Shown: positions 1-64,000 of the stretch, in pieces
Layout of the letters: each line of letters begins with the position of its first letter
Numbering within the stretch: the first letter of the stretch is position 1
Source of the DNA: Ignavibacteriales bacterium
GTDB lineage: Bacteria > Bacteroidota > Ignavibacteria > Ignavibacteriales > Ignavibacteriaceae
Reading direction: 5' to 3'
Assembly: GCA_012517155.1 (NCBI GenBank)
Contig: JAAYVN010000026.1
Location: forward strand, 1 to 64,000
Length of the DNA stretch: 64,000 bases
The notes under the pieces: generated by a model
What the model saw: the letters and a program-made list of their open reading frames with translations, nothing else
Database searches by the model: none
Told to the model about the DNA's origin: nothing
Position numbers and translations under genes: made by a program

Positions 1-30
1 CCAAAGAATAAACATAATAAAGGATTAGAA

Positions 31-1824
31 ATGAAAATCAGTAAAGCTTTATTTTTATCCCTGACAATGGCAATTTTATTATTTGCCGACTCCTTCGGCA
101 GTTTAACATTAACTACACCGGCTGATCCTCCGGGACTTTTAACTATTGTATATCCCGTTAACAATGCTTCCTGTATAAAATGGAGACCTGATTTTCTTTG
201 GTACACACCAACCGGGGCAAGTCCTTTTACATATCGCATCTGGCTGTACAAAGGGAATACTCCCATAGACACAATTATAACGATTGATACTGCATATACT
301 CTGACCTACGATCTCGAACCAAATACAACCTATCGCTGGCATCTTGATGCAAGAAATGCTACCGGACAATCGGTAACAAATACTCGAACTTTTATCACAG
401 GGGATCTGCCCACCCCTACGGCACCACTGGAACCAATAGCCGGAGCGCTGGTTCCAGTAACCGCCACTATCAAATGGACTAAATCGGAAGGATGTCCCCC
501 TGTAAAATATACACTCCAGGTATGGGACATTAATTCAAGCTCCTATTTGCTGAACAATCCGAATGTAGTGGATACGACATATTTGTTGAACCTTGCGGCA
601 GGCAGGAATTACCAATGGCGAGTTAGAAGCAGTAATGCTTTTGGTAATAGTTCCTTTACAAACTGGCAGGTTTTTTCAACAGGTGTTAATCTGAGTGCTC
701 CTAATTTAACTGCACCATTGAACGGCTCCACGCTTTTAACTCCTCAGATCCCCTTAAGCTGGAACAGCTCCTTCCAGGCTGACAGCTACGTACTCCAGAT
801 TTCCTCCAATCCTGAATTTACATATCCCTTAGTGCTTTACAGGACGGTTTTGGATACTTTCTACAGGTTTAATATCTATGAGGCAAAAACTCATTATTGG
901 CGGGTTCAAGCCCGAAACAGTCAAATCGGCTCCTCAAGCCCGTTTTCCGAAATCTTCAGTTTCTCGGTAACTCATATACCTCTTACAACTTCAATTGTCG
1001 GACCCTCGGGATCCTGCATTAGTCTTAACCCTACTCTGGTATGGCGAAAAGCAGGGGAAGATCCTTCCATACTTTATAACCTGGAGTTAAGTTCAGGGGG
1101 AACGGTGTGCTATACCCAGACTGCCATATTTGATACCAGTATAGCAATTCCCATTCCACTCCCTGCTAATTCTGAAATGACTTGGCACGTTATTCCTTAT
1201 ATGGCAAATGGGACAGGAACATCCGCAATAGGAAATTTTAAGACTGCCGGACCACCTCCGCCAATCACCGGGATTTATCCTCCATCGGGGGCCAATATTC
1301 CTAATCAGTATTTCTCAATTCATTGGGATGCGTACGAAGAGTGTCCTCCGCCTCATTATTACCGGGTTGAATTTATCAGTGACGGGGGTATAAATCTTGA
1401 CATAGTTATCCATTCAAATTTCTATATCGTTGACTTACTCTCACCGTATACGGATTATCTCGTAAAAATCACTCAGTTTAATGAATACGGCAATGGACCT
1501 ACTGCTGAAGTTAACTACACTTCCTATCCTGGAATGGATGTAAACGACGAAAGTACTCCTTCGGAATATAACCTGAGTCAGAATTACCCGAATCCTTTTA
1601 ATCCAGTTACAAAAATAAAATTTGGAGTTAAGAGCAGCGGCAGGGTGGTACTGGCAGTTTACGACATTCTCGGAAATCTTATAAGGGAACTGATGAACGA
1701 TACCCGTGGTGTTGGCAGCTATGAGATTGAGTTTGACGGAAGCAGTCTCCCCAGTGGAGTTTATTTCTATAAGCTAACTGTTAATGACTTTAGTTGCGTA
1801 AAAAAACTTATGCTTATGAAATAA
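31..1824 (+). CDS. Secreted multi-domain fibronectin type III-like protein with T9SS sorting domain
   Basis: A 597-residue secreted protein. Residues 1-19 form a signal peptide (MKISKALFLSL, hydrophobic core, ending near FADS). The body holds about five repeats of roughly 90 residues with the beta-sandwich pattern of fibronectin type III modules: each begins near a Pro-rich turn, has a WT/WN core strand and ends in a Y.WRV or Y.W.V strand. The last ~85 residues carry SQNYPNPFNP followed by a beta-rich module ending in VKKLMLMK, which is the type A C-terminal domain recognised by the type IX secretion system. It is therefore expected to be carried across the outer membrane and anchored or released. 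No catalytic domain is visible, so an adhesive or structural role is the simplest inference. It converges on the next gene with a 4-base gap. Confidence 0.85.
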   Translation: MKISKALFLSLTMAILLFADSFGSLTLTTPADPPGLLTIVYPVNNASCIKWRPDFLWYTPTGASPFTYRIWLYKGNTPIDTIITIDTAYTLTYDLEPNTTYRWHLDARNATGQSVTNTRTFITGDLPTPTAPLEPIAGALVPVTATIKWTKSEGCPPVKYTLQVWDINSSSYLLNNPNVVDTTYLLNLAAGRNYQWRVRSSNAFGNSSFTNWQVFSTGVNLSAPNLTAPLNGSTLLTPQIPLSWNSSFQADSYVLQISSNPEFTYPLVLYRTVLDTFYRFNIYEAKTHYWRVQARNSQIGSSSPFSEIFSFSVTHIPLTTSIVGPSGSCISLNPTLVWRKAGEDPSILYNLELSSGGTVCYTQTAIFDTSIAIPIPLPANSEMTWHVIPYMANGTGTSAIGNFKTAGPPPPITGIYPPSGANIPNQYFSIHWDAYEECPPPHYYRVEFISDGGINLDIVIHSNFYIVDLLSPYTDYLVKITQFNEYGNGPTAEVNYTSYPGMDVNDESTPSEYNLSQNYPNPFNPVTKIKFGVKSSGRVVLAVYDILGNLIRELMNDTRGVGSYEIEFDGSSLPSGVYFYKLTVNDFSCVKKLMLMK

Positions 1825-1828
1825 GTTC

Positions 1829-2791
1829 CTATAAATCCGCTAACAGTTCGGGTTTGGCAAGCAGTTCGGATATTTTATTTCTGTGCTCTGCCACTTCACT
1901 CTGGTAAAAGAGTCTATTATAACCTGCACTGTTCCGTGCCTGCATTTTTCTGAAAGCAAGTGTGGTGGCCAGGGAAATATAATTCTTTCTAATTGATTCG
2001 TCAATCCACCCTGCATTTTCGCGGATCTTTGAGTTTAATATATCAAGATGCACGGGAGGAATAAGTCCAAGTGCACTCTCTTCTGAAAGTTCCGAAAAGA
2101 TCATCTTTCTTTCCATCGAAATAGACCTTGCAAAAGTTCCTAAGAACAGGGAAATCGTTAATATTAAAAATAAAAACCCGATAAGGGAAGTGCTTTCAAA
2201 ACTCACACTGAAGTTCCATGCGAAATGAATGAAGACAGCAATAACAAATCCGAAAACTGGGAACATGAATTTCTTTGCTGCCGGTGCAAATTTAGCATAT
2301 CCCAAAAAAGCCCCGAATGTCCCGGTAGTGACACAATGCATTACAGCGGTAAAAAGAGTTCTGATTATAACAAGCATGATCCAGCCCACAACTGTTTCGC
2401 CGTAATTTATAAAGTAAAGGAAATTCTCCGTCATACCAAAACCAAGACCAATTGCACCACCGTAAACTATTCCGTCAGTCATATTGTCAAATTTTCTGCT
2501 AATGACTGTACCGAAAAGGAAGAGTCCCTTGGTTGCTTCTTCAATCAGCGGAGCGTAAGCAACAGTCTGAAGCAGGGAAATAGTCTTTTCATCTGAATAT
2601 ACCAGATACGTTGCAAAGGTTAACATCTCTGTTCCGATTATTGCCAAAAACACCGCTCCAACTGCACCCCAAAGAAAATTCCTGAAGTACAGACCCAACG
2701 GTTCAGGATCATACCGGTCGTATTTCCAAAGCAGAAACAGATAAAAAAGTATTGGAACAACCGCTGCAAGTAATGACGTTATGACTATCAC
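1829..2791 (-). CDS. PrsW-family intramembrane metalloprotease
   Basis: A 320-residue polytopic membrane protein with about eight hydrophobic segments. It carries the PrsW signature: EEATK at residues 84-88, GFGMTEN around 117-123, MHCVTTGTFGAFLG near residue 150 and a later FIHFAWN, giving the conserved E, E, H and H residues thought to bind the metal. PrsW in Bacillus cleaves an anti-sigma factor. Related proteins (CPBP/PrsW clan) have varied or unknown substrates, so the target here is unknown. The soluble C-terminal ~90 residues (after about residue 230) are outside the usual domain. The gene lies 3 bases downstream of the ABC permease gene and is probably cotranscribed with it. Confidence 0.8.
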   Translation of the reverse strand: MIVITSLLAAVVPILFYLFLLWKYDRYDPEPLGLYFRNFLWGAVGAVFLAIIGTEMLTFATYLVYSDEKTISLLQTVAYAPLIEEATKGLFLFGTVISRKFDNMTDGIVYGGAIGLGFGMTENFLYFINYGETVVGWIMLVIIRTLFTAVMHCVTTGTFGAFLGYAKFAPAAKKFMFPVFGFVIAVFIHFAWNFSVSFESTSLIGFLFLILTISLFLGTFARSISMERKMIFSELSEESALGLIPPVHLDILNSKIRENAGWIDESIRKNYISLATTLAFRKMQARNSAGYNRLFYQSEVAEHRNKISELLAKPELLADL

Positions 2792-2794
2792 ACT

Positions 2795-4048
2795 TTATTC
2801 CTTTCTAAGCCACGATATAATTTCTTTAATTCCTGGTCTTTTCCCGTAAGAAAGAATCCCGATTCTGAATATCTTTGCGGAAAACAATATCGTAATATAA
2901 ATAGAAAGAATTAAAATACCCACAGTAATTATTATTTCAATTGCCGGTACTGCAACATTATTCAGACGAAGTATCATAATTGCCGGCGAAGTCAGAGGGA
3001 AATAAGAAAATATCTGAGCAAGCAGGAGATCCGGATTCTGCATTATCGGCATGGCTATTATTATTGGCAAGAGTATGACGAGCGAAAGATAACTTGTTAA
3101 CATCTGTGCCTCCTGCTCGGTGGTTACAACACTGCCAAGCCCTACAAACAGGGAAGTATAGAGTACAAATCCAAGCATGAAATATACCAGTACAAGTAGC
3201 AGGGAATCCAGATTTATCATAGTCGCGAGTGAAGCGCCTGCAAATCCAACCGCCAACACAATCCATACGGCCACCTGGAAAAGTGACAACAGCGAAAGCC
3301 CAAGCACCTTCCCTGCGAGCATGTCATTTGCTGAACAACTCGATACCAGTATTTCTATCAGCCTGTTGCTCTTTTCCTCAACAAGACTCCTTATCAGCAT
3401 ACCTCCTGAGGAAATTATGGTTATCATCAGCAAAATAATAAATATGTAAGAGGTCATGAACTTCGCATAGAAATCAGTCTTCGATTCTTTCCCTTCCTCC
3501 TCAACTTTGATGGATTTTATTTCGATCTTCTTCGTGATATTTGAAACCAGGGCAGGATCAAGATTATACTTCCGGAATTCTGTTTGCCTGTACATCTCAT
3601 TGAATGTTGCCTCTAACATATCCAGATCGTGAAAGTTGCCAACCGAGCGGGACCGGTATTCAATTACGGGCTTTGCAAGTGAATCATATTTAATATATAT
3701 GTATCCGTCGATTTTCTTCGCAAGCACTTTTTCATTTGCGTCGCTCTTTAATTGTTCGTAAGGAATATCCTTTTTCGCAAGATTGAGGACCAAATATCTT
3801 GGCTGATTATTCCCGAAACTCAAAGAAGATAGTTTTTCCGTCAGAGGTATTGTATATTGCCCTGTGGAATCAATTAATCCAATAGGTTTTGTAGTCTGAT
3901 CCTCCTCGTTTGCAAGCTTACCCGGTAGATAAGAAAAGAGGAACAGAATAAGTGGAGTAACAAAGAGAGAAATTATAAATGCTTTCGTCCTTAATTTTTC
4001 CAGGAATTCCCATTTCGCTATAACTAAAAACTTTTTCATCCTTTTCAC
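2795..4048 (-). CDS. ABC-2 type transporter permease (NatB-like)
   Basis: A 417-residue permease of the ABC-2/NatB type. One membrane segment lies at about residues 20-45 (FIISLFVTPLILFLF), then a roughly 140-residue extracytoplasmic domain, then about five to six membrane helices from residue 200 onward. The motif SGGMLIRSLVEEKSNRLIEILVSS is the characteristic ABC-2 permease region and is visible as EEKSNRLIEILVSS. The start codon overlaps the stop of the upstream ATPase gene by 4 bases (ATGA), so the two are translationally coupled. In characterised NatAB pairs the substrate is Na+ or a drug; here the substrate cannot be told from sequence. Confidence 0.88.
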   Translation of the reverse strand: MKRMKKFLVIAKWEFLEKLRTKAFIISLFVTPLILFLFSYLPGKLANEEDQTTKPIGLIDSTGQYTIPLTEKLSSLSFGNNQPRYLVLNLAKKDIPYEQLKSDANEKVLAKKIDGYIYIKYDSLAKPVIEYRSRSVGNFHDLDMLEATFNEMYRQTEFRKYNLDPALVSNITKKIEIKSIKVEEEGKESKTDFYAKFMTSYIFIILLMITIISSGGMLIRSLVEEKSNRLIEILVSSCSANDMLAGKVLGLSLLSLFQVAVWIVLAVGFAGASLATMINLDSLLLVLVYFMLGFVLYTSLFVGLGSVVTTEQEAQMLTSYLSLVILLPIIIAMPIMQNPDLLLAQIFSYFPLTSPAIMILRLNNVAVPAIEIIITVGILILSIYITILFSAKIFRIGILSYGKRPGIKEIISWLRKE

Positions 4049-4941
4049 TCCGACGATTTTTTAATTAAATCAATGAAAATTTTATTTAGAGAAGGCTCAA
4101 GAATCGTAAAATTCCTTATCTCAACGATATCAACAAGCTTTTTGAGAATTTCCGACGGTTTGGTGCTCTCATTCAATTCAATTTCCGCATAGTTGCTGTA
4201 AACATTAATCTCGACAATTCCGGGAATGGAGGAGATCAACGATTTATCCCCGGAAAAATCCACCCTTATGCTGTTCTTTCCATATTTCTTGCGTACTTCA
4301 TTGATATTCCCACCCACTACTTCTTTTCCTTTATCAATCAGGAATATCTCATCACAAAGCTTTTCCGCCATGTCCATTTGGTGGGTGGAGAGTATCATTG
4401 TCTTTCCATTGTCAACATAAGAAAGGATAATATCCTTGATTAACTGCTGATTGATTGGGTCAAATCCGCTGAATGGCTCATCAAGTATGAGTACATCGGG
4501 ATTATGGAGGATGGCAGTGATAAACTGGATTTTCTGTTGATTGCCTTTGCTAAGTTCCTCAAGTTTTCGGTCTTTGTACTGTGAAATTTCAAGCCGCTTA
4601 AGCCACTCCACTCCGTTTTCGATTGCCTGATTGGCATGGACATTTTTCAGCTCGGAAAAATATCTAATTATGTCTATCACTCTGCTCTTTTGATACAAAC
4701 CCCTCTCTTCCGGAAGATATCCGGTGTGATTAACAAACTCCTTGTCAATCGGTTTTCCGTCAAACCTGATTTCCCCTGAAGTGGGCTTCAGAATATCAAG
4801 AATAATTCGGATTGTGGTCGTTTTGCCTGCTCCGTTCGGGCCCAGTAGACCGAAAATCTTTCCCTTTTCCACCCGGAAGGAAATGCCGTCAACTGCTGTA
4901 GCTGTCTGATATTCTTTTTTAAGATTGATAACTTCTAACAT
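4045..4941 (-). CDS. ABC transporter ATP-binding protein (NatA-like)
   Basis: A 298-residue ATPase. Walker A GPNGAGKTTT is near residues 34-43, the signature motif appears as LSKGNQQKI, Walker B as VLILDEPFSGFDP, and the H-loop as STHQMD. The C-terminal ~80 residues are the DUF4162-type extension common in NatA-like subunits. It pairs with the permease that begins inside its stop codon. The gene starts 319 bases from the divergent histidine kinase start. Function as the motor subunit of an exporter is secure; the cargo is not known. Confidence 0.92.
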   Translation of the reverse strand: MLEVINLKKEYQTATAVDGISFRVEKGKIFGLLGPNGAGKTTTIRIILDILKPTSGEIRFDGKPIDKEFVNHTGYLPEERGLYQKSRVIDIIRYFSELKNVHANQAIENGVEWLKRLEISQYKDRKLEELSKGNQQKIQFITAILHNPDVLILDEPFSGFDPINQQLIKDIILSYVDNGKTMILSTHQMDMAEKLCDEIFLIDKGKEVVGGNINEVRKKYGKNSIRVDFSGDKSLISSIPGIVEINVYSNYAEIELNESTKPSEILKKLVDIVEIRNFTILEPSLNKIFIDLIKKSSE

Positions 4942-5260
4942 ACTTCTTCCAATAAATAAATATCAAAAATAACAAAATAGAAAGAAATCAGGCAATAAAA
5001 ATGATAAGCGGACAAAAAAAGGGTTGAATATAATCAGGAAACTCAGATTTCCAGAGGAATAAGTGGTTCTGATTTTAATATCTTTAATTTAAAATATTTC
5101 TTAACAATAATTTATGTAAATTGTATTAACAAAAACCCAAAGATATTGCATTTAAAATAAGATTTATCCTCTTTATTAAGGGTGTGGTTTTTATCACAAT
5201 ATGAATTCATTAAAACAGGTAATATATATCTTCAATAATAAAAATTTTGTAATTATTAAA
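4942..5260. other. Divergent intergenic region between ABC exporter and histidine kinase
   Basis: About 320 AT-rich bases between two divergent genes. I see no RNA gene, no strong hairpin and no clear Shine-Dalgarno. It must contain promoters in both directions, but I cannot place them. An in-frame ATG at 5201 would extend the downstream kinase by 20 residues. Confidence 0.5.
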
Positions 5261-7369
5261 ATGAATCTATTTTCAAGCAAAAAAAGAGTTTACACCCTTT
5301 TTGGAGTACTCTCTCTCCTGATAATTCTGTCAGGATATTGGTATTTTTTAACCAGTTGGGAGAAACTTGAAACTGAACGATTCGACGCTCTGAAGTACAA
5401 CGCTGTTCTTAAAACTATTCAGATAATTAACTGGAACGACGATATCATCAGGCATGCAAATGAACTTTCCGAGAATAAAATTCTCGTTGATGCATATCTT
5501 GCATTCAATAAAAACCGAAGTCCGGAAAACAAAAAAACACTCGAAACATATCTGGAGTTTATTACTGAAAGTAATTGGTTCATTAATATAGTTTTGATAT
5601 CGGATAAGAACGAAGAATTAATCAATCTGAATAAAAAAACAGGCGAATTACTCCCTCTCCACTGGCAGACCATTGAGAAAGTGAATGAAACAAAACAAGT
5701 GGTGACTACTGACTTGTACAGGATTTCGAAAAGATATGATCCTTCAATTGATTACATTACTCCGCTTCTCAGAAATAGTGAGATTAAAGGATACTTGCTT
5801 CTTCAGGTTAATCCACGCCGACGTTTATATAGCGTGGTTCTTACCCGTTTGGACAGCAAAAAAACCTCCGAAACTCTTCTTTTCAGACGCGATGGAGACA
5901 GTGTACTCTACTTAAATAATCTCAGGCTGGCAGATTATGACGAATCATTCTTGCTAAAGAAACCAGTGTCCGACTCATCAAATCCCGGAGTTGCGGGCGC
6001 AAGGGGTGTCAAAGGAAAGTTTTTGGGAAAAGATTATCGCGGAAAGGAAGTTTATTCCTGGATAATCCCCGTTCCACGTACAAACTGGATTATTGCAACA
6101 AAAGTTGATAAAAGTGAAATAATAGATGAGCTGATTGCTGAGACGGTTTGGATAATAGCTTTTACGATTCTGCTTATATCAATCGTGGCATTGTTCCTGG
6201 CATACAATTACAACAAAAAGAAGGTGAGTATATTTACCCGGCTCTGGAAGACTGAAGGAGAATTCAAGACAACTCTCTATAGTATAGGAGAGGCAATTAT
6301 TGTCACAAATATTGACGGACAGGTTCAACTGATGAATCACGTTGCCGAAAAACTAACCGGCTGGAAAGAGCAAGAGGCAAAGGGACATAGTTTTACTCAG
6401 GTTGCTGAATTTATTTCCGAAGATACGGGAGAAAAGACATTTCCGCCAATCTATCGAAGTGTAACTGAGGGGATTAGTTTGAATCTCGGAACCAGGCTGC
6501 TTCTGAGGAAGAAGGACGGAAGTAATATTCCCGTTGATGGCACAATAGCCGCAGTGGTCAATACAGAAAAAGTGATTACCGGTGTGATAGTAGTATTCAG
6601 CGACCAAACCGAAAACAGGGAGAGAATTAAAGAACTTACAATCGCAAAGAATAAGGCAGAAGAGATGAACAGAGTTAAATCCAGTTTCTTTACGAATATG
6701 AGTCACGAACTTCGGACCCCATTCATAGGTATTCTTGGATTTACTGAGATTCTGGAGGACCGACTCGAAAGTGAACCGGATATTCAGGAAATGGCTAATG
6801 GTATCCGTAAAAGCGCAAACAGACTACTGGATACTTTGGAAAATCTTCTGACTTTCTCCAGGATTGAGAACAGCAGGATTATCCTGACTCTCGAGGAGAA
6901 GGACATTCTCCCTGTTATTAAAAAGGAGGTGGAGCAACAGCAGGAATTTGCAATAGACAGCGCTCTGAATCTTGAGTTCAAACCCGGTGCAAGCGAATTA
7001 ATTGCTACAACCGATATCGGTTTAGTGAGAGTGATAACAAGCAGTATTATCAAGAATGGAATAAAATTTACTGAAAAGGGCTTTGTAAGAGTTGAAGTTT
7101 TCAAAAATGATTTGTATTTTAACATAGTGATTTCTGATTCAGGTACAGGAATCCCGGTTGATAAACAAGAGCTTATTTTCGAGGAATTCAGACAGGTAAG
7201 TGAAGGTATGGGAAGAGATTTTGAAGGAGCAGGGCTTGGTCTGACAGTAGCGAAGAAATATGCCGAAGTACTGGGCGGAAATATAACGGTAAAAAGTGAA
7301 GTCGGCAAGGGCTCAGTGTTCACAATACTTCTCCCTCTAGTTTCGAAAAATGATGAGGTTGGTAATTAA
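5261..7369 (+). CDS. Membrane sensor histidine kinase (dCache-like, PAS, HisKA, HATPase)
   Basis: From the chosen start the protein has about 702 residues. Order: TM1 (residues ~9-30), a ~260-residue extracytoplasmic region of dCache type, TM2 (~295-320), a PAS domain (~335-440, IVTNIDGQ...NHVAEKLTGW), HisKA with MSHELRTP and phosphoacceptor His482, then a HATPase domain with N-box IIKNGIKFT, G1 DSGTGIPVD and G2 GAGLGLTVAK. An in-frame ATG at 5201 adds 20 residues before the first membrane segment; I prefer 5261 because the sequence after it (MNLFSSKKR) is a normal cytosolic lead into TM1. No receiver domain or adjacent response regulator gene is present, so it is an orphan kinase. The ligand is unknown. 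A lipoprotein gene follows after 33 bases. Confidence 0.87.
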   Translation: MNLFSSKKRVYTLFGVLSLLIILSGYWYFLTSWEKLETERFDALKYNAVLKTIQIINWNDDIIRHANELSENKILVDAYLAFNKNRSPENKKTLETYLEFITESNWFINIVLISDKNEELINLNKKTGELLPLHWQTIEKVNETKQVVTTDLYRISKRYDPSIDYITPLLRNSEIKGYLLLQVNPRRRLYSVVLTRLDSKKTSETLLFRRDGDSVLYLNNLRLADYDESFLLKKPVSDSSNPGVAGARGVKGKFLGKDYRGKEVYSWIIPVPRTNWIIATKVDKSEIIDELIAETVWIIAFTILLISIVALFLAYNYNKKKVSIFTRLWKTEGEFKTTLYSIGEAIIVTNIDGQVQLMNHVAEKLTGWKEQEAKGHSFTQVAEFISEDTGEKTFPPIYRSVTEGISLNLGTRLLLRKKDGSNIPVDGTIAAVVNTEKVITGVIVVFSDQTENRERIKELTIAKNKAEEMNRVKSSFFTNMSHELRTPFIGILGFTEILEDRLESEPDIQEMANGIRKSANRLLDTLENLLTFSRIENSRIILTLEEKDILPVIKKEVEQQQEFAIDSALNLEFKPGASELIATTDIGLVRVITSSIIKNGIKFTEKGFVRVEVFKNDLYFNIVISDSGTGIPVDKQELIFEEFRQVSEGMGRDFEGAGLGLTVAKKYAEVLGGNITVKSEVGKGSVFTILLPLVSKNDEVGN

Positions 7370-7402
7370 TTAAACAATTATTCAATAAAATGAAGGTCAG
7401 GT

Positions 7403-8671
7403 ATGAAGAAAACAGTATTGAATCTTACCCTAATTTTAGTATCGCTAATCCTGCTGCAAAGCTGCAGTAAGGACAGCAATCCTGTAACTCCCGTAACCCC
7501 TCCCGCAAACGATTCTACATTCGCCTCTATCACATGGACTCAGGGAACTGTTGCATTTGGAGAGAATGAACTTGGTGCAATTGGCAGCAATAATGAGGAT
7601 TACACAAATATCACGTTCAACAAATCCAACACAAAAGTATCTGGCCTGGATGTGGACGACATTATTTTTATTTACGGCAAGGTCATCAGAAAGATTACAT
7701 CGGTAACGGATTTGGGGAACACGGTGGAAGTGGAAGCCGAGGCAGTTAATATGAATGAGGCGATTGACGATGCAACAATTTACTGGGATAAAGAGGTACG
7801 TTTTACTTCTGATATGAAAAAGGATATCAGCATTGTCTCGGGGTATCCGACTATCCGCAAGGAGGGTGCCGAGGATGTGACTTTCGAAGTCAAATTTTCA
7901 GAGGATCTCAAAGGGACTATTACCCTCAAGTTGAATGACGCAAAACTCGATGCCACTTGCGAAGTCATTAAGAAAAAAGGAGCTTCTCAATCAAAATATG
8001 CTTTTGAAGGTTACCTTCAGAAGTTCAAGAATCAGGGGAAAATAGTATATGAAAACAGCAGTCTGAAAAATTACGATCATACAATGTCCGGTTTACAAGG
8101 CGAAATTACTCTCTCCCTTACAGCAACTTCGCAGCTTAGTGAACTCTTTGGAGCTATAGAACTCCCGTTTGTACTTCTGCAAATTCCGACGGTGGTTGGA
8201 GGAGTTCCCGTGGTATTGAAATTAAAAATGTTGTTCGTGGTCAATACAACCTTCGGCACAATTGACGCATCGGCTTACATAAAAACGAAATTCAGTTATA
8301 ACAGTGATGTGGGATTAAAATATGCCGGGAGCACAGTCGGCGTAACTGCAAACGCAGGACCGATACAGTTTGAATCGAATAGTGATTCTATTCATGTTGC
8401 AACTTCAGCCGCTGCGGGGGCTAATTTTGGTCTGACCTTCCCACGATTTGAAGTTTCTATCCTGGGTGGATTGGTAGTTCCCTATATTCATACTGCTTTC
8501 TTAATCGGCGGTAGCTTCGTAACAGGTCTTCATCCCTGTATGAAAATAGATGCCTCCTTTATCGGGGCTGTGGGATATGATTTTGATTTCTTCGGGTTGA
8601 TTGGATTCGGTGGTTCCAAAACTCTCTGGCAGATTGATAAGAACCTTAAAAAGGCAGGGGATTGTCCGTAA
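7403..8671 (+). CDS. Lipoprotein of unknown function, paralogous to the one at 20527
   Basis: A 422-residue protein. The N-terminus has a lipoprotein signal with lipobox LLQSC (Cys near residue 21) followed by a Ser/Pro/Thr-rich linker. No known domain is recognised. The region around residues 85-130 (DDIIFIYGKVIRKITSV, then EAIDDATIYW) aligns with residues 85-135 of the lipoprotein at 20527-21834 (GDIIIVHGLHMRKVVSV, then EAIKNGNIQW). Both proteins also have a central hydrophobic beta-rich stretch and a near-terminal LW followed by a last Cys. They are diverged paralogs. Each lies beside an orphan sensor kinase gene, which may or may not be meaningful. Likely anchored in the outer or inner membrane, facing the periplasm or surface. 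Confidence 0.7.
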   Translation: MKKTVLNLTLILVSLILLQSCSKDSNPVTPVTPPANDSTFASITWTQGTVAFGENELGAIGSNNEDYTNITFNKSNTKVSGLDVDDIIFIYGKVIRKITSVTDLGNTVEVEAEAVNMNEAIDDATIYWDKEVRFTSDMKKDISIVSGYPTIRKEGAEDVTFEVKFSEDLKGTITLKLNDAKLDATCEVIKKKGASQSKYAFEGYLQKFKNQGKIVYENSSLKNYDHTMSGLQGEITLSLTATSQLSELFGAIELPFVLLQIPTVVGGVPVVLKLKMLFVVNTTFGTIDASAYIKTKFSYNSDVGLKYAGSTVGVTANAGPIQFESNSDSIHVATSAAAGANFGLTFPRFEVSILGGLVVPYIHTAFLIGGSFVTGLHPCMKIDASFIGAVGYDFDFFGLIGFGGSKTLWQIDKNLKKAGDCP

Positions 8672-8745
8672 ATTGGATTTGTGAAAAATTGTATTGGCAT
8701 TGTTGGCGCTTTATTAAATATTTAAGTAACTAATGTGAGGTTAAT

Positions 8746-9387
8746 ATGAAAAAACTTTTGGTTCTAGGACTACTTCTTCCATTCCTTTATACCGGCTGCG
8801 GAGATAAAGCAGACGATACAAAAAACGCAATCGAAATGATGCAGAAAGCCCCCGATATTGTTAAAAATATGGAGCAAGGGATGAGTGAATCTCAGAAAGC
8901 CAGGGAGGAAAGAGTTAAAAGAGGGGATACTCTAGCCCTCCACTTCTCAAAGCTAATTGAGTATCTGCCCAAAACAGTTAATGGTTATGATGTTCAGAAA
9001 CCCGAGGGGGAATCTGTGAATATGGGCATTTTCTCTCTCTCGCAGGCAAAGACCAGATATACAAAACAAGGGAAGGATGGCAGTGAGAATTATATTACTG
9101 TTGATTTAATTGATTATAATCAGGCTGTTGATTTATACGCAGGCTTGATATTCTGGGCTGCCGGGGTTAGTATTGAAAATCAGGATGGTTACGAAAAAAC
9201 CTTTAAGACAGATATTGACCGCGTTATGGGATTTGAAAAATATTCTATACCGGATAAAACCGCTGAAGTTACCCTGGCTATTGGATACAGATTCCTTGTA
9301 ACCATGCGTGCTGATGATCAGAAAGATACGGAACTTCTGAAGAAAATTGCTTATTCTATGGATCTAAAAGGTCTTTCCAAGCTTTAA
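8746..9387 (+). CDS. Small lipoprotein of unknown function
   Basis: A 213-residue protein with signal peptide and lipobox YTGC (Cys18). The mature part begins with a charged helical stretch (DKADDTKNAIEMMQKAPDI... through about residue 60), then a compact mixed alpha/beta region with the segments YLPKTVNGYDVQKPEG and GYRFLVTMRADDQ. I do not recognise a characterised family. The gene follows the preceding lipoprotein by 74 bases on the same strand and is separated from the convergent rnc gene by a hairpin with a T-tract on the minus strand. Confidence 0.65.
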   Translation: MKKLLVLGLLLPFLYTGCGDKADDTKNAIEMMQKAPDIVKNMEQGMSESQKAREERVKRGDTLALHFSKLIEYLPKTVNGYDVQKPEGESVNMGIFSLSQAKTRYTKQGKDGSENYITVDLIDYNQAVDLYAGLIFWAAGVSIENQDGYEKTFKTDIDRVMGFEKYSIPDKTAEVTLAIGYRFLVTMRADDQKDTELLKKIAYSMDLKGLSKL

Positions 9388-9419
9388 AAAAAAGAGGGTT
9401 CCCTGATTAGGGGAACCCT
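9386..9419 (-). terminator. Intrinsic terminator downstream of rnc
   Basis: A perfect 9-bp stem pairs 9395-9403 (AGGGTTCCC) with 9411-9419 (GGGAACCCT), with a 7-base loop. On the minus strand it is followed by a run of eight U residues (the A-run at 9386-9393), which suits termination of the rnc/fab transcript. It may also serve the plus-strand lipoprotein gene, though the T-tract on that side is poor. Confidence 0.8.
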
Positions 9420-9443
9420 TGCTTATTTCCCTGTAAGAAAAAA

Positions 9444-10202
9444 TTATTTTGCTTTAATCAACCGTGCTTTCATAATTCCGAAAGCATGTTTTGCAGCATC
9501 CTGCTCAGCTGTTTTCTTGCTTCTTCCTTTTCCTATTCCAAGCTCTTCGTTTGAAACACTCACTGAAACTGTGAATACTCTGTCGTGTTCAGGTCCCTCT
9601 TCCTTGATTACCACATATTTGGGATTTTCAAGTCGCACTGCTTGTGTAAGTTCAAGCAGCTGACTTTTATAGTTCTCGTCAATCAAATGCAGTCCGATTT
9701 TAAGATTAGGTTCAAGCAGATAGCGATTAATAAATTTGTATGCAGTATCGAATCCCAGATCAAGGTATATTGCCCCTATCAGCGACTCAAAGGCATCTGC
9801 AACAATGGTCTTTATTCCCATATTTGCAGATGCAAGTAATTCACGGCTGATAAAGAGGTAGTCGACAAGGTTAATTCGAACTCCGGCATCGTATAATGTG
9901 TTTTTATTCACAAAATTCGAACGGGTCTTAGTTAGAAAACCTTCATCATTCTCGGGAAAATTTTTGAAAAGCGCATAAGCAATAGCGAAGCTTAGAACGG
10001 CATCGCCCAAAAATTCCAACCTCTCATTTGAAGCTTTGAATTTTTTTCTGTCAACTACCGATCGGTGTGAAAAAGCTTCAATGAAAAGTTGTTGATTATT
10101 TATTTTATGACCAATTAATTTCTCAAGTTGATTTAAAGTCTTCTTACTTAATATTTTTACTTCAGATGATCTTCTGAGTAATTTAGAAAGAAAACCTAGC
10201 AT
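9444..10202 (-). CDS. rnc: Ribonuclease III
   Basis: A 252-residue endoribonuclease cleaving double-stranded RNA in rRNA and mRNA processing. The catalytic signature NERLEFLGDAVL lies at residues 59-70, with the second acidic cluster in VADAFESLIGAIYLD near 135-148. A double-stranded RNA-binding domain fills about residues 175-248 (ends in KKTAEQDAAKHAF). The N-terminal ~20 residues are an extra basic tail. The gene follows fabF with a 1-base overlap, the fabF-rnc order common in Bacteroidota and related phyla, and ends at a strong terminator. Confidence 0.97.
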   Translation of the reverse strand: MLGFLSKLLRRSSEVKILSKKTLNQLEKLIGHKINNQQLFIEAFSHRSVVDRKKFKASNERLEFLGDAVLSFAIAYALFKNFPENDEGFLTKTRSNFVNKNTLYDAGVRINLVDYLFISRELLASANMGIKTIVADAFESLIGAIYLDLGFDTAYKFINRYLLEPNLKIGLHLIDENYKSQLLELTQAVRLENPKYVVIKEEGPEHDRVFTVSVSVSNEELGIGKGRSKKTAEQDAAKHAFGIMKARLIKAK

Positions 10203-11455
10203 TACGATTCCTTGAATTTCTTAAATAATATTGAAGCATTATGACCGCCGAATCCGAACGTGTTCGAAATTGCCGTATTGATCACTTTCTTAGTGGGGGC
10301 ATTCGGGGAATAGTTCAGGTCGCATTCAGGATCTGGGACTGAATAATTGATCGTCGGGGGGATAAGATCATTTTCAACCGAAAGTGCAGTTGCAATTGCC
10401 TCGATACCACCGGCAGCACCTAAAAGATGACCTGTCATTGACTTTATAGAACTGACCACAAGTTTATACGCATGGTCGCTGAATACCGATTTTATTGCAT
10501 TTGTTTCCGTTACATCATTAAGGGGAGTGGAAGTACCGTGAGCGTTAATATAGTCAATATCTGTAGCGGAAAGACCCGCATCCTTGATAGCTTCAAGCAT
10601 CGAGCGCTGAGCACCATACCCTTCGGGATCAGGTGCGGTTATATGGTAGCCATCACCGGTCAACCCAACCCCGCCCACTTCGCAATAGATTTGTGCGCCT
10701 CTTGTCAGTGCGTGCTCAAGTTCCTCAAGTATTATAACTCCCGAACCTTCTCCCATAACAAAACCGTTTCTCTCTTTGTCAAATGGACGGGATGCTTCTG
10801 TATATCTGTCATTCCAGGTTGAGAGGGCACGCATCGAACTAAATCCACCAACGCCAAGTTCGGAAATAGCCGCTTCCGAACCGCCGCAGAACATAATGTC
10901 GGCACTCCCACGCTGTATCAGCATAAAGGCATCTGCAATTGCATGCGAACCTGAAGCACAAGCAGATGTGGTTGCATAGTTCGGTCCCTTTAACCCATAC
11001 CGTATAGAAACATACCCCGGGGCTATATCCGCTATTAGCATGGTGATAAAGAAAGGACTGATCCTTTTGGGGTCCTCTTGAGTGGTAACGTAGTATTGTT
11101 TGAACTGGTCGTGCAACGCCTTGATTCCCCCGATACCGCTTCCCAGTAGCACTCCAAATCTTTCGGGAACAATTTTATTCAGATCAATCTTTGAATCCTG
11201 GAGTGCCATTTCCGAGGCAGATACGGCATATTGTGTGAATGGATCTAGGCGGCTGAGGGATTTACGCTCTATAAAAAGTCCCGGGTCGAAGTTTTTCACT
11301 TCGGCTGCAAACTTTACAGTAAATTTGGAAGTATCAAATTTTGAAATTAAATCAACACCATTTCTACCGCTGATAAGACCATCCCAGAAATCGGAAACGT
11401 TATTACCAATGGGAGTAACAGCGCCTAAACCAGTGACTACTACCCGTCTCTGCAT
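10202..11455 (-). CDS. fabF: 3-oxoacyl-[acyl-carrier-protein] synthase II
   Basis: A 417-residue condensing enzyme that elongates acyl-ACP with malonyl-ACP. The active-site Cys166 is in TTSACASGSHA; the two catalytic histidines are in NAHGTSTPLND and in SMTGHLLGAAGG. Length and motifs match FabF closely. The gene lies in the fab operon downstream of acpP and is separated from it by an intrinsic terminator-like hairpin, suggesting that part of the transcription reaching acpP stops before fabF. Confidence 0.97.
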   Translation of the reverse strand: MQRRVVVTGLGAVTPIGNNVSDFWDGLISGRNGVDLISKFDTSKFTVKFAAEVKNFDPGLFIERKSLSRLDPFTQYAVSASEMALQDSKIDLNKIVPERFGVLLGSGIGGIKALHDQFKQYYVTTQEDPKRISPFFITMLIADIAPGYVSIRYGLKGPNYATTSACASGSHAIADAFMLIQRGSADIMFCGGSEAAISELGVGGFSSMRALSTWNDRYTEASRPFDKERNGFVMGEGSGVIILEELEHALTRGAQIYCEVGGVGLTGDGYHITAPDPEGYGAQRSMLEAIKDAGLSATDIDYINAHGTSTPLNDVTETNAIKSVFSDHAYKLVVSSIKSMTGHLLGAAGGIEAIATALSVENDLIPPTINYSVPDPECDLNYSPNAPTKKVINTAISNTFGFGGHNASILFKKFKES

Positions 11456-11473
11456 AAATACCTTTTACAAATG

Positions 11474-11511
11474 TTAAAAAAAAGGAGTTGCTCTGTTAGG
11501 AACAACTCCTT
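11474..11511 (-). terminator. Terminator-like hairpin between acpP and fabF
   Basis: A 9-bp stem pairs 11482-11490 (AAGGAGTTG) with 11503-11511 (CAACTCCTT). On the minus strand the stem is followed directly by a U run (A-run at 11475-11483), which is a complete intrinsic terminator. It lies inside an operon, so it probably attenuates readthrough and lets acpP be made in excess over fabF and rnc. Confidence 0.75.
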
Positions 11512-11520
11512 AAGACTGAA

Positions 11521-11754
11521 TTAACCTAATTTTTCGGTTAAGTACTTAATAGCATCTCCGACGGTACCGATTTTTTCGGCATCTTCATCAGGAATTGAAA
11601 TATTGAAAGCACTTTCGAAGCCCATGATCAACTCGACGTTATCGAGGGAATCGGCACCGAGGTCATTAGTGAATGAAGCTTCAGGAGTAATTTGAGACTC
11701 ATCAACACCTAATTTGTCCATGATGATTTCTTTTACTTTTGCTTCAATGTCCAT
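11521..11754 (-). CDS. acpP: Acyl carrier protein
   Basis: A 77-residue acidic four-helix protein that carries growing acyl chains on 4'-phosphopantetheine. The attachment serine is Ser36 in [15 protein letters not shown] clear Shine-Dalgarno (AAAGGAG, about 8 bases upstream of the ATG) precedes it, stronger than most in this window and fitting high expression. It sits between fabG and fabF, with a terminator hairpin right after its stop codon. Confidence 0.98.
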
Positions 11755-11784
11755 CTTGTATCTCCTTTATTGGTTGAAAAAAAA

Positions 11785-12525
11785 TTACATTGTCATTCCG
11801 CCATCTATGGCAATTACCTGTCCGGTAATGTAGTTTGCCTTATCTGAAGCAAGGAAAGCTACAGTACCTGCAATTTCTTCCGGCTTACATCCCCGCTTAA
11901 GAGGTATGATCTGCAGAAAAGTTGCCTTCTGCTCATCGCTTAGCTGATGAGTCATATCGGTTTCCACATAACCCGGTGCAACCGCATTTACGGTAATATT
12001 CCTGCCTCCGAGTTCTTTGGCAACCGACTTGGTTAAGCCTATCATTCCCGCTTTACTGGCGGCATAATTAGCCTGACCTGCATTCCCCATTATTCCAACT
12101 ACTGATGAAATATTTATGATTTTCCCCGATTTCTGTTTAATCATATACTTTAAAACCGAACGCGCTGCTACAAAAGCCCCTTTTAAATTCACTGCCAGAA
12201 CCAGATCCCAATCCTCATCCGTCATTCTTAAAAGTAATTTATCTCTTGTGATTCCTGCATTATTAACCAGTATATCAATCTTGCCAAGCTCCTTATTTGC
12301 CTCTTCCAGAGCGGCATCGGTAGCCTTGGCATCTGTAATATCAACTGATTTGTGGAGTATAGTTCTGTTATGGTCTTTCATCTGTTCCATCCATGAGTCA
12401 AAATCTTCAGGAAAGAACTTATCGAGCAGTACTACATGAGCACCGTTGGAAAGAAACTCAACCGCAATGGATCTTCCTATTCCCCGGGCTCCGCCTGTGA
12501 TAACCGCAACTTTATCTTTTAACAT
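11785..12525 (-). CDS. fabG: 3-oxoacyl-[acyl-carrier-protein] reductase
   Basis: A 246-residue short-chain dehydrogenase that reduces 3-oxoacyl-ACP with NADPH. The cofactor motif TGGARGIG is at residues 10-17, NNAG at 88-91, and the catalytic residues are Ser141 (NISSVVG), Tyr154 and Lys158 (YAASK). The ending ITGQVIAIDGGMTM is typical of FabG. It is followed 30 bases later by acpP. An ~11-residue insertion near residues 38-56 makes this region longer than in E. coli FabG. Confidence 0.96.
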   Translation of the reverse strand: MLKDKVAVITGGARGIGRSIAVEFLSNGAHVVLLDKFFPEDFDSWMEQMKDHNRTILHKSVDITDAKATDAALEEANKELGKIDILVNNAGITRDKLLLRMTDEDWDLVLAVNLKGAFVAARSVLKYMIKQKSGKIINISSVVGIMGNAGQANYAASKAGMIGLTKSVAKELGGRNITVNAVAPGYVETDMTHQLSDEQKATFLQIIPLKRGCKPEEIAGTVAFLASDKANYITGQVIAIDGGMTM

Positions 12526-12631
12526 TTTCTTCCTTATATTTTAATTGAAACACATCATTCTTAATCAGTTTATAGAATCCGCAAAAATAAATAGAAATAT
12601 ATCCAAACTTAACGACTTTACCAAAGTAAAA

Positions 12632-13216
12632 TCAATCATTTTTATTCAGGGACCCTGCCAGTACTTCATCCCTGTATTGCTTTAATTCCTCAAAACCATC
12701 TTCTCCCATCAGATGAATTATTTCCTCTGTGCAGTATTCAAAAATGGTAGTTTCGCAGTTTGGATTATGCTTGTTACAATGACTTAACCTGTCAATATGT
12801 TCTGTATCTATAGTAAGCTCGTTTTCAAACACCACTAAAGGAAACAATACGCAATAAATTGGTTTGTATTCCCATTTATGCACGCCATCTAAATCGGCCA
12901 ATTTCTGAAGAACGCACAATCCGTTCTTATCAAGAAAAGCACATTTACCGTTTATTACTTCAGTCCCAACTGCATAGCCCGATTCGAAATCGTCATCTTC
13001 GCAAGGCTCCTCAAACCAGTCCTCAATATTGGTGGACTGAGTTTCATCCATCATTGGAATAATCCTGTCCTTGATGGAGAGAATAAATTCATGTTCTTTC
13101 AGATCGGCATAAACACCATAATTACAACACTCGCCATTGCACTGACACGAGTACTTAAATGTGAAAATGTTGGGATCAATCTTTATGCCCTTAATTATTT
13201 TTTCATTAGTTTTCAT
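12632..13216 (-). CDS. DUF3109-family cysteine-rich protein
   Basis: A 194-residue soluble protein with many conserved cysteines: CQCNGECC at residues 24-31, then CAFLDKNGLC, YCVLFP and HCNKHNPNC. This matches the DUF3109 family, which is related to the YkgJ-type putative metal- or Fe-S-binding proteins. The biochemical role is unknown. Its start codon shares one base with the fabD stop (TAATG), so it is translationally coupled into the fatty-acid operon between fabD and fabG. That position suggests a housekeeping role, perhaps in metal handling or maturation, but this is inference. Confidence 0.75.
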   Translation of the reverse strand: MKTNEKIIKGIKIDPNIFTFKYSCQCNGECCNYGVYADLKEHEFILSIKDRIIPMMDETQSTNIEDWFEEPCEDDDFESGYAVGTEVINGKCAFLDKNGLCVLQKLADLDGVHKWEYKPIYCVLFPLVVFENELTIDTEHIDRLSHCNKHNPNCETTIFEYCTEEIIHLMGEDGFEELKQYRDEVLAGSLNKND

Positions 13217-14130
13217 TATAAATATTTTTCAACATCAGTAAATTTATCAATTCCGGAAACCTGTGCATCAGGGATTATACGTTTTACCAGTCCCTGAAGC
13301 ACCTTCCCCGGTCCAACCTCAACAAATTCTGTAAACCCGTCCGCAACCATATTGCGTATTGTCTCTTCCCAGCGCACCGGTGAAGTAACCTGCTCAAACA
13401 GCAAGTTCTTGATAGTGTCCTTATCAGTAATCGGTTTTGCAGTAACATTTGCATAAACGGGGCGTCGGGCATTGAATATATTAGCCGTCTCCAGTGAAAC
13501 ACCAAGTTTATCCTTTGCGGACTGCATAAGAGGGGAGTGAAATGCACCGCTAACGACCAATTCCTTAACTAGCTTGGCTCCTTTAGTTTTACAGATTTCC
13601 ATTCCTTTCCTGACTCCATCAATCGAGCCCGAAATAACCACCTGTCCCGCGCCGTTAAAATTAGCACACTGAACTATGCCTGCTGCGGAAGCCTCAAGAC
13701 ATGCTTCCTCTACCGCATCTCCCGAAAGACCTATAATTGCAGCCAGCGTCCCGGGATTCTCAATCCCTGCCTGTTGCATAGACTGCCCGCGGAAGCGAAC
13801 AAGTTTCAGAGCGTCGAGAAATTGAATAGCGCCAGATGCAACCAACGCAGAATACTCACCAAGCGAGTGTCCCGCTGAAGCTTCAAAATCAAGTCTCCTG
13901 ATTATTGAAGCTAAAATAACACTGTGCAGAAAAATTGCTGGTTGTGTATATTCAGTCTGCTTCAGTTCATCTTCCGGGCCATTGAACATGATGTAGGAAA
14001 GATTTACTCCAAGAATATTATCCGCCGTCTGGATCATTTCCTTAGCTTCTACAGAATTCTCGTACAGATCTTTCCCCATTCCAATATACTGGGAACCCTG
14101 TCCCGGAAAAAGAAAAGCTCGTTTAGACAT
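13216..14130 (-). CDS. fabD: Malonyl CoA-acyl carrier protein transacylase
   Basis: A 304-residue enzyme that transfers malonate from CoA to ACP. It begins [14 protein letters not shown], the standard FabD N-terminus. The nucleophile is Ser89 in GHSLGEYSA and the catalytic histidine is in GAFHSPLM near residue 200. A GTG at 14181 would add 17 residues that lie inside fabH and do not resemble FabD, so the ATG at 14130 is chosen. That start overlaps the fabH stop by 8 bases. Confidence 0.96.
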
Positions 14131-15130
14131 TATCCATCCCCCATACCAAATACAAAGAGCCCCATGTAAATCCCGCACCAAATGCTGCCAGGATTACATT
14201 ATCGCCTTTTTTCAATTTCCCGTTTCGGTAGTATTCAACCAGGCAGAGAGGGATAGTCGCGGCGGTAGTATTACCATATTTATCAATATTGATCATCACC
14301 TTCTCTTTTTGAAGTCCCATTCTCTGTGCCGTGGCATCAATGATTCGCAGATTTGCCTGATGTGGAACAAGCCATGCCACATCCTCAGAAGTGAGATTGT
14401 TTTTCTGCATGATTTCGTATGAAACATCAGCCATTCCCTTAACGGCAAACTTGAAAACGGATTTACCTTCCTGATAAATGTAGTGTAGTCTGTTCTTCAC
14501 AGTCTCTTCACTTGCGGGCATTGCACTTCCCCCCGCTTTCATCATCAGAAAATCCCTCCCTGTTCCGTCAATTCTAAGAATGCTGTCTTTAATACCATAT
14601 TTTGGATCTTCAGTTGGCTCAAGCAAGACTGCCGCGCCTGCATCGCCAAACAGGATACAATTATTCCTGTCCTGATAGTCGGTAATCGAAGTCATTTTAT
14701 CTGCGCCAACCACAACCACCTTTTTATACTTCCCGCTTTCAACCAGTCCCGCTGCCGATTCAAGCGCAAAAAGAAATGCCGAACAAGCCGCATTAACATC
14801 GTAACCCCATGCGTTTACCGCCCCGATTTTTTGCTGAATAAGACAGGTAGTATTCGGAAAAAAATAGTCGGGGGTAACAGTAGCTGTAATTATACAATCA
14901 ATTTCTTCAGGGGACATATTTTTTGACTTGAGCAGGTCAAGCACAGCTCTTGCTCCCAGGTCAGAAGTAGCCCCATCCTCAATCATTCTTCTTTCCTTAA
15001 TACCTGTTCTCGTCATTATCCATTCATCGGAAGTGTCAACAATAGTCTCAAAATATTTGTTATCCAGTACTTTTTCCGGCAAATAATGCCCAACACCGGT
15101 TATGGTGGCAAAAACACGTTTATCAATCAT
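14123..15130 (-). CDS. fabH: 3-oxoacyl-[acyl-carrier-protein] synthase III
   Basis: A 335-residue enzyme that starts fatty-acid synthesis by condensing acetyl-CoA (or a branched primer) with malonyl-ACP. The triad is Cys116 (AACSAFLF), His in VPHQANLRI and Asn in [10 protein letters not shown]. The sequence and length match FabH throughout. It lies between plsX and fabD, the usual order, with a 16-base gap from plsX. Confidence 0.97.
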
Positions 15131-15146
15131 AAAATTCCTAATAGTT

Positions 15147-16175
15147 TTAGAGTGAATATTCTTTTAACGAATTCTCGATTTTCTTAATTAAGTTTTTATT
15201 ATGCATATCAAAAGCACGGAGGATCATATTTTTCATAGCTTTGGGAGTACTGCTTCCATGGCCTATTATGCAAACCCCCTTTACGCCAAGCAGTGGCACT
15301 CCGCCGTGTTCCTGATAATCAAAGCCCTTCAGGATTTCCTTAAGTGTACTCTTAATCAAAAGAGCTTTAAGTTTGTTGACAAAACCCTTCTCCGCATAAC
15401 TACGCACCAGATTTTTCAGCAAAGTTAAAACACTTTCTCCAAACTTAAGAATTATATTTCCCGTAAAGCCGTCGCACACAATGACATTAACAGATCCGTT
15501 AAGTATATCCCTACCCTCAACATTACCAACAAAATTAAGGTTGGTTTTCCTAAGGAGAGGAAGCGCGGCAATCGTTACTTCATTTCCCTTAGAATCCTCC
15601 TCGCCAACGCTAAGGAGTCCTACCTTCGGTTCAGGGATATTAAATATTTCTTTTACATAGATACTACCCATAATTGCATATTCAACAATATGGGCAGGTT
15701 TGGAATCAACACTTGCTCCAACGTCAAATAGCGTTGTGATTCCTTTTTCGGAGGGCATTATCGAGCCTATTGTCGGTCTTCCGCACCCAGGAATGCGTCC
15801 AAGATCCAGCGTGGCAGAAGCCATCATCGCGCCTGTGTTACCGGCGCTCACAAAGGCATCAAGTGAGTTTTCCTTAATAAGTTTATTTCCTAGAACAATG
15901 GAACTGTTTTTCTTTGTTCTTATTGCCTGTGTTGGTGTTTCATCCATTGCAATAACCTCTTCCGCGTGAATTATTCTGTTTTCAGAAAAGGTGAGATTAT
16001 TTTCCTTCAGGCAATTTTTTATGATGTCAGATTTTCCAATGAGGTAAACTTCAATGAAGTCCGAAGCGGACTGAGCTTCAATAGCTCCCTTAATTTGATT
16101 CAGAGGGGCGAAATCGCCCCCCATTGCATCAACTGCTATCCGACACTTTTTATTATTATTCTCCGGAAGAGACAT
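15147..16175 (-). CDS. plsX: Phosphate acyltransferase PlsX
   Basis: A 342-residue peripheral membrane enzyme that makes acyl-phosphate from acyl-ACP for phospholipid synthesis. The N-terminus has [12 protein letters not shown] near residues 14-25. Other family motifs are [16 protein letters not shown] and [12 protein letters not shown]. The reading frame is open upstream to 16250 but that stretch overlaps rpmF, so the ATG at 16175 ([10 protein letters not shown]) is chosen. It follows rpmF by 16 bases, as in many bacteria. Confidence 0.96.
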
Positions 16176-16191
16176 TTTTAGGGAATAAGGA

Positions 16192-16371
16192 TTAACTCTT
16201 TGGGATAAGCATGGAGCGGCTGCTGTAGTAACCGCATGATGGGCAAGCACGATGAGCTAGTTTCATTTCGCCGCAATTAGCACAGGCACTTAAAGCCGAC
16301 GCTGTTGCTTTGTAGTGTGTTCTTCTTTTGTCTCTTCGAGTACTCGAATGTCTTCTTTTAGGATTTGGCAT
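16192..16371 (-). CDS. rpmF: 50S ribosomal protein L32
   Basis: A 59-residue protein read directly from the minus strand: it begins MPNPKRRHSSTRRDKRR and contains CANCGE and CPSCGYY, the four-cysteine zinc site of L32, ending in MLIPKS. Length and sequence are standard for RpmF. It sits between the DUF177 gene (21-base gap) and plsX (16-base gap), the conserved yceD-rpmF-plsX arrangement. Confidence 0.97.
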   Translation of the reverse strand: MPNPKRRHSSTRRDKRRTHYKATASALSACANCGEMKLAHRACPSCGYYSSRSMLIPKS

Positions 16372-16392
16372 AATTAGTTCCGTTATTATTAT

Positions 16393-16896
16393 TTATTTTT
16401 TTAATTTATTTTTCAGCTTTTGTAATTCTTCCCACTGAGGTTTTATTTCTTCCTCAACGCAAACACACTTTTCAACATTCAGGTTTGCATGACATTTTTG
16501 GCAGAAACCTTTACAATCATCATTGCACAGTCTCTTCATCGGAATACTCAGCTGTGCATAGTCATACAAGTCATTGCCCAAGTTGATTTTATCTGTATCG
16601 AAAGGGAGATAAACAATTTCAGTATCCTTCGTATCCTCGGGTGCAACACCGAACAAATAAACTTGTTTAAATTCAGTATTAACGTCATCGGTAAACTCAG
16701 CACCGCACCTGTCACAAATAAAATCCGCCTTTAATTTGAAAGAAGCCGAAAGAATTAACTGGCTATGGGACTTATCCAAACTCAAGCTAAGGGAGTAATT
16801 ATCCCTGAAAGGTTCCTCAAGCTTAAGTTCCTTTACATTCCCGCTGAACTCCAAAAAATTCAGGCCATCACTTAAACCGGCAATTTTTATTATCAT
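16393..16896 (-). CDS. DUF177 (YceD-type) protein
   Basis: A 167-residue protein of the YceD/DUF177 family, which nearly always precedes rpmF and has been linked to 23S rRNA/50S assembly. It has two CxxC pairs, CDRCGAEF near residue 64 and CxKCHANLNVEKCVC near the C-terminus, and the family segment FxQVYLFG. The ATG at 16896 (MIIKIAGLSDG) is preferred; an upstream alternative start adds only ten residues that look unlike the family. It is the first gene of the fatty-acid operon. Confidence 0.85.
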   Translation of the reverse strand: MIIKIAGLSDGLNFLEFSGNVKELKLEEPFRDNYSLSLSLDKSHSQLILSASFKLKADFICDRCGAEFTDDVNTEFKQVYLFGVAPEDTKDTEIVYLPFDTDKINLGNDLYDYAQLSIPMKRLCNDDCKGFCQKCHANLNVEKCVCVEEEIKPQWEELQKLKNKLKK

Positions 16897-17130
16897 TTTT
16901 CCTAACTTTCGGAAATAACAAAGCAAATATACTGAAAAAAAAGCTAATTATCAAAAAAAACATAACTCCGGGAGTCAGCCTTTCCTCCTCAGCGAAAAGT
17001 GTTCCGGAGATCACGTTACCGATAAAATTCAGATTCTAAGACCTGCAAATTTGTTGCAACTTTATGAGGCTGTCTGGTTCATTCAATAAACAACTACTTA
17101 CCTGCCACTAAAGCCGATCTAAAGCCGGGC

Positions 17131-17270
17131 GAAAGGGAAGCAGAAGGGAAGTGTGTCCGAAAAAGCCCAAGAAAATCTCAGCAACTTTAAAAAGTGGTTT
17201 TGCTTCGGAAATGTTGATTTGAAGCCAAAAACGCCATTTCCGCAACTTTGCAACTTTTTTTCGTATATCC
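17131..17270 (-). repeat. Dispersed intergenic repeat, copy A
   Basis: Read on the minus strand, this stretch matches copies at 21962-22055 and 29731-29865. The shared core begins AAAAAAGTTGCAAAGTTGCG and ends TTTTTAAAGTTGC; copy A and copy C also share a downstream block ending CTTCCCTTCTGC(T)TCCCTTTC. The part at 17200-17245 can fold into an imperfect stem-loop (TTGC..GGAAATG paired with CATTTCC..GCAA). A short open frame runs through it, but there is no sign of coding. Confidence 0.85.
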
Positions 17271-17962
17271 AACCCGAAAAACAGGTAACAGGTAATAGGG
17301 GACATTAAAAACATTTTTCTTTTTTTATCCGCGAAAATCTACCAAATCCGTGTTATCCGTGTTCTATTCTTTACCATTAATGACCACCTATTAGCCGCGC
17401 AGCGAAATGACATTCTCTCTTTTGTCTTCATCTAAATCATATAGTCCTATATCCATACACTCCAACCAAGTGCATTGTATCCATTTCTGTTGAGTAAAAA
17501 GTAGAAGTGATCGAAACATAATTATGTTTTTCTATTTATTACTTGACATTCATTGAAAATTTAAGTAGATTTCAGAAGATACTTTTTCAAGCTATAGAAA
17601 AGGGCAATTTTTTAATCAGGGAGTAATCAGTATGTGTGAGTGTAACTTATTGTCTGAAAAATAAATTAAATGCCATAAAATGGTATCTTCTGTCCAGACT
17701 AGTGAAATCACCTCTTCACCCCCGTTTAAAGGGGGGCTCTTGTGTACGCTTTAATTAAAGAATACTTAGTTGTACATGTGCACCCGGAAGTTAATTCACG
17801 AAGATCTTAAACAGTCTCTTCCTTAATATTTTAAATACAAACAGAGGATATAATGACGGGTAGATTATACCCTGGGAAAATTTCGTGATTTATTAATTAT
17901 GCTGTTTTTTCTTTGGTTTTATATGTATATGAGTATTATTTTAATTTAATGAAAGGTTAGGT
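17271..17962. other. Long intergenic stretch with simple repeats
   Basis: No gene is seen. At 17346-17363 there is a perfect tandem of the 9-mer ATCCGTGTT, in a phrase resembling short dispersed intergenic sequences of Bacteroidota. At 17719-17736 a CCCCC/GGGGG hairpin with a 7-base loop is present, and a CGCGCAGCGAAATGACA phrase occurs near 17396. The promoter of the downstream secreted protein should be in the last 150 bases, but I cannot identify it. Confidence 0.55.
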
Positions 17963-20440
17963 ATGAAGACATATTTACTGATTTTATTTATTGCCTTTAC
18001 TCTAAATCTGCAATCTCAACCCGTTATTAACGGTGATATTTCCGATGCAAGCTATACACAAATCGCTGCCTTTGCGAGCGGTCAGAATAGTCTTGGAAAT
18101 GCTGATGATCTGGGTGTTTTGAAGTACCATTGTGATGGTTCTGATATTTATTTAGGAGTATCAGGAGAAGTGAGCTCGAACAATAATATTCTCATATTCT
18201 TTGACTTCTCTGGATATATCGGACGAGGGGATAATACTCTTGGTGCTGGAGCTGTGGGAGTCTTTACAAACATTGGCGGTGCCACAATGGATTTTGATGT
18301 GGATTTTGCACTTGCCTTTAATGAAGGGGAGGGGAATACAAATTTCTACCTTGATGCTTGCCGTTACGGTACACTGGGAGTAATGTCATCTGCGTTTATT
18401 GGGAATACTTCGGATCAAACCGGGACAAGTGTCGAAGCAAATCTTGGAGGAACATTTGGAGGAGCTGGCAATATTACTTTTGCATACAAAAACAACTTTG
18501 CAGGTAATGCAAATGAAGGTGTGGAGATGAAGATACCCTTATCTGTTTTTTCGGGTGTGGATAATTCACAAGCGTTCAGGATTTTTGTTATTCTTACGGC
18601 AATCAACGGAGATTTTTCAAATGAATGTATTCCGGGTGATCCGGGTGGTTTTGAATTAGGGAATAATCCTAATTTGTCCGGATTGGGGGGGCAAGATTTT
18701 TTCACAAAATATGCACCCCTGGTTTTCGGGATCTCATTCGACTGCAAACTTGATGCCGGTCCTTCTACCGGCCCTTGGGTTGGGGATATGCACCCTTCAG
18801 AGATTCCTTCTACTCCCTTTAGCCATAGCAATAACTGCAATTGGGTCGCTTGCGGAGTATATCCTCAGACAGATTGTGGGTATTATGCATATCAGTCTTT
18901 GCTCTGGAATTCTGATCCCGGAACTTATGATGATGCTGAATGCTGCCCCCCTTATGGTGACGAAGGTTCTGGTCAGGCTAGTTATGGAAATGGCGTTGTT
19001 GAGAATACCGATTTGATTGATGGGGTGGCAAATCTTACTCTTGATTTCACTGCTTTTGGAATTTCAAATCTGAACCGAAAAAATTGGGGTGCACCGGATG
19101 CAGGTCCAAATGGACTTATGGCGGATACACGAACATATACAGGCGGATCAGGAACTATAAAAGTTGGAGGGGTTACCAAATTAGCTGTTATTAATGCCAT
19201 GATTGAGTTGGATGTTGATTATCCAATCCCATTCGGACCCGGCGATAAGGTTGTTGGGTCTGGTCACGGAACAATTGATGTTGTTAACAGCGATCCCGCG
19301 TGGGTGGCAAAATTCAACAATGGGAATAATCAGGTACAGTTCGATTATTACTCTTTCAGTCCTACTATACAGAACTGTTATGGCGCATTTGTCTATACTC
19401 TGATATTGAGGAGCGCGGAGGTACAACAGAATATAGCTGCTGCTCCCGTTAACAACGTTGGTTTGCTACCTCTGAATAATGCAAAGGTGCAGTTTAACAT
19501 TGCTTCCTTTACACCTGAGGGGACTAATTTGCAAAACAGATCTGTTCATGCACGTCAAATTATTAAAACTCCCAATGGTACTTTGCCAGAGGGTCTTAAT
19601 GCAGTAGCTCCACTATACTGGAGACTCGGAACTACACTTGCTGAAATTAACACAGCAGTAATTTTTGATATAAGCGGGATTTCGGGAATAACAAACACAA
19701 ACAATCTTAGAATACTTAAGCGTGAAAATGCTACCGGTACCTGGGCGATTTGGGGGAGTTATACAGCCCCCGGGTTTGACGGTCTAACTTCCACGCAAAT
19801 AAGGGCAAACAGTTTAACCAGCTTCAGCGAGTTTGCTATTGCCTCCACTACAGATCCCCTGCCGGTGGAGTTAAGTGCATTTGATGTAAAGATAACAGTT
19901 AAAGGAATCAACCTTTTCTGGAAAACCGAAACAGAAAAAGATAATTACGGGTTTGAAGTTTACAGAAGAAAACAGAATGCCCAGCCTCATACTGTCTTTT
20001 TTAATTGGGAAAAGATTGGTTTCGTAAGTGGAAGTGGAAATTCAAACTCCCCGAAGGATTATGCTTTTCTGGATGAAGTGAATTGCGCAGGTGTTTATGA
20101 ATATCAGCTTCATCAGATTGATAACAATGGCACAGTAACCTTGAGTAAGTCAGTACAGATTAATCTGGAAGCACCCGTAAGGTACACCCTGTCACAGAAT
20201 TATCCGAATCCTTTTAATCCCGAGACGAAAATCAGATATGAAATTCCCCAAAGCGGAGAGGTGCAACTAGTAGTATACGATATTCTTGGGAATATGGTAA
20301 AAGAATTAGTAAGTCAAAAGCAGGAAGCCGGAAGTTATGAAGTTAACTTCAAAGCTGATTCATTCTCAAGCGGTTGCTATTTATATAAAATTAGTTCAGG
20401 TAATTTCGTTAGTATAAAAAAGATGTTACTGGTGAAGTAA
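17963..20440 (+). CDS. Secreted protein with T9SS C-terminal sorting domain
   Basis: An 825-residue secreted protein. The signal peptide is residues 1-18 (MKTYLLILFIAFTLNLQSQ). Residues ~20-250 form a beta-rich module starting with PVINGDISDASYTQIA, resembling a DOMON/CBM9-like fold. The middle region (~255-345) is rich in Cys and Trp (NNCNWVACGVYPQTDCGYYAYQ). The C-terminal part begins at DPLPVELSAFDVK, a common linker in such proteins, and ends in a T9SS type A domain with SQNYPNPFNPETKI. No enzyme motif is seen; a surface or carbohydrate-binding role is possible. A terminator follows. Confidence 0.82.
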   Translation: MKTYLLILFIAFTLNLQSQPVINGDISDASYTQIAAFASGQNSLGNADDLGVLKYHCDGSDIYLGVSGEVSSNNNILIFFDFSGYIGRGDNTLGAGAVGVFTNIGGATMDFDVDFALAFNEGEGNTNFYLDACRYGTLGVMSSAFIGNTSDQTGTSVEANLGGTFGGAGNITFAYKNNFAGNANEGVEMKIPLSVFSGVDNSQAFRIFVILTAINGDFSNECIPGDPGGFELGNNPNLSGLGGQDFFTKYAPLVFGISFDCKLDAGPSTGPWVGDMHPSEIPSTPFSHSNNCNWVACGVYPQTDCGYYAYQSLLWNSDPGTYDDAECCPPYGDEGSGQASYGNGVVENTDLIDGVANLTLDFTAFGISNLNRKNWGAPDAGPNGLMADTRTYTGGSGTIKVGGVTKLAVINAMIELDVDYPIPFGPGDKVVGSGHGTIDVVNSDPAWVAKFNNGNNQVQFDYYSFSPTIQNCYGAFVYTLILRSAEVQQNIAAAPVNNVGLLPLNNAKVQFNIASFTPEGTNLQNRSVHARQIIKTPNGTLPEGLNAVAPLYWRLGTTLAEINTAVIFDISGISGITNTNNLRILKRENATGTWAIWGSYTAPGFDGLTSTQIRANSLTSFSEFAIASTTDPLPVELSAFDVKITVKGINLFWKTETEKDNYGFEVYRRKQNAQPHTVFFNWEKIGFVSGSGNSNSPKDYAFLDEVNCAGVYEYQLHQIDNNGTVTLSKSVQINLEAPVRYTLSQNYPNPFNPETKIRYEIPQSGEVQLVVYDILGNMVKELVSQKQEAGSYEVNFKADSFSSGCYLYKISSGNFVSIKKMLLVK

Positions 20441-20459
20441 CGAAACCAGTTATTATTAG

Positions 20460-20497
20460 GATCCGTTGCTACCGGTATAGGTACAGCGGATCTTTTT
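20460..20497 (+). terminator. Intrinsic terminator after the 825-residue secreted protein
   Basis: GATCCGTTG (20460-20468) pairs with CAGCGGATC (20484-20492), extended internally by TACC/GGTA, and is followed by TTTTTCTTTT. This is a good rho-independent terminator on the plus strand, 20 bases after the stop codon. Confidence 0.8.
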
Positions 20498-20526
20498 CTT
20501 TTATTTATTTTTCGTGTGGAGGTTCT

Positions 20527-21834
20527 ATGAAAAAACATGTACCGGGGGAATCATTTGCTTTTTTATTGATATTATTTTTATTGATAATGATTCAGGGGTG
20601 TAAAAAGGATGACCCCACGGGTCCCGAGGTCTTACTCCCTGTGGAGGATAATGTTGTTTATCAGGTGGAGTACAATCCAACCACACGGGTATACAGTAAT
20701 GAGAAAAAAGCAGCGTTGGAAGGAGTGGATTCATCCGGGACTGTTTTTACATTTAATGCTCAGATGCTGGGGGAAGTCCCAAATGCGGGGGATATCATTA
20801 TTGTCCATGGATTGCATATGCGCAAGGTTGTAAGTGTCAATAATACCGGTGCTCAGTTGATAATTACTACAGAAAATGCTACTGTTTCCGAAGCTATAAA
20901 GAATGGTAACATACAATGGCAGTACACTCCAAAAATATCTGAAGTAAGTCATGTGGTTGTGGCAGGCAAAGAGATTGTTCTTAGCAAACCTCTTAGCAGT
21001 GGATTTACTTATGAGTTTGACCTTGTAAACTGGCATTATGTTATTTGGATGAATCCAAATGGACAGTCGGCAACAGGTCAGGCGGAATTGCAGGTTAATT
21101 TTGCGATTACAAATTCTGCAATTGCCGGGGGAAAAGTAACCGCAACGCTCGGGGCAAAAGGGACAATGAGACTCCCTCAGCAAGCTGCAAATGTGAAAAT
21201 CAGCAATAGTACTTTGACCGGATTTAATTGCAATAATAGCAGTATGCGGAGTGAACTTACACTTGAATATGCTGCCTCTTTCTCCCAGGGAGGTGGACAG
21301 GCTTTGCTTGAGCTTCCCGGAATTACTCTTAAAGTCCCTCTGGAGGCTATAGCGGGTTTCCCAATACCCTTGCCAATATTTATTACTTTTGGAATTTCAT
21401 TCAATACCATAATTAACCTTCCCTCCGTAACATCAAACGCTTTTGGCAAATGCGTACTGAAGCTCGACTCGAATACAGGTTTTGAATTTACCGGGACAGG
21501 ATTTAAAACCAGCCATAAACTGAATGATCACGATGTGGGAGATTTGAATTTTGAAGTTGGGGATCTCTCCTTAATGCCTGCCCCTATTGAAGTCAGACAT
21601 GAATTATCCGCCCCGAAAGTTGGAATTGAGATTGCCGGTACTGAGGTTATTTGGGCAGCTTGCATTTATGGCACCAGGTCAACTCTGATGGTTCCGTCTT
21701 TATGCAAAGCAGCACTGGATCAAGTGAGGATTGATTATGGCTATAACTTGGGGGTTATGGGATTTTCATTAGCCCAGGGAGGAGATAATTTGTGGCATTA
21801 TACAAAGGAATACTATTCTCCTGAGTGTAACTGA
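20527..21834 (+). CDS. Lipoprotein of unknown function, paralogous to the one at 7403
   Basis: A 435-residue lipoprotein with lipobox IQGC (Cys near residue 25) followed by KKDDPTGP. Residues ~85-135 (GDIIIVHGLHMRKVVSV ... EAIKNGNIQW) align with the lipoprotein at 7403-8671. A hydrophobic beta-rich stretch around residues 255-300 (ALLELPGITLKVPLEAIAG) and a terminal LW..C pattern also correspond. There is a Shine-Dalgarno-like GGAGG just upstream of the ATG. No domain of known function is recognised. It is its own transcription unit, bounded by terminators on both sides, with a sensor kinase gene downstream. Confidence 0.7.
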   Translation: MKKHVPGESFAFLLILFLLIMIQGCKKDDPTGPEVLLPVEDNVVYQVEYNPTTRVYSNEKKAALEGVDSSGTVFTFNAQMLGEVPNAGDIIIVHGLHMRKVVSVNNTGAQLIITTENATVSEAIKNGNIQWQYTPKISEVSHVVVAGKEIVLSKPLSSGFTYEFDLVNWHYVIWMNPNGQSATGQAELQVNFAITNSAIAGGKVTATLGAKGTMRLPQQAANVKISNSTLTGFNCNNSSMRSELTLEYAASFSQGGGQALLELPGITLKVPLEAIAGFPIPLPIFITFGISFNTIINLPSVTSNAFGKCVLKLDSNTGFEFTGTGFKTSHKLNDHDVGDLNFEVGDLSLMPAPIEVRHELSAPKVGIEIAGTEVIWAACIYGTRSTLMVPSLCKAALDQVRIDYGYNLGVMGFSLAQGGDNLWHYTKEYYSPECN

Positions 21835-21851
21835 TTCTGATTTTTGTTTGC

Positions 21852-21889
21852 ATGATTGTGGTCCTTTACTTAGGACCACATCATTTTTG
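21852..21889 (+). terminator. Intrinsic terminator after the lipoprotein gene
   Basis: TGTGGTCCT (21857-21865) pairs with AGGACCACA (21872-21880), extended by ATGA/TCAT past a one-base bulge, then TTTTTGTTGTT. It is a plus-strand rho-independent terminator 18 bases after the stop codon. Confidence 0.85.
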
Positions 21890-21961
21890 TTGTTAATAAA
21901 CTCAATACCCGACATTTCGCTGATTCACTAAAATATAAACATACATTTTAATTACCCCACT

Positions 21962-22055
21962 GGATGTACGAAAAAAAAGTTACAAAGTTGCGAAAATGGC
22001 GATTTTGGGTTGAAATCAATATTTCCTACGCATAACCGCTTTTTAAAGTTGCAGC
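21962..22055 (+). repeat. Dispersed intergenic repeat, copy B
   Basis: This copy shares the core GTTGCGAAAATGGCGATTTT and the closing TTTTTAAAGTTGCAG with copies A and C. The 3' arm of its hairpin is degenerate (ATATTTCCTACGCA), so its stem is weaker. It lacks the CTTCCCTTCTGC extension seen in the other two. Upstream it shares GGATRTACGAAAAAAA with copy A. Confidence 0.85.
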
Positions 22056-22285
22056 TTATTTTTCTCAGTTTAGTCCTTTTTTGAACTTTAGATTTTAATG
22101 TTCGAATTTGGAAATTAATTTACTTATTGTTAAGTTAAACCACGGCTTTTTTAGAATATAGGGAAATGAAATTATAATGGGAGAATTTTTGTTTTAAAGA
22201 TACGACTGAACTTTGATCGGGATTTTGTGTATCCGCTGTGGTTAACCATAACGGAAATAATTTTAGGACTTTGTGTGGAAGATCT
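22056..22285. other. Intergenic leader of the 7TM histidine kinase gene
   Basis: About 230 AT-rich bases with no gene. The kinase promoter must lie here or overlap repeat copy B. The reading frame of the kinase is open back to a GTG at 22238, but the sequence before 22286 does not look coding. Confidence 0.45.
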
Positions 22286-24979
22286 ATGAGTTATATTTTT
22301 TCAATTTATTCGATGTTGTTCCTGGTTACTGCCTTACTTTCTTTTTACGTGAGCTATCTAGCCTGGCGAAGAAAGAGAGTAAAAGGAGCAAAAGAACTTG
22401 CCTTCATGATGATTGCTGCAGGTGTTTGGGCTTTTGCTGATTTGTTCGAAATATCGGTCACAACCCAGGCACAAAAAATCCTATGGTCGAAAATTGAATA
22501 CTTCGGCTCCGTGCTAACTCCCGTCCTTTACCTCTTATTTGTCTTTAAATTCACCGGTGTTAACAAAATATCGCAAAGCAGATTAAAGTACATCTTTTTC
22601 TTAGTTCCCCTAATTACGCTTGGATTTGTACTCACAAATGAAATGCACAGTTTGATTTGGATTGGTTTCTCGGAAATTGCACCCGATACCAATATAATGC
22701 AATATTTCCACGGAGTCTGGTTCTATATAGGTTACATGACCTACAACTATATTTTAATGTTCATTGCAACCATCCTTCTCTTGCGGTTTATACTCTCGGC
22801 GGGAAATTCATTTCAAAAACAGGCCTGGATTATTGTAACAGGTAGTATAATGCCCCTGGTCGCAAGTGTGATTTATCTTTCAAACAGTAACTTCCTTCCC
22901 GGATTATCAATTACTCCTTTAAGCTTCACGGTTAGCGGAATATTGTTAATCTATGCCATCCTCTACTTCAGATTGCTTGATTTGGTCCCCGTTGCAAGAG
23001 AATTGCTCGTGGAAACTCTGCCTGATGGGATTTTAGTTTTAGATGAGCATGGGAGAATACAGGATATAAATGCCAGTGCATTGAATTATCTGGGCATTCA
23101 AACAAAAGTGGTTCCGGGTCTTAGCATTAATAAGTGCAATTGCAGCGAGAAAACTCTCCTTGAAAAAATCCGGGACGAAAAAGCGAATGATTCTTCTGAT
23201 GTAAGATGCAAAAACCAAAACAGGATCATTTCGGTTATCAAGAAAAATGTGGCTGAGTTGCCAGGAAGTAAACTGGTAATTTTAAGAGATGTCACAGATG
23301 AAAGAGAATATGAGCAGAAATTAAAAAGACGCGATGAACTTCTCTTTGCCGGTGCTAAAATAAGCAGTATGCTCCTTACCGAGGAGGAAACAAATGAAGC
23401 AGTAAGAAAAGCTATAAATATACTGGGTGAAGCTTCCGCCCAGCACAGAACTTATTTATTCGAATGTACCAGGGAACTTGAATCGGATACTCTGCTCGTC
23501 AGTCAGCGTTATGAATGGACCAGGGAAGGCATTCCCCAGGAAATAGGCAATCCCGGTTTGCAGAATATTGATTTTATGGAAGTTGCACCTTACTCTTACG
23601 ATAGACTGAGTAAAGGATTGATAGTGGATGCTTTTGTTAAAGACTTACCAGAAAGCGAACGCGATGTTCTCGAAGCGCAGGGAATCGTTTCCTTGCTTCT
23701 GGTTCCTATTTATGTGGATGGTAAATGGTGGGGATTTATTGGATTTGACAATTGTGAAAGTGAGTATAAATGGTTGGAAGGTGAAAAAGCTCTGTTAGGC
23801 ACGGTGGCTTCATCAATCGGTGGAGCTATTGGCAGAATGAGCGTAAGGGAATCCCTCCGTATGAGTGAGGAAAGATATAGAACAATTATTGGCGTCTCCA
23901 ACACCGGAGCCTGGGAATATAACAGCGAGAACGACACTCTTTGGTGCAGTCCAGAGTATATCACAATGCTTGGGTATGTCCCGGAAGAATTTACCGTTGA
24001 GGGCTTCATGAGAGTTGAGAAAATGTGGACTTACTTTGTGCATCCTGACGACAGAGTCGAAGCTGAAAGGAAGTTCAAAGACTATTTGCTTAGTGACACT
24101 CACCAGCTTTATGAAAATTATTTCCGTATGAAAACCAAGGATGGCAAATGGGTTTGGATCTGGTCCAGAGGTAGAACCATCCGCGATAAGCAAGGGGAGT
24201 TGACTAACCTTACTGTCGGCACGCACATAGACATTACCGAAAGAAAAAGAGTCGAGGAAGAACTGATTATTGCCAAGGAAAAAGCTGAAAGAGGGGACAG
24301 GCTGAAAACAGAATTCATACATAATATCTCTCACGAAATCAGAACTCCCCTTAATGGTATCCTGGGCTTCGCACAGTTGATTATCCAGCCTGACATGTCC
24401 GAAAGCGATAAGCATGAATACACAAAGCTTCTCTTCATCGACAGCGAGCGATTGATTGCCACAATAGATGACTACCTAGATATTTCACTATTGTCATCTG
24501 CAAATATGAAAATGAATAAGAGCTTTTTCAGTCTGCGGATTTTATTTGATGAGATATATCATAAGTTCAACGATGATGCAAGAGCAAAAAATCTACTTCT
24601 TATATTGGAGTATCCCGACGAGCTGCTGGAGTTGAAACTTTATTCAGATCACACAGTAATTTCCAAAGCCATCCGGCATATTGTAAAGAATGCGATAAAA
24701 TTCACGTATGAAGGGGAAGTCACTTTGGGATGTCGGAAGGAGGAGGATGGTGTTGAAATTTATATCCGGGATACCGGGATAGGAATTAGTTACCAGAATT
24801 ACGAAAAGATTTTTGAACCATTTGTTCAGGTGGATACCTCAACAAAAAAGAAGTTCGAGGGGAGCGGTCTGGGCTTGGCAATAGCTAAGGGATTGGTTGA
24901 ACTGGCGAATGGAAGGATAAGCGTTAAATCAAAAGAGGGTCATGGCAGTGAATTCTTAATCCATCTGCCGCTTGCCTGA
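22286..24979 (+). CDS. 7TM sensor histidine kinase with PAS-GAF-PAS domains
   Basis: An 897-residue membrane kinase. Residues 1-~215 hold seven hydrophobic helices of the histidine kinase N-terminal 7TM class. Then come a PAS domain (~220-335, GILVLDEHGRIQDINASA), a GAF domain (~360-505, with LLVPIYVDGKWWGFIGFD), a second PAS with PAC (~520-650, ending NLTVGTHIDITERKR), HisKA with ISHEIRTP and phosphoacceptor His683, and a HATPase domain (N-box IVKNAIKFT, DTGIGI, GSGLGLAIAKG). The ATG at 22286 is chosen because it begins directly before TM1. No receiver domain or neighbouring regulator gene is present. The stimulus is unknown; the 7TM domain suggests a ligand within or outside the membrane. 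Confidence 0.88.
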   Translation: MSYIFSIYSMLFLVTALLSFYVSYLAWRRKRVKGAKELAFMMIAAGVWAFADLFEISVTTQAQKILWSKIEYFGSVLTPVLYLLFVFKFTGVNKISQSRLKYIFFLVPLITLGFVLTNEMHSLIWIGFSEIAPDTNIMQYFHGVWFYIGYMTYNYILMFIATILLLRFILSAGNSFQKQAWIIVTGSIMPLVASVIYLSNSNFLPGLSITPLSFTVSGILLIYAILYFRLLDLVPVARELLVETLPDGILVLDEHGRIQDINASALNYLGIQTKVVPGLSINKCNCSEKTLLEKIRDEKANDSSDVRCKNQNRIISVIKKNVAELPGSKLVILRDVTDEREYEQKLKRRDELLFAGAKISSMLLTEEETNEAVRKAINILGEASAQHRTYLFECTRELESDTLLVSQRYEWTREGIPQEIGNPGLQNIDFMEVAPYSYDRLSKGLIVDAFVKDLPESERDVLEAQGIVSLLLVPIYVDGKWWGFIGFDNCESEYKWLEGEKALLGTVASSIGGAIGRMSVRESLRMSEERYRTIIGVSNTGAWEYNSENDTLWCSPEYITMLGYVPEEFTVEGFMRVEKMWTYFVHPDDRVEAERKFKDYLLSDTHQLYENYFRMKTKDGKWVWIWSRGRTIRDKQGELTNLTVGTHIDITERKRVEEELIIAKEKAERGDRLKTEFIHNISHEIRTPLNGILGFAQLIIQPDMSESDKHEYTKLLFIDSERLIATIDDYLDISLLSSANMKMNKSFFSLRILFDEIYHKFNDDARAKNLLLILEYPDELLELKLYSDHTVISKAIRHIVKNAIKFTYEGEVTLGCRKEEDGVEIYIRDTGIGISYQNYEKIFEPFVQVDTSTKKKFEGSGLGLAIAKGLVELANGRISVKSKEGHGSEFLIHLPLA

Positions 24980-25008
24980 ATCCTGGCTCTTTATTCGTTT
25001 TTACATTA

Positions 25009-25467
25009 TCAGGGATTCTGTTTTGAGATTTTTTTATGTACAGGCAAATATCCCCCCAAAGCTGCTGAACCATACCAGTTATACAACTCCACTTCGAAAA
25101 CTTTATTAGTAATGGTCGGATCGCTACTGAGCATTTTATTTGCTTCCTCGAAATCGTTTGTGTTCAGTATAAAAATACCCCGGTAATTGTTTGGATTTTT
25201 TCCCATCGGTCCGGCGACAATTAATTTTTCTTCATCTGCAAGCTTACTGATGCTTGCCATATGCCCCCGGAACAAACTGTCCAGTACCCCCTTATCAGTA
25301 ACCTTGCCGGGTCCGGTTTTGAGGATTACCAACACATAGTTTTTCATACCATAGTCATCTGCACCAAGGGATTTTGCAAGTACCGAGTCATATTCCGCAT
25401 TTATATTCTGTGCATAAAAAACCTGACTCAAGGCAAAAAAGCCCAGTATAAAAAATGTTATTTTCAT
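25009..25467 (-). CDS. Exported YciI-family protein
   Basis: A 152-residue protein with a cleavable signal peptide (MKITFFILGFFALSQVFYAQ). The mature part is a YciI-like ferredoxin-fold domain with the segments NYVLVILKTGPGK, HMASISKLADEEKLIVAGPMG and GIFILNTNDFEEANKML, including the conserved H...D-type positions. YciI proteins are small, often of unknown function. Export to the periplasm is seen in this subgroup. The gene follows mntP by 8 bases on the same strand. Confidence 0.82.
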   Translation of the reverse strand: MKITFFILGFFALSQVFYAQNINAEYDSVLAKSLGADDYGMKNYVLVILKTGPGKVTDKGVLDSLFRGHMASISKLADEEKLIVAGPMGKNPNNYRGIFILNTNDFEEANKMLSSDPTITNKVFEVELYNWYGSAALGGYLPVHKKISKQNP

Positions 25468-25475
25468 ATTATCCT

Positions 25476-26033
25476 TTATAAAATATGAGATAGTAAAATC
25501 TTTAATCCAATTCCTATAATAATCAAACCTCCAAGTACTTCCATAAGTTTGGCAAATCTGCTTCCGAACAAATCTCCGATGCGAATGGCAATAAGTGAAA
25601 GTAAAGCGGTAACCACCCCAATAATAAGCGCGGGATAAATGATATGTATTCTCAGCAGAGCCAGACTGAAGCCCACTACTAGTGCGTCGATACTAGTTGC
25701 AATTGACAAAACGATCAGAGTCCACCCCCTGGTAGGATTAATCATATCCTCCTTGCCGTTATTCCTGACCGCTTCAAATATCATTTTTCCTCCCACGAAA
25801 AGAAGCAGAATGAATGCAATCCAGTGATCCACCTCCCTGACAACTGAGTGCAATCCCAGTCCAATGCTCCATCCAATCACAGGCATCATCGCCTGAAACA
25901 GTCCGAAATGGAAGGACATTCTGAATACGCTCCGTTTATCAGAAATCTTTCCGCTTGAACTGCATGCAAGTGAGACTGCAAATGCGTCTAGTGCTAAAGC
26001 TATTGCCAGCATTAATATTTCTATAAAACTCAT
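25476..26033 (-). CDS. mntP: Manganese efflux pump MntP
   Basis: A 185-residue protein with six predicted membrane helices and the two inverted MntP motifs: ALALDAFAVSLACS near residues 12-26 and TSIDALVVGFSLALL near 112-126, each with the conserved acidic residue in the membrane. Characterised MntP exports Mn2+ and prevents manganese toxicity. No manganese riboswitch is evident in the ~100 bases between this gene and the divergent hydrolase gene. Confidence 0.9.
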   Translation of the reverse strand: MSFIEILMLAIALALDAFAVSLACSSSGKISDKRSVFRMSFHFGLFQAMMPVIGWSIGLGLHSVVREVDHWIAFILLLFVGGKMIFEAVRNNGKEDMINPTRGWTLIVLSIATSIDALVVGFSLALLRIHIIYPALIIGVVTALLSLIAIRIGDLFGSRFAKLMEVLGGLIIIGIGLKILLSHIL

Positions 26034-26137
26034 TTTAAAATGTAAACAATATTTGGAAAAAATTAAAATTCATTTTCATAATGCCAATAAAAGTGTATTT
26101 TAGAACTGGTAAGTAAAAATATTAAGGAGATTGTAGT

Positions 26138-27610
26138 ATGGTAAAGCGTGTGTGGATTTCAATACTTTTATCGTTGATGTTTTTTGTAGGTGCGTCAGCA
26201 CAAAAAATCCCAAATGCATTAAGGGAAATGAGAGCAGTCTGGGTTGCCACAGTTGCAAATATAGACTGGCCCTCCAGACCCGGTTTGACAACCGAGCAAC
26301 AGAAAGCCGAAGCACTGGCCATTCTGGATAAGGTTAAATCCCTCAATATGAACGCAGTTATTTTGCAGGTAAGACCACAGGCAGATGCAATTTATCCTTC
26401 AGAACTTGAACCCTGGTCCTACTTTTTAACCGGACAGCAGGGAAAAGCCCCGGATCCTTTTTACGATCCCCTGAAGTTCTGGATTGATGAAGCACATGTG
26501 CGCGGTCTTGAACTTCATGCGTGGCTCAATCCATACAGGGCAAATCATTCATCCACAAGAGGAGAACTTGCTCCGAATTCAGTTGTTAAATCCAAATCGC
26601 ATCTGGTTAAGAAACTGGGTTCAGCCGGTTATTACTGGATGGATCCTGCCCTGGCTGAAGTTCAGGATCACTCCTATGCCGTTGCAATGGATATCGCAAA
26701 AAGATATGACGTGGATGCAATCCACCTGGATGATTATTTCTATCCCTATCGTGACTATAACGATAATCAGGACTTTCCGGATGATGATTCTTACAATGCC
26801 TACAAAACTAAAGGGGGCAAACTAACTAAAAGCGACTGGCGACGCGATGCTGTGAACAAGTTTATTAAACGTCTCTATGATGGAATAAGAAAAACAAGCA
26901 AAACTGTTAAATTCGGCATAAGTCCCTTCGGGACTTACAGACCGAATCATCCCGAGGGATATGGCGGAACGTTTGACGCTTATGAAATTCTTTCTGCAGA
27001 TGCCAAACTGTGGCTGAATAAAGGATGGGTTGATTATTTTGTGCCCCAGCTTTACTGGAATATTTCCAGAATCGAATTGAGCTATCCTATCCTTCTGCAA
27101 TGGTGGCTTGGCGAAAATAAAAAAGGAATTCATCTTTGGCCCGGACTTTTTATTCGACCCGAAGTAGAAAGAAATACAATGATGCTCGAAATTGTGAATC
27201 AGATTCTGGTTGCACGTGGAATGATTAAGGACTATCCTGGAACCATGACTTTCAGTATGCGTTCTCTGATGAGCAACGATACCATTACCACACGTGCACT
27301 GTTAAATGGACCATTCAGAAATCACGCTCTGGTGCCCCCATATAAGTGGATAGACAGTAAAGCTCCCGATGCTCCAATTGTTAAAATAGAAAAAGGGAGC
27401 TATGGAATTAAAATTTCCTGGACTCCCAAAGGAAAGAAAATCCCCTGGCAGTATGTGGTTTATAAAAAAGCAGGGGAAGTCTGGAGTTATGAAATCCATA
27501 GCTTCAACACCCGCGAGTGCCTGCTGAAAGATACGAAGGTTACGGAAGTGATTGTGACAGCTGTGGACAGATGCGGAAATGAGAGTAGTAAAAAACCAGT
27601 TAAGCTATAG
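26138..27610 (+). CDS. Secreted family 10-like glycosyl hydrolase (GHL10/DUF187)
   Basis: A 490-residue secreted protein with a signal peptide (MVKRVWISILLSLMFFVGASAQ). The body matches the GHL10 (YngK/DUF187) family: REMRAVWVATVANIDWPS near the start, NAVILQVRPQADAIYPS, ELHAWLNPYRANH, the acidic DAIHLDDYFYPY likely at the active site, and KFGISPFGTYRPNHPEG. The last ~90 residues are a fibronectin-like beta domain. The family resembles GH10-type TIM barrels; some relatives act on glycosaminoglycans or peptidoglycan remnants, but no substrate can be assigned here. No T9SS signal is present, so it is probably periplasmic. Confidence 0.85.
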   Translation: MVKRVWISILLSLMFFVGASAQKIPNALREMRAVWVATVANIDWPSRPGLTTEQQKAEALAILDKVKSLNMNAVILQVRPQADAIYPSELEPWSYFLTGQQGKAPDPFYDPLKFWIDEAHVRGLELHAWLNPYRANHSSTRGELAPNSVVKSKSHLVKKLGSAGYYWMDPALAEVQDHSYAVAMDIAKRYDVDAIHLDDYFYPYRDYNDNQDFPDDDSYNAYKTKGGKLTKSDWRRDAVNKFIKRLYDGIRKTSKTVKFGISPFGTYRPNHPEGYGGTFDAYEILSADAKLWLNKGWVDYFVPQLYWNISRIELSYPILLQWWLGENKKGIHLWPGLFIRPEVERNTMMLEIVNQILVARGMIKDYPGTMTFSMRSLMSNDTITTRALLNGPFRNHALVPPYKWIDSKAPDAPIVKIEKGSYGIKISWTPKGKKIPWQYVVYKKAGEVWSYEIHSFNTRECLLKDTKVTEVIVTAVDRCGNESSKKPVKL

Positions 27611-27718
27611 ACTTCTGGGATAATTTGATTTATCAAGCTGTTGGTGAAAGATAAATATTCCGGTATTAAAAATCCCGGAGGGGCTTAAACTCCTGATTCT
27701 CCAATTGTTGAAGTTAAA

Positions 27719-28795
27719 ATGGATGAAAATAAAGTTAAATACAAGAAAATAGAATTCTTCTGTTTCTCGGGTACGGGCAATTCTAAAACCGTTGTTAACT
27801 GGATGAAGGAAACCGCAAAAGAATCCGGGATTGAAACAGCGTTTACAGATATTTCTACAAATGAACGGATTAATATACCAAGTCCTACATCTGACTCACT
27901 TGTTATCTTTATTTCCCCGGTTCACGGATTCAACTATCCTCCGGTTATGGTCAACTTTATTCTAAATTTCCCCCGGGGAAAAAACAATGTTTTACTGATG
28001 AACACCAGGGGGGGAATGAAGTTCTGGAAATTCGTTACACCAGGATTGACCGGAATTGCATTTTATCTGGCAGCTCTGATACTTATTTGCAAGGGGTATA
28101 AAATAAAAGGAATGTATCCTGTTGACCTTCCATCCAACTGGCAGTTTCTTCATCCCGCTCTTACATCAAAAGCCATAGCTTATCTTCATGAGAAAAATGA
28201 AAAGAAAGCAAGGCAGTTCATTCTTTCTTCCATTAAAGGAAAAAGTTATTTCAAATCGCTTAGAAGCCTTCCTTTCGATTTATTGGTTGCACCGGTCTCC
28301 ATACTCTATTATTTTATAGGACGCTATTTTCTTGCAAAAACCTTTTATGCCTCCGCAAAGTGCGATGATTGCGGAATTTGTATAAAAAACTGCCCCGTAA
28401 AAGCGATAATAAATGTAAGGGGAAAACCGTTCTGGACTTTCCGCTGTGAAAGTTGCATGAAATGCATGGCTAATTGCCCCCAAAAAGCAATCGAGGCGGG
28501 ACACGGGTATACTATCCTGATGCTCTTTGTATTTTACGGATTGTTGTATCCCCCTGTTTCGCAATTCATATTTAGTAATATTACTTTCGGAATTGCTGAA
28601 CCCCTTGTACGCGAGATTTTGCAGGCAGCAGTTTTTCTTCCACTATTTGCGCTCTTCTACCAGGCACTCCACTCGCTAAGGAAAGTAAAAATATTTGAGC
28701 AGTTAACTCTCTATACATCATTTACCAAATACAAATTTTGGCGCAAAGGATACAAATCCATTAACCAAGCGAAAATAATAGCTAAAAGGAACTAA
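27719..28795 (+). CDS. EFR1-family flavodoxin/ferredoxin protein
   Basis: A 358-residue redox protein. The N-terminal ~160 residues are flavodoxin-like with the FMN loop FCFSGTGNSKTVV. A 2[4Fe-4S] ferredoxin domain lies at about 217-262 (CDDCGICIKNCP and CESCMKCMANCP). Hydrophobic segments occur near 105-125 and 263-315, so it is membrane-associated. The EFRF architecture is known from anaerobes but its partners are not. The stop codon is one base from the next start, indicating a two-gene operon with the membrane protein. Confidence 0.85.
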   Translation: MDENKVKYKKIEFFCFSGTGNSKTVVNWMKETAKESGIETAFTDISTNERINIPSPTSDSLVIFISPVHGFNYPPVMVNFILNFPRGKNNVLLMNTRGGMKFWKFVTPGLTGIAFYLAALILICKGYKIKGMYPVDLPSNWQFLHPALTSKAIAYLHEKNEKKARQFILSSIKGKSYFKSLRSLPFDLLVAPVSILYYFIGRYFLAKTFYASAKCDDCGICIKNCPVKAIINVRGKPFWTFRCESCMKCMANCPQKAIEAGHGYTILMLFVFYGLLYPPVSQFIFSNITFGIAEPLVREILQAAVFLPLFALFYQALHSLRKVKIFEQLTLYTSFTKYKFWRKGYKSINQAKIIAKRN

Positions 28796-28796
28796 A

Positions 28797-29642
28797 ATGA
28801 ATTTCGGAAAAGAACATGAAAGGATAGGAGTCGGAATAATAGCCATAGTTACCGGAGCCCTGCTGGTTTATCTGGCCGCTTTGGGACCACTCTGGCTTAA
28901 CATAATAAAATACAAAACTGCGGAGATAGTTAATTACCAGCTTGCAGGGCAGGATATTGTTAATATGACCTTGCTCAGCGGACTCCTGATTGTCGGCGGA
29001 GTTATGCTGCTCTTGAAAAAGAGGGGAGCAGGTTATGTTTTGATAATGACACCGCTCTACCTGATTTATTTCTGCCTTAGCTATGGAGTCGGGATGGAAT
29101 GGAGTCATCCGGATTACTCGGGTAACAGTGAACAATATTTCTATTACTTTTTAATAATACTGATTGCCGCTTTGATAATTTTATTATATTCAGTATATAT
29201 TTTCCCGAAACAGTATAAAAGCAATTTCCGAAGGAAGGGATTGACTGCTTACACGGTGGTTTACACTATTTTTCTCCTTGCATTTGCGATGATGTGGCTT
29301 GGTGAAGTGAATGAAGTAATTAAGACCGGCACTTCAAGAGGGTATAATATAGCCCCGGTGGCATTTTGGACAGTTAGGTTCTTTGATCTGGGATTTTCAA
29401 TTCCCCTCGGGCTCTTGAGTATTTATCTTTTGTGGATAAGACCTGATGAGACCTTTGGTATACAATTCCTCTTTTATGGATTCTTTGTAACCATGATAAC
29501 CGCAGTTAACGCAATGGCATTCTTCATGTATGTCAACAATGATCCGACCTTTGAAGCCGAAAGTACTATCGTGTTCATAATCCTGGCAACAATAATTTAC
29601 ACTGGATTTTATTACATTCTGAGGAATTATAAAGTCACTTGA
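28797..29642 (+). CDS. Polytopic membrane protein of unknown function
   Basis: A 281-residue protein with seven to eight hydrophobic helices and short loops (helices near residues 12-32, 60-80, 87-105, 115-137, 150-167, 180-205, 220-240, 255-275). No conserved motif that I recognise. Translationally close to the EFR1-type gene (one-base spacing), so the two may form a redox-linked membrane unit; this is inferred only from position. Confidence 0.65.
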   Translation: MNFGKEHERIGVGIIAIVTGALLVYLAALGPLWLNIIKYKTAEIVNYQLAGQDIVNMTLLSGLLIVGGVMLLLKKRGAGYVLIMTPLYLIYFCLSYGVGMEWSHPDYSGNSEQYFYYFLIILIAALIILLYSVYIFPKQYKSNFRRKGLTAYTVVYTIFLLAFAMMWLGEVNEVIKTGTSRGYNIAPVAFWTVRFFDLGFSIPLGLLSIYLLWIRPDETFGIQFLFYGFFVTMITAVNAMAFFMYVNNDPTFEAESTIVFIILATIIYTGFYYILRNYKVT

Positions 29643-29730
29643 TACAAACCTCCAATCACGCGAAACGGAAATAAACACACTCTCGGTTAGGACACAGAAC
29701 TGACTTATCCGTGGTAAGGTTTCTCTCTGA

Positions 29731-29865
29731 ATATAGGGAAAAAAGTTGCAAAGTTGCGAAAATGGCGATTTTGGCTTGAAATCAACATTTTCGACGCAAA
29801 TCCACTTTTTAAAGTTGCAGGGATTTCTTGTAATTTTCGTATACCCTTCCCTTCTGCTCCCTTTC
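29731..29865 (+). repeat. Dispersed intergenic repeat, copy C
   Basis: The most complete copy. The core hairpin at 29754-29799 pairs TTGCG-AAAATG-GC-GATTT with AAATC-AA-CATTTT-CGA-CGCAA around a 7-base loop (TGGCTTG). Compared with copy A, one pair changes from A-T to G-C on both arms, a compensatory change. The downstream CCCTTCCCTTCTGCTCCCTTTC block is shared with copy A. Confidence 0.85.
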
Positions 29866-30182
29866 CCCACTTTTTCCGGACCTTCCAACTCATCCGCAAA
29901 AATTTCCCTTCAGCGAGGTGGATTAATGAAAGGGGAGTTTTGAATTCAACAAATCAATAAATATACAAATAAACAATTAAACCGTTCATTTATTCATACG
30001 TTCATTAACTACTCACTATTCACTACTCGCGATTCACAACCTCCTGTCTACTTTTTACTAAACCCTAATCAGACATTACTCCCGGTTTGAACTTTCCGGA
30101 TTAGCCAAGTGCTGACCATTTGATTATTACACAATTTTCCTTTATTTTAAACGCTAATAATTTAAAGATTCTAAGGCATTGT
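29866..30182. other. Intergenic region upstream of aldehyde dehydrogenase
   Basis: About 320 bases without a gene. A stretch near 29985-30040 is rich in TTCATT and CACTA repeats of low complexity. The reading frame of the downstream dehydrogenase is open back to 30120 but does not look coding there. I could not place a promoter. Confidence 0.45.
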
Positions 30183-31766
30183 ATGTTGGACAAAGATCTT
30201 CAATCAATTCAGGAAGCCAGAGATCTGGCTAAAAAGGCTAAGGAAGCCCAGCTTGAGTTTAAACACTTCACTCAACAGCAGGTTGACAAAGTTGTTAAAG
30301 CTATGGCTGATGCCGGCTACGCTAATGCGGAACTGCTTGCAAAAATGGCTGCCGAAGAGAGTGGCTTCGGAAAAGTAAGCGATAAGATTATCAAAAATCA
30401 ATTCGCTACTAAAAATGTGTATGAGTCGATTAAAAATCTTAAAACTGTTGGCGTAATTGACTCGGAACAAAATGGCAAGGTGCTCAAAGTTGCCGAACCT
30501 ATGGGAGTTGTGGCTGCTTTGATCCCCTCCACTAATCCAACCTCGACGGCCATGTTCAAGGCAATTATCTCCCTAAAATGCCGTAACGGAATTGTTGCTT
30601 CCCCGCATCCGCGAACTCCTTATTGCACGGCCGAAGCATTGAAAATACTTGACCTGGCAGCTGTAAGTGCAGGCGCGCCGAAAGGACTTATTCAGTGCAT
30701 GTCAATTTCCACTATCGCAGGAACGGATCAGTTGATGCATGACAATAATATCGCTGTAATTCTTGCCACCGGAAGCACTGCCATGGTTAAATCTGCCTAT
30801 AGCAGTGGAAAACCTGCATACGGTGTTGGGGCAGGGAACGTACCGGCATTTATTGAAAGAACCGCAAATTACAAAAAAGCCGTAGCTGATATTTTATATG
30901 GTACAACCTTTGATAACGGCACACTTTGTTCATCTGAACAGGCGATGATTGCTGACCGCCCTCTCAGAGACAAAATTATCGAAGAGGCAAAAGCACTTGG
31001 AGGATATTTCCTTAATCAGGATGAAAAAGCAAAACTGGCTAAAGCAATCATGACAGACGGAAAGCTGAATCCCAAAATCGTTGGTAAAGAGGCAGTCTGG
31101 ATTGCTGATTTTTCCGGCTTTAAAGTCCCCGAAAATACCAGGGTGCTTATTGCTGAATGCCAGGAGGTGGGAAATCAGGAACCCCTTTCTGTCGAAAAAC
31201 TTTCCCCGATCCTTGCATTTTATAACGTGGATGGCTGGCTGGACGGATGTCATAAGTGTATTGATTTACTCAGGTTCGGCGGTATCGGACACACGATGGC
31301 TATTCACAGTAATGACAGCGACATTATAATGAAATTTGCGCTGGAGAAACCGGCATTCCGTATTCTAGTGAACACCGTCTCCTCGATTGGTGCGGTGGGC
31401 TATACTACCGGACTTACCCCCTCGTTAACGCTCGGTCCAGGGACATGGGGAGGCTCGATTGTCTCGGAAAACGTAAGCGCAAAGCATCTTATGAATATAA
31501 AATATGTTGCCTTTGAAACCAATCCGGTTAATCCTGGAAATGCTCTTTCTGGTTTCGAAGGGAAGAACAGTATTTCTGCAAGCTCCGGCGGAAACTATAT
31601 CTCGGAGATAGAGGAAAGGCTTAAAGCCAGGGCAGGAAACCCGCCGTTAAACCAGAATTACGGAGTAAACAAGCCTGCAGCAGATAAATCGAAACAGGGA
31701 AAAGTTTACGGCACAGGAATAACTGAAGAGGAGATTCAGAAGCTGATTAAGGAATTTAAGAAGTAA
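30183..31766 (+). CDS. CoA-acylating aldehyde dehydrogenase (SauS/AdhE-N-like)
   Basis: A 527-residue enzyme expected to interconvert an aldehyde and its acyl-CoA with NAD(P). It matches the acylating aldehyde dehydrogenase branch (AdhE N-terminal domain, EutE/PduP, SauS): VVAALIPSTNPTSTA near residue 100, ASPHPRT, and catalytic Cys249 in DNGTLCSSEQ. The ATG at 30183 (MLDKDLQSIQEA) is chosen; the 21 residues in frame upstream look non-coding. The last ~50 residues are a low-complexity linker followed by YGTGITEEEIQKLIKEFKK, a short amphipathic helix of the kind that targets such enzymes to partners or compartments. No microcompartment gene is in this window. The substrate (acetaldehyde, sulfoacetaldehyde or another) is undecided. 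Confidence 0.85.
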   Translation: MLDKDLQSIQEARDLAKKAKEAQLEFKHFTQQQVDKVVKAMADAGYANAELLAKMAAEESGFGKVSDKIIKNQFATKNVYESIKNLKTVGVIDSEQNGKVLKVAEPMGVVAALIPSTNPTSTAMFKAIISLKCRNGIVASPHPRTPYCTAEALKILDLAAVSAGAPKGLIQCMSISTIAGTDQLMHDNNIAVILATGSTAMVKSAYSSGKPAYGVGAGNVPAFIERTANYKKAVADILYGTTFDNGTLCSSEQAMIADRPLRDKIIEEAKALGGYFLNQDEKAKLAKAIMTDGKLNPKIVGKEAVWIADFSGFKVPENTRVLIAECQEVGNQEPLSVEKLSPILAFYNVDGWLDGCHKCIDLLRFGGIGHTMAIHSNDSDIIMKFALEKPAFRILVNTVSSIGAVGYTTGLTPSLTLGPGTWGGSIVSENVSAKHLMNIKYVAFETNPVNPGNALSGFEGKNSISASSGGNYISEIEERLKARAGNPPLNQNYGVNKPAADKSKQGKVYGTGITEEEIQKLIKEFKK

Positions 31767-31826
31767 TTTCTTATATTTACAATGTAGTTTTTATTTATTC
31801 ACTAAAACAAAATCAAGGTAGATAAA

Positions 31827-32126
31827 ATGGCAGTTATGATAACAGACGATTGTATTGCTTGCGGTGCCTGCGAAGCAGAATGCCCCAATAATGCAATCTA
31901 TAATACAGGCGATCCATATATGATAGGCGGGGAAGAATTTCCTGCTTTAAATGATGATCATACTTATATCGTACCGGATAAATGTACGGAATGTATTGGT
32001 TTTTATGATGAACCACAGTGTATTCCTGCATGCCCTACTGATGCAATAGTCAAGGATCCAAACAGGGTCGAAACTCATGAAGTATTGATGGCTCGGAAAG
32101 AACATTTGGATGCCGTAGGAAGATAG
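31827..32126 (+). CDS. 2[4Fe-4S] ferredoxin, Alvin/YfhL type
   Basis: A 99-residue ferredoxin. Cluster one uses Cys9, Cys12, Cys15 and Cys19 (CIACGACEAEC). Cluster two has the enlarged spacing Cys53, Cys56, Cys65, Cys69 (CTECIGFYDEPQCIPAC), and a C-terminal helix follows; both features mark the Allochromatium-type low-potential ferredoxins. There is a ~12-residue insertion between the clusters (YMIGGEEFPALN). It lies 60 bases after the aldehyde dehydrogenase and ends at a strong terminator, so it may serve as electron carrier for general anaerobic metabolism. Confidence 0.93.
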   Translation: MAVMITDDCIACGACEAECPNNAIYNTGDPYMIGGEEFPALNDDHTYIVPDKCTECIGFYDEPQCIPACPTDAIVKDPNRVETHEVLMARKEHLDAVGR

Positions 32127-32145
32127 TTAATATCTTTTTTTGAAC

Positions 32146-32189
32146 AGCTGACTCATTTTTCTTGTTATGAATGAGTCAGCTTTTTTTTT
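32146..32189 (+). terminator. Intrinsic terminator after the ferredoxin gene
   Basis: A 12-bp perfect stem pairs 32146-32157 (AGCTGACTCATT) with 32170-32181 (AATGAGTCAGCT), followed by nine T residues. An ATG inside the right arm (32171) is in frame with the next gene but cannot reasonably be its start. Confidence 0.92.
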
Positions 32190-32203
32190 ATAAAGGAAAT
32201 TCA

Positions 32204-32785
32204 ATGGAAGAAAATGTAAAATTGGCGTTAGCCGGAAAATCTGTAAGCTTTGATGAGTTCTTAAACAATGCCGAGAACAAGGTGGAAAACACATGGACCG
32301 GTGATCAGGATTTGCTTGATTATACAAAATTAAATATTCAGAGAATGAAAAGGATTATTAAAACCTATACCCCGTCTGCTGAAATATTGGATGCAATGAA
32401 AAGGATCCGAGACAAGCAAACCTGGATGGTAATTACGGAAGATTGGTGCGGGGATTCAGCTCAGAATCTTCCATTTATCAGCAAGATCGCTGATTTGAAT
32501 GGCAGTGTTAGCCTAAGGATAATTGAGCGTGACAGGAATCTTGATATAATGGATATGTATTTGACTTCGGGAGCACGCAGTATCCCAAAATTAATTGCAT
32601 TCGATAAGGAGGGTAACGAGTTATTTCAATGGGGAGCACGCCCTGCATCAGCTGCTGAATTAATGAAAAATATGCGGGAGCAAGGTCTGAAAAAGGAAGA
32701 AATGATCGAAAAACTGCATTTTTGGTATGCAAAAAACAAGGGAGCAGACCTTGAAAAAGAATTTATTACTCTCCTGAGTAAATAA
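32204..32785 (+). CDS. Thioredoxin-fold family protein
   Basis: A 193-residue cytoplasmic protein of the Thioredoxin_9 type. The active-site segment is EDWCGDSAQNLPF: the first Cys is kept and the second is Ser, as is normal in this subgroup, so a classical disulfide exchange is unlikely. The cis-Pro region is SIPKLIAFD. The ATG at 32204 lies just after the terminator of the ferredoxin gene with a fair Shine-Dalgarno (AAAGGAA). Function unknown; converges on the sigma54 activator gene. Confidence 0.82.
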   Translation: MEENVKLALAGKSVSFDEFLNNAENKVENTWTGDQDLLDYTKLNIQRMKRIIKTYTPSAEILDAMKRIRDKQTWMVITEDWCGDSAQNLPFISKIADLNGSVSLRIIERDRNLDIMDMYLTSGARSIPKLIAFDKEGNELFQWGARPASAAELMKNMREQGLKKEEMIEKLHFWYAKNKGADLEKEFITLLSK

Positions 32786-32809
32786 TTTAAATTATGGCCC
32801 ACACTCTGT

Positions 32810-34555
32810 TTAATTGAGCGAGCTGTCCGTAATTTTCAACTTTACCATCTTTCGCCATAATGTTGATGGATTTATCGACAATTCCTTCGCCGCTTTTCTC
32901 CTGTTACCGTTGTGTTTTTTCAGAACAGCAATAATTGTCCCTCTTTCCACCAACTCAAGTTTTTGCAGATTAGACACATCTTCGTTTTTATTATAGTCTG
33001 CCGATTTTTCTCTCAGTCTCTTTGGAAGACTATCCACACAAATTGACTCCCTGTTACAAAGTATGAAACAATGCTCGATTATGTTTTCCAACTCTCTGAT
33101 ATTACCGGGGAACGGATATTCGGAAAGTATATCGTATGCTTCGGGTGAGACACTGGTAATGTTTTTTGAAAATTTGCGGTTGAAAATTGTAATAAAATGA
33201 TTTATAAGTATGGGGAGATCATCCCTCCTTTCGCGTAAAGGGGGTAAGTGGATATTAATTACGTTAATTCGATAGAAGAGATCAGCTCTGAATCTCCCTT
33301 CTCTGATTTCCCGATTAAGGTCTTTATTTGTTGCGGCTATTACTCTGGTATTCATTTTTATGGTTTTATTTCCGCCGACTCTTTCGAATTCCAGAGTTTC
33401 AATTACTCTTAGTAGTTTTGTTTGCACGGTCAGGGAAAGATCCCCAATCTCATCAAGAAAGAGCGTGCCGTTCTGAGCCAGTTCAAATCTCCCGGTCTTT
33501 GTCTTTGATGCGCCGGTAAAAGCCCCAGCCTCATGACCGAACAGTTCACTCTCTATTAGCGTTTCTGCAAATGCACTGCAGTTTACTGCAATGAACGGTG
33601 CGTTTTTCCTGGGGCTGTTAAGATGAATAGCCCGCGCTACAAGTTCTTTTCCTGTTCCGCTCTCACCGGTGATCAGCACGGTGGTATTCGTCTGAGAGAC
33701 TGATTCGAGTACGTGGATAACCTGCTGAAGTTCCTTGCTCTTCCCTACAATATTCTCGTATTTGTAAGTATCTGCAAGATGGGAAGTCAGGTTTTTTATT
33801 TCACTAATGTCAATAAATGTCTCTACTGCGCCAATTATTTGTTTTTTGTTATTCACCAGAATCGCGGAATTAACCTTAATAGGGAGTTTGCGGTTGTTTT
33901 TATTCAGGATCTCAACTTCATTACCTATGGTTGGTTTTCCTTTCTGCATGGTAGTTTCCATGTGACAACCATTCCGGCAGATGTTCGAATTAAAAATCGT
34001 CCAGCATTTTTTTCCTATCGCTTCTGTTTTTTTATAACCAGTTATATTTTCGGCGGATTTGTTGAATGAGGTTATTTCCCAGTCGTTATTTATTGTAAAC
34101 GTTCCCTCAATATTGCTGTTGAATATTGCATCCAGCCGGTTTTTCTGTTCAATCAGCTCGCCGGTTTTTGACTCTATTTCATTTGCCAGCGAAAGCATTT
34201 CATAAGTATCCCTGAAAATCAGAACCACACTAATCACACTTTCGTCCTTTAATATCGGAGTTAACGAAGCAAGCACAGGTTTTGTTGAACTGTCTTTATG
34301 TGTCAGGTGCAGAGATAAATTGGTGAAAGTAAGATTATTTGCTATTGAATCGCGAATATATTTCAGATCCCTCGAATGTTCTTCAAAAAGAAGCCGGATG
34401 GACTGAGAAAGTATATCATCCTCCCCAAATCCGGTTATACGCGAAGCTGCTTCATTGAACACAATTATATTTAGATCCTTGTTGATTATCGCAATGCCAT
34501 CCGGCAATACCAGGGTTTCCTTGCTGCGGTCTATTATTTGCTTTACTTCACTCAT
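32810..34555 (-). CDS. Sigma54-dependent transcriptional activator with two PAS domains
   Basis: A 581-residue enhancer-binding protein. PAS1 covers ~15-115 and PAS2 ~140-255. PAS2 contains Cys184, Cys193 and Cys197 (KKCWTIFNSNICRNGCHMET), a pattern suited to an Fe-S cluster or metal and seen in activators of redox operons. The AAA+ domain has Walker A GESGTGKE (297-304), the sigma54-contacting GAFTGA (344-349) and Walker B TLFLDEIGD. A Fis-type helix-turn-helix (NRRKAAKELSINPSTLWRKM) is at the C-terminus. It has no receiver domain, so it probably senses a redox or metal signal directly. It is divergent from the radical SAM/ORP-like operon, which is its likely target. This matches the layout of the ORP operons in Desulfovibrio. 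Confidence 0.93.
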   Translation of the reverse strand: MSEVKQIIDRSKETLVLPDGIAIINKDLNIIVFNEAASRITGFGEDDILSQSIRLLFEEHSRDLKYIRDSIANNLTFTNLSLHLTHKDSSTKPVLASLTPILKDESVISVVLIFRDTYEMLSLANEIESKTGELIEQKNRLDAIFNSNIEGTFTINNDWEITSFNKSAENITGYKKTEAIGKKCWTIFNSNICRNGCHMETTMQKGKPTIGNEVEILNKNNRKLPIKVNSAILVNNKKQIIGAVETFIDISEIKNLTSHLADTYKYENIVGKSKELQQVIHVLESVSQTNTTVLITGESGTGKELVARAIHLNSPRKNAPFIAVNCSAFAETLIESELFGHEAGAFTGASKTKTGRFELAQNGTLFLDEIGDLSLTVQTKLLRVIETLEFERVGGNKTIKMNTRVIAATNKDLNREIREGRFRADLFYRINVINIHLPPLRERRDDLPILINHFITIFNRKFSKNITSVSPEAYDILSEYPFPGNIRELENIIEHCFILCNRESICVDSLPKRLREKSADYNKNEDVSNLQKLELVERGTIIAVLKKHNGNRRKAAKELSINPSTLWRKMVKLKITDSSLN

Positions 34556-34589
34556 ATTTTAAAGTTTTTCCACAAAGATAACTTAATAA

Positions 34590-34634
34590 TTGCAAAAATG
34601 CAACGCACTTCCACATAATAGTGCTGAAATGCAA
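34590..34634. promoter_or_regulatory. Candidate paired upstream activating sites
   Basis: TTGCAAAAATGCAA (34590-34603) is a perfect inverted repeat of TTGCA with a 4-base spacer. GTGCTGAAATGCAA (34621-34634) matches it at 11 of 14 positions. The centres are 31 bp apart, about three helical turns, and both are ~180 bp upstream of the candidate sigma54 promoter. This geometry is what is expected for dimers of a Fis-type enhancer-binding protein. Confidence 0.5.
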
Positions 34635-34797
34635 TAAAACTTTTTCAGCTTAATTCTTAAATAAATAAACCAGGCAAGCCAACTGACAGGGATAATTATC
34701 CTCTTTTTCGTCTTTTTTCAAAGGAAATCTGACCCTCTGATTTTGATTATCATCCCCATTTGTAAGAAATATAACCGGTTATTCAGTTCTTTCAGCA

Positions 34798-34813
34798 TTG
34801 GCATGGAATTGGA
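34798..34813 (+). promoter_or_regulatory. Weak candidate sigma54 promoter
   Basis: TTGGCATGGAATTGGA has a good -24 element (TGGCAT against TGGCAC) with GG at 34800-34801, but the base pair 12 positions on is GA instead of GC. It is the best match in the region and is placed 50 bases before the start codon. The match is weak and rests partly on the presence of a sigma54 activator next door. Confidence 0.3.
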
Positions 34814-34863
34814 ACTCATTTACGGACGATGTGATTTTATTCCAATTTTAATAAAGGTGCAAA

Positions 34864-35955
34864 ATGGAAAATTCTGAAAAAAAATCTGGTAATAAAACAG
34901 GTATTGAAGTGAAAAAAGGAATTAAAAGTTTTCTTCATCAGAAAATGGAACTTTTCTGTGATAAACTGGAAATGAGTATCCTGAAAGATAATGCGGATAA
35001 AAGTGGCGTAGTGTATGGACCAGTTCCCTCAAGAAGACTTGGATACAGTCTGGGAATAAACAATATAAAAAGAAAGATATGTACCTATGACTGTATTTAC
35101 TGTCAGGCAGGAAAAACTACCTGCTGTTCAGAAGAAAAGGACTGCTGCTTGTCTCCGCATGAGTTGTACTTCCTGGTAAAACAGAAGATACAGAGTATTA
35201 AAAAAGAAAATTTACATGTAGACTACATTAGTTTTGTACCAAATGGCGAACCTACAATAGATGGCAATCTCGATAAAGAGATAAAACTCCTCAGGGAATT
35301 TGGGTATAAAATTGCCGTCTTTACCAACTCTTCTCTCCTCTGGAACGACAATGTTAAAGCCAGGTTAATTAATGCTGATTACGTTTCCGTTAAAGTGGAC
35401 ACGCTCGACGAGGAACTGTGGGAAAAAATTAACCGACCTCATTGCCGGCTCCGTTTCGATAAGGTTATTCAGGGAATCCGGGAGTTCTCGAATTCATTTG
35501 ACGGCACTCTCACTACTGAGACCATGCTAATTAAAGGAATGAACGATAACTTAAAGGAAATCCGGGCAACAGGTGAATTCCTGAATAATCTTAAGCACGA
35601 TAAGGCTTATTTTACAATCCCTATTCGTCCCCCCGCAGAACCCTATGCAATGATCCCCTCCAAAAATACACTCATGGACCTCAGAAATTATATTAATGAT
35701 AATATTCGGGATGCAGAAATGTTGTGTTGTCCTGAAAGCGGCGATTTTAGTATATTTGATAAGATAGAAAATGATATTTTGGGGATTTTGTCGGTTCATC
35801 CTATGAGGGAGGAGGCATTGAAGAGCATGCTGGAGAAAAAGGATTTGAACAGAAGCATTATTGGTTTGCTGGTTGAACGGGGTGATATTAAACGGGTCAG
35901 TTATGAAGAAACCACATTCTATTCGCTTGCGGATATTAAGGAGCAGGAAGTATGA
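34864..35955 (+). CDS. Radical SAM protein, COG0731-like, with C-terminal winged helix
   Basis: A 363-residue radical SAM enzyme. The cluster motif is CTYDCIYC (Cys73, Cys77, Cys80), preceded by the family signature YGPVPSRRLGYSLGIN. It resembles the COG0731 group, often annotated as wyosine-synthase-like though bacteria do not make wyosine. Extra cysteines (TTCCSEEKDCC, near 85-96) follow the motif. Residues ~300-363 look like a small winged-helix domain (GILSVHPMREEALKSMLEK ... GDIKRVSYEETTFYS). It is the first gene of the operon divergent from the sigma54 activator; its stop overlaps the next start (ATGA). A role in maturing the cofactor or proteins of the ORP-like system is inference. Confidence 0.85.
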   Translation: MENSEKKSGNKTGIEVKKGIKSFLHQKMELFCDKLEMSILKDNADKSGVVYGPVPSRRLGYSLGINNIKRKICTYDCIYCQAGKTTCCSEEKDCCLSPHELYFLVKQKIQSIKKENLHVDYISFVPNGEPTIDGNLDKEIKLLREFGYKIAVFTNSSLLWNDNVKARLINADYVSVKVDTLDEELWEKINRPHCRLRFDKVIQGIREFSNSFDGTLTTETMLIKGMNDNLKEIRATGEFLNNLKHDKAYFTIPIRPPAEPYAMIPSKNTLMDLRNYINDNIRDAEMLCCPESGDFSIFDKIENDILGILSVHPMREEALKSMLEKKDLNRSIIGLLVERGDIKRVSYEETTFYSLADIKEQEV

Positions 35956-36353
35956 GAACTTTGGATTTCCGAAAGTATTTGAAGTTATTGCTTTATCTTG
36001 TTGCACTTCATTCTTTTTTGGTTGGTTTGGGATTAATAATTATGCCCTCTGCTTTTATTGAAAGTCTTGGCTATTATCCCTGCGGTGAACGCTTTTTCAG
36101 GGCGCAAGGGGGAGTGTTCCACATCGCAATGGCTGTGGGTTACGCAATGGCGGGGTTCAACAGCCGCAGGTTTCAATGCCTGGTTATCTTTTCGATTATT
36201 GTTAAAATAGTTGCAACTCTCTTTTTATTCTCGTATTTTGTGTTTGTAAATCAACTTTTAATTCTTCTTCTTTCACTGATTTCTGATTTTCTGATGGGTG
36301 TTTTTATTTGGGTTCTGTATTACTATTCAAATAAAGAGGCTGGAACGGAGTAA
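35952..36353 (+). CDS. Small four-helix membrane protein
   Basis: A 133-residue membrane protein with four hydrophobic helices (about 10-30, 50-65, 70-92, 96-120). Its start overlaps the radical SAM gene by 4 bases and its stop is 3 bases from the SDR gene, so it is firmly inside the operon. No family is recognised. The loop between helices one and two has the segment YYPCGERFFRAQGG. Confidence 0.65.
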   Translation: MRTLDFRKYLKLLLYLVALHSFLVGLGLIIMPSAFIESLGYYPCGERFFRAQGGVFHIAMAVGYAMAGFNSRRFQCLVIFSIIVKIVATLFLFSYFVFVNQLLILLLSLISDFLMGVFIWVLYYYSNKEAGTE

Positions 36354-36356
36354 GTC

Positions 36357-38000
36357 ATGACAACTAAATTACCTTCCTTAGTCGTTACGGGAGCGAGTGG
36401 CTTTATTGGCAGATTTCTTTTGGAAAGCATTAAGGATGAATTTAAAATATTTGCAATTGCAAGAAGATCCCGTAAAGAAGCAAATATCCCGTATCACAAA
36501 AACATTCACTGGATTCAATGGGATGTGGCAAACAACGAAACCCTTAAGGATGTCGGAAAATATATCTTGGATAATGGGGGTGCCGAAACTGTTATTCATC
36601 TCGCTGCTTTCTATGATTTTACCTACGAAGATAATGATGAGTATGAACGCACGAATATAGGCGGTACACGCAATGTCTTGGATCTGGCTAAAATTATAAG
36701 TATCAAGAGGTTTTTATTCGCAAGCTCGCTCGCTGCCTGTAATTTCCCCAAAGGAGATGAAAAAATTACCGAAACTACTCAGCCTCTTGCTGACTTTGCT
36801 TATGCAAGGAGTAAGAAAAAGGGGGAGGAGATGGTGAAGGAGTATTCCCCATTTTTTAAGACCCATGTTATCAGATTTGCTGCTGTATATAGCGACTGGT
36901 GTGAGTATGCACCTCTCTATAAATTCCTTTTAACCTGGTTATCAAAAAAAATTGATTCGAGGATTCTTGCCGGGAAAGGAGAATCAAGCATTCCTTATAT
37001 ACATGTCCAGGATATAGTATCAATAATCAGAGTAATTATTAAGAAATCCGATGAACTAAAAAGTTTTGGTATTTATAGTGCCAGTGCCGATGGATCCGTC
37101 TCTCACAGCGAGTTGTTTAAAATCGCCACTGGATACTATTTCGGACGGTTTATTAAGCCCTACTATCTGCCAAAATCACTTGCTTACCCGGGACTGTTTG
37201 CAAAAAAACTTTTAAAGTATTGCCATTTTTTCTGCGAGGAACCATTTGAGAAAAGCTGGATGATTAAATACATTGATAAAAAATTGAATGTTGATTCTTC
37301 ACTAACAAGAAAGATCCTGGAATGGGAACCTGCTCCCAGATACCACATCACAAGGCGATTGCTTTTTATCCTGGAGAAAATGAAAAGTCATCCTGATGAG
37401 TGGCATCTTAAAAACGAAGCCGCACTTAAGAAAGTGACCCGAAGAGAAAATTTGATGATTTATGAAGCTCTTTCCGAGAAAAAAGACTCTCTTATCTCCC
37501 TTATAATTGACAAGATTACGTCAAATGAAAATGAATCGAAGTTCTTCAGATACAAAAATCTTGATAGCGAGGACTTTAAGTGTTATTTGAGTACACTCTA
37601 CCATCTGCTGATGGCAACCGTTAGAAGCGGCGACAGGGGTTTGATGATCCAGTATATTGACGATATTGCTCTGAGGAGATTTGCCGAGGGATTTGAATCT
37701 GCTGAAATTTGCGAAACACTAGTAGTAATTAAAGATGTTATCCTTAAAGAACTGAATGAATTACCGGAATTGAAGAAAATCAGACAAATAGTGTACGACT
37801 ACATTGGCTTGACCCTCCAACTGGCACAGGACGAAGTAGAGGACCTTTACTATCGTCTGATTGACAGAATGCCCAAGGAAAGAATTTCCGAGTCACCATT
37901 ATTACCCGACTGTAAAAAATTACAAGCTATGATCAGACAGTTAAGCGCTTTTTATCAAATTTCACCAGACGAGGGGAAGTATTACGAGGATATGCAATAA
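36357..38000 (+). CDS. Extended SDR (epimerase/reductase) fused to an RsbRD_N-like helical domain
   Basis: A 547-residue two-part protein. Residues 1-~340 are an extended short-chain dehydrogenase: VTGASGFIGRFLL (10-22), DVANN, HLAAFYD, and the catalytic FASS (121-124), Tyr149 and Lys153 (YARSK). Residues ~365-505 are all-helical and look like the RsbRD N-terminal globin-like sensor domain (IIDKITSN, Y..LDSEDFKCYL, GDRGLMIQYIDDIALRRFAEGF). In known stressosome proteins such domains are sensors; a fusion to an SDR is unusual. It sits between two membrane protein genes in the sigma54-linked operon. Substrate and signal are unknown; the family match of the C-terminal part is by pattern only. Confidence 0.75.
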   Translation: MTTKLPSLVVTGASGFIGRFLLESIKDEFKIFAIARRSRKEANIPYHKNIHWIQWDVANNETLKDVGKYILDNGGAETVIHLAAFYDFTYEDNDEYERTNIGGTRNVLDLAKIISIKRFLFASSLAACNFPKGDEKITETTQPLADFAYARSKKKGEEMVKEYSPFFKTHVIRFAAVYSDWCEYAPLYKFLLTWLSKKIDSRILAGKGESSIPYIHVQDIVSIIRVIIKKSDELKSFGIYSASADGSVSHSELFKIATGYYFGRFIKPYYLPKSLAYPGLFAKKLLKYCHFFCEEPFEKSWMIKYIDKKLNVDSSLTRKILEWEPAPRYHITRRLLFILEKMKSHPDEWHLKNEAALKKVTRRENLMIYEALSEKKDSLISLIIDKITSNENESKFFRYKNLDSEDFKCYLSTLYHLLMATVRSGDRGLMIQYIDDIALRRFAEGFESAEICETLVVIKDVILKELNELPELKKIRQIVYDYIGLTLQLAQDEVEDLYYRLIDRMPKERISESPLLPDCKKLQAMIRQLSAFYQISPDEGKYYEDMQ

Positions 38001-38031
38001 ATAATAAATTAATCTTAAGGAAAGCGATAAT

Positions 38032-38514
38032 ATGTATTTAGTTAAAATACTTGATTTTGTCAGAATTGGACTTGTGGCTCTTACGTTTTATTTTGGTTAT
38101 AGTATCGGATTTGAAAATGAATATGATCCTAATGCTCAACTGCATTTTATGATTCCAATTATTATTGTTGCTGTAGCAGGAATTTCGGGTTTGGAAGGTC
38201 TTTTAATGCCGGAAAAAGCAGCAAAAATAAAAGGATATGAAGTCGGAAGTAACTATCAAATGCAGTCTGCCATAGCTTTGCTGTCATATGCTTTTACTGC
38301 AATTATTATATATTTTGCAAATTGGGGAACGAAAGCTGAATTAACGATATTTTTCGCATTTATATTCTTTTTCTTTTTCTCGGGTGTAAATCATTTTGTG
38401 GATGCCGTAAAACGAAAGAATTATAAATGGCAGAACATTAATCGCTTATTCATTGTACTGCTGTTAATGGCGGGAATGGTTTATCCCGTTTATATGGCTG
38501 TTAAATTAATGTAA
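38032..38514 (+). CDS. Membrane protein of unknown function
   Basis: A 160-residue protein with about five hydrophobic helices (10-28, 38-58, 77-95, 103-120, 138-157). The third to fourth helix region carries SGVNHFVDAVKR, with conserved-looking N-H. No function is recognised. It lies 31 bases after the SDR fusion gene and 44 bases before the DUF5320 gene, on the same strand. Confidence 0.65.
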   Translation: MYLVKILDFVRIGLVALTFYFGYSIGFENEYDPNAQLHFMIPIIIVAVAGISGLEGLLMPEKAAKIKGYEVGSNYQMQSAIALLSYAFTAIIIYFANWGTKAELTIFFAFIFFFFFSGVNHFVDAVKRKNYKWQNINRLFIVLLLMAGMVYPVYMAVKLM

Positions 38515-38558
38515 TAAAATTTCTTATTTAATAATAATAAAATATGGATGGAGGAAAT

Positions 38559-38804
38559 ATGCCTAATTTAGATGGAACCGGACCAAACGGAGAAGGTCCG
38601 TTAACCGGAAGAAGAAGAGGTCGCTGTAAAGGTAGCCTCAATAATATAAAACCAAAAGAAGAACCAGAAGAAAAAATTCAAACTCCCGAAGAGTCTAACC
38701 TTCCCGGCAGGGGACGCGGATTCGGCAGTGGTCGAGGTCTTGGAAAAGGTCGCCAGGGTAGAGGAGGAGGAAAACGAAACAGATTCCGGGGGAGTAATGA
38801 ATGA
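38559..38804 (+). CDS. DUF5320-family Gly/Arg-rich small protein
   Basis: An 81-residue low-complexity protein beginning MPNLDGTGPNGEGPLTGRRR, the hallmark of DUF5320, and ending in a Gly/Arg-rich tail (RGRGFGSGRGLGKGRQGRGG). A strong Shine-Dalgarno GGAGG at 38550-38554 precedes the ATG at 38559; an in-frame ATG at 38544 is less likely. DUF5320 genes are commonly found beside NifX/ORP-type and MinD/ferredoxin ATPase genes in anaerobes. Function is unknown; the tail suggests nucleic acid or polyanion binding, but that is speculation. Confidence 0.85.
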   Translation: MPNLDGTGPNGEGPLTGRRRGRCKGSLNNIKPKEEPEEKIQTPEESNLPGRGRGFGSGRGLGKGRQGRGGGKRNRFRGSNE

Positions 38805-38865
38805 GGGGAATATTGAATTTGTAAAACTCAATAATATAACTTTTGAAAAAGGAGTATCGAAGCAG

Positions 38866-39243
38866 ATGAGATTAGCAGTAGCGATCGAAGAACGTAATGA
38901 AAAAGAACTTGTAGCTGAACATTTCGGAAGATGCACTAAGTTTAATATATGTGAACTGGATGCTGAAAATAATCTTCTGAAAATCGAGGAGTACTTTAAT
39001 CCGCTCGCCGGACAACACAGCGGTGCCTGTCAGCTTCCCGGATACGTTAGACAATTTAATGTCAATACCATTATAGCTGGAGGTATGGGACAGAAAGCAA
39101 TAGCCAATTTCCATAGTTTCGGGATAGATGTCATTACTGCTCCAGGGGTTATCTTTAACGATGTTATTAAGTTATTCTGTGAAGGGAAATTGTCCGGTTA
39201 TGAAACATGTACTCATGGACATGGTCACGAGCATAATTGTTAG
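38866..39243 (+). CDS. NifX/ORP-like (dinitrogenase Fe-Mo cofactor domain) protein with His-rich tail
   Basis: A 125-residue protein of the NifB/NifX-type cofactor-binding fold (MRLAVAIEE..., AEHFGRCTKFNICEL, INTIIAGGMGQKAI-like core, APGVIFNDVIKLF). The C-terminus ends CTHGHGHEHNC, a strong metal-binding tail. The start at 38866 follows AAAGGAG (38848-38854) and coincides with the domain start; an alternative ATG at 38797 overlapping the DUF5320 gene is possible. The family includes the orange protein (ORP) that binds a Mo-Cu cluster in Desulfovibrio. The stop codon is adjacent to the next ATPase start. Confidence 0.85.
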   Translation: MRLAVAIEERNEKELVAEHFGRCTKFNICELDAENNLLKIEEYFNPLAGQHSGACQLPGYVRQFNVNTIIAGGMGQKAIANFHSFGIDVITAPGVIFNDVIKLFCEGKLSGYETCTHGHGHEHNC

Positions 39244-40140
39244 ATGAAAAATGGTTTGAAGGTTGCCGTTGCCTCCGGTAAAGGAGGCACCGGAAAAACA
39301 ACTATTGCTTGTGGTTTGGCAAGTGTAATTGATTTTCCTGTTTATATTGACTGCGATGTTGAAGAACCAAATGGTCACATTCTGCTTAAACCGGAGATTC
39401 ATAATGTAGATACCGCATTTAAACTAGTCCCCTCTATTTCCGTTAATAAATGTTCTTTGTGTACTAAGTGTATCGAAGTATGCGAATTCAATGCGTTATT
39501 CAAATTGGGAGAGGAGATTTATTTGCTTCAGGAACTCTGTCATAGTTGTGGGGCTTGTTCCTGCTTCTGTCCTGAGAATGCTATTACGGAACAAAAATGG
39601 GAAATCGGGAAAATTAGGAGTGGAAAGATAAATGATAAGCTCTTTTTTTTCGATGGTATCTTGAAAATCGGTGAACAGTCAGCCCCCCCCTTAATTCGAC
39701 AAGTTAAAGGGAAACTCTTTTCTGGTAGTGAAGCACCTTTTTATAAGAACCATAATATTATTGTTGATTCTCCACCCGGAACTTCATGTTCGTTGTTTGA
39801 GAGCATTAAAGAAGTTGACTTTTGCATATTAGTGACTGAATCCACACCGTTTGGACTTAATGACTTGAAACTTGCGGTGGATGTAATTAAAGAAAGCAAT
39901 ATTCCTTTTGGAATAGTGATTAATAAATATGATCCTGAATATCCTGAAATTGAACAATACTTACAACTAACGGGTATTACTCTTTTATTAAAAATCCCTT
40001 TTTCGAAAAAAGTAGCTCAGATCTATTCCCGAGGGACGATCCCTTCCTATGAAGACGAGAAATTTGCACAAATGATGAAACTTCTTTGGATGGGTGTCGG
40101 GAATGAAGTGGATAAAACCATAAGGAGCAAGGTAAATTAA
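39244..40140 (+). CDS. MinD/ParA-superfamily ATPase with inserted ferredoxin domain (first)
   Basis: A 298-residue deviant Walker ATPase. P-loop ASGKGGTGKTT is at residues 10-20, and the switch region includes VDSPPGTSC. A 2[4Fe-4S] ferredoxin domain is inserted: Cys70, Cys73, Cys76, Cys80 and Cys99, Cys102, Cys105, Cys109. This architecture is that of the paired ATPases of the ORP complex and relates to Mrp/NBP35-type Fe-S carriers. It begins one base after the NifX-like gene and is followed by its paralog 82 bases later. Probable role: ATP-driven assembly or transfer of a metal cluster, or membrane-linked positioning, by analogy only. Confidence 0.92.
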   Translation: MKNGLKVAVASGKGGTGKTTIACGLASVIDFPVYIDCDVEEPNGHILLKPEIHNVDTAFKLVPSISVNKCSLCTKCIEVCEFNALFKLGEEIYLLQELCHSCGACSCFCPENAITEQKWEIGKIRSGKINDKLFFFDGILKIGEQSAPPLIRQVKGKLFSGSEAPFYKNHNIIVDSPPGTSCSLFESIKEVDFCILVTESTPFGLNDLKLAVDVIKESNIPFGIVINKYDPEYPEIEQYLQLTGITLLLKIPFSKKVAQIYSRGTIPSYEDEKFAQMMKLLWMGVGNEVDKTIRSKVN

Positions 40141-40222
40141 CTTTTAACTTTTCCAAACTCGTGAAAATATCTAAATTGAATATGGATAATCTTCTGAAGG
40201 GTTTAATTGTACATGGCGGATA

Positions 40223-41092
40223 ATGCAAAAATGGTATAAACAAATAGTTGTACTAAGCGGAAAAGGTGGAACAGGAAAAACTACTGTCTCATCTAGTCTG
40301 GCTGAGATAGTTTCAGATAAGATTGTAATAGATGCGGATGTTGATGCCTCGAATTTACATCTGGTCTTAAAACACAAAGAAATTGAAAGACATAATTACT
40401 CAGGAGGAAAAAAAGCCCGAATAATTAGTGAGAAATGCTCTTTGTGTGGTTTATGCGAATCGGTTTGCAGGTTTAGTGCAATTAAGAATTTTCAGGTTGA
40501 TAAAGTGGCTTGTGAAGGATGCGGGTTTTGTTATCGGATATGTCCTGATGGGGCTATTGAGTTTGTTGAAACAAAAACGGGAGAATATTATGAAAGTAAA
40601 CTCGTTGATGGCTCTGATTTCTATTATGCAAAGTTATTAGCAGGAGAAGGGAATTCTGGAAAACTCGTAAGTGAATTGAAAAAGACAGCGATAAATAATA
40701 TAAATCCTGATATAAAATGGATAATTATTGATGGACCACCCGGCATCGGTTGTCCAGTTAATGCCTCTCTTTCCGGATCGGATTTTGTACTGATTGTAAC
40801 GGAACCAACCGAGTCGGGTTACCATGATCTGAAAAGACTGATTGAGCTGCTAAATGTTTTTAAATTAAAAGCCGGTCTCATCATTAATAAGTTTGACATT
40901 AATTCTGAGATGAGTGAAAAAATAGCTCATTTTGCTAAGGAATGCGGCATACCCTTAGTAGGGAAGTTCCCATTTGACTATATTTTTGTTAAAGCGGTTC
41001 AGAAATCAAAAGCTTTAGTGCATGAAAGTGAATTTTATAAAAAGCAATTTATAACTATTTGGAAAGAAATTGAAATAATAATTAATAAATAA
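40223..41092 (+). CDS. MinD/ParA-superfamily ATPase with inserted ferredoxin domain (second)
   Basis: A 289-residue paralog of the preceding protein. P-loop LSGKGGTGKTT is at residues 11-21, Walker A' region DADVDASNLH at 38-47, and IDGPPGIGCP forms the switch II segment. The ferredoxin insert uses Cys72, Cys75, Cys78, Cys82 and Cys97, Cys100, Cys103, Cys107. Ferredoxin-bearing ATPases normally come in such pairs, suggesting a heterodimer. The gap of 82 bases before it has no hairpin. Confidence 0.92.
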   Translation: MQKWYKQIVVLSGKGGTGKTTVSSSLAEIVSDKIVIDADVDASNLHLVLKHKEIERHNYSGGKKARIISEKCSLCGLCESVCRFSAIKNFQVDKVACEGCGFCYRICPDGAIEFVETKTGEYYESKLVDGSDFYYAKLLAGEGNSGKLVSELKKTAINNINPDIKWIIIDGPPGIGCPVNASLSGSDFVLIVTEPTESGYHDLKRLIELLNVFKLKAGLIINKFDINSEMSEKIAHFAKECGIPLVGKFPFDYIFVKAVQKSKALVHESEFYKKQFITIWKEIEIIINK

Positions 41093-41102
41093 AGGAAGAA
41101 AA

Positions 41103-41423
41103 ATGAAAATTGCAATAACATCGAGAGGAGAATCATTGGATTCAATGGTTTGCGAACAATTCGGCAGAACCCCATACTTCATTATTCTGGATCCGGTTAC
41201 TATGGAATACCAGGCAGTTGTCAATACAGCCGAGCAACTGCAAAGCGGAGCTGGGCCTAAAGCAGCAGAACTTATTTTAAGTTTTGGAGCGGAAAAAGTT
41301 ATAACCGGTCATGTTGGCGATAAAGCGGAAGCTGCTTTAAAAAAGGGACATGTAGAAATCCATGATGGATATTGCAATACTATGAAAGTGATAGAAGCAA
41401 TAGAAAAATATAAGGGAAGTTAA
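41103..41423 (+). CDS. NifX/ORP-like (dinitrogenase Fe-Mo cofactor domain) protein
   Basis: A 106-residue single-domain protein close in size to ORP. It shows MKIAITSRGESLDSMVCEQFGR-type start (seen as ITSRGESLDSMV and CEQFGRTPYFII), the GPKAAELILSFGAEKVITG core and a C-terminal VEIHDGYC. The conserved C.QFGR and A..L motifs fit the cofactor-binding fold; Cys17 and the Cys near residue 92 are candidate ligands. It follows the second ATPase by 10 bases with Shine-Dalgarno AAAGGAAG. Confidence 0.9.
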   Translation: MKIAITSRGESLDSMVCEQFGRTPYFIILDPVTMEYQAVVNTAEQLQSGAGPKAAELILSFGAEKVITGHVGDKAEAALKKGHVEIHDGYCNTMKVIEAIEKYKGS

Positions 41424-41444
41424 TAATCAGACGATAGGGCTAAA

Positions 41445-42281
41445 ATGATCAAAAAATTGCTGATTGAAACAGTTCAGATAACTCTGCTCGTCGGGGTTAT
41501 GATGATACTGGTTGATTTGATTAACGTACTCTCAAAAAAACGGCTTGAGGGATATTTTATAAAGGCAAGAAGATATAAGCAATATGTACTCTCTTCTCTG
41601 ATTGGTGCAGTACCCGGTTGTTTAGGGGGATTTATGAATGTCTCTTTGTATGTTCATGGATTTATCACCTTCGGCGCTTTGACCGGAAGTATGATCGCTG
41701 TTTCCGGCGATGAGGCATTCGTAATGCTGGCAATGTTTCCGGAAACTGCTCTGGTCTTATTCGCCATTTTGTTTGTTATTGGCTTGTTTAGCGGAATGCT
41801 TATAGATGTAGTTGTAAAAAAGTATAAAATAAGCACTTGCTCCAATTGTAAGGAAATGATTGTCCATATGAATTTGGAAAGGAATACTCTTCATTACTTA
41901 AAAGAGCACATTTATGGGCATATTATAAAAAAACATTTATGGAAAACTGCGCTCTGGACTTTCGCCGCGTTAGCATTAGTTGAAATTGGTCTGGAATATC
42001 TGAATCTGGAAAAATTCACAAGCGAATATAAAATCGTTTTCCTTCTATTTGGGGCGCTGGTGGGTCTTATTCCCGAATCGGGACCGCATTTAATTTTTGT
42101 AACTTTATTCGCACAGGGCTTGATCCCTTTTTCTGTTCTCTTGACCAGTTCAATTGTTCAGGACGGTCATGGCATGTTACCGATGCTGAGTTATTCTTTT
42201 ACGGACTCAGTAAAAATCAAGGTCTTTAATCTCATTATCGGTTTATCGCTTGGCTTGTTCCTTTTCTTGATTGGTTTATAG
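41445..42281 (+). CDS. Putative 10TM heavy-metal exporter-family permease (ArsP_2 type)
   Basis: A 278-residue polytopic protein with about eight to ten hydrophobic helices and an internal duplication: SLIGAVPGCLGGF near residue 51 and GALVGLIPESGPHLIF near 205. The cytosolic loop in the middle contains CSNCKEM (near 131) and HMNLERNTLHYLKEH with many His, possible metal ligands. This matches the family annotated as putative 10TM heavy-metal exporters related to the ArsP arsenic permeases. The substrate is not known. It is 21 bases downstream of the ORP-like gene and overlaps the methyltransferase reading frame. Confidence 0.78.
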   Translation: MIKKLLIETVQITLLVGVMMILVDLINVLSKKRLEGYFIKARRYKQYVLSSLIGAVPGCLGGFMNVSLYVHGFITFGALTGSMIAVSGDEAFVMLAMFPETALVLFAILFVIGLFSGMLIDVVVKKYKISTCSNCKEMIVHMNLERNTLHYLKEHIYGHIIKKHLWKTALWTFAALALVEIGLEYLNLEKFTSEYKIVFLLFGALVGLIPESGPHLIFVTLFAQGLIPFSVLLTSSIVQDGHGMLPMLSYSFTDSVKIKVFNLIIGLSLGLFLFLIGL

Positions 42282-42288
42282 GTGCATT

Positions 42289-42909
42289 GTGAAAGAAAAA
42301 AATCATTGGTACGACGGCTGGATATACGATAAGTTTATTGCTCCTAATCAGGATAAGATGTTCAGTAAAATTCTGAACTTGATTGAGGAAGGAACCAATG
42401 TTGTTGACGTTGGTTGCGGAACCGGGAGGTTCTCGTTTCTAGCTGTAAATAAGGTTGACAGAATCATCGGCGTAGACTTGTCATTAAAGAATATTGAGAT
42501 TGCCAGAAAAACGCTTGAAAGCAAATGGAATAATAAGATCTCTTTCTCTCACTCAGGAATTGAGGATATTGATACAGGCGAAAATAAGTTATTTGATTAT
42601 GCCGTGATGACATATGTTATCCATGAAATTCAACCGGAGGATGGGATTGAGTTACTTAAAACAATCAGCAGAAAAGCAAAAAAAATAATAATTGGGGATT
42701 ATCTTGTCCCGCAACCGGATGGACTTGTAAAAGTGATTAACGAGTTAGTTGAGTTTTTCGCAGGGAGTGAGCATTATGAAAATTATAAAAAATATACAAA
42801 TAACGGGGGGATTGAGTATCTGGCAGAAGTTGCAGGATTGAAAATTGACTACGATGAAAAAAATCTGAAGCAGGGGAGTCGGATTATAATACTAAAAGGG
42901 GATAAATAA
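42289..42909 (+). CDS. Class I SAM-dependent methyltransferase
   Basis: A 206-residue Rossmann-fold methyltransferase. Motif I is VVDVGCGTGRFSFLA, motif II is IGVDLSLKNIEIAR, and the post-motif segment is FDYAVMTYVIHEI. The GTG at 42289 is preferred: it has AGGTGC 5-9 bases upstream, whereas an in-frame TTG at 42271 lies inside the preceding gene. The gene ends the ORP-like operon; the tRNA genes follow on the other strand. Acceptor unknown; a metalloid or a cofactor precursor is possible given the neighbour. Confidence 0.82.
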   Translation: MKEKNHWYDGWIYDKFIAPNQDKMFSKILNLIEEGTNVVDVGCGTGRFSFLAVNKVDRIIGVDLSLKNIEIARKTLESKWNNKISFSHSGIEDIDTGENKLFDYAVMTYVIHEIQPEDGIELLKTISRKAKKIIIGDYLVPQPDGLVKVINELVEFFAGSEHYENYKKYTNNGGIEYLAEVAGLKIDYDEKNLKQGSRIIILKGDK

Positions 42910-42940
42910 AGTTGTTAAGTACAATTTATGGGAAGAGTAG

Positions 42941-43014
42941 TAGCGCGTACGGGATTTGAACCCGTGATCTCCGCCTTGAGAGGGCGGCGTCCTAAGCCAC
43001 TAGACGAACGCGCC
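42941..43014 (-). tRNA. tRNA-Glu (anticodon CUC)
   Basis: Read on the minus strand it folds as a full cloverleaf: acceptor GGCGCGT/ACGCGCT (one G-U pair at the end), D-arm GTCTAGTGGC, anticodon stem CCGCC/GGCGG with loop CTCTCAA giving anticodon CUC, and T-arm with GTTCAAATC. Discriminator A. The CCA end is not encoded. Sequence is typical of bacterial tRNA-Glu. Confidence 0.95.
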
Positions 43015-43031
43015 ATTTGATCAAACTTACG

Positions 43032-43104
43032 CTGCCCCGTCAGGGGTCGAACCTGAACTCTTCTGATCCAGAGTCAGACGTGTTGCCAGTTACACCACGG
43101 GGCA
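43032..43104 (-). tRNA. tRNA-Gln (anticodon CUG)
   Basis: Minus strand cloverleaf: acceptor TGCCCCG/CGGGGCA, anticodon stem TCTGA/TCAGA with loop CTCTGGA giving anticodon CUG, and T-arm with GTTCGACCC. Discriminator G and the U1-A72 pair are the glutamine identity features. CCA is not encoded. It lies 17 bases upstream of tRNA-Glu in the same transcript. Confidence 0.95.
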
Positions 43105-43177
43105 AAAGATAAAAATAAGATTTCAAAAATAACATTATTAGGCAAAAAAACAAAATGCTTATCATAGAATAAGCACA

Positions 43178-43204
43178 AAAAAGGCAGCCATAGGCTGCCT
43201 TTTT
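43178..43204 (-). terminator. Intrinsic terminator downstream of the BNR/T9SS gene
   Basis: A 12-bp stem (AAAAAGGCAGCC with GGCTGCCTTTTT) around a 3-base loop. On the minus strand it follows the 1326-residue protein gene by 19 bases and ends in a U run. A second small hairpin (TGCTTAT/ATAAGCA) lies at 43156-43175. Confidence 0.85.
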
Positions 43205-43223
43205 AGCGAATTAATGTTCTTAA

Positions 43224-46200
43224 TTACTTCAGGAACATCATTTTCTTGCTATCCATAAAGGAATTGCCGGTTGTTTTGTCTATTGCAACAATGCGATAGA
43301 TGTACATGCCCGTAGCAAGTTTGAAATTAGTTGCTTCAAGATCAAATGAATGATATCCGGCGCTCATTTCCTGATTAATAAGTGAACCGACTTTTTGTCC
43401 GGTAATATCGAACAGTTCGATTGTAACGTTTGCATCTGCCGGTAACTGATAATCAATTCTGGTTGTCGGGTTGAACGGATTCGGATAGTTCTGAGACATC
43501 GAGAACGAATTCGGAGTTCCGATTTCAACGTTAATAACCTGGCTGTATTCATATGTTCCGTCAAAGTCAACTATTTTCAGCCTGTAATTAAGTTTGCCTG
43601 CTGATGCATTCTTGTCAACAAATGAATAGGTCTTGAGTTCTGTTGAAGTTCCGGATGCCTGGACAAAACCAACGGTCTGCCAGCCATTTCCATTACTTCT
43701 TTCAATCTGGAATCTGTCGCTGTTTGATTCTGTAGCAGTTGACCAGTTAAGAACAACGTCCTTGTCCATAACTGCCGCAGTGAATGAGGTGAGTTCAACA
43801 GGAACAGGTCTGATTGTGTTGTATGCACCAAAACCGTTATTTGTACCAAGTACAAAAATTGTTGCACTTCCGTCATTGTTGATTCGGAAAGCAATGTCTC
43901 CTGTACCTCCAACATTTGAGTTCGAACCAAGACTTGGGGTTAACTCATATAAAGATGCACCGGGTATATCACCGACGGGAACCTGAATTATTCGCGCATT
44001 TTCATTTCCTGCACCATACTGATAAACTACAACGAGTTCCTTACCTCCTGTTGTTCCAAGATATCTTGGAGCGTTGGAACCTGTAGCTACAACAGTACCA
44101 GGAACAGTTCCAAGGAGTGTTCCGTCAGCCGCAAATTTCTTAAGGCTTATTCCTCCGGCTTTATAGTAGAAGTCGCCGTTTGGTAATGGACCAACTGATG
44201 CACTTCCAACTGCAGTTATGGTTGGATCTGCAAGAGTTACAATTGTAGGAACTGGGTTAAATACTCCGCCTGACATTGTAAATTTATATACTTTCAAGTG
44301 AGCAAGCGTTGCACTTGCTGCCCAAATTACTGCAGTTCCTGCCGTGTAATCACCGGTTACAGTTACCTTGTCACCAAGTCTTACAGGGTCACCTGCATAT
44401 TTTAAAGCTACAATAGGAAGCGCTGCTTCATTATTCCACATATATACTCTGAAAGTATCTGAGGAGGCATTGGTTGTTAAATTGCATGAAAGAATTTTTC
44501 CGTCGGAAGTTACATCTACGTCACTCAGAGCATGAGTTCCACCCGAGATACCTGTAATATCCAGGCTACCTATATCATTTCCTGTAAGAGCATCAACAAC
44601 TTTAACGAAAACACCAGCGTTTCTGCTAACTACATAAACTCTGTCATTTGTCTCAGTCGCATTTGTTTTTCCAAAAGCTAAACCTCTCTCACTACTTCCG
44701 GTGGTTGAGAACCATGGGGGAAGGGAAACCTGGGCTGCAGATTTCTCCCAAAGAGTTGTTGTAAGAGGTGATACTGTCAGTACACCAGAATTGTTTGTAG
44801 TTCCGTTCCAGAATCCACCACCACTGGCGCTATAACCTCCATACTGATATGGAGCTGTGTTATACTGCCATCTTGCTGCGTAGTAATAAGTTCCGGGGAT
44901 TAATCCTGCACCTATATCAGCCATAAATTCATCATTGTTGCTTACATGACCCGCATTATAGGTAGCCAGTTTCCATGCTGATTCATTCCAGGTGGAGGGA
45001 TCAGTGTTTGCCGAGTTAACTCCGATCCAGCAAACCAGACCAGGAGCTGCACCCGGAGCAGGAGTAACGCCGTTGATCCATGCCTGAGCATAAACTCTGT
45101 CTGAATCACCGCGGACTACGTTAATTGTGGCAGGCCACTGTAAGTTAGCCCAGTCAATCATAACAACCGGAGGAACAAATGTACGCTTATGCATATAAGC
45201 ATTTGAGCCGGCTGTATAGAATGTTGTATTTCCTTTTGAGTTGGTTGCAACACTAAGACCATACTGCGTAGCTCCGGAGCTATTAGTTAATTCCCATGTA
45301 GCACCGCCGTCCGTTGTATAGAAAGCCGTACCGGAACTTCCAATAACCATACCTTTATTCGCATCAAGGAAATGAACGTTGTAATTTGAGTAGGAGCGTG
45401 TAGGAACGGTCAAAGTATCCCAGTTAACTCCGCCGTTGGTAGTTTTGTAAATTCTTCCTGAACCGCCAACACAATAGCCAACGTTTGCGTCAATCATCTG
45501 AATGTCGTATAAAAATCCGGAGTAAGTATCTACCAGGTTTTGTTCTGTCCATGTTGCTCCGCCGTCTGTTGTGACGTAGGGACGAGGTTTATATGAAACA
45601 ACCCAGCCTACATTTTCATTAAGCATGTGGGCCCCGTAAATCCCTAAATTACTTGCCGATTGTCCCGTTAACATAGAGCCGGTCCATGTAGCTCCGCCAT
45701 CAGTAGTTTTGAAAATTGTATTAGTGCCTGCTGCTGAAGCATATGTGGAGAAAATCCAACCGACATTTTGGTTTATGAAATCTACTTTTCTAAGAGTCAG
45801 ACCTGCTGGAAGAGTAGTGGCAACAGAATCCCATGTAAGTCCGCCGTCAGTAGTTTTATAAACAGCACTCATTGTACCCACTGCCCAACCAATCTGATCA
45901 GTTACCATATCAATACTCCAGATTTGAGTATAAGGAGATGGAGTGAGTTCCGGAGTTAATTTGCTCTCTTCAACCTGTTCGGTTTCGGGAACGAAGACCG
46001 TTTGCTTAGGTGCATTTCCTTTGGTGGTTGTGGCAATAGACCAATTTTGTCCTCCGTTGGTTGAATGGACGAACTGGTCGAAAGCGAATCCGGTTGAAGA
46101 AGGACCACCCGCAGCAATTAATTTTGAACCGTCATTGCTAGCCCAGATGTCATACAGTGTACCGGCTCTGAAAAACATTGAATATGTTTTATATCTTGTA

Positions 46201-47204
46201 TTCACCAGACCAAAAGCTCCTGCAGTCACGAAGTCAGCATCAGAAGCGCCGAAGTCGGTTGCATAATATGTGCTGGTCCAGGGTTGCTGACCAACATCAG
46301 CAAGGAACCCGAGGGTATCCCAGGCAGCACCATCGTTTGTGGACTTGATCATGTAAAAAGAATTTCCGGTAACATAAACATTAGGCCCAACAAGATCAAT
46401 ATCATAGAGGATATTGGTTGAACTTCCTAAACCGAAAGGAGTAGTTGATTGATTCCAGGTAGCTCCGCCATCAGTAGTGGTTCGAACCTGATAGTAAGCT
46501 CCGACTGCAAAACCAGTGTTAGCATCTTTAAAGTGGACCTTATAAGGAATAAATGCCTGTCCCCCTGCTGTCAAAGAAACAGCCGTCCATGTTGCACCAC
46601 CGTCAGTTGATTTCCTGAAGTTAGCTGCACTGGATGAACCGATAACGACATAAAGGTTATTTGCATCGGGGGCATAAATGTCATAGATAGATGTTGTAGT
46701 ACCCGAAACAACAGCAGTCCAGTTCAGGCCTGCGTCTGTGGTTTTAAGTAAAGTACCGGATGTTCCGACAGCAAAACCGTTGTTTGCATCGTAGAAGTGA
46801 ACCTGATAGAATGTAACCGTACCGGCTGCAGGATGTGTAACTGTAGCGAATGAAACGCCGCCATCGGTTGTTCTGTAAATTGTTCCTGAAGAACCAACTA
46901 CAATACCTGTAGTCTGATTAAAAAAGTGGGCATCATACAGGTTTGCAAACTGTGCTGATGTAGCAAAGGGGGCGGCAGCAGTATGGTGAAAATACCAGTT
47001 TGCTCCAGCATCAGTTGTTTTCATGAAAGTGCCTGCTAAACCGACAGCGTACCAAGTGTTTGCATCGAATCTTTTAACCCACCTGAGTGTGTTTCCCTGG
47101 GGTTGCTGATGCATCCACTTCCAATCTGTATATTCCTGCGCGAATGTTACAAATGTAAATAGCGCCAGGAAAAAAAGTGATTTGAAGAGTAGTTTATTAC
47201 TCAT
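43224..47204 (-). CDS. Large secreted BNR/Ycf48-like repeat protein with T9SS sorting domain
   Basis: A 1326-residue secreted protein. The signal peptide is residues 1-22. Roughly 12 beta-propeller repeats with TTDGGATW or close variants lie in the first ~690 residues, as in BNR-repeat and Ycf48/HCF136-like propellers. Residues ~690-1200 are non-repetitive beta-rich sequence with a second propeller-like part (VSRNAGVFVKVVDALTGNDIG). The C-terminal ~120 residues have PVELTSFTA, an Ig-like module and SQNYPNPFNPTTRI, the T9SS type A signal. The Shine-Dalgarno AAGGAGG at 47213-47219 is the strongest in the window, suggesting high expression. It is not a photosystem factor; these proteins are abundant surface proteins of unknown function. 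Confidence 0.88.
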   Translation of the reverse strand: MSNKLLFKSLFFLALFTFVTFAQEYTDWKWMHQQPQGNTLRWVKRFDANTWYAVGLAGTFMKTTDAGANWYFHHTAAAPFATSAQFANLYDAHFFNQTTGIVVGSSGTIYRTTDGGVSFATVTHPAAGTVTFYQVHFYDANNGFAVGTSGTLLKTTDAGLNWTAVVSGTTTSIYDIYAPDANNLYVVIGSSSAANFRKSTDGGATWTAVSLTAGGQAFIPYKVHFKDANTGFAVGAYYQVRTTTDGGATWNQSTTPFGLGSSTNILYDIDLVGPNVYVTGNSFYMIKSTNDGAAWDTLGFLADVGQQPWTSTYYATDFGASDADFVTAGAFGLVNTRYKTYSMFFRAGTLYDIWASNDGSKLIAAGGPSSTGFAFDQFVHSTNGGQNWSIATTTKGNAPKQTVFVPETEQVEESKLTPELTPSPYTQIWSIDMVTDQIGWAVGTMSAVYKTTDGGLTWDSVATTLPAGLTLRKVDFINQNVGWIFSTYASAAGTNTIFKTTDGGATWTGSMLTGQSASNLGIYGAHMLNENVGWVVSYKPRPYVTTDGGATWTEQNLVDTYSGFLYDIQMIDANVGYCVGGSGRIYKTTNGGVNWDTLTVPTRSYSNYNVHFLDANKGMVIGSSGTAFYTTDGGATWELTNSSGATQYGLSVATNSKGNTTFYTAGSNAYMHKRTFVPPVVMIDWANLQWPATINVVRGDSDRVYAQAWINGVTPAPGAAPGLVCWIGVNSANTDPSTWNESAWKLATYNAGHVSNNDEFMADIGAGLIPGTYYYAARWQYNTAPYQYGGYSASGGGFWNGTTNNSGVLTVSPLTTTLWEKSAAQVSLPPWFSTTGSSERGLAFGKTNATETNDRVYVVSRNAGVFVKVVDALTGNDIGSLDITGISGGTHALSDVDVTSDGKILSCNLTTNASSDTFRVYMWNNEAALPIVALKYAGDPVRLGDKVTVTGDYTAGTAVIWAASATLAHLKVYKFTMSGGVFNPVPTIVTLADPTITAVGSASVGPLPNGDFYYKAGGISLKKFAADGTLLGTVPGTVVATGSNAPRYLGTTGGKELVVVYQYGAGNENARIIQVPVGDIPGASLYELTPSLGSNSNVGGTGDIAFRINNDGSATIFVLGTNNGFGAYNTIRPVPVELTSFTAAVMDKDVVLNWSTATESNSDRFQIERSNGNGWQTVGFVQASGTSTELKTYSFVDKNASAGKLNYRLKIVDFDGTYEYSQVINVEIGTPNSFSMSQNYPNPFNPTTRIDYQLPADANVTIELFDITGQKVGSLINQEMSAGYHSFDLEATNFKLATGMYIYRIVAIDKTTGNSFMDSKKMMFLK

Positions 47205-47538
47205 GGAATGAACCTCCTTAATAATGTAATTTTAGGATCGAAATGTAGTTTGATTTCACCTTTAAAACAAGCTATTTTTTAATAAGTTCAAAACAGATAA
47301 CAGGGAAGTAGATTAATAGAAATTTGTGCTTCTGGAGATTCCTGGGGATAACAAAATCCCCAATCTGTGATCAGAGTTTCCATTGTCCAAATTGGTTAGA
47401 TCAAACTCGAAAGCCAACCAGAACTATAAGGTTTTATAAAAATTGTTTCAGAACTCGCTTTTCCGAAGATAATTCTTCTGTTTCTTAGGGATGGAAGAGT
47501 GAAATTTTGTTGCAAAATCCCTCTGATTTTTATTTATC
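47205..47538. other. Intergenic region upstream of the BNR/T9SS gene
   Basis: About 330 bases with no gene and no clear hairpin. It holds the Shine-Dalgarno of the BNR gene (minus strand, 47213-47219) and presumably its promoter, which I could not identify. Confidence 0.5.
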
Positions 47539-48483
47539 TTATCGTGTTTGGATATTTGGGAATAAAGATTCAATTATTATTGAGTAATGTTCGTTTGTCA
47601 AAGGTTCTAAGAATTCGCCCTCAGTGATCAGGATTTCATTTAGTTTCATATCAATAGGAAGCAGAAAATCAATGAAACGATCAGTAAATCTTTTATCAAT
47701 CGTTTTTACTCCAGAACGAGAGAAATTCCCTAGTTCCTGAATTAATTTAGTGAATTTTTCACTTTGGGATGCTACTGTCTCTTTTGCTTCTTCAGTCAGC
47801 AAGGATTTATGGATGAGATTTTCCAGGCCTGGAGTTGTTTCAATTTCTTCAGCAAATTTCATCAAAATGTCCCTTAAAAAGGAACCGCTTGGTGTAAAAT
47901 TGGAGATCTTTTTCTCGACTGCCTCATTTTGTATGATATATTGGGCAATCAATATTCCAAATATGGTGATTTCCCAGTATTTATACTTATCGGTTGCTGA
48001 ATTCCTGAGAATTCCGCATTCCCTTAGTTTTGCAGCAGCAAAGCGGGTATTCGCAATAAAACGGAGAGCGCCTGATTTTAAATGCTGGAAATCACCGGGT
48101 AATAGGTATTCCTTTACACTATCCATGAAAACCGCTGAAGTCATCATAGCGCTTAATTTTTTATTGTGATTGTGATAAAGATGGAAAAGTAGAGGAACAG
48201 GATAATTTCCTGCAGGTGTAAAAGTAGATTCTTTCGAATCTGATATCGAGCGGATATCATAGATTACATCTGGGAAAAGCACGAGTTCATTTTTATCAAT
48301 TTCATGGAAATTACGGATGTCAATCAATCGAAACGAATACCTGATTTTTGCAAGTTCTTCTTCAATTCTGAAATAAATTGAGGCAGCTTCTGTTTTAAAT
48401 TGCCGTTTTTTACCCGAATCCCTTGTGGAATTGTACTCTTTTTCCAGTGCGAGCAGACGGTTGATTAGTTTCTTTAACGACAT
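47539..48483 (-). CDS. Protein of unknown function, downstream of bshC
   Basis: A 314-residue soluble, largely helical protein. The N-terminus is a predicted coiled stretch (LINRLLALEKEYNSTRDSGKKRQFKTEA). I see no recognised motif or signal peptide. It follows bshC by 27 bases on the same strand, so it is probably cotranscribed with it. I would not assign a function. Confidence 0.6.
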   Translation of the reverse strand: MSLKKLINRLLALEKEYNSTRDSGKKRQFKTEAASIYFRIEEELAKIRYSFRLIDIRNFHEIDKNELVLFPDVIYDIRSISDSKESTFTPAGNYPVPLLFHLYHNHNKKLSAMMTSAVFMDSVKEYLLPGDFQHLKSGALRFIANTRFAAAKLRECGILRNSATDKYKYWEITIFGILIAQYIIQNEAVEKKISNFTPSGSFLRDILMKFAEEIETTPGLENLIHKSLLTEEAKETVASQSEKFTKLIQELGNFSRSGVKTIDKRFTDRFIDFLLPIDMKLNEILITEGEFLEPLTNEHYSIIIESLFPNIQTR

Positions 48484-48510
48484 GTTTCAAATCTTATTAA
48501 TTCTTTTACT

Positions 48511-50136
48511 CTACAGATTTATTATCTGATGTTCAAATTTGGTAACCTTGATTTCATTAAATAGCAACTCAAGCATCTCCTGCCCATATTTATTAGCGAA
48601 AAGTGTATAGTTGAAAACCCTTTCCTGCATTACGGAAACAGGAAAAAGATTATTAACCAGTTTCTGGGACTGCTTGATTACAATGTCATATTTCCTCTTA
48701 TGCGCTTCATTTGTCTTTGCCTGAAACTCGTTCACTACTGAAAATACTTTTTGCTTGTATTTTTCTGACATATCTGACAACTGAGGATCGACTTCAGCGC
48801 ATTCTGATTTTAATTTTAAAAATATCTTGTCCAGTCCGGCTCTTGATTCTGTGAAAATGTCTTCGATATTCGAACCTGCGAGATTAGAGATCATTTTGTC
48901 AGGCAATTTATCTTTTAACAAGAAAACTTCCTCAATACCCACTTTGTATTTGGTAATAAGCGAATTAATATTCTTTTCAATTAAAGTAACCGAAGCGCGG
49001 GGGAATATTACTGGTCTGCTAATTTTGAAAAAATCATACAGTACAAGTGATTGTGCAAAATATGCAACCTCTGCCGGACCTGCAACGTAAAATGCTGTGG
49101 GGAATATGAAATCCTGACATACCGGACGCAATAATACGTTTGGACTAAACAACTCGGGACTGTTTTCCACTAGATTTGTTAATTCCTCCTTGGTTAATTT
49201 AATCCGCTTGTTCTTAAGACGGAAACCTTCCTCGGTTGGTTCTACTGCATGACGGTTCCCCTCGTTATACATGAAAAGATTTACCGGCTTAACTTTTACT
49301 TGCGCATGGTAAATATCGTCAAGACTTGCGCTGATGTTTACTAATGCTTCGGAGTGTTTTCTGAAATCCTGAATTTCTTTTAGAAACAATGGTTGAAGTA
49401 ATTTTTTTGCATCTCGGTCTGCTGGATTAAAGATAATAAGTCCATACTTATCAAAAAGGGAAAAAATTAATTTGCGGAATGCATCGGCAAAAGTGGAACC
49501 GGGGGAGTAGTATTCATGTATGGAAGAGAAAATTGCACTTGAGAAATCTGTCCCTCGGAGTAGATTTTGATATTGTTCAACAAAATTCTTGATCTCCTCC
49601 CCGAATTTAATTTCTCCAACCGGTTTTCTGTTTTCATCTGTAATCTCTTTTTCAAAAAGATGAAGTTCCTTGATATTGCCTTCATTGTCTAAAGTTATTA
49701 ACTGGCTTACTTCCTCCAGGTCATGATCCTCGGTTTCCATCCAGAATACGGGCACAAAATTATAAGAATCGAACTCTTCGGAAAGTAAATTGCACAATTT
49801 TATCGTGGTGATTGTTTTGTATAATGTATATAAAGGTCCGCCAAACAGTCCGACCTGTTGTCCCGTTACAACTGCAAGTGTATTCGGTTTTTTTAGGAGT
49901 TCAATATTGTTTTGTGTCTTTTGGGACGGATTATTATCTTGGTATTGGTTTTTAATAATGTCATATACTCTTTCCCGGTGAATGGAATCGGTTTTTCGGT
50001 TTTGATTGAAAATCAGAGGGTAAAACTCCCGGTCCCGGAAATTATACGGATAGAATGCTTTTAAGTTCGAAAAACGATACAGGTAATCCAGGAAGAGTTT
50101 AGAATTATTGGGTAAATAGGAGAAATTTATATACAT
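48511..50136 (-). CDS. bshC: Putative cysteine ligase BshC (bacillithiol biosynthesis)
   Basis: A 541-residue protein with the BshC signature VVTGQQVGLFGGPLYTLYKT near residues 88-107, the Rossmann-like core FVPVFWMETEDHDLEEV, and FPRASVTLIEKN in the second half, plus a C-terminal coiled coil. BshC adds cysteine to glucosaminyl-malate in the final step of bacillithiol synthesis. Its presence implies the organism uses bacillithiol (or a methylated form as in Chlorobi) as its low-molecular-weight thiol. bshA and bshB are not in this window. Confidence 0.95.
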   Translation of the reverse strand: MYINFSYLPNNSKLFLDYLYRFSNLKAFYPYNFRDREFYPLIFNQNRKTDSIHRERVYDIIKNQYQDNNPSQKTQNNIELLKKPNTLAVVTGQQVGLFGGPLYTLYKTITTIKLCNLLSEEFDSYNFVPVFWMETEDHDLEEVSQLITLDNEGNIKELHLFEKEITDENRKPVGEIKFGEEIKNFVEQYQNLLRGTDFSSAIFSSIHEYYSPGSTFADAFRKLIFSLFDKYGLIIFNPADRDAKKLLQPLFLKEIQDFRKHSEALVNISASLDDIYHAQVKVKPVNLFMYNEGNRHAVEPTEEGFRLKNKRIKLTKEELTNLVENSPELFSPNVLLRPVCQDFIFPTAFYVAGPAEVAYFAQSLVLYDFFKISRPVIFPRASVTLIEKNINSLITKYKVGIEEVFLLKDKLPDKMISNLAGSNIEDIFTESRAGLDKIFLKLKSECAEVDPQLSDMSEKYKQKVFSVVNEFQAKTNEAHKRKYDIVIKQSQKLVNNLFPVSVMQERVFNYTLFANKYGQEMLELLFNEIKVTKFEHQIINL

Positions 50137-50224
50137 ATTAAAATAAATTAATTATTTGAAAAACTTTGGGAAAAATAGCAAAAAAAACTAAATCTAACAA
50201 TTGTTTGACTGAATTGGGCTTTGA

Positions 50225-51250
50225 GTGAGTGAATTATTTGCAATCCTTAAGTGTCTGACACTTAAAAGGGTACTAAACATAATCCGGGTTTATTCCTCTT
50301 ATGCTTTTTCTGTGGTTACAGGTAAACCGGTTCTTTGGGGTGAACCAATTTCAATTTCCATTGAACCAACCAGCATATGCAATTTGCGATGTCCCGAATG
50401 CCCAACGGGAGCTGGCACTCTGCTCCGTCCGCAGGGGACTATGAAATTTGATTTCTTTAGAGAAATAATTAATAGAATATCACCAAAAACATTTTATTTG
50501 CAGCTGTTCTTTCAGGGAGAACCATTTGTTAATAAGGAGATTTTCAAAATGATTGAGTACGCAAAATCTAAGAAAATGCTCGTCTCAGTCAGTACAAACG
50601 GTACTCTTTTTAAGGGAGAAAATGTTGCCAGACTCCTTGACACACCACCGGATAAGTTGATTTATTCTGTTGACGGGCCGGATGAGGAAAGCTACCGGAA
50701 ATATAGGATTGGTGGTGATTTCCGGGACGTTGTAGATGGACTTGATAATATTGTGAAAGAAAAAAAGGAAAAAAATAGTGCTTTGCCCTATATTGAACTC
50801 CAGATGATCGTTATGCGACAAAATGAAGAATTGATTAATGAGTTCATTGAATTCGGAAGAAAAATGGGTGTAAATAAAGTAACCCTTAAAACAATGCAAA
50901 TATACAATCAGAAAGATGCTGAAAATTTACTCCCCGTGAATATTGCTTATAGCCGGTATAAAAGAGCGGGAGAAAATTATATAATGAAAGAGAGGCTCAA
51001 AAACAGGTGTTTTGCACTTTGGCGGACAGCAGTAATTACTTGGGACGGTAATCTGTCAGCTTGCTGTTTTGATAAGGATGCAGAATTCTCTCCTGGAAAT
51101 ATTAAGAATCAAAATATCTCGGCATTATTAAGAAATGAGGTACTGCAGAATCTTCGTAAACAGATTTTTATTGATAGAGCAAAGATAAATATTTGCAGTA
51201 ATTGTACGGAAGGACTGCGTGTAAATATTAAAGAAATAAAAATCGTCTGA
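50225..51250 (+). CDS. Radical SAM/SPASM-domain protein
   Basis: A 341-residue radical SAM enzyme. The cluster motif is ICNLRCPEC (Cys52, Cys56, Cys59). A C-terminal SPASM-type region has CFALWRTAVITWDGNLSACCFD and a terminal CSNCTEG for auxiliary Fe-S clusters. The start is GTG at 50225. It is the first gene of a long plus-strand run whose later genes act on glycans, lipids and the cell surface. Relatives in such loci are usually uncharacterised. Confidence 0.85.
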   Translation: MSELFAILKCLTLKRVLNIIRVYSSYAFSVVTGKPVLWGEPISISIEPTSICNLRCPECPTGAGTLLRPQGTMKFDFFREIINRISPKTFYLQLFFQGEPFVNKEIFKMIEYAKSKKMLVSVSTNGTLFKGENVARLLDTPPDKLIYSVDGPDEESYRKYRIGGDFRDVVDGLDNIVKEKKEKNSALPYIELQMIVMRQNEELINEFIEFGRKMGVNKVTLKTMQIYNQKDAENLLPVNIAYSRYKRAGENYIMKERLKNRCFALWRTAVITWDGNLSACCFDKDAEFSPGNIKNQNISALLRNEVLQNLRKQIFIDRAKINICSNCTEGLRVNIKEIKIV

Positions 51251-51254
51251 AAAA

Positions 51255-52220
51255 ATGAGCTATTTCTCAAATATTATGAAACAGGTCAGTAGCAAAGAGT
51301 TTTTATATTTCTTACTCAAACTCTTCGTCCCTGTCTTGTTGATTTATTACCTATCCGTAAAGTTTATAACAATTGATTCTTCAATTTTCAAAGTGAATAG
51401 TATTGCTTTTCTTGCAGCTGGTATCGCGCTTACTTTTTTGAATATTTATATTCAGTTTTTAAAGTGGGAGCTTCTTTGTAATGATTATTTCGGAATCAAA
51501 AGTAGAGTAGAGGTTATCAAGTCCCTGCTGTCGGGTATTGCTGCAGGTATATTCACTCCGGGAAGATTAGGTGAATTCCTCGGCCGCAGTATTATCCTCA
51601 AAAAAGAAAAATTGGGTGAGGTAATGCTGACTACAATTTATGAAAAACTCCTTAATCAGTTCTGGATTCTTTATGTCGGAATTGTTCTTGTGGAAATTTA
51701 TGCATCTGAAATTTATGAAATCCCAAAATACTTTTCTATTCCTCTCATAATTTTTACAGTTGCAATAATTTTTATCATAATGAAGTACTTGAAAAGATTC
51801 TCTTTAACGGATAATCAAATAGAAAAAGCAACAAAGAAACTTCCTTTCTTAAAAAAATTACTCTTTAACCTGTACAATACCAGAAGAATTAACCCAACTC
51901 TCAAAAGGCAACTTTTCGGACTTTCACTAATCCTCTACATTGTGATTATTGTTCAATATGCGTTTTTCGTAAGTTCATACTTAAATGGTGCGGAGATAAT
52001 CAACTACCTTTGGGTAGGGGGACTGGTCATTTTTATTACTACCTTGATTCCTTCAATCTCAATCGGTGATTTGGGAATCCGGGAGGGAGCTTCGGTATTG
52101 ATTTTAAGTAGTTTTGGATTCAGTCAGCAAACAGGATTTAATGCCTCCCTGTTGCTCTTCTGCTTTAATATCTTTATTCCCTCTGTTATCGGATTATATT
52201 TTCTAGTGAGAAGCAAATGA
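51255..52220 (+). CDS. Flippase-like membrane protein (LPG synthase TM region family)
   Basis: A 321-residue polytopic protein with about eight helices. It matches the lysylphosphatidylglycerol-synthase transmembrane/UPF0104 family: the GIAAGIFTPGRLGEFLGR motif near residue 95 and SIGDLGIREGASVLIL near 275. Full LPG synthases have an extra soluble catalytic domain, absent here, so a transport or flippase role is more likely. The stop overlaps the next start by 4 bases. Confidence 0.85.
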   Translation: MSYFSNIMKQVSSKEFLYFLLKLFVPVLLIYYLSVKFITIDSSIFKVNSIAFLAAGIALTFLNIYIQFLKWELLCNDYFGIKSRVEVIKSLLSGIAAGIFTPGRLGEFLGRSIILKKEKLGEVMLTTIYEKLLNQFWILYVGIVLVEIYASEIYEIPKYFSIPLIIFTVAIIFIIMKYLKRFSLTDNQIEKATKKLPFLKKLLFNLYNTRRINPTLKRQLFGLSLILYIVIIVQYAFFVSSYLNGAEIINYLWVGGLVIFITTLIPSISIGDLGIREGASVLILSSFGFSQQTGFNASLLLFCFNIFIPSVIGLYFLVRSK

Positions 52221-53353
52221 CATTCTTGACGATTTTATTTATCTGTTTGCTTGTATTCTATCTTCTTTTCATTTTAAGAGTAATTCATGGCATTGGAGTG
52301 GTTTCGGCAGACAGATTCTTAGTAAAAAAAGATTATACTCCCTCGGTTACTCTGATCATCCCCTTCAGGAATGAGGCGGATGTAATTCTTGATTCACTCA
52401 AATGTGCACAAGCATTGGATTATCCAGGGGATAAGCTGGAAGTAATTTACGTTGATGATCATTCGGATGACGAAGGCTGTGCAAAATTGAAAAATGCAAT
52501 ATCTGAAAACCATATAAGAATAATTAAGAATGCTCATAAGAATTCCCGTTCTGGACAGAAAAAAGGAGCAATCCTGACCGGAATAAATAATTCAACCGGT
52601 GAAGTGATCTTTACAACTGATGCAGATTGCACATTTCAAAAGAATTGGATAAAAACCATGGTCTCCAAATTTGATGAAAATGTGGGATTCGTTTCAGGAC
52701 CGGTTTTTTATGAAGATACTAAAACCCTATTTGAGAAATTTCAACAAATGGAGTTTGCCGGTCTGGTACTCGTTGGAGCAGGATTAATTGGTATTAATAA
52801 GCCCCTTCTTTGCAATGGGGCAAATATTGCCTATAAACGGAATGTTTTTCTTTCGGTCGGTGGTTTTGAAGACAATATGAATATCTCCTCCGGCGATGAT
52901 GAATTCCTGATGCAGAAGATAGCCTCAACTGGGGATTATGAAATTAAATTCTGTTTTGAGAATTCTGCATTAGTGAGTACAAAAGGATGCAGAACAATTA
53001 ATAAGTTTGTGATGCAGCGAAGAAGATGGGCAAGTAAAAGTCTCTTTTATAAAGACAAGATTAAAGTGCTGTCATTAATAATGATTTATCTTTTTTACCT
53101 CTCTTTTCCTGTTATGGTTGTTTTAGGAATTAGCACAGACTATCTTTATCTCAGATTATTCTGGTTTGCATTAGTCTTCAAAGGGGCTTTTGAATTGGGG
53201 GTACTTAAGAATGCGGAGTTCCTTTTTAATAAAAAAATAAATAAGTTCTTATTTGCAGTCGCACAATTCTTTCATATTCCATACATCATTATTATTCCTC
53301 TGTTGGGTATCTACGGAAATTACGAGTGGAAGGAAAGGAAACTCAAAAGATGA
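52217..53353 (+). CDS. Membrane GT2 family glycosyltransferase
   Basis: A 378-residue glycosyltransferase family 2 enzyme. Residues 1-20 form a membrane helix, then a GT-A domain with TLIIPFRNE, VIYVDDHSDDEG and the catalytic TTDADCTF. The QRRRW motif near residue 272 is typical of processive GT2 enzymes. Three membrane helices follow (~285-365). A paralog lies at 53973. The substrate is not known. Confidence 0.9.
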   Translation: MTFLTILFICLLVFYLLFILRVIHGIGVVSADRFLVKKDYTPSVTLIIPFRNEADVILDSLKCAQALDYPGDKLEVIYVDDHSDDEGCAKLKNAISENHIRIIKNAHKNSRSGQKKGAILTGINNSTGEVIFTTDADCTFQKNWIKTMVSKFDENVGFVSGPVFYEDTKTLFEKFQQMEFAGLVLVGAGLIGINKPLLCNGANIAYKRNVFLSVGGFEDNMNISSGDDEFLMQKIASTGDYEIKFCFENSALVSTKGCRTINKFVMQRRRWASKSLFYKDKIKVLSLIMIYLFYLSFPVMVVLGISTDYLYLRLFWFALVFKGAFELGVLKNAEFLFNKKINKFLFAVAQFFHIPYIIIIPLLGIYGNYEWKERKLKR

Positions 53354-53985
53354 ATTGGTATGTATCCCCCCCCGGTTTTATCAGAGGATTGTTTAAGGAA
53401 ACTGTCTGGGAATCAAAATCTAATAAAATACTACTGACTTTTGACGATAGTCCCACGGAAGAAGTTACCGAAAGAATTCTTGAAAAACTATCACAAACTA
53501 ATCTGAAAGTTGTTTTTTTCTGTTCAGGGGAAAAATCCGAACGGGAACCGGACTTGGTTAATCAGATAATAAAAGCAGGACATACTATCGGGAATCATGG
53601 GTATAATCACAAAAGTTTGCTTTTCTCTGGCAAACCGGAGTTGACGGAAGAAATTAAAAAAGTAAACAAAATATTCAAAAATTCTCATGATATAGATATC
53701 CGGTATTTTCGTCCGCCTTATGGTCGTTTTACTTTTTCGTTGGAAACTGTTCTGAAAAACGAAAATATGATCAACATTTTGTGGTCTTTGCTTACCTTGG
53801 ATTATAAAAACAACTTAAATCTTGTTAAATTTACGGTTGGAAAATATTTAAATTCGAACTCGATAGTGGTTTTGCACGATAATATTAAAACAAACAAAAT
53901 TATAAATCAGGTTATTGATATGATTCTTGCTGAGGCAGAAAAAAGAGGATTTGAGATAGGAGAGCCAAAGGAATGTTTGAGCTGA
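53350..53985 (+). CDS. Polysaccharide deacetylase (NodB homology) protein
   Basis: A 211-residue NodB-type deacetylase. LLTFDDSP holds the metal and catalytic Asp, IGNHGYNH the two metal-binding His, and FRPPYGRF the next conserved motif; VVLHD near the end carries the catalytic His. No signal peptide is visible, so it may act in the cytoplasm or be exported unusually. The start at 53350 overlaps the GT2 stop by 4 bases; the longer reading frame from 53326 is disfavoured. Confidence 0.9.
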   Translation: MNWYVSPPGFIRGLFKETVWESKSNKILLTFDDSPTEEVTERILEKLSQTNLKVVFFCSGEKSEREPDLVNQIIKAGHTIGNHGYNHKSLLFSGKPELTEEIKKVNKIFKNSHDIDIRYFRPPYGRFTFSLETVLKNENMINILWSLLTLDYKNNLNLVKFTVGKYLNSNSIVVLHDNIKTNKIINQVIDMILAEAEKRGFEIGEPKECLS

Positions 53986-55064
53986 TCTTTCTTATCTTTC
54001 TTTCCTCATATTTCCTTCAGACTGTTGTATTTTTGATTGGAACTAAAAAGAAATTCAGACAATTGAAGGAAAGCGAACTTCCATCTGTCAGTATCATTGT
54101 TGCCGCCAGAAATGAGGAGGAGAACATTCTAAGATGCATGACTTCTCTGGATAATCTCATCTATCCGGAAGGAAAACTGGAAATACTTTTGGTTGATGAC
54201 AGATCCACAGATAAAACCGGTGCACTTATCTCTCAGTTTATTGAAGGGAAAACCAAATTCAGGAAAGTTGTTACAGAGGAGAACAGAGGTAAGTTAAAAG
54301 GCAAAACCAATGCACTGGCAGCCGCTATAAAATTTGCCAAAGGTGAAGTGATACTAACCACTGACGCTGATTGTGAGGTTAATCCTTCATGGGCAAAAAC
54401 ACTTGCATCCTATTACTTGCCTGATGTTGGTTTGGTCAACGGATTTACTTCTCAGGAATACTACAATAATTTTTCGGGTATGCAAAATCTTGATTTTATA
54501 TATCTGCTTACGGTTGCAGCCGGGACGATTAATTATAACCTCCCTCTGAGTTGCATTGGCAATAATATGTCTTATAGAAAATCAGCATATGACGAAGTGG
54601 GTGGATATGAGAATCTCCCGTTTAGTGTGACTGAGGATTTCAACCTTCTTTTTGCTATTCATAAATTAAAGAAGTATAAAGTTATTTATCCCTTTGACAG
54701 GGATGCGCATGTAATCTCCAAACCGTGCAGTTCCCTGCGCGACTTGTACCGCCAGAAAAAAAGATGGGGTGTGGGTGGAATGAAATCCCCCTTAAGAGGG
54801 TATTTGGTTATGACTTCCGGTTTTGTTGCCCATATTGCCATTTTAATTAGTCCTTTCTTCTTTTCACCGGTAGTCGCAGGACTAATTGTTTTTAAACTGA
54901 TTATTGACTTCATGTTTCTCTATGTTATTCTGAAGGAATTGAGCATTGCAGATTCGTTAAAGTACTTTCTTGCGTTTGAGATTTATTTCATTCTTTACGT
55001 AGTATTGCTTCCATTCATTGTGCTGCCAAGTCAGAAAGTCAAATGGAAGGATAGGACTTTCTGA
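53973..55064 (+). CDS. Membrane GT2 family glycosyltransferase (second)
   Basis: A 363-residue paralog of the enzyme at 52217. N-terminal helix (~1-22), GT-A domain with SIIVAARNEEEN, ILLVDDRSTDKTG and TTDADCEV, and the RQKKRWGVGG motif near residue 265, followed by three C-terminal helices. Its start overlaps the deacetylase gene by 13 bases. The two GT2 enzymes and the deacetylase together suggest synthesis of an N-acetylated sugar lipid or polymer. Confidence 0.9.
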   Translation: MFELIFLIFLSSYFLQTVVFLIGTKKKFRQLKESELPSVSIIVAARNEEENILRCMTSLDNLIYPEGKLEILLVDDRSTDKTGALISQFIEGKTKFRKVVTEENRGKLKGKTNALAAAIKFAKGEVILTTDADCEVNPSWAKTLASYYLPDVGLVNGFTSQEYYNNFSGMQNLDFIYLLTVAAGTINYNLPLSCIGNNMSYRKSAYDEVGGYENLPFSVTEDFNLLFAIHKLKKYKVIYPFDRDAHVISKPCSSLRDLYRQKKRWGVGGMKSPLRGYLVMTSGFVAHIAILISPFFFSPVVAGLIVFKLIIDFMFLYVILKELSIADSLKYFLAFEIYFILYVVLLPFIVLPSQKVKWKDRTF

Positions 55065-56053
55065 TGCTGCTTTTATGCAATTATTACGTGACTTACAGAT
55101 GCAATGCATATTGTGAGTTTTGCCACTTTGCTGAACATGAAAAATTCAAGCGGACTCCCTTTGCTGGTTTTGCTGATTATCAACGCAACGTGGCAGAGAT
55201 GAGTAAACTGGGGGTTAGATTTATTGACCTTACCGGAGGAGAGCCTTTGATGCATCCTAATATTGCTGAAATGGCTGGTTTTGCAAAGGACAAAAAGATG
55301 CAAACTAGTATTACTACAAACGGATTGCTTTATCCAAAACTTGCTGATAAGCTGGTTGGCAAGGTTAATTTACTTCACTTTTCACTGGACTCTCCCGATG
55401 AAGAAGAGCATAATAAAATAAGGGGGGTTGATTGCTTTAAAAAAGTATTTGAGTCTTTGGATATTGCGAAAAAAATTGGTGAATATCCCGATATTCTCTT
55501 TACGGTAACTAACGAATCATATTTACAATTACCAAGAATGTATGAAATTGCTCGGAAGTGGGACCTGGTGTTGATAATAAATCCGGTATTTTCATATTTC
55601 GGTAATCCCGGCCTTTCCGATAAGGCTATTGAGTATATCGAGGAGTTCGTTGGTTACAAAACGGATATTTACATAAATGACTCTTACTTGAAACTTAGAA
55701 AAAACGGCGGTAATAATATTGACAAACCGTTGTGCAAAGCGGTATCAAGGGTGATCGTAATCTCTCCTTATAACGAGATTGTTTTACCATGTTACCACTT
55801 TGGCAATGAGAAAATAGTAATTGACAAACCCCTGAAAGAAATCAGAAAATCGGAGCGGATTCAGTATTTTAAGAAAAATGAAGGACGTTTTGATTTTTGT
55901 AATGGATGTACAATTAATTGTTATTTTGAACCATCTTTTGCTTTCCCGACTAATATTTATGGAGTGCACAGTCTGAAATCCAAAATAACTTATGGCTATC
56001 AAAAACTGCTAAAGCAAAAAATAAAAAAGAAACTTAAAAAGAATGAGAATTAA
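55064..56053 (+). CDS. Radical SAM protein with C-terminal cysteine region
   Basis: A 329-residue radical SAM enzyme. The motif is CNAYCEFC (Cys13, Cys17, Cys20), with the downstream ligand motif DLTGGEPLMHPN near residues 56-67. The C-terminus has FCNGCTINC for an auxiliary cluster. Its start shares one base with the GT2 stop (TGATG) and its end overlaps the next gene by 11 bases. Together with the radical SAM gene at 50225 it may modify a sugar, lipid or peptide made by this locus. Confidence 0.87.
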   Translation: MLLLCNYYVTYRCNAYCEFCHFAEHEKFKRTPFAGFADYQRNVAEMSKLGVRFIDLTGGEPLMHPNIAEMAGFAKDKKMQTSITTNGLLYPKLADKLVGKVNLLHFSLDSPDEEEHNKIRGVDCFKKVFESLDIAKKIGEYPDILFTVTNESYLQLPRMYEIARKWDLVLIINPVFSYFGNPGLSDKAIEYIEEFVGYKTDIYINDSYLKLRKNGGNNIDKPLCKAVSRVIVISPYNEIVLPCYHFGNEKIVIDKPLKEIRKSERIQYFKKNEGRFDFCNGCTINCYFEPSFAFPTNIYGVHSLKSKITYGYQKLLKQKIKKKLKKNEN

Positions 56054-56888
56054 CAAGATTATCACTATAGCCGCATTCCTGGTCATTGTTTTATTACGAA
56101 TAAATTTAAACGGACAGGGGCATTATGAGCTTTTTCCTGAAAGCTTGAATATTCTGCCGTATAAAGCTAACTTTCTCGAACCAAGAATGGGCTTTCAGTT
56201 TCGCGCATTGGAAAATGATCTTAGATTGGATATCGGTCATAGCAAAGATTTAATAAAGTATATATCTGATGGCGGGATAAGCTTTTCTTTTGGGGCGGAT
56301 TTCTTTACTTTTACAAAACTTCGTGGTGAGCCGGATTTCCACTTTCCAGTCGATGCTGTGGATTATCTCTTTGGAGTTAACTTCGGTGCAAAGAAAAATA
56401 TTCTGAGTGGTGAAATTGGTACAAGACTGAGGATTAGTCACATTAGTGCTCACTTTGTGGATGGCCACTTCGATCCTACAAATGAAAAATGGCGTGACGG
56501 TAGAAAACCCATTGTCTATAGTCGTGAATTTGTTGAGTTTATTCCATATTATAAAATTTATTATGCCAGGTTCTATGCCGGAATTACTTATTTGTTTCAC
56601 GTCGTTCCAGAAGATATAGGAAAGACTATTATTCATGCTGGTATGGAATATTATTTAATCTCACTCTCATCCGGATTTCTTCATCCCGTATTAGCATATG
56701 ACTTCAAGCTCGTTGACATTGGTGTTCAGTCCGGTACAAATAGTCTGTCAGCCGGCTTTAAATTAGGCCAGATTGATAGGGAAGGAGTGACAATACTCTA
56801 TAACTTCTATTCTGGATATAGTGCACACGGTGAGTACTACAATGTTTTTGAGAATTATTCCGGAATTAATATTAATGTTGAGTTCTGA
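56043..56888 (+). CDS. DUF1207-like outer membrane beta-barrel protein
   Basis: A 281-residue protein with a signal peptide (~1-24) and alternating hydrophobic strands throughout, ending ININVEF with a terminal aromatic, as in outer membrane barrels. The segment LPYKANFLEPRMGFQF resembles DUF1207-family proteins; the match is by pattern. The stop shares a base with the next start. Confidence 0.6.
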   Translation: MRINKIITIAAFLVIVLLRINLNGQGHYELFPESLNILPYKANFLEPRMGFQFRALENDLRLDIGHSKDLIKYISDGGISFSFGADFFTFTKLRGEPDFHFPVDAVDYLFGVNFGAKKNILSGEIGTRLRISHISAHFVDGHFDPTNEKWRDGRKPIVYSREFVEFIPYYKIYYARFYAGITYLFHVVPEDIGKTIIHAGMEYYLISLSSGFLHPVLAYDFKLVDIGVQSGTNSLSAGFKLGQIDREGVTILYNFYSGYSAHGEYYNVFENYSGININVEF

Positions 56889-57901
56889 TGAGTAACTTTA
56901 GCAGTGATCCCGATTTTTCCTACCATGATATGGGCAAAGGTGAATACAGTAAAAAGGATAATTACTTTATTCATATTCTTCTGTTTATTGTGACATTCGT
57001 AACAACCACAATTGCCGGTACCCATTGGATTCTTGGATATGGAGCGGGTTTTGAATTTACTCAACTCGCAGTCGGTTTACCATACTCAATATCTATACTT
57101 TTTATATTAAGTGTCCATGAGTTCGGTCATTATTTCGCTTCGAGGTTTCATCGTGTAAAAGCATCCCTGCCTTTTTTTATCCCTTTTCCTGCTTTGGATG
57201 GGTTCCTTAATTTTGGTACTCTTGGAGCAGTAATTAAAACTAAATCCGCGGTTGGAAATAAAACAGCACTGTTTGATATTGGGATAGCCGGTCCTGTCGC
57301 CGGATTTATCGCATCCCTGATTGTGCTTGTCTGGGGATTTACTCATTTACCAGGAGTGGATTACATCCTCGCAATCCATCCTGATTATTTCGATCCGAAT
57401 TACGGAACTGGATCTCTTCATCTTGAATTTGGTGATACTCTTTTGTTTGTTATGCTTAGAGAAATTTTTACTTCCGGATCTGACTTCGTTCCTCCTATGA
57501 GCGAAATTTATCACTATCCGTATCTTTGCGTTGGCTGGTTTGGGCTTTTTGTAACTGCTCTTAATATGATACCCGTTGGACAGCTTGATGGAGGACATAT
57601 CTCCTATGCTATGTTTGGTGAAAAGATTCATTTTAAAATCGCTTCGATTTGTATGATTATTCTGACTCTCTTTGGGGTTTCAGGTTTTGTCGCTTCATTT
57701 TTTGAATGGAATTTCTCTTTTGGCTGGTCAGGTTGGTTCTTTTGGGCAATAATCCTTTTCTTTATTATTAAAGTTAAACACCCTCCTGTTTTGGATGAAA
57801 CTCCAATTTCAAAGAGACGCAGAATTCTGGGTTACATTTCCTTCGCGATATTTATAATTAGTTTTTCCCCTGCTCCTTTTACAATTGGTTTTGGGATATG
57901 A
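56888..57901 (+). CDS. Site-2 protease family (M50) membrane metalloprotease
   Basis: A 337-residue intramembrane zinc protease. HEFGH (residues 77-81) provides His77, Glu78 and His81, and MIPVGQLDGGH near 228-237 provides Asp234. Six or more membrane helices. The family activates or degrades membrane-bound regulators; here it is inside an envelope operon, so it may process a secreted or membrane factor. Substrate unknown. Confidence 0.9.
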   Translation: MSNFSSDPDFSYHDMGKGEYSKKDNYFIHILLFIVTFVTTTIAGTHWILGYGAGFEFTQLAVGLPYSISILFILSVHEFGHYFASRFHRVKASLPFFIPFPALDGFLNFGTLGAVIKTKSAVGNKTALFDIGIAGPVAGFIASLIVLVWGFTHLPGVDYILAIHPDYFDPNYGTGSLHLEFGDTLLFVMLREIFTSGSDFVPPMSEIYHYPYLCVGWFGLFVTALNMIPVGQLDGGHISYAMFGEKIHFKIASICMIILTLFGVSGFVASFFEWNFSFGWSGWFFWAIILFFIIKVKHPPVLDETPISKRRRILGYISFAIFIISFSPAPFTIGFGI

Positions 57902-57947
57902 TAAATTACCTTGAGAAAGTACCTCTTTTATTATGATATTTACAGAT

Positions 57948-58775
57948 ATGAAAAAATTAATTTTGAAATTTACAAAATACGGAATTTTATTATCCGTTTT
58001 TTCAACTGCACTTCTCTTTACTGGTTGCGTTAAAGAATTTGACAGTGTGGTTGACGTCAGGCAAATGGATTTTAAAGTCACTTATGTTGGGATCGTCGAT
58101 AGCTTTACCTTTATCCCTGGCGATTCTGTTATCTTTATCAGACTCGGACTCAACAATCCGGCTGGAATTAACAAGATTACTGCTGAAATTTATTCTCAGG
58201 ATAATAAACGGCTTCAAGGTAGCCCTGTAGAACTGTTTGATGATGGTAATTCAAGCATTGGTGATTTTGTTAAAGGGGACGGCGTTTATTCTCAAAAATT
58301 TCCCTTTAGCCAGTTTTTTCCAAATGGTGTTTATAGGATTGAATATTTTTCCGAGGATAAATATCTGAATAACTATAAAGTCGCTGTAAAAAGCCTTAAC
58401 TTTAATAATGGACAAAGCAACATTCCACCTGTTGTCTCGAATCTTCAGGCCCCCGACACTGCTTTTATTGGTCAACAGACCACAGTTATAAAACTAACTC
58501 TTGATGTATTAGACTCTAATGGACAAAACGATATTGAGTCTGTCTTCTTCAACTCTTTTATTCCCCCTAATGGTAATCCCTCCTCCGGGAATCCTTTCAT
58601 TATGTATGATGACGGTTCTAATGGGGATGATACTGCTGGTGACGGAAAATATTCTGTCCTCGTTCAATTACCCGCAACAGGTGTTACTAAAGGCGTTTAC
58701 CGATGGGAATTCCAGGCTCGGGATAGAGGAAAAAAGTTGAGCAACGTTATTATCCACAATATACATATCTTATAG
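57948..58775 (+). CDS. Lipoprotein with two Ig-like repeats
   Basis: A 275-residue lipoprotein with lipobox LFTGC (Cys near residue 23). It has two similar beta-rich modules, each ending in a GDG.YS turn (KGDGVYSQKFPF and AGDGKYSVLVQLP). No function is recognised. The start at 57948 (MKKLILKF) is chosen over an upstream in-frame ATG because it gives a normal signal peptide. Probably a structural or adaptor protein of the envelope operon. Confidence 0.7.
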   Translation: MKKLILKFTKYGILLSVFSTALLFTGCVKEFDSVVDVRQMDFKVTYVGIVDSFTFIPGDSVIFIRLGLNNPAGINKITAEIYSQDNKRLQGSPVELFDDGNSSIGDFVKGDGVYSQKFPFSQFFPNGVYRIEYFSEDKYLNNYKVAVKSLNFNNGQSNIPPVVSNLQAPDTAFIGQQTTVIKLTLDVLDSNGQNDIESVFFNSFIPPNGNPSSGNPFIMYDDGSNGDDTAGDGKYSVLVQLPATGVTKGVYRWEFQARDRGKKLSNVIIHNIHIL

Positions 58776-58787
58776 GTGCTTGGTTTT

Positions 58788-60389
58788 ATGATTAAGTTAT
58801 TCGTCTTTCTTGGACTTTTGCAATTATCTCTTTTGGCTCAAACCAGTCCATTGATCTTTAAACTTCAGAATGAAGAGGCGGGCAACTACCCGGTTTCTGA
58901 AAATCCGGCTTCCAATAGCTTGAACGATATTCTGATTAAAGGAGATACCATCTGGCTTGCATCCTCTCGGGGTCTTAGCCGTTCCTTCGATGGGGGAGAT
59001 AGTTGGACTAATTATTATCAGACAGATGCTTTCGGTACTGAAAGTGTGACTTCCATCGGTTTTTACCGGGGAATAATCTTTGCTTCTACAGCTCATAGTG
59101 TTGAAGTAACTGGTCAGACTCTCCCTGAGGGAAGTGGAATAAGATTTTCTCTCGATTATGGAGAGACCTGGAAGAGCGTACCACAATCAGTTGACGATTC
59201 TGGGGATTCCTCTTTAATATATGGCATAAATACTCTTAGGGCTTTACCTGTTACTACTACAGTGCAGAATATTACATACGATTTGACCTTTCACAAAAAC
59301 CATTTATATATTGCAACATTTGCTGGAGGATTGAGAAGAATCAATGTTGATTCTCTTATTCAGAACCAAAACGCTAAATGGGAAAGAGTTGTCTTGCCGC
59401 CTGATTATCTTAGTTCCATAAAACCAGTTGACACTTTAAAGTTTTCCTTGCAACCGGTGGCCGGCAAGTTCGGTCCGGAGAATTATCTTAATCACAGAGT
59501 ATTCTCAGTTGAGGAAGGAAATGATTCCCTTTTATTAGTCGGTTCTGCAAATGGTATCAATAAAAGCACTGATGGTGGAATTAGTTGGTCTAAATTTAAT
59601 CATCAGAACCAATTATATCCTGTTTCCGGAAATTTCGTCGTTGCCCTGAACTATAGTAACGAAACTGGAATTATTTGGGGCGCTACTTGGAAGGCTGAAG
59701 ATCAGAATGAAGCTTATGGTATTAGTTTTTCTTCTGACGGTGGTGCTTCATGGTCTACTGCGCTTCAGGGGGAAAAGGTGCATAACATTTCAACCTATAA
59801 TGACTTGGTTATTGCTACTTCTTCCACTGGTGCATTTCTTGGTAAAAAGGATGGTTTAAGTTGGATTTTGACTGGTCCGATTGTAGATTTTGAGACTCAA
59901 CTCTCACTCAAAACCACACATTTTTATTCCTCCGCTTTCTCTGATATTAAAGACGAGATTTGGCTTGGATCAGTTGATGGCTTGGTCAGACATTTTTCAA
60001 AAAGCAGTATTTGGGGAAATAAATGGAAGATTTATTTCGCCTCTAATCCTCTCATGTCAAAATCGGAAACTTATTCTTTCCCAAATCCCTTTTCTCCAAA
60101 AGCAGAACAGGTTAAAATTAAGTATTCAACAGGCGGAAAGAATGTTAAAGTTACAATTAGGATTTTCGATTTCGGTATGAATCTGGTCAGAACACTTATT
60201 CAGAATGCCGACAGAAGCAATCCCCTACATCGGGTTAATGTTACTAATGCGGATGATATCAACGGAGTTATTGAATACTGGGATGGCCGTGATGATGCTA
60301 ATAGCATTGTCCCGAATGGAGTCTATTTTTACAGGATTGATGTTGGAGACGATGATCCGCTCTTCGGAAAGATAATGGTTCTGCAATGA
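58788..60389 (+). CDS. Secreted BNR-type repeat protein with FlgD/T9SS-like C-terminal module
   Basis: A 533-residue secreted protein, signal peptide 1-18 (MIKLFVFLGLLQLSLLAQ). Several propeller-like repeats have S.DGG.SW signatures (SFDGGDSW, STDGGISW, SSDGGASW). The C-terminal ~105 residues start SFPNPFSP and contain IFDFGMNLVRTL and WDGRDDANSIVPNGVYFYRI, a FlgD-Ig-like variant related to T9SS C-terminal domains. An ATG at 58788 is preferred over an upstream GTG. Its stop overlaps the first PorV-like gene (ATGA). Confidence 0.82.
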   Translation: MIKLFVFLGLLQLSLLAQTSPLIFKLQNEEAGNYPVSENPASNSLNDILIKGDTIWLASSRGLSRSFDGGDSWTNYYQTDAFGTESVTSIGFYRGIIFASTAHSVEVTGQTLPEGSGIRFSLDYGETWKSVPQSVDDSGDSSLIYGINTLRALPVTTTVQNITYDLTFHKNHLYIATFAGGLRRINVDSLIQNQNAKWERVVLPPDYLSSIKPVDTLKFSLQPVAGKFGPENYLNHRVFSVEEGNDSLLLVGSANGINKSTDGGISWSKFNHQNQLYPVSGNFVVALNYSNETGIIWGATWKAEDQNEAYGISFSSDGGASWSTALQGEKVHNISTYNDLVIATSSTGAFLGKKDGLSWILTGPIVDFETQLSLKTTHFYSSAFSDIKDEIWLGSVDGLVRHFSKSSIWGNKWKIYFASNPLMSKSETYSFPNPFSPKAEQVKIKYSTGGKNVKVTIRIFDFGMNLVRTLIQNADRSNPLHRVNVTNADDINGVIEYWDGRDDANSIVPNGVYFYRIDVGDDDPLFGKIMVLQ

Positions 60390-61429
60390 GAAATATATTC
60401 AAAATAAAATCGAATGCTCTTAACAAAAATTTGTTTTCTCTTTCGATTGCTTTGCTCTTTCTTAACTATCCATTGTTTTCTCAACTGGAATTCAGCTCTG
60501 TCAATTCTGCAGTTGGAGCCTTTAGTAGAATGGGATTCGGAGCGCGCGGTATAGCTATGGGTAATTCAGTTTCAGCCGTAAAACAGGGTAACCTTGTTTC
60601 TTACTATAACCCTGCATTATCTGTTTTTCAGGAAGATAATTCATTTAATGCAACATACTCATTCCTCTCTCTCGATAGATCCCTTAACTTTATTAACTTT
60701 ACAAGAAGATTTGATTTCTATTCCGTAAAGGATTCCGCAAACGAAAATCAAAAACCACGCTCCACTGCCGGACTTAGTCTTGGACTTATTAATGCTGGTG
60801 TTAGCGATATTGATGCAAGGGATAATCAGGGCTTTAAAAGGGATCCTTTATCAACATCTGAAAACCAGTTTTTTATTGGTGTGGCAATTAAATTCAGCGA
60901 AAAAATCGCTGCGGGATTAAATGCTAAGTTTTATTACTATAAACTGTATGAGGATGTTACCACCACAAGCTTCGGTATTGATCTTGGAATGGTTTATACA
61001 TTGAATAAAAATCTCTCCTTCTCTTTTGTTATGACGGACTTAAATAGTAAGTATAAATTCAATTCATCCTCTGTCTATTCAACGGAGGGAATTGAAACTG
61101 AAAATAAATTCCCGCTTACTAAACGGGTTGGTGCTTCATATATATTTGATAATATTCCTCTGATTCTTGCTTCCGAATTTGTCTTTGATAATTATGGGTC
61201 TAAAATAATTCGATTTGGCGGGGAATATGAAATCTATGATGTCCTCAAATTAAGAGCGGGATTGGACAATCTTCATCTGAATAATTTTGATCAACCGGTA
61301 CGCCCCTCGTTCGGTTTTTCTTTCATGAAAGTGTTTAAACCATTGAAGATATCTTTCGATTATGCTTTCGCTCTTGAACCATATACAGCTATGGACCGTC
61401 ACATAATCGGCTTAAATTTTATTTTTTAG
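60386..61429 (+). CDS. PorV/PorQ-family outer membrane protein (first)
   Basis: A 347-residue protein with a signal sequence and the PorV/PorQ (UPF0164-like) N-terminal signature: AVGAFSRMGFGARGIAMGNS then YYNPALSVF. The rest alternates as beta-barrel strands and ends in a terminal aromatic (LNFIF). PorV and relatives carry T9SS cargo from the translocon to the sorting machinery or act as barrels of related systems. It follows directly after a T9SS-like cargo gene. Confidence 0.88.
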   Translation: MRNIFKIKSNALNKNLFSLSIALLFLNYPLFSQLEFSSVNSAVGAFSRMGFGARGIAMGNSVSAVKQGNLVSYYNPALSVFQEDNSFNATYSFLSLDRSLNFINFTRRFDFYSVKDSANENQKPRSTAGLSLGLINAGVSDIDARDNQGFKRDPLSTSENQFFIGVAIKFSEKIAAGLNAKFYYYKLYEDVTTTSFGIDLGMVYTLNKNLSFSFVMTDLNSKYKFNSSSVYSTEGIETENKFPLTKRVGASYIFDNIPLILASEFVFDNYGSKIIRFGGEYEIYDVLKLRAGLDNLHLNNFDQPVRPSFGFSFMKVFKPLKISFDYAFALEPYTAMDRHIIGLNFIF

Positions 61430-61448
61430 GGATAATTAAAGGTACAAA

Positions 61449-62351
61449 ATGCTTTATAAAGCAATATTAATAATAATAATTACTGCAGTTAGTTTATCAG
61501 GACAATCTGCTGGTAATGCAGGTCTTTCATTTCTTAAAATTGGAACTGGTGCAAGAAACATTGCCCTCGGTGATAATGGAAACACACTGGCTCAGGATGT
61601 AACCGCCCTCTTTTATAACCCTTCCGGCCTGTATGGTACTTCTGGTACAGAGGTTATGTTAATGCATAACGAATGGATTGAGGGAATAAGAAGTGAATTG
61701 TTTGGTGTGAAGTTTTTAGCTCTTGGTCTGCCGGTTGGTATTGGAATTAATTATACCGGTATTAATGATATTGAAATCCGTACTAATCCTGGGGAACCTC
61801 TTGGTAAATTTACTGCACATTATTTTATGGCATCCCTGTCAACAGCAACTGATATTACAGATGAATTGTCTGTAGGAATTACCGGGAAATTCTTGAATGA
61901 GGATATTTTTACTGACTATGCATCAGGTTATGGTTTTGATATCGGTGCAAAATATCTTACGCCGGTTAACAACCTTGTCGCTTCCGCTGTTGTTAGGAAT
62001 ATTGGGAGTATGTCAGAATTAAGAAACGAAGCGACCAAACTTCCTTCTGAAATGCGTATTGGCGCTGCTTATCTGTATTCGCTGGAGAATTACGATATGA
62101 GTCTGCTTGTGGCAACTGAACTTAATAAATATTTTGATGTCGATGATTACCATATAAATACCGGAGCCGAAATCACTTACAAAAAAATGCTCAGTTTAAG
62201 AGCTGGATATCAGGCATTCTACGAATCAAAAGGATTTACTGCCGGTTTGGGGATTAATTATGGTAACTTTTCGTTCGATTACGCCCTCACTCCGTTTTAC
62301 TATAATTTAGGAACAGGACATTCATTTTCAGTTAACTTTAAATTTAATTAA
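61449..62351 (+). CDS. PorV/PorQ-family outer membrane protein (second)
   Basis: A 300-residue paralog with signal peptide and SAGNAGLSFLKIGTGARNIA-like start (seen as FLKIGTGARNIALGD) and FYNPSGLYG. The barrel strands end SFSVNFKFN. Two PorV-type proteins in tandem next to a secreted repeat protein suggest dedicated secretion of surface cargo. Confidence 0.9.
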   Translation: MLYKAILIIIITAVSLSGQSAGNAGLSFLKIGTGARNIALGDNGNTLAQDVTALFYNPSGLYGTSGTEVMLMHNEWIEGIRSELFGVKFLALGLPVGIGINYTGINDIEIRTNPGEPLGKFTAHYFMASLSTATDITDELSVGITGKFLNEDIFTDYASGYGFDIGAKYLTPVNNLVASAVVRNIGSMSELRNEATKLPSEMRIGAAYLYSLENYDMSLLVATELNKYFDVDDYHINTGAEITYKKMLSLRAGYQAFYESKGFTAGLGINYGNFSFDYALTPFYYNLGTGHSFSVNFKFN

Positions 62352-62353
62352 CG

Positions 62354-63331
62354 ATGCTGGATTATAAATTATTTTCTGATTCGGGAATATCCCTTGAGGA
62401 TTGGGATTCTTTTGTTAATAATTCCGACAACGGAACCATCTTTCATAAACAGAAATTTTTGGGATATCATCCGAAAGGAAAATTTTCAGATAATTCTTTA
62501 GTAATATTCAAAAACAAACAAATTCTTGCTTTACTCCCAGCAACAATAATTTCCCGCGATGGTAAAAATATTCTCTCCTCACATGGGGGTGCATCCTACG
62601 GTAGCTTTGTCTATAAACAGGATTTGAATTTCCGTGAGGCTCACGACATGGTTGAGATTCTTATGGATTATGCTAAGGAGTTGAAAGTTGATGCTATTCA
62701 GCTTACTCCGCCTCCCGTCATCTACCAGTCAAAATATTCAAACTACATTGACTTTGCCTTGGTTCGCAATGGCTTCGGTTATCTTAAAAGGGAAATTTCC
62801 AGCGTCGTGCAGCTCGATGTCCCGCGGGAACATCTTCTTGGCACTTATCGTCAGGAAGCTCGGACTGCCCTTAAAAAGGCTATGAAAGGTGGCGTCGAAA
62901 TCGCTGAGTGTGATAAATTCGATGAGTATTATGCAATCCTCAAAAAGAATTTGAAAATGCGCCATAATGTTAATCCAACTCATACTCTTGAGGAACTGAA
63001 GCTTATTAAAAAGTTATTCCCCGCTAAAGTTAGATTGTGGGGGGCATTCCTTGGCGATAAACTTATCGCTGGTGTTTGTAACTTCAAAGCCAACGAAAAA
63101 GTGGTTCTTGCTTTTTATATTAGTCATGATGAGGATTATCAGGAGTATCGCGCTGTCAATTTGTTGTTCTATGAAATTATGAATAGATCCCGCGATGAGG
63201 GCTTTAAATTCCTTGATTTTGGTATTTTTACTGTTAATATGGAGCCAAATTGGGGCTTGGGACGTTTCAAGGAAAATTTTGGAGCAAGAGGTATTTTCAG
63301 AGATTACTTCTTTAAAGAATTTCATAAATAA
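62354..63331 (+). CDS. FemAB/GNAT-like aminoacyl- or acyltransferase
   Basis: A 325-residue cytosolic protein of the FemAB-like double GNAT fold. Visible family segments are IFHKQKFLGYHPKGK and LLFYEIMNRSRDEGFKFLDFG, with DFG near residue 288. Members act in cell wall bridge formation or in attachment of sugars/amino acids to glycans. It starts 2 bases after the second PorV-like gene. Specific substrate unknown. Confidence 0.8.
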   Translation: MLDYKLFSDSGISLEDWDSFVNNSDNGTIFHKQKFLGYHPKGKFSDNSLVIFKNKQILALLPATIISRDGKNILSSHGGASYGSFVYKQDLNFREAHDMVEILMDYAKELKVDAIQLTPPPVIYQSKYSNYIDFALVRNGFGYLKREISSVVQLDVPREHLLGTYRQEARTALKKAMKGGVEIAECDKFDEYYAILKKNLKMRHNVNPTHTLEELKLIKKLFPAKVRLWGAFLGDKLIAGVCNFKANEKVVLAFYISHDEDYQEYRAVNLLFYEIMNRSRDEGFKFLDFGIFTVNMEPNWGLGRFKENFGARGIFRDYFFKEFHK

Positions 63332-63402
63332 AAAATATTTTTACCCGGATGCAGGTAATTTCACGGTCGATATGTTTGGGTATTTAACGTGAGCGTAACA
63401 TT

Positions 63403-64000
63403 TTGAATAGACAATTAAAGATTCTTCACATTGCTCCACAGAATTTTGCAGGAGTACCTTATGACTTCATGCGGATGCATAATAAACTTGGCGATTTCTC
63501 CCGCTTAATCACTCTGCATAAAAATCCTGTTACTTTCCCTGAGGATATTTGCTTAGATCTTCCGCTGCCTGGTTCGCTTCTTGCTAAGAAATGGCGCAAA
63601 AAAAAAGTTGCTCTCAGGAAAAAACAAAATCTTGCCTCCGCTCCCTATTTCTCCCCAAAAAATATTTTCGAAAAAATTTATTTCCGATTTTCAGATATTT
63701 CTAAAAGCAAAACTGTTGATGAACTGTTAAAGAAATATTCGCTTGACAATTTTGAAATAATTCACTATGACGGAGGCATCGACTTTTTCAGAAACAGTAA
63801 GCAGGCGCTAAGATGGAAAAGCGAAGGTAAGAAAATCGTCTGCTGTTATTATGGAAGCGACCTCAGATTGCGGGGTTTAATTAGAGATATGCATAAAATT
63901 TCAGATCTCAATATTACCTCCGAATTTGATCACCTTTCTTTACTGCAGAATATAAAATATCTCTTCTACCCTTATGACACTTCCGAACTGCCTCTTAAGG
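63403..64000 (+). CDS. Glycosyltransferase (GT4-like), cut by window end
   Basis: At least 199 codons are open from the TTG at 63403 to the window end; no ATG is available upstream of the conserved start (a stop lies at 63385). The N-terminus LKILHIAPQNFAGVPYDFMR resembles group-1 glycosyltransferases, and IIHYDGGIDFFR and CCYYGSDLRLRG (the latter with the GSD motif) follow. The donor-binding C-terminal half is outside the window. Continues the envelope operon. Confidence 0.65.
   Translation, partial: MNRQLKILHIAPQNFAGVPYDFMRMHNKLGDFSRLITLHKNPVTFPEDICLDLPLPGSLLAKKWRKKKVALRKKQNLASAPYFSPKNIFEKIYFRFSDISKSKTVDELLKKYSLDNFEIIHYDGGIDFFRNSKQALRWKSEGKKIVCCYYGSDLRLRGLIRDMHKISDLNITSEFDHLSLLQNIKYLFYPYDTSELPLK

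Follow-up and report, generated by a model that had tools for sequence, protein, structure and literature searches.

A stretch of 64,000 nucleotides from an Ignavibacteriales bacterium (contig JAAYVN010000026.1; "the window" below) encodes, between positions 32810 and 42909, a set of genes of the orange protein (ORP) type, next to which a sigma54 activator is transcribed divergently, together with accessory genes, in an Ignavibacteria kind of genome. We class the locus as a variant of the Desulfovibrio vulgaris ORP complex, and not as a member of it. On balance, we think it probable that this is an ORP-type regulon that would use ATP to assemble, deliver or store iron-sulfide, rather than a Mo-Cu-S cluster. 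The gene set, the conserved palindromes, the linkage between the activator (EBP) and ORP genes, and the lack of a match for three Mo-related families are features of the sequence; the binding of EBP to the palindromes, the Fe-S cargo, its client, redox sensing, the mechanism of the ATPases and the role of DUF5320 are what we infer.

Gene content of the locus

Judged from the list of open reading frames and their translations, every gene claimed is open within 32810-42909, and the EBP gene is divergent from a run of eleven genes. Profile searches with Pfam and curated families name 11 of the 12 genes, mem133 being the exception, and the gene set is firm. The original prediction had described a sigma54 activator divergent from an operon, and these searches bore it out. 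The activator matches Sigma54_activat (241.9 bits), PAS domains and HTH_8, and both of the MinD-type ATPases said to carry 2x[4Fe-4S] match CbiA and contain two Fer4 stretches. The two NifX/ORP-like proteins were recovered as two PF02579 matches (53.7 and 54.4 bits; cut-off 26.3), and DUF5320 (34.3 bits; cut-off 27), Radical_SAM (48.6 bits) and a class I methyltransferase were likewise recognized. The two small membrane proteins are mem133 and mem160, the latter matching DUF6790 (31.2 bits; cut-off 27.1), and the permease of a heavy-metal-exporter family matches arsenic_eff (NF037962; 119.8 bits, cut-off 100) and ArsP_2 (122.4). An Rfam search of 30000-43300 returned two tRNAs and a further two matches that fell well short of their gathering scores; no riboswitch precedes the permease. 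Among the matches listed from the PMC open subset, no article has this gene system as its subject by title; the literature drawn on comprises parts of five articles (PMC3897727, PMC4641369, PMC6345978, PMC5524996, PMC8351635).

The activator, its predicted sites and the candidate promoter

The sigma54-dependent activator (32810..34555, minus strand) has two PAS domains, an AAA+ domain with the motif GAFTGA, and HTH_8. In its second PAS domain, C184, C193 and C197 are invariant among the six aligned sensors. OrpR-type activators reportedly bear an Fe-S cluster in a PAS domain for redox sensing. The EBP of the window, with its three-Cys PAS domain, is probably an Fe-S redox sensor.

Comparison of loci located two proposed EBP sites: a perfect palindrome, TTGCA-N4-TGCAA (34590..34603), and a second copy with two mismatches (34621..34634), 31 bp from the first. 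The palindrome is present in all 16 EBP loci and occurs as a tandem pair, ~30 bp apart, in 14 of them (0.01 in shuffles, maximum 1), although the counts are not independent, as the loci are related and four come from one genus. The upstream regions compared cover 14 of the 15 strong EBP matches, the G111 locus being the one left out. An ORP gene lies on the EBP-regulated side in 15 of the 16 loci, and the exception is a locus cut by a contig end. The divergent activator link is thus extended beyond the window, and EBP defines, by this comparison of sequences, a regulon whose palindromes it presumably binds. A genome-wide scan for perfect copies found seven, of which only that at 34590 lies outside the listed open reading frames and has a companion site; the other six, all inside listed frames, lack both a companion within 200 bases and a sigma54-like element within 300 bases. 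One of these six palindrome-bearing frames, in L090, may be spurious.

A sigma54-like -24/-12 element, TGGCATGGAATTGGAA (34799..34814, plus strand), is the candidate promoter. Its spacing is one base below the usual, it is weaker than in most relatives, and its distance to the palindromes is ~100 bp greater than in relatives. Elements scoring at least 10 were found in 11 of the 16 EBP loci (10 of the 15 other than the window). The exact sigma54 consensus occurs twice in the whole window, neither time in the EBP-operon intergenic region, and since at least two matches were also found in 41 of 100 shuffles, this count is at chance level and the scan was dropped in favour of the locus comparison.

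The paired ATPases

ATP1 (39244..40140, plus strand) and ATP2 (40223..41092, plus strand) both belong to the MinD type of ATPases. Each has two [4Fe-4S] motifs and, following switch II, an invariant Cys (DSPPGTSC in ATP1, DGPPGIGC in ATP2) that occupies the position of the last Asp in the Mrp motif DLPPGTGD. The model of ATP2 (mean pLDDT 91.0) matches MinD, ATPase-type HypB, Cfd1, ApbC and the nitrogenase Fe protein with TM values of 0.5-0.6, and in the search of solved structures no chain matched the ATPase and ferredoxin parts together. ATP2 thus has the deviant-Walker fold in common with NBP35/ApbC/Cfd1 and the nitrogenase Fe protein. Unlike these ATPases, however, ATP1 and ATP2 carry a ferredoxin-type insert, and in alignments A1 and A2 no CxxC is invariant other than in the ferredoxin motifs.

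True ATP2 (>290 bits) was found in 20 of the 245 genomes of the class, in 21 copies; for every copy, a match to ATP1 lies no more than ~2.1 kb away on that contig, usually directly next to it. In a further search, ATP1 accompanied ATP2 at 39 of 42 loci. ORP-type genes are present in the ATP2 loci of all 20 genomes, and the grouping of ATPases with ORP genes is more than chance. The ATPases are present in seven of the 16 EBP loci, and ATP1/ATP2 are missing from the stretch fetched for the other nine (one of which is cut by a contig end, while G207 and G180 have ATPases elsewhere). Eight of these nine keep an ORP gene, which suggests that the activator and ORP form the stable unit.

The ORP proteins and DUF5320

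Apart from ORP-A (38866..39243, plus strand) and ORP-B (41103..41423, plus strand), the genome has no PF02579 match. ORP-A, whose start is probably 38866 (MRLAVAIEE) to judge from relatives (the longest open reading frame begins at 38728), has an HFGRC motif and a C-terminal tail rich in Cys and His, whilst ORP-B has no tail. HFG(R/H)C is found in 13 of 15 ORP-A proteins and the Cys/His tail in 12. With 13 of the 16 EBP loci, ORP-A is the commonest of the 23 gene types counted. It matches the Di-Nase part (profile positions 262-364) of the MrpORP profile NF041136 at 58.5 bits. The six solved structures that match it are named hypothetical, conserved hypothetical, uncharacterized or "probable NifB".

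DUF5320 (38556..38804, plus strand) is a Gly/Arg-rich cationic polypeptide, identified by profile match and by its relatives, from which its start was judged to be probably 38556 (MPNLDGTG); the listed open reading frame begins at 38544. In 12 of 14 cases over the cut-off, a DUF5320 gene lies at most 160 bp from a PF02579 match. In the PMC open subset, no article combines any two of the COG1149/DUF5320-type terms, and DUF5320 itself occurs, among the matches listed, in articles on poplar heat-shock factors and archaeal G-quadruplexes.

Accessory genes

The idea that the genes stay together in relatives held for the core, whereas the accessory genes are partly scattered. The radical SAM enzyme (34864..35955, plus strand; Cys motif CTYDCIYC) has homologs in eight of the 16 EBP loci, the window included, and a comparison with solved structures gave three weak, unhelpful matches. 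Next to it, mem133 (35952..36353, plus strand), a small membrane protein without a Pfam match, is the usual neighbour of an extended SDR (36357..38000, plus strand; TGASGFIG and YARSK). This last protein had been described as an SDR-sensor fusion. The SDR part stands, but the "sensor" half is RsbRD_N-like only weakly, the match of the C-terminal part (18.7 bits) being below the cut-off of 24.3; in the model (mean pLDDT 65.5) that part is all-helical, with low to moderate confidence. In 18 of 22 genomes the SDR and small membrane genes are neighbours, and in eight of the 22, some of them without ATPases, the SDR gene has an ORP gene close by, in a fetched set that left out the SDR neighbourhoods of G015, G025 and G197. 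The pair is often away from the ORP/EBP locus in relatives.

The DUF6790 membrane protein mem160 (38032..38514, plus strand) occurs in one of the 16 EBP loci, the window's own. The ArsP_2/arsenic_eff family permease (41445..42281, plus strand), which has homologs in L014 and L053, is followed by the class I SAM methyltransferase (42271..42909, plus strand). With this gene the run ends, and two tRNA genes on the opposite strand come next. The methyltransferase is present in five of the 16 EBP loci and also in G055 (L050), just past the stretch counted. Its identification as CpaM (NF043040) was rejected, since its 65.2 bits fall far short of the cut-off (180), as was an HgcAB-like link, for which the match was far below the cut-off.

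Comparison with known systems

As described in parts of PMC3897727, PMC4641369 and PMC6345978, the ORP complex of D. vulgaris Hildenborough (DVU2103-DVU2109) likewise has a sigma54 activator and divergent transcription. It also has two ATPases with two [4Fe-4S] motifs each (Orp3 and Orp4), a stand-alone PF02579-type protein (Orp8), represented here by two genes, and two palindromic activator sites, which in the window are predicted from sequence, the second with its two mismatches. Sigma54 promoters are reported for D. vulgaris; the candidate element of the window has a spacing one base below the usual. The D. vulgaris set further includes a small [2Fe-2S] protein, Orp5. The activator motif given there is GAFTDA (PMC4641369), as opposed to GAFTGA in the EBP of the window. 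In contrast to D. vulgaris, there is one operon here and no Mrp-PF02579 fusion of the Orp9 kind at the locus, and the radical SAM, SDR/mem133, DUF6790, DUF5320, permease and methyltransferase genes are added. We also count as a difference that the host genome has no match for the three Mo-related families.

The Di-Nase domain of MrpORP, an Fe-S carrier, is reported to bind [3Fe-4S], with the conserved motifs CXHFGHCE and CDH (PMC6345978, in part), which the HFGRC motif and C-terminal Cys/His residues of ORP-A resemble. ORP-A is, however, without the fused NBP35 domain of MrpORP (its 58.5 bits compare with a cut-off of 450), and Mrp is a separate gene in five of the 16 EBP loci. IssA, the thioferrate storage protein of Pyrococcus furiosus, an anaerobe, combines a PF02579-type domain with a Gly-rich cationic segment in an iron-sulfur setting, and the available part of PMC5524996 proposes its cationic tail as a thioferrate binder. 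In IssA the tail is part of one chain, whereas the window encodes a cationic segment separately, as DUF5320, and its ORP-A tail is Cys/His-rich and ORP-B has none. Compared with the IssA tail, the DUF5320 of the window has a lower aromatic content. Among the third-ORP tails of relatives that were compared, three of seven are Lys/Arg-rich.

Which metal, and for what purpose

The implied role in Mo-Cu-S chemistry, in which the ORPs would bind a thiomolybdate-copper cluster for storage or detoxification of Mo or Cu, has a precedent in D. vulgaris Orp8 of the same kind of complex, a homolog of proteins that carry an S2MoS2CuS2MoS2 cluster (PMC6345978, in part). Against it, nothing in the window's own genome (99.65% complete) matches ModA, MoeA or SBP_bac_11, though a Mo route via families other than these three would escape the searches. 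Among the 20 ATP2 genomes, ModA is missing from 19 and present in one, MoeA is missing from 15 and present in five, and SBP_bac_11 is matched in nine (eight over the cut-off, most of them weak). ORP-A, moreover, has Cys and His residues that could serve as ligands, and its match in MrpORP is to the Fe-S domain. We therefore find the implied role unsupported and consider it very unlikely. Of genes for Fe-S and iron, Mrp (5/16), peroxiredoxin (3/16) and Dps (2/16) are each found in a minority of EBP loci, and FeS_assembly_P in one ATP2 locus (L003/L048).

A maturation system for one client metalloenzyme, with a radical SAM step, a scaffold and an ATPase carrier in a nif-like logic, is a possible though doubtful alternative. 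The combination of radical SAM, NifX-type scaffold and Fe-protein-like ATPase does resemble a cofactor assembly line, and the SDR genes found near ORP genes count in its favour, but no recurring client enzyme was recognized across the 16 EBP loci, and it is ORP-A, not the radical SAM enzyme, that is their commonest component. That the locus is a cassette for export or detoxification of arsenic or another heavy metal, with the ORPs as metal buffers for the permease, is also most improbable: the permease does exceed the arsenic_eff cut-off, and a CDF exporter gene adjoins its homolog in L053, with a CDF homolog further along in L014, yet the permease is present in two of the 16 EBP loci and in one other fetched ATP2 locus (L053). 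We give least credence to a machine for cell division or polar positioning, a role that has been put forward for the ORP complex in D. vulgaris. In that species MrpORP has a polar location (PMC6345978, in part), and the ATPases here have a MinD-like fold, but the EBP loci that keep ORP while lacking ATP1/ATP2 in the stretch fetched speak against this, and positioning has no need of ferredoxin inserts and invariant Cys residues.

Under the iron-sulfide reading that we favour, EBP would bind the two palindromes between its own gene and the operon and activate the sigma54 promoter, its three-Cys PAS domain being the probable Fe-S redox sensor. ATP1 and ATP2 would pair in the manner of MinD, with electrons coming from their ferredoxin inserts, and a cluster at the dimer face could be held or gated by their switch-II Cys. 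Iron-sulfide would be bound by the PF02579 proteins, and the cationic DUF5320 would hold anionic species, as has been proposed for the archaeal IssA tail; the radical SAM enzyme, SDR/mem133, permease and methyltransferase would be accessories. A more specific version, which is speculative and to our minds rather unlikely, makes DUF5320 an in-trans cationic iron-sulfide-binding tail, which together with PF02579 would form a bacterial thioferrate-like store, switched on by a redox-sensing sigma54 activator and filled or emptied by ATP1-ATP2. In this version the ORP of some lineages would have SDR/mem133 as a partner that is linked to the membrane, depends on NAD(P) and can work without the ATPases.

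For the ORP complex of anaerobes, the parts of the literature consulted propose roles in Mo-Cu chemistry, cell division and Fe-S biogenesis. The host here is a bacterium of oxygen-poor places. The conserved tandem palindrome, the nearly constant presence of an ORP gene on the side that EBP regulates, and a host genome without matches to the three Mo-related families help to separate these proposed roles, and testable partners can be named in DUF5320 and the ATPase pair and, more tentatively, in SDR/mem133. The comparison with relatives suggests the handling of iron and sulfur over that of molybdenum and copper, and so makes the job of the ORP family easier to test.

Organization of the locus and its activator

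The original prediction placed an ORP-type gene set under a sigma54-dependent activator at 32810-42909, and this gene set was confirmed by open reading frames and profile matches. The activator (EBP) is encoded on the minus strand and eleven further genes, separated by short gaps or overlapping, on the plus strand. All were named by profiles except mem133, which encodes a small membrane protein beside the SDR gene. The host genome encodes a sigma54 factor, and a profile search of it returned two PF02579 (ORP) matches, both in the locus (ORP-A and ORP-B). Genes for an aldehyde dehydrogenase, a 2[4Fe-4S] ferredoxin and Thioredoxin_9 (30120-32785) directly precede the activator, and two minus-strand tRNA genes (42941-43104) lie after the operon.

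Of 245 genomes, 15 encode a strong EBP ortholog (>400 bits). The EBP loci compared comprised 14 of these 15 loci plus L005 and L014 (n = 16). The regulated side carries an ORP-type gene at 15 of the 16, on the same strand and no more than about 13-17 kb away; the exception, G180, is truncated by the end of its contig, and the ORP gene of G029 was counted from a second contig, which ends in the expected gene order. Other genes occur at fewer loci: DUF5320, radical SAM and a thioesterase-like gene at 8 each; the two MinD-type ATPases with paired [4Fe-4S] motifs (ATP1/ATP2), pyruvoyl-dependent arginine decarboxylase (PdaD) and an FAD oxidoreductase at 7; SDR/mem133 and DUF89 at 6; Mrp, CGGC and the methyltransferase at 5; a peptide deformylase-like gene at 4; the ArsP_2/arsenic_eff permease at 2; and mem160, a DUF6790 membrane protein, at 1. 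The stable unit therefore appears, on gene content, to be the activator plus an ORP.

The peptide deformylase-like gene, named from sequence with no profile, lies beside ORP-A in the EBP regulon of four genomes, all from one genus (L091, 6867-7457; L092, 8054-8659; L100, 7871-8464; L101, 6609-7214). PdaD is repeatedly found beside ORP genes (L014, L048, L051, L052, L091-L093, L100 and L101), often accompanied by the thioesterase-like gene, and genes named from sequence as heterodisulfide-reductase-like lie past the ORP regulon in L091 (11574-16001) and L092 (145-4766).

The second PAS domain of EBP contains three invariant cysteines in six aligned sensors. Because the 16 EBP loci are akin to each other, with four from one genus, the following counts are not independent: the palindrome TTGCA-N4-TGCAA, with at most one mismatch, is present at 16/16 loci (300 shuffles: mean 0.68, maximum 5), a second copy lies 29-34 bp away at 14 (shuffles: 0.01, maximum 1), and a candidate -24/-12 element pointing toward the operon, with a score of ≥10 on our own scoring, is found at 11 (shuffles: 1.41, maximum 5). 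The window's element is among the 11, but is one base short, and its distance from the palindromes exceeds that at the other loci by ~100 bp. A pair of palindromic sites, together with sigma54 promoters, is also described for Desulfovibrio vulgaris DVU2106 (PMC3897727), a resemblance in arrangement. Similar palindromes also accompany more remote paralogs of the EBP (L102, L103 and L104; about 600 bits), with PF02579 matches on the same stretches.

The ATPase pair

True ATP2 matches (>290 bits) occur in 20 of the 245 genomes sampled from the window's class (21 copies) and, among 18 sampled genomes of its own family, only in the window's genome. Every copy is accompanied on its contig by an ATP1 match, usually next to it and never more than about 2.1 kb off (in G008, the two are separated by a radical SAM gene), and ORP-type genes are present in the ATP2 loci of all 20 genomes. 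A collection of 42 ATP2 loci carried the labels Bacteroidota, Archaeoglobales, Dehalococcoidia, Syntrophomonadaceae and others; among the nearest ones found, two bear the label Melioribacteraceae (identities of 59% and 57%) and another the label Bacteroidetes (58%). ATP1 is present in 39, the remaining three starting near a contig end, and an ORP-type gene in 38 (E up to 1e-4). Seven ATP2 loci in which no strong sigma54 activator was found (L055, L057, L058, L059, L061, L065 and L067; of these, the profile was run on L057) have a gene for a DUF134-type regulator, perhaps an alternative to the activator.

Both ATPases retain a deviant Walker A motif, eight ferredoxin cysteines and one further invariant cysteine after switch II (11 aligned sequences each). 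At the last position the relatives' separate Mrp ATPases instead have an aspartate (DLPPGTGD). In nitrogenase Fe protein, the cluster ligand Cys132 is at the same distance from the switch-II aspartate. The predicted ATP2 structure (mean pLDDT 91.0) best matched MinD, with ATPase-type HypB, Cfd1, ApbC and Fe proteins also matching (all at TM 0.5-0.6).

The SDR/mem133 pair

Matches to mem133 were found in 26/245 genomes; these include 11 of the 20 that carry ATP2 (Fisher p = 2e-7, uncorrected for relatedness), and the six top-scoring matches all lie at ORP loci. In 22 genomes, the SDR protein's C-terminal region gave a match of >60 bits. Judged by coordinates, SDR and mem133 adjoin each other in 18 of these, stand apart in G001, G015 and G025, and are split over two contig ends in G029. 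In G092, G188 and, weakly, G043, mem133 occurs without an SDR match. For 8 of the 22, the SDR gene has an ORP gene close by, namely in five ATP2 loci (G000, G146, G055, G032 and G012) and in three genomes without ATP2: G107 (EBP, mem133, SDR, ORP-A), G196 (ferredoxin-like gene, mem133, SDR, radical SAM, PF02579) and G029. No ORP gene was seen in 11 other fetched SDR regions (G015, G025 and G197 are outside this set), among which DUF89 adjoins the pair in G221, and a distant EBP-like gene is present in G123. Gene neighbourhood thus points to a link with ORP that is real in some lineages and not general. In one search of the PMC open subset, no title pointed to a paper describing the pair. In L049, an in-frame stop (2200-2420) splits the SDR gene.

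Which metal?

The original prediction had pointed to the Mo-Cu-S cluster of D. vulgaris ORP. Its ORP-type system is upheld here, but the Mo-Cu reading is disfavoured for the window's genome, in which profile searches found no match to ModA, MoeA or SBP_bac_11. The last is a wider family, with molybdate and tungstate binders among its members. Among the 20 ATP2 genomes, ModA is found in 1, MoeA in 5 and SBP_bac_11 in 9 (8 over cut-off, most weak); the same searches of 14 control genomes gave 11, 11 and 14 (over cut-off: 9, 11 and 13). Iron or Fe-S genes occur at some relatives' EBP loci (Mrp at 5/16, Dps at 2/16 and peroxiredoxin at 3/16), and the ATP2 locus L003/L048 holds FeS_assembly_P together with Dps. 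HFG(R/H)C is found in 13 of 15 ORP-A orthologs and a Cys/His tail in 12; in L014 the tail has His only, and L069 and L095 have none.

DUF5320 had 14 matches over cut-off in 72 genomes of the order, 12 of them separated from a PF02579 match by at most 160 bp (exceptions: G267 contig 21 and G265); at E up to 0.01, 13/17 are near one. Most of these proteins start with MPxxDxTGP or similar, followed by a Gly/Arg-rich segment. Lys/Arg runs end three of seven third-ORP tails of relatives (L048, L049 and L101). The cationic, Gly- and aromatic-rich tail of IssA has been proposed to wrap anionic thioferrate (PMC5524996). By analogy, we hypothesize that DUF5320 may do the job of the IssA tail, holding iron-sulfide, in trans.

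Proposed mechanism

What the sequences show is the gene content, the conservation of the palindromes and the linkage of the genes. In the mechanism that we infer, including its binding, cargo, direction and trigger, EBP would read redox or Fe-S status, and sigma54 transcription would produce the ORPs, in many cases DUF5320 and in certain species also the ATPase pair. The pair would use ATP together with electrons from ferredoxin to assemble, move or release the iron-sulfide carried by ORP and DUF5320. The D. vulgaris ORP complex has an MrpORP fusion, whereas the window locus does not, and for this reason we do not count the window system as a member of that complex; it is a variant of the ORP kind and works as such systems do.

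Follow-up and report, generated by a model that had tools for sequence, protein, structure and literature searches.

The window, a 64,000-nucleotide stretch from the genome of an anaerobic Ignavibacteria-type bacterium (Ignavibacteriales), includes a gene in which an extended SDR with an intact catalytic triad is fused to an all-helical, globin-like tail related to the RsbRD_N domain. An SDR joined to an RsbRD_N-type tail is a new domain architecture, and no description of an SDR-globin fusion was found in the literature searched, which lay largely outside subscription journals. The original prediction of an SDR followed by an RsbRD_N-like helical tail was confirmed by Pfam, alignments, AlphaFold and hhalign; its domain call was right in substance, and its stressosome framing was not upheld for this genome.

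The explanation put forward here, to which we give slightly less than an even chance, is that the fusion protein would be a cytosolic, catalytically competent and probably NADP(H)-dependent extended SDR, the tail of which would bind a protein partner or some small ligand and adjust or localise the enzyme. The protein would be co-produced with a four-transmembrane-segment (4-TM) protein encoded immediately upstream and probably dock to it, and the pair would assist the redox machinery of anaerobes as an accessory module: ORP-like Fe-S/MinD proteins in this genome, hydrogenases or arsenic genes elsewhere. The fused architecture and the gene pairing are established, and NADP use, catalysis, regulation and docking are inferred. 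The invariant triad and RR motif, the homology and predicted fold of the tail, the co-occurrence with the 4-TM gene and the hydrogenase, ORP-like and arsenic contexts count for this explanation. Against it count Pfam scores below the cut-off, weak Foldseek E-values, the uncertain interdomain geometry, the Desulfobulbaceae loci and the most distant members, which barely match RsbRD_N. Coupling of sensing to enzyme activity, as originally proposed for the fusion, is a plausible hypothesis.

RsbRD_N-type globin-like sensors are known inputs to STAS, kinase and transcription-factor outputs, and few of their ligands have been identified. Since the activity of an enzyme can be assayed, its conserved fusion to such a domain would offer a direct read-out for ligand screening. 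The fusion also lies repeatedly next to or within sets of hydrogenase and Fe-S genes, which singles it out as a so far uncharacterised accessory factor in the energy metabolism of anaerobes.

Gene and domain organisation

The features of the window that surround and make up the fusion gene are listed in Table 1. A GGAG-like ribosome-binding site stands directly before the start codon of the fusion, and 3 nt separate this codon from the stop of the 4-TM gene. In the full-length AlphaFold model (pTM 0.62) residues 346-532 were helical throughout, giving a tail of about 190 helical residues, and the modelled geometry between SDR and tail is uncertain.

Table 1. Positions of the fusion gene, its domains and the neighbouring genes in the window.
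Feature	Position	Strand	Remarks
PAS-PAS-sigma54 activator-HTH_8 regulator	32810..34555	-	divergent from the fusion run
COG0731-type radical SAM protein	34864..35955	+	first gene of the co-directional run
4-TM membrane protein (predicted), 133 aa	35952..36353	+	conserved partner; distantly DoxX_3/DUF4345-like
SDR-globin fusion ORF	36357..38000	+	ATG start, 547 aa
Extended SDR (Epimerase) domain	36357..37382	+	residues 1-342; Pfam, alignments, AlphaFold/Foldseek
All-helical, globin-like, haem-less RsbRD_N-related tail (predicted)	37383..37997	+	residues 343-547 (Pfam match 369-466)
DUF6790 membrane protein	38032..38514	+	downstream of the fusion
DUF5320 protein	38544..38804	+	
NifX/dinitrogenase Fe-Mo cofactor-type protein	38728..39243	+	Orp8-like family
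MinD/ParA-type ATPase with 4Fe-4S motifs	39244..40140	+	Orp3/Orp4-like
Second MinD/ParA-type ATPase with 4Fe-4S motifs	40223..41092	+	
Second NifX-type protein	41103..41423	+	
ArsP_2-type putative heavy-metal permease	41445..42281	+	towards the end of the run

The neighbourhood was compared with the ORP (orange protein) complex of Desulfovibrio, which includes Orp3, Orp4 and Orp8 and has a sigma54-controlled operon pair (PMC6345978). Common to both are a sigma54 activator, two MinD/4Fe-4S ATPases and NifX-type proteins. The window differs in having an SDR, which is absent from the published component list (PMC6345978), and in the lack of MrpORP (Orp9) from its co-directional run. No match to a sigma54 promoter with at most two mismatches was found between the divergent operons (34540-34880). 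Homologues of the COG0731 protein and of the sigma54 regulator also lie near the fusion in several relatives. The NifX-type ORF beginning at 38728 probably has its true start further downstream. Positions 38544-41423 hold an ORP-like set outside Desulfovibrio, in the order DUF5320, NifX-type, two MinD/4Fe-4S ATPases and NifX-type.

The 4-TM partner gene

Proteins of the 4-TM family are 130-160 aa long, with four predicted transmembrane segments and two invariant intramembrane histidines, H20 and H57, which could possibly form a haem b or metal site. The family corresponds to no clear Pfam family. Homology between the 4-TM protein and the downstream DUF6790 protein was not supported, and a DoxX_3-SDR "Rosetta stone" in the phylum was rejected, most DoxX_3 frames being short and stand-alone and the four loci read having no SDR neighbour.

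Almost every Bacteroidota-type locus in which the upstream side is present has the 4-TM gene directly 5' of the fusion. Across the order, the fusion was found in 19 of the 20 genomes with a strong 4-TM match and in 4 of the 144 without one (Fisher p 5e-20, uncorrected for phylogeny). Three of these four genomes have only short or partial fusion frames and the fourth a remnant with stops. In the single genome with a 4-TM gene and no fusion, the 4-TM gene stands beside a gene for a UreH-like membrane protein. The Desulfobulbaceae loci lack the 4-TM neighbour, which is thus not obligatory.

Genes for UreH-like membrane proteins with a His-rich loop were observed beside the 4-TM gene at L118:4912-6111, L091:2476-3602 and L034:464-1717. 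They are co-directional with it in L118 and in L091, where the UreH-like gene precedes the 4-TM/fusion pair, and divergent beside the pair in L034.

Redox contexts in other genomes

The 4-TM/fusion pair moves between redox contexts, which include the ORP-like MinD/NifX cluster of the window, a [NiFe]-hydrogenase operon that the pair closes (L091) and arsenic genes, the pair standing downstream of ArsR, ArsM-like and thioredoxin-like genes (L082-L084); gene names at the loci of other genomes were partly assigned by eye. Also found with the pair, in L032 and L085, were genes for DUF89, CoA-disulfide-reductase-like flavoprotein, Mrp and CGGC proteins. In a Bacteroidales MAG (L034:1669-5028) the reading frame of the SDR-globin protein carries on through a complete [FeFe]-hydrogenase, making 1119 aa in total, with Pfam matches to Fe_hyd_lg_C (306 bits) and Fe_hyd_SSU in the hydrogenase part. 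This fusion adjoins genes reading as [NiFe]-hydrogenase and HdrA-type subunits.

As the main rival explanation, the tail might be a dimerisation or docking module alone, which would place the SDR on the 4-TM protein or on a hydrogenase without any sensing. The Bacteroidales protein, in which the tail joins the SDR to the [FeFe]-hydrogenase, the RsbRD_N proteins that stand alone beside dsrM and the RsbR N-domains, which are dimeric, are all in keeping with such a role. We nevertheless hold it to be somewhat unlikely, since the domain is homologous to known sensor domains and has a similar predicted fold, and since the fast divergence of the tail in relation to the SDR fits a variable input domain equally well.

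The SDR domain

The Pfam Epimerase family (PF01370) matched residues 9-240 with 103 bits (E 1.8e-29, cut-off 20.9) and also matched all 13 aligned members. The extended SDR has an intact triad. Tyr149 and Lys153, originally named as its catalytic residues, were invariant in the 13 aligned relatives, and likewise in a larger set of 23 sequences that spans several phyla. In the larger set G15, G18, R36, R37, S124, C128, C182 and H250 were invariant as well. The domain carries a TGASGFIG motif, and its R36-R37 pair, located where the second strand ends, suggests a preference for NADP over NAD from what is known of SDRs. From the intact triad we infer an enzyme that is probably catalytically competent. 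C128 is situated four residues past the catalytic serine and C182 in the loop that follows strand six; both are unusual.

Foldseek analysis of the SDR part led to GalE/RmlB-type structures. By sequence the nearest solved SDRs, sugar-nucleotide epimerases and dehydratases, score about 60 bits, and by structure they share about 18% identity, a distance too great for a substrate to be assigned from them. The fusion shares the TGxxGxxG motif, the S/Y/K triad and the Rossmann fold with extended SDRs (GalE, RmlB, 3-beta-HSD-like), whereas the globin-like tail of about 200 aa and the two invariant cysteines distinguish it from them.

The NADP-type RR motif and the redox-gene contexts would also suit an SDR part that is not an enzyme in vivo and acts instead as a sensor of the NADP(H) ratio, in the style of NmrA/HSCARG, signalling via the helical tail. 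This is improbable, because S124, Y149 and K153 show no variation across phyla and pseudo-enzyme sensors usually lose the catalytic residues of the SDR. Also improbable is a new two-protein redox-sensing module of anaerobes, in which the 4-TM protein would hold a cofactor between H20 and H57, and the haem-less globin domain of the fusion would read the redox state of the membrane or a hydrogenase and drive an NADP(H)-dependent reaction at a two-cysteine active site.

Relationship of the tail to RsbRD_N

The RsbRD_N model (PF14361) matched residues 369-466 in a search with the whole protein (15.2 bits). The tail alone was matched as well (18.4 bits, E 0.0037), and both scores are below the 24.3-bit cut-off. 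The tails of 8 of 14 relatives matched RsbRD_N (best E 0.0035). The score stayed below the curated cut-off in all members scanned, and the most distant members gave almost no match.

For profile-profile comparison with hhalign, accepted RsbRD_N proteins from the phylum of the host were aligned as a comparison set (A3). The tail family and A3 were aligned over 93 columns with a score of 41.7 (E 1.3e-5), a match well above chance at the level of sequence profiles: 200 column-shuffled versions of A3 scored at most 19.0 and the reversed A3 14.6. The tail family was also matched to stand-alone Ignavibacteria RsbRD_N proteins (E 3e-5) and to RsbR-STAS proteins (E 0.001), and homology was not detected with the dsrM-linked RsbRD_N proteins alone. 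When genomes were searched with the profile of the tail, two proteins that stand alone (E 8e-4 and 9e-4) came up besides the fusions. Both of these proteins exceed the Pfam cut-off of RsbRD_N, and one also matches HisK_N, under the cut-off of that family.

No sequence match to the tail was found in the PDB. AlphaFold modelling of the tail alone (19 sequences; pLDDT 81.6, pTM 0.76) predicted the globin-like fold that had been anticipated, and the top Foldseek matches in the PDB were nearly all globin-like folds, including the ApcE bilin domain, phycocyanins, pXO2-61, pXO1-118, globin-coupled sensors and myoglobin, with probabilities mostly 0.9-1.0 and weak E-values (at least 0.1). None of the histidines was conserved among the 19 sequences, H416 being present in 12. 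A haem sensor was rejected for lack of a conserved proximal histidine; the tail is thus considered haem-less, and haem binding of the usual type is unlikely. From the profiles and models we conclude that the tail is a putative haem-less globin-like domain, a homologue of RsbRD_N beyond the present Pfam boundary.

The Pfam score under the cut-off and the weak Foldseek E-values would fit an unrelated helical extension with a chance likeness to RsbRD_N, an explanation made very improbable by the distance of the hhalign score from its shuffled and reversed controls and by independent structural matches almost all of one fold class. The same two lines of evidence back the RsbRD_N-like globin fold of the original prediction.

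The tail resembles the non-haem globin sensors of the RsbRD_N/RsbR type in its helix pattern, in a conserved motif region near "RRFAEGF" and in a globin-like fold in which the haem histidine is not conserved. It differs from RsbR in its position, coming after the SDR whereas the RsbR domain comes before STAS, and from RsbRD_N in a sequence too divergent to reach the Pfam cut-off. By Foldseek, pXO1-118 and pXO2-61 of Bacillus anthracis, HisK_N, the MabR N-domain and the phycobiliprotein fold belong to the same fold class. Those non-haem globins are stand-alone or joined to kinases or transcription factors, whereas here the domain is joined to an NAD(P)-dependent enzyme. The MabR N-domain, a solved non-haem globin, is reported to give a similar list of nearest folds, RsbR among them (PMC11617747).

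Distribution and integrity of the fusion

Among 59 genomes (the host and relatives), seven relatives had a full-length homologue with 734-885 bits, and all other SDRs reached at most 54 bits. Given this gap, the fusion SDR forms a discrete clade. In the order, the tail was detected at 42 bits or more in 23 of 164 genomes, the frame being about 550 aa wherever the contig permits. Homologues with 37-51% identity were found in a Bacteroidales MAG and in Desulfobulbaceae; the wider contig scan used one query and short exact peptide patterns, and the spread outside Bacteroidota is thus a lower bound.

Sequence identities in the SDR and in the tail rise and fall together (correlation r 0.89, 253 pairs), with faster divergence of the tail in distant members, as expected for an adaptable input or docking domain. 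The tree included several long branches and unresolved forks and was used for grouping alone.

Relatives keep the fusion in one frame, and no separation of two ORFs by frameshift or misassembly was seen apart from an in-frame TAG in the linker of one MAG (L002/L032/L087). It replaces the codon of the invariant W349 (L032:7045-7047) and may be either a genuine mutation or an error of assembly. One genome has a fusion remnant with two stops. A split-gene artefact was ruled out by the recurrence of a single frame of about 550 aa in relatives. The TAG codon notwithstanding, there is practically no chance that assembly or gene calling has joined two genes, as complete members from several phyla and independent assemblies, single-contig genomes included, consist of one uninterrupted frame (515-607 aa).

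Stressosome components and other RsbRD_N proteins

The original prediction stated that RsbRD_N domains normally precede STAS modules in stressosomes. In the phylum of the host most PF14361 matches were in frames of 150-220 aa, which are too short for an additional STAS module, and a position before STAS is therefore not the rule there. Pfam detected no STAS domain in the fusion protein. In the host genome neither an RsbRD_N protein above the cut-off nor a stressosome RsbR was found, an RsbT query gave no match in a search run without a positive control, and the STAS proteins at the loci read were only RsbV-type, SulP or other. Together these results make a link to a stressosome unlikely and leave the stressosome framing unsupported in the host genome. 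Membership of the fusion itself was rejected, as the protein has no STAS and the RsbT query gave no match.

Several of the short PF14361 frames of the phylum adjoin dsrM. At L043, L046, L047, L049 and L051 a DsrM-like gene is immediately preceded by one for a stand-alone RsbRD_N protein of about 160 aa, and such pairs occur in one family of the phylum.
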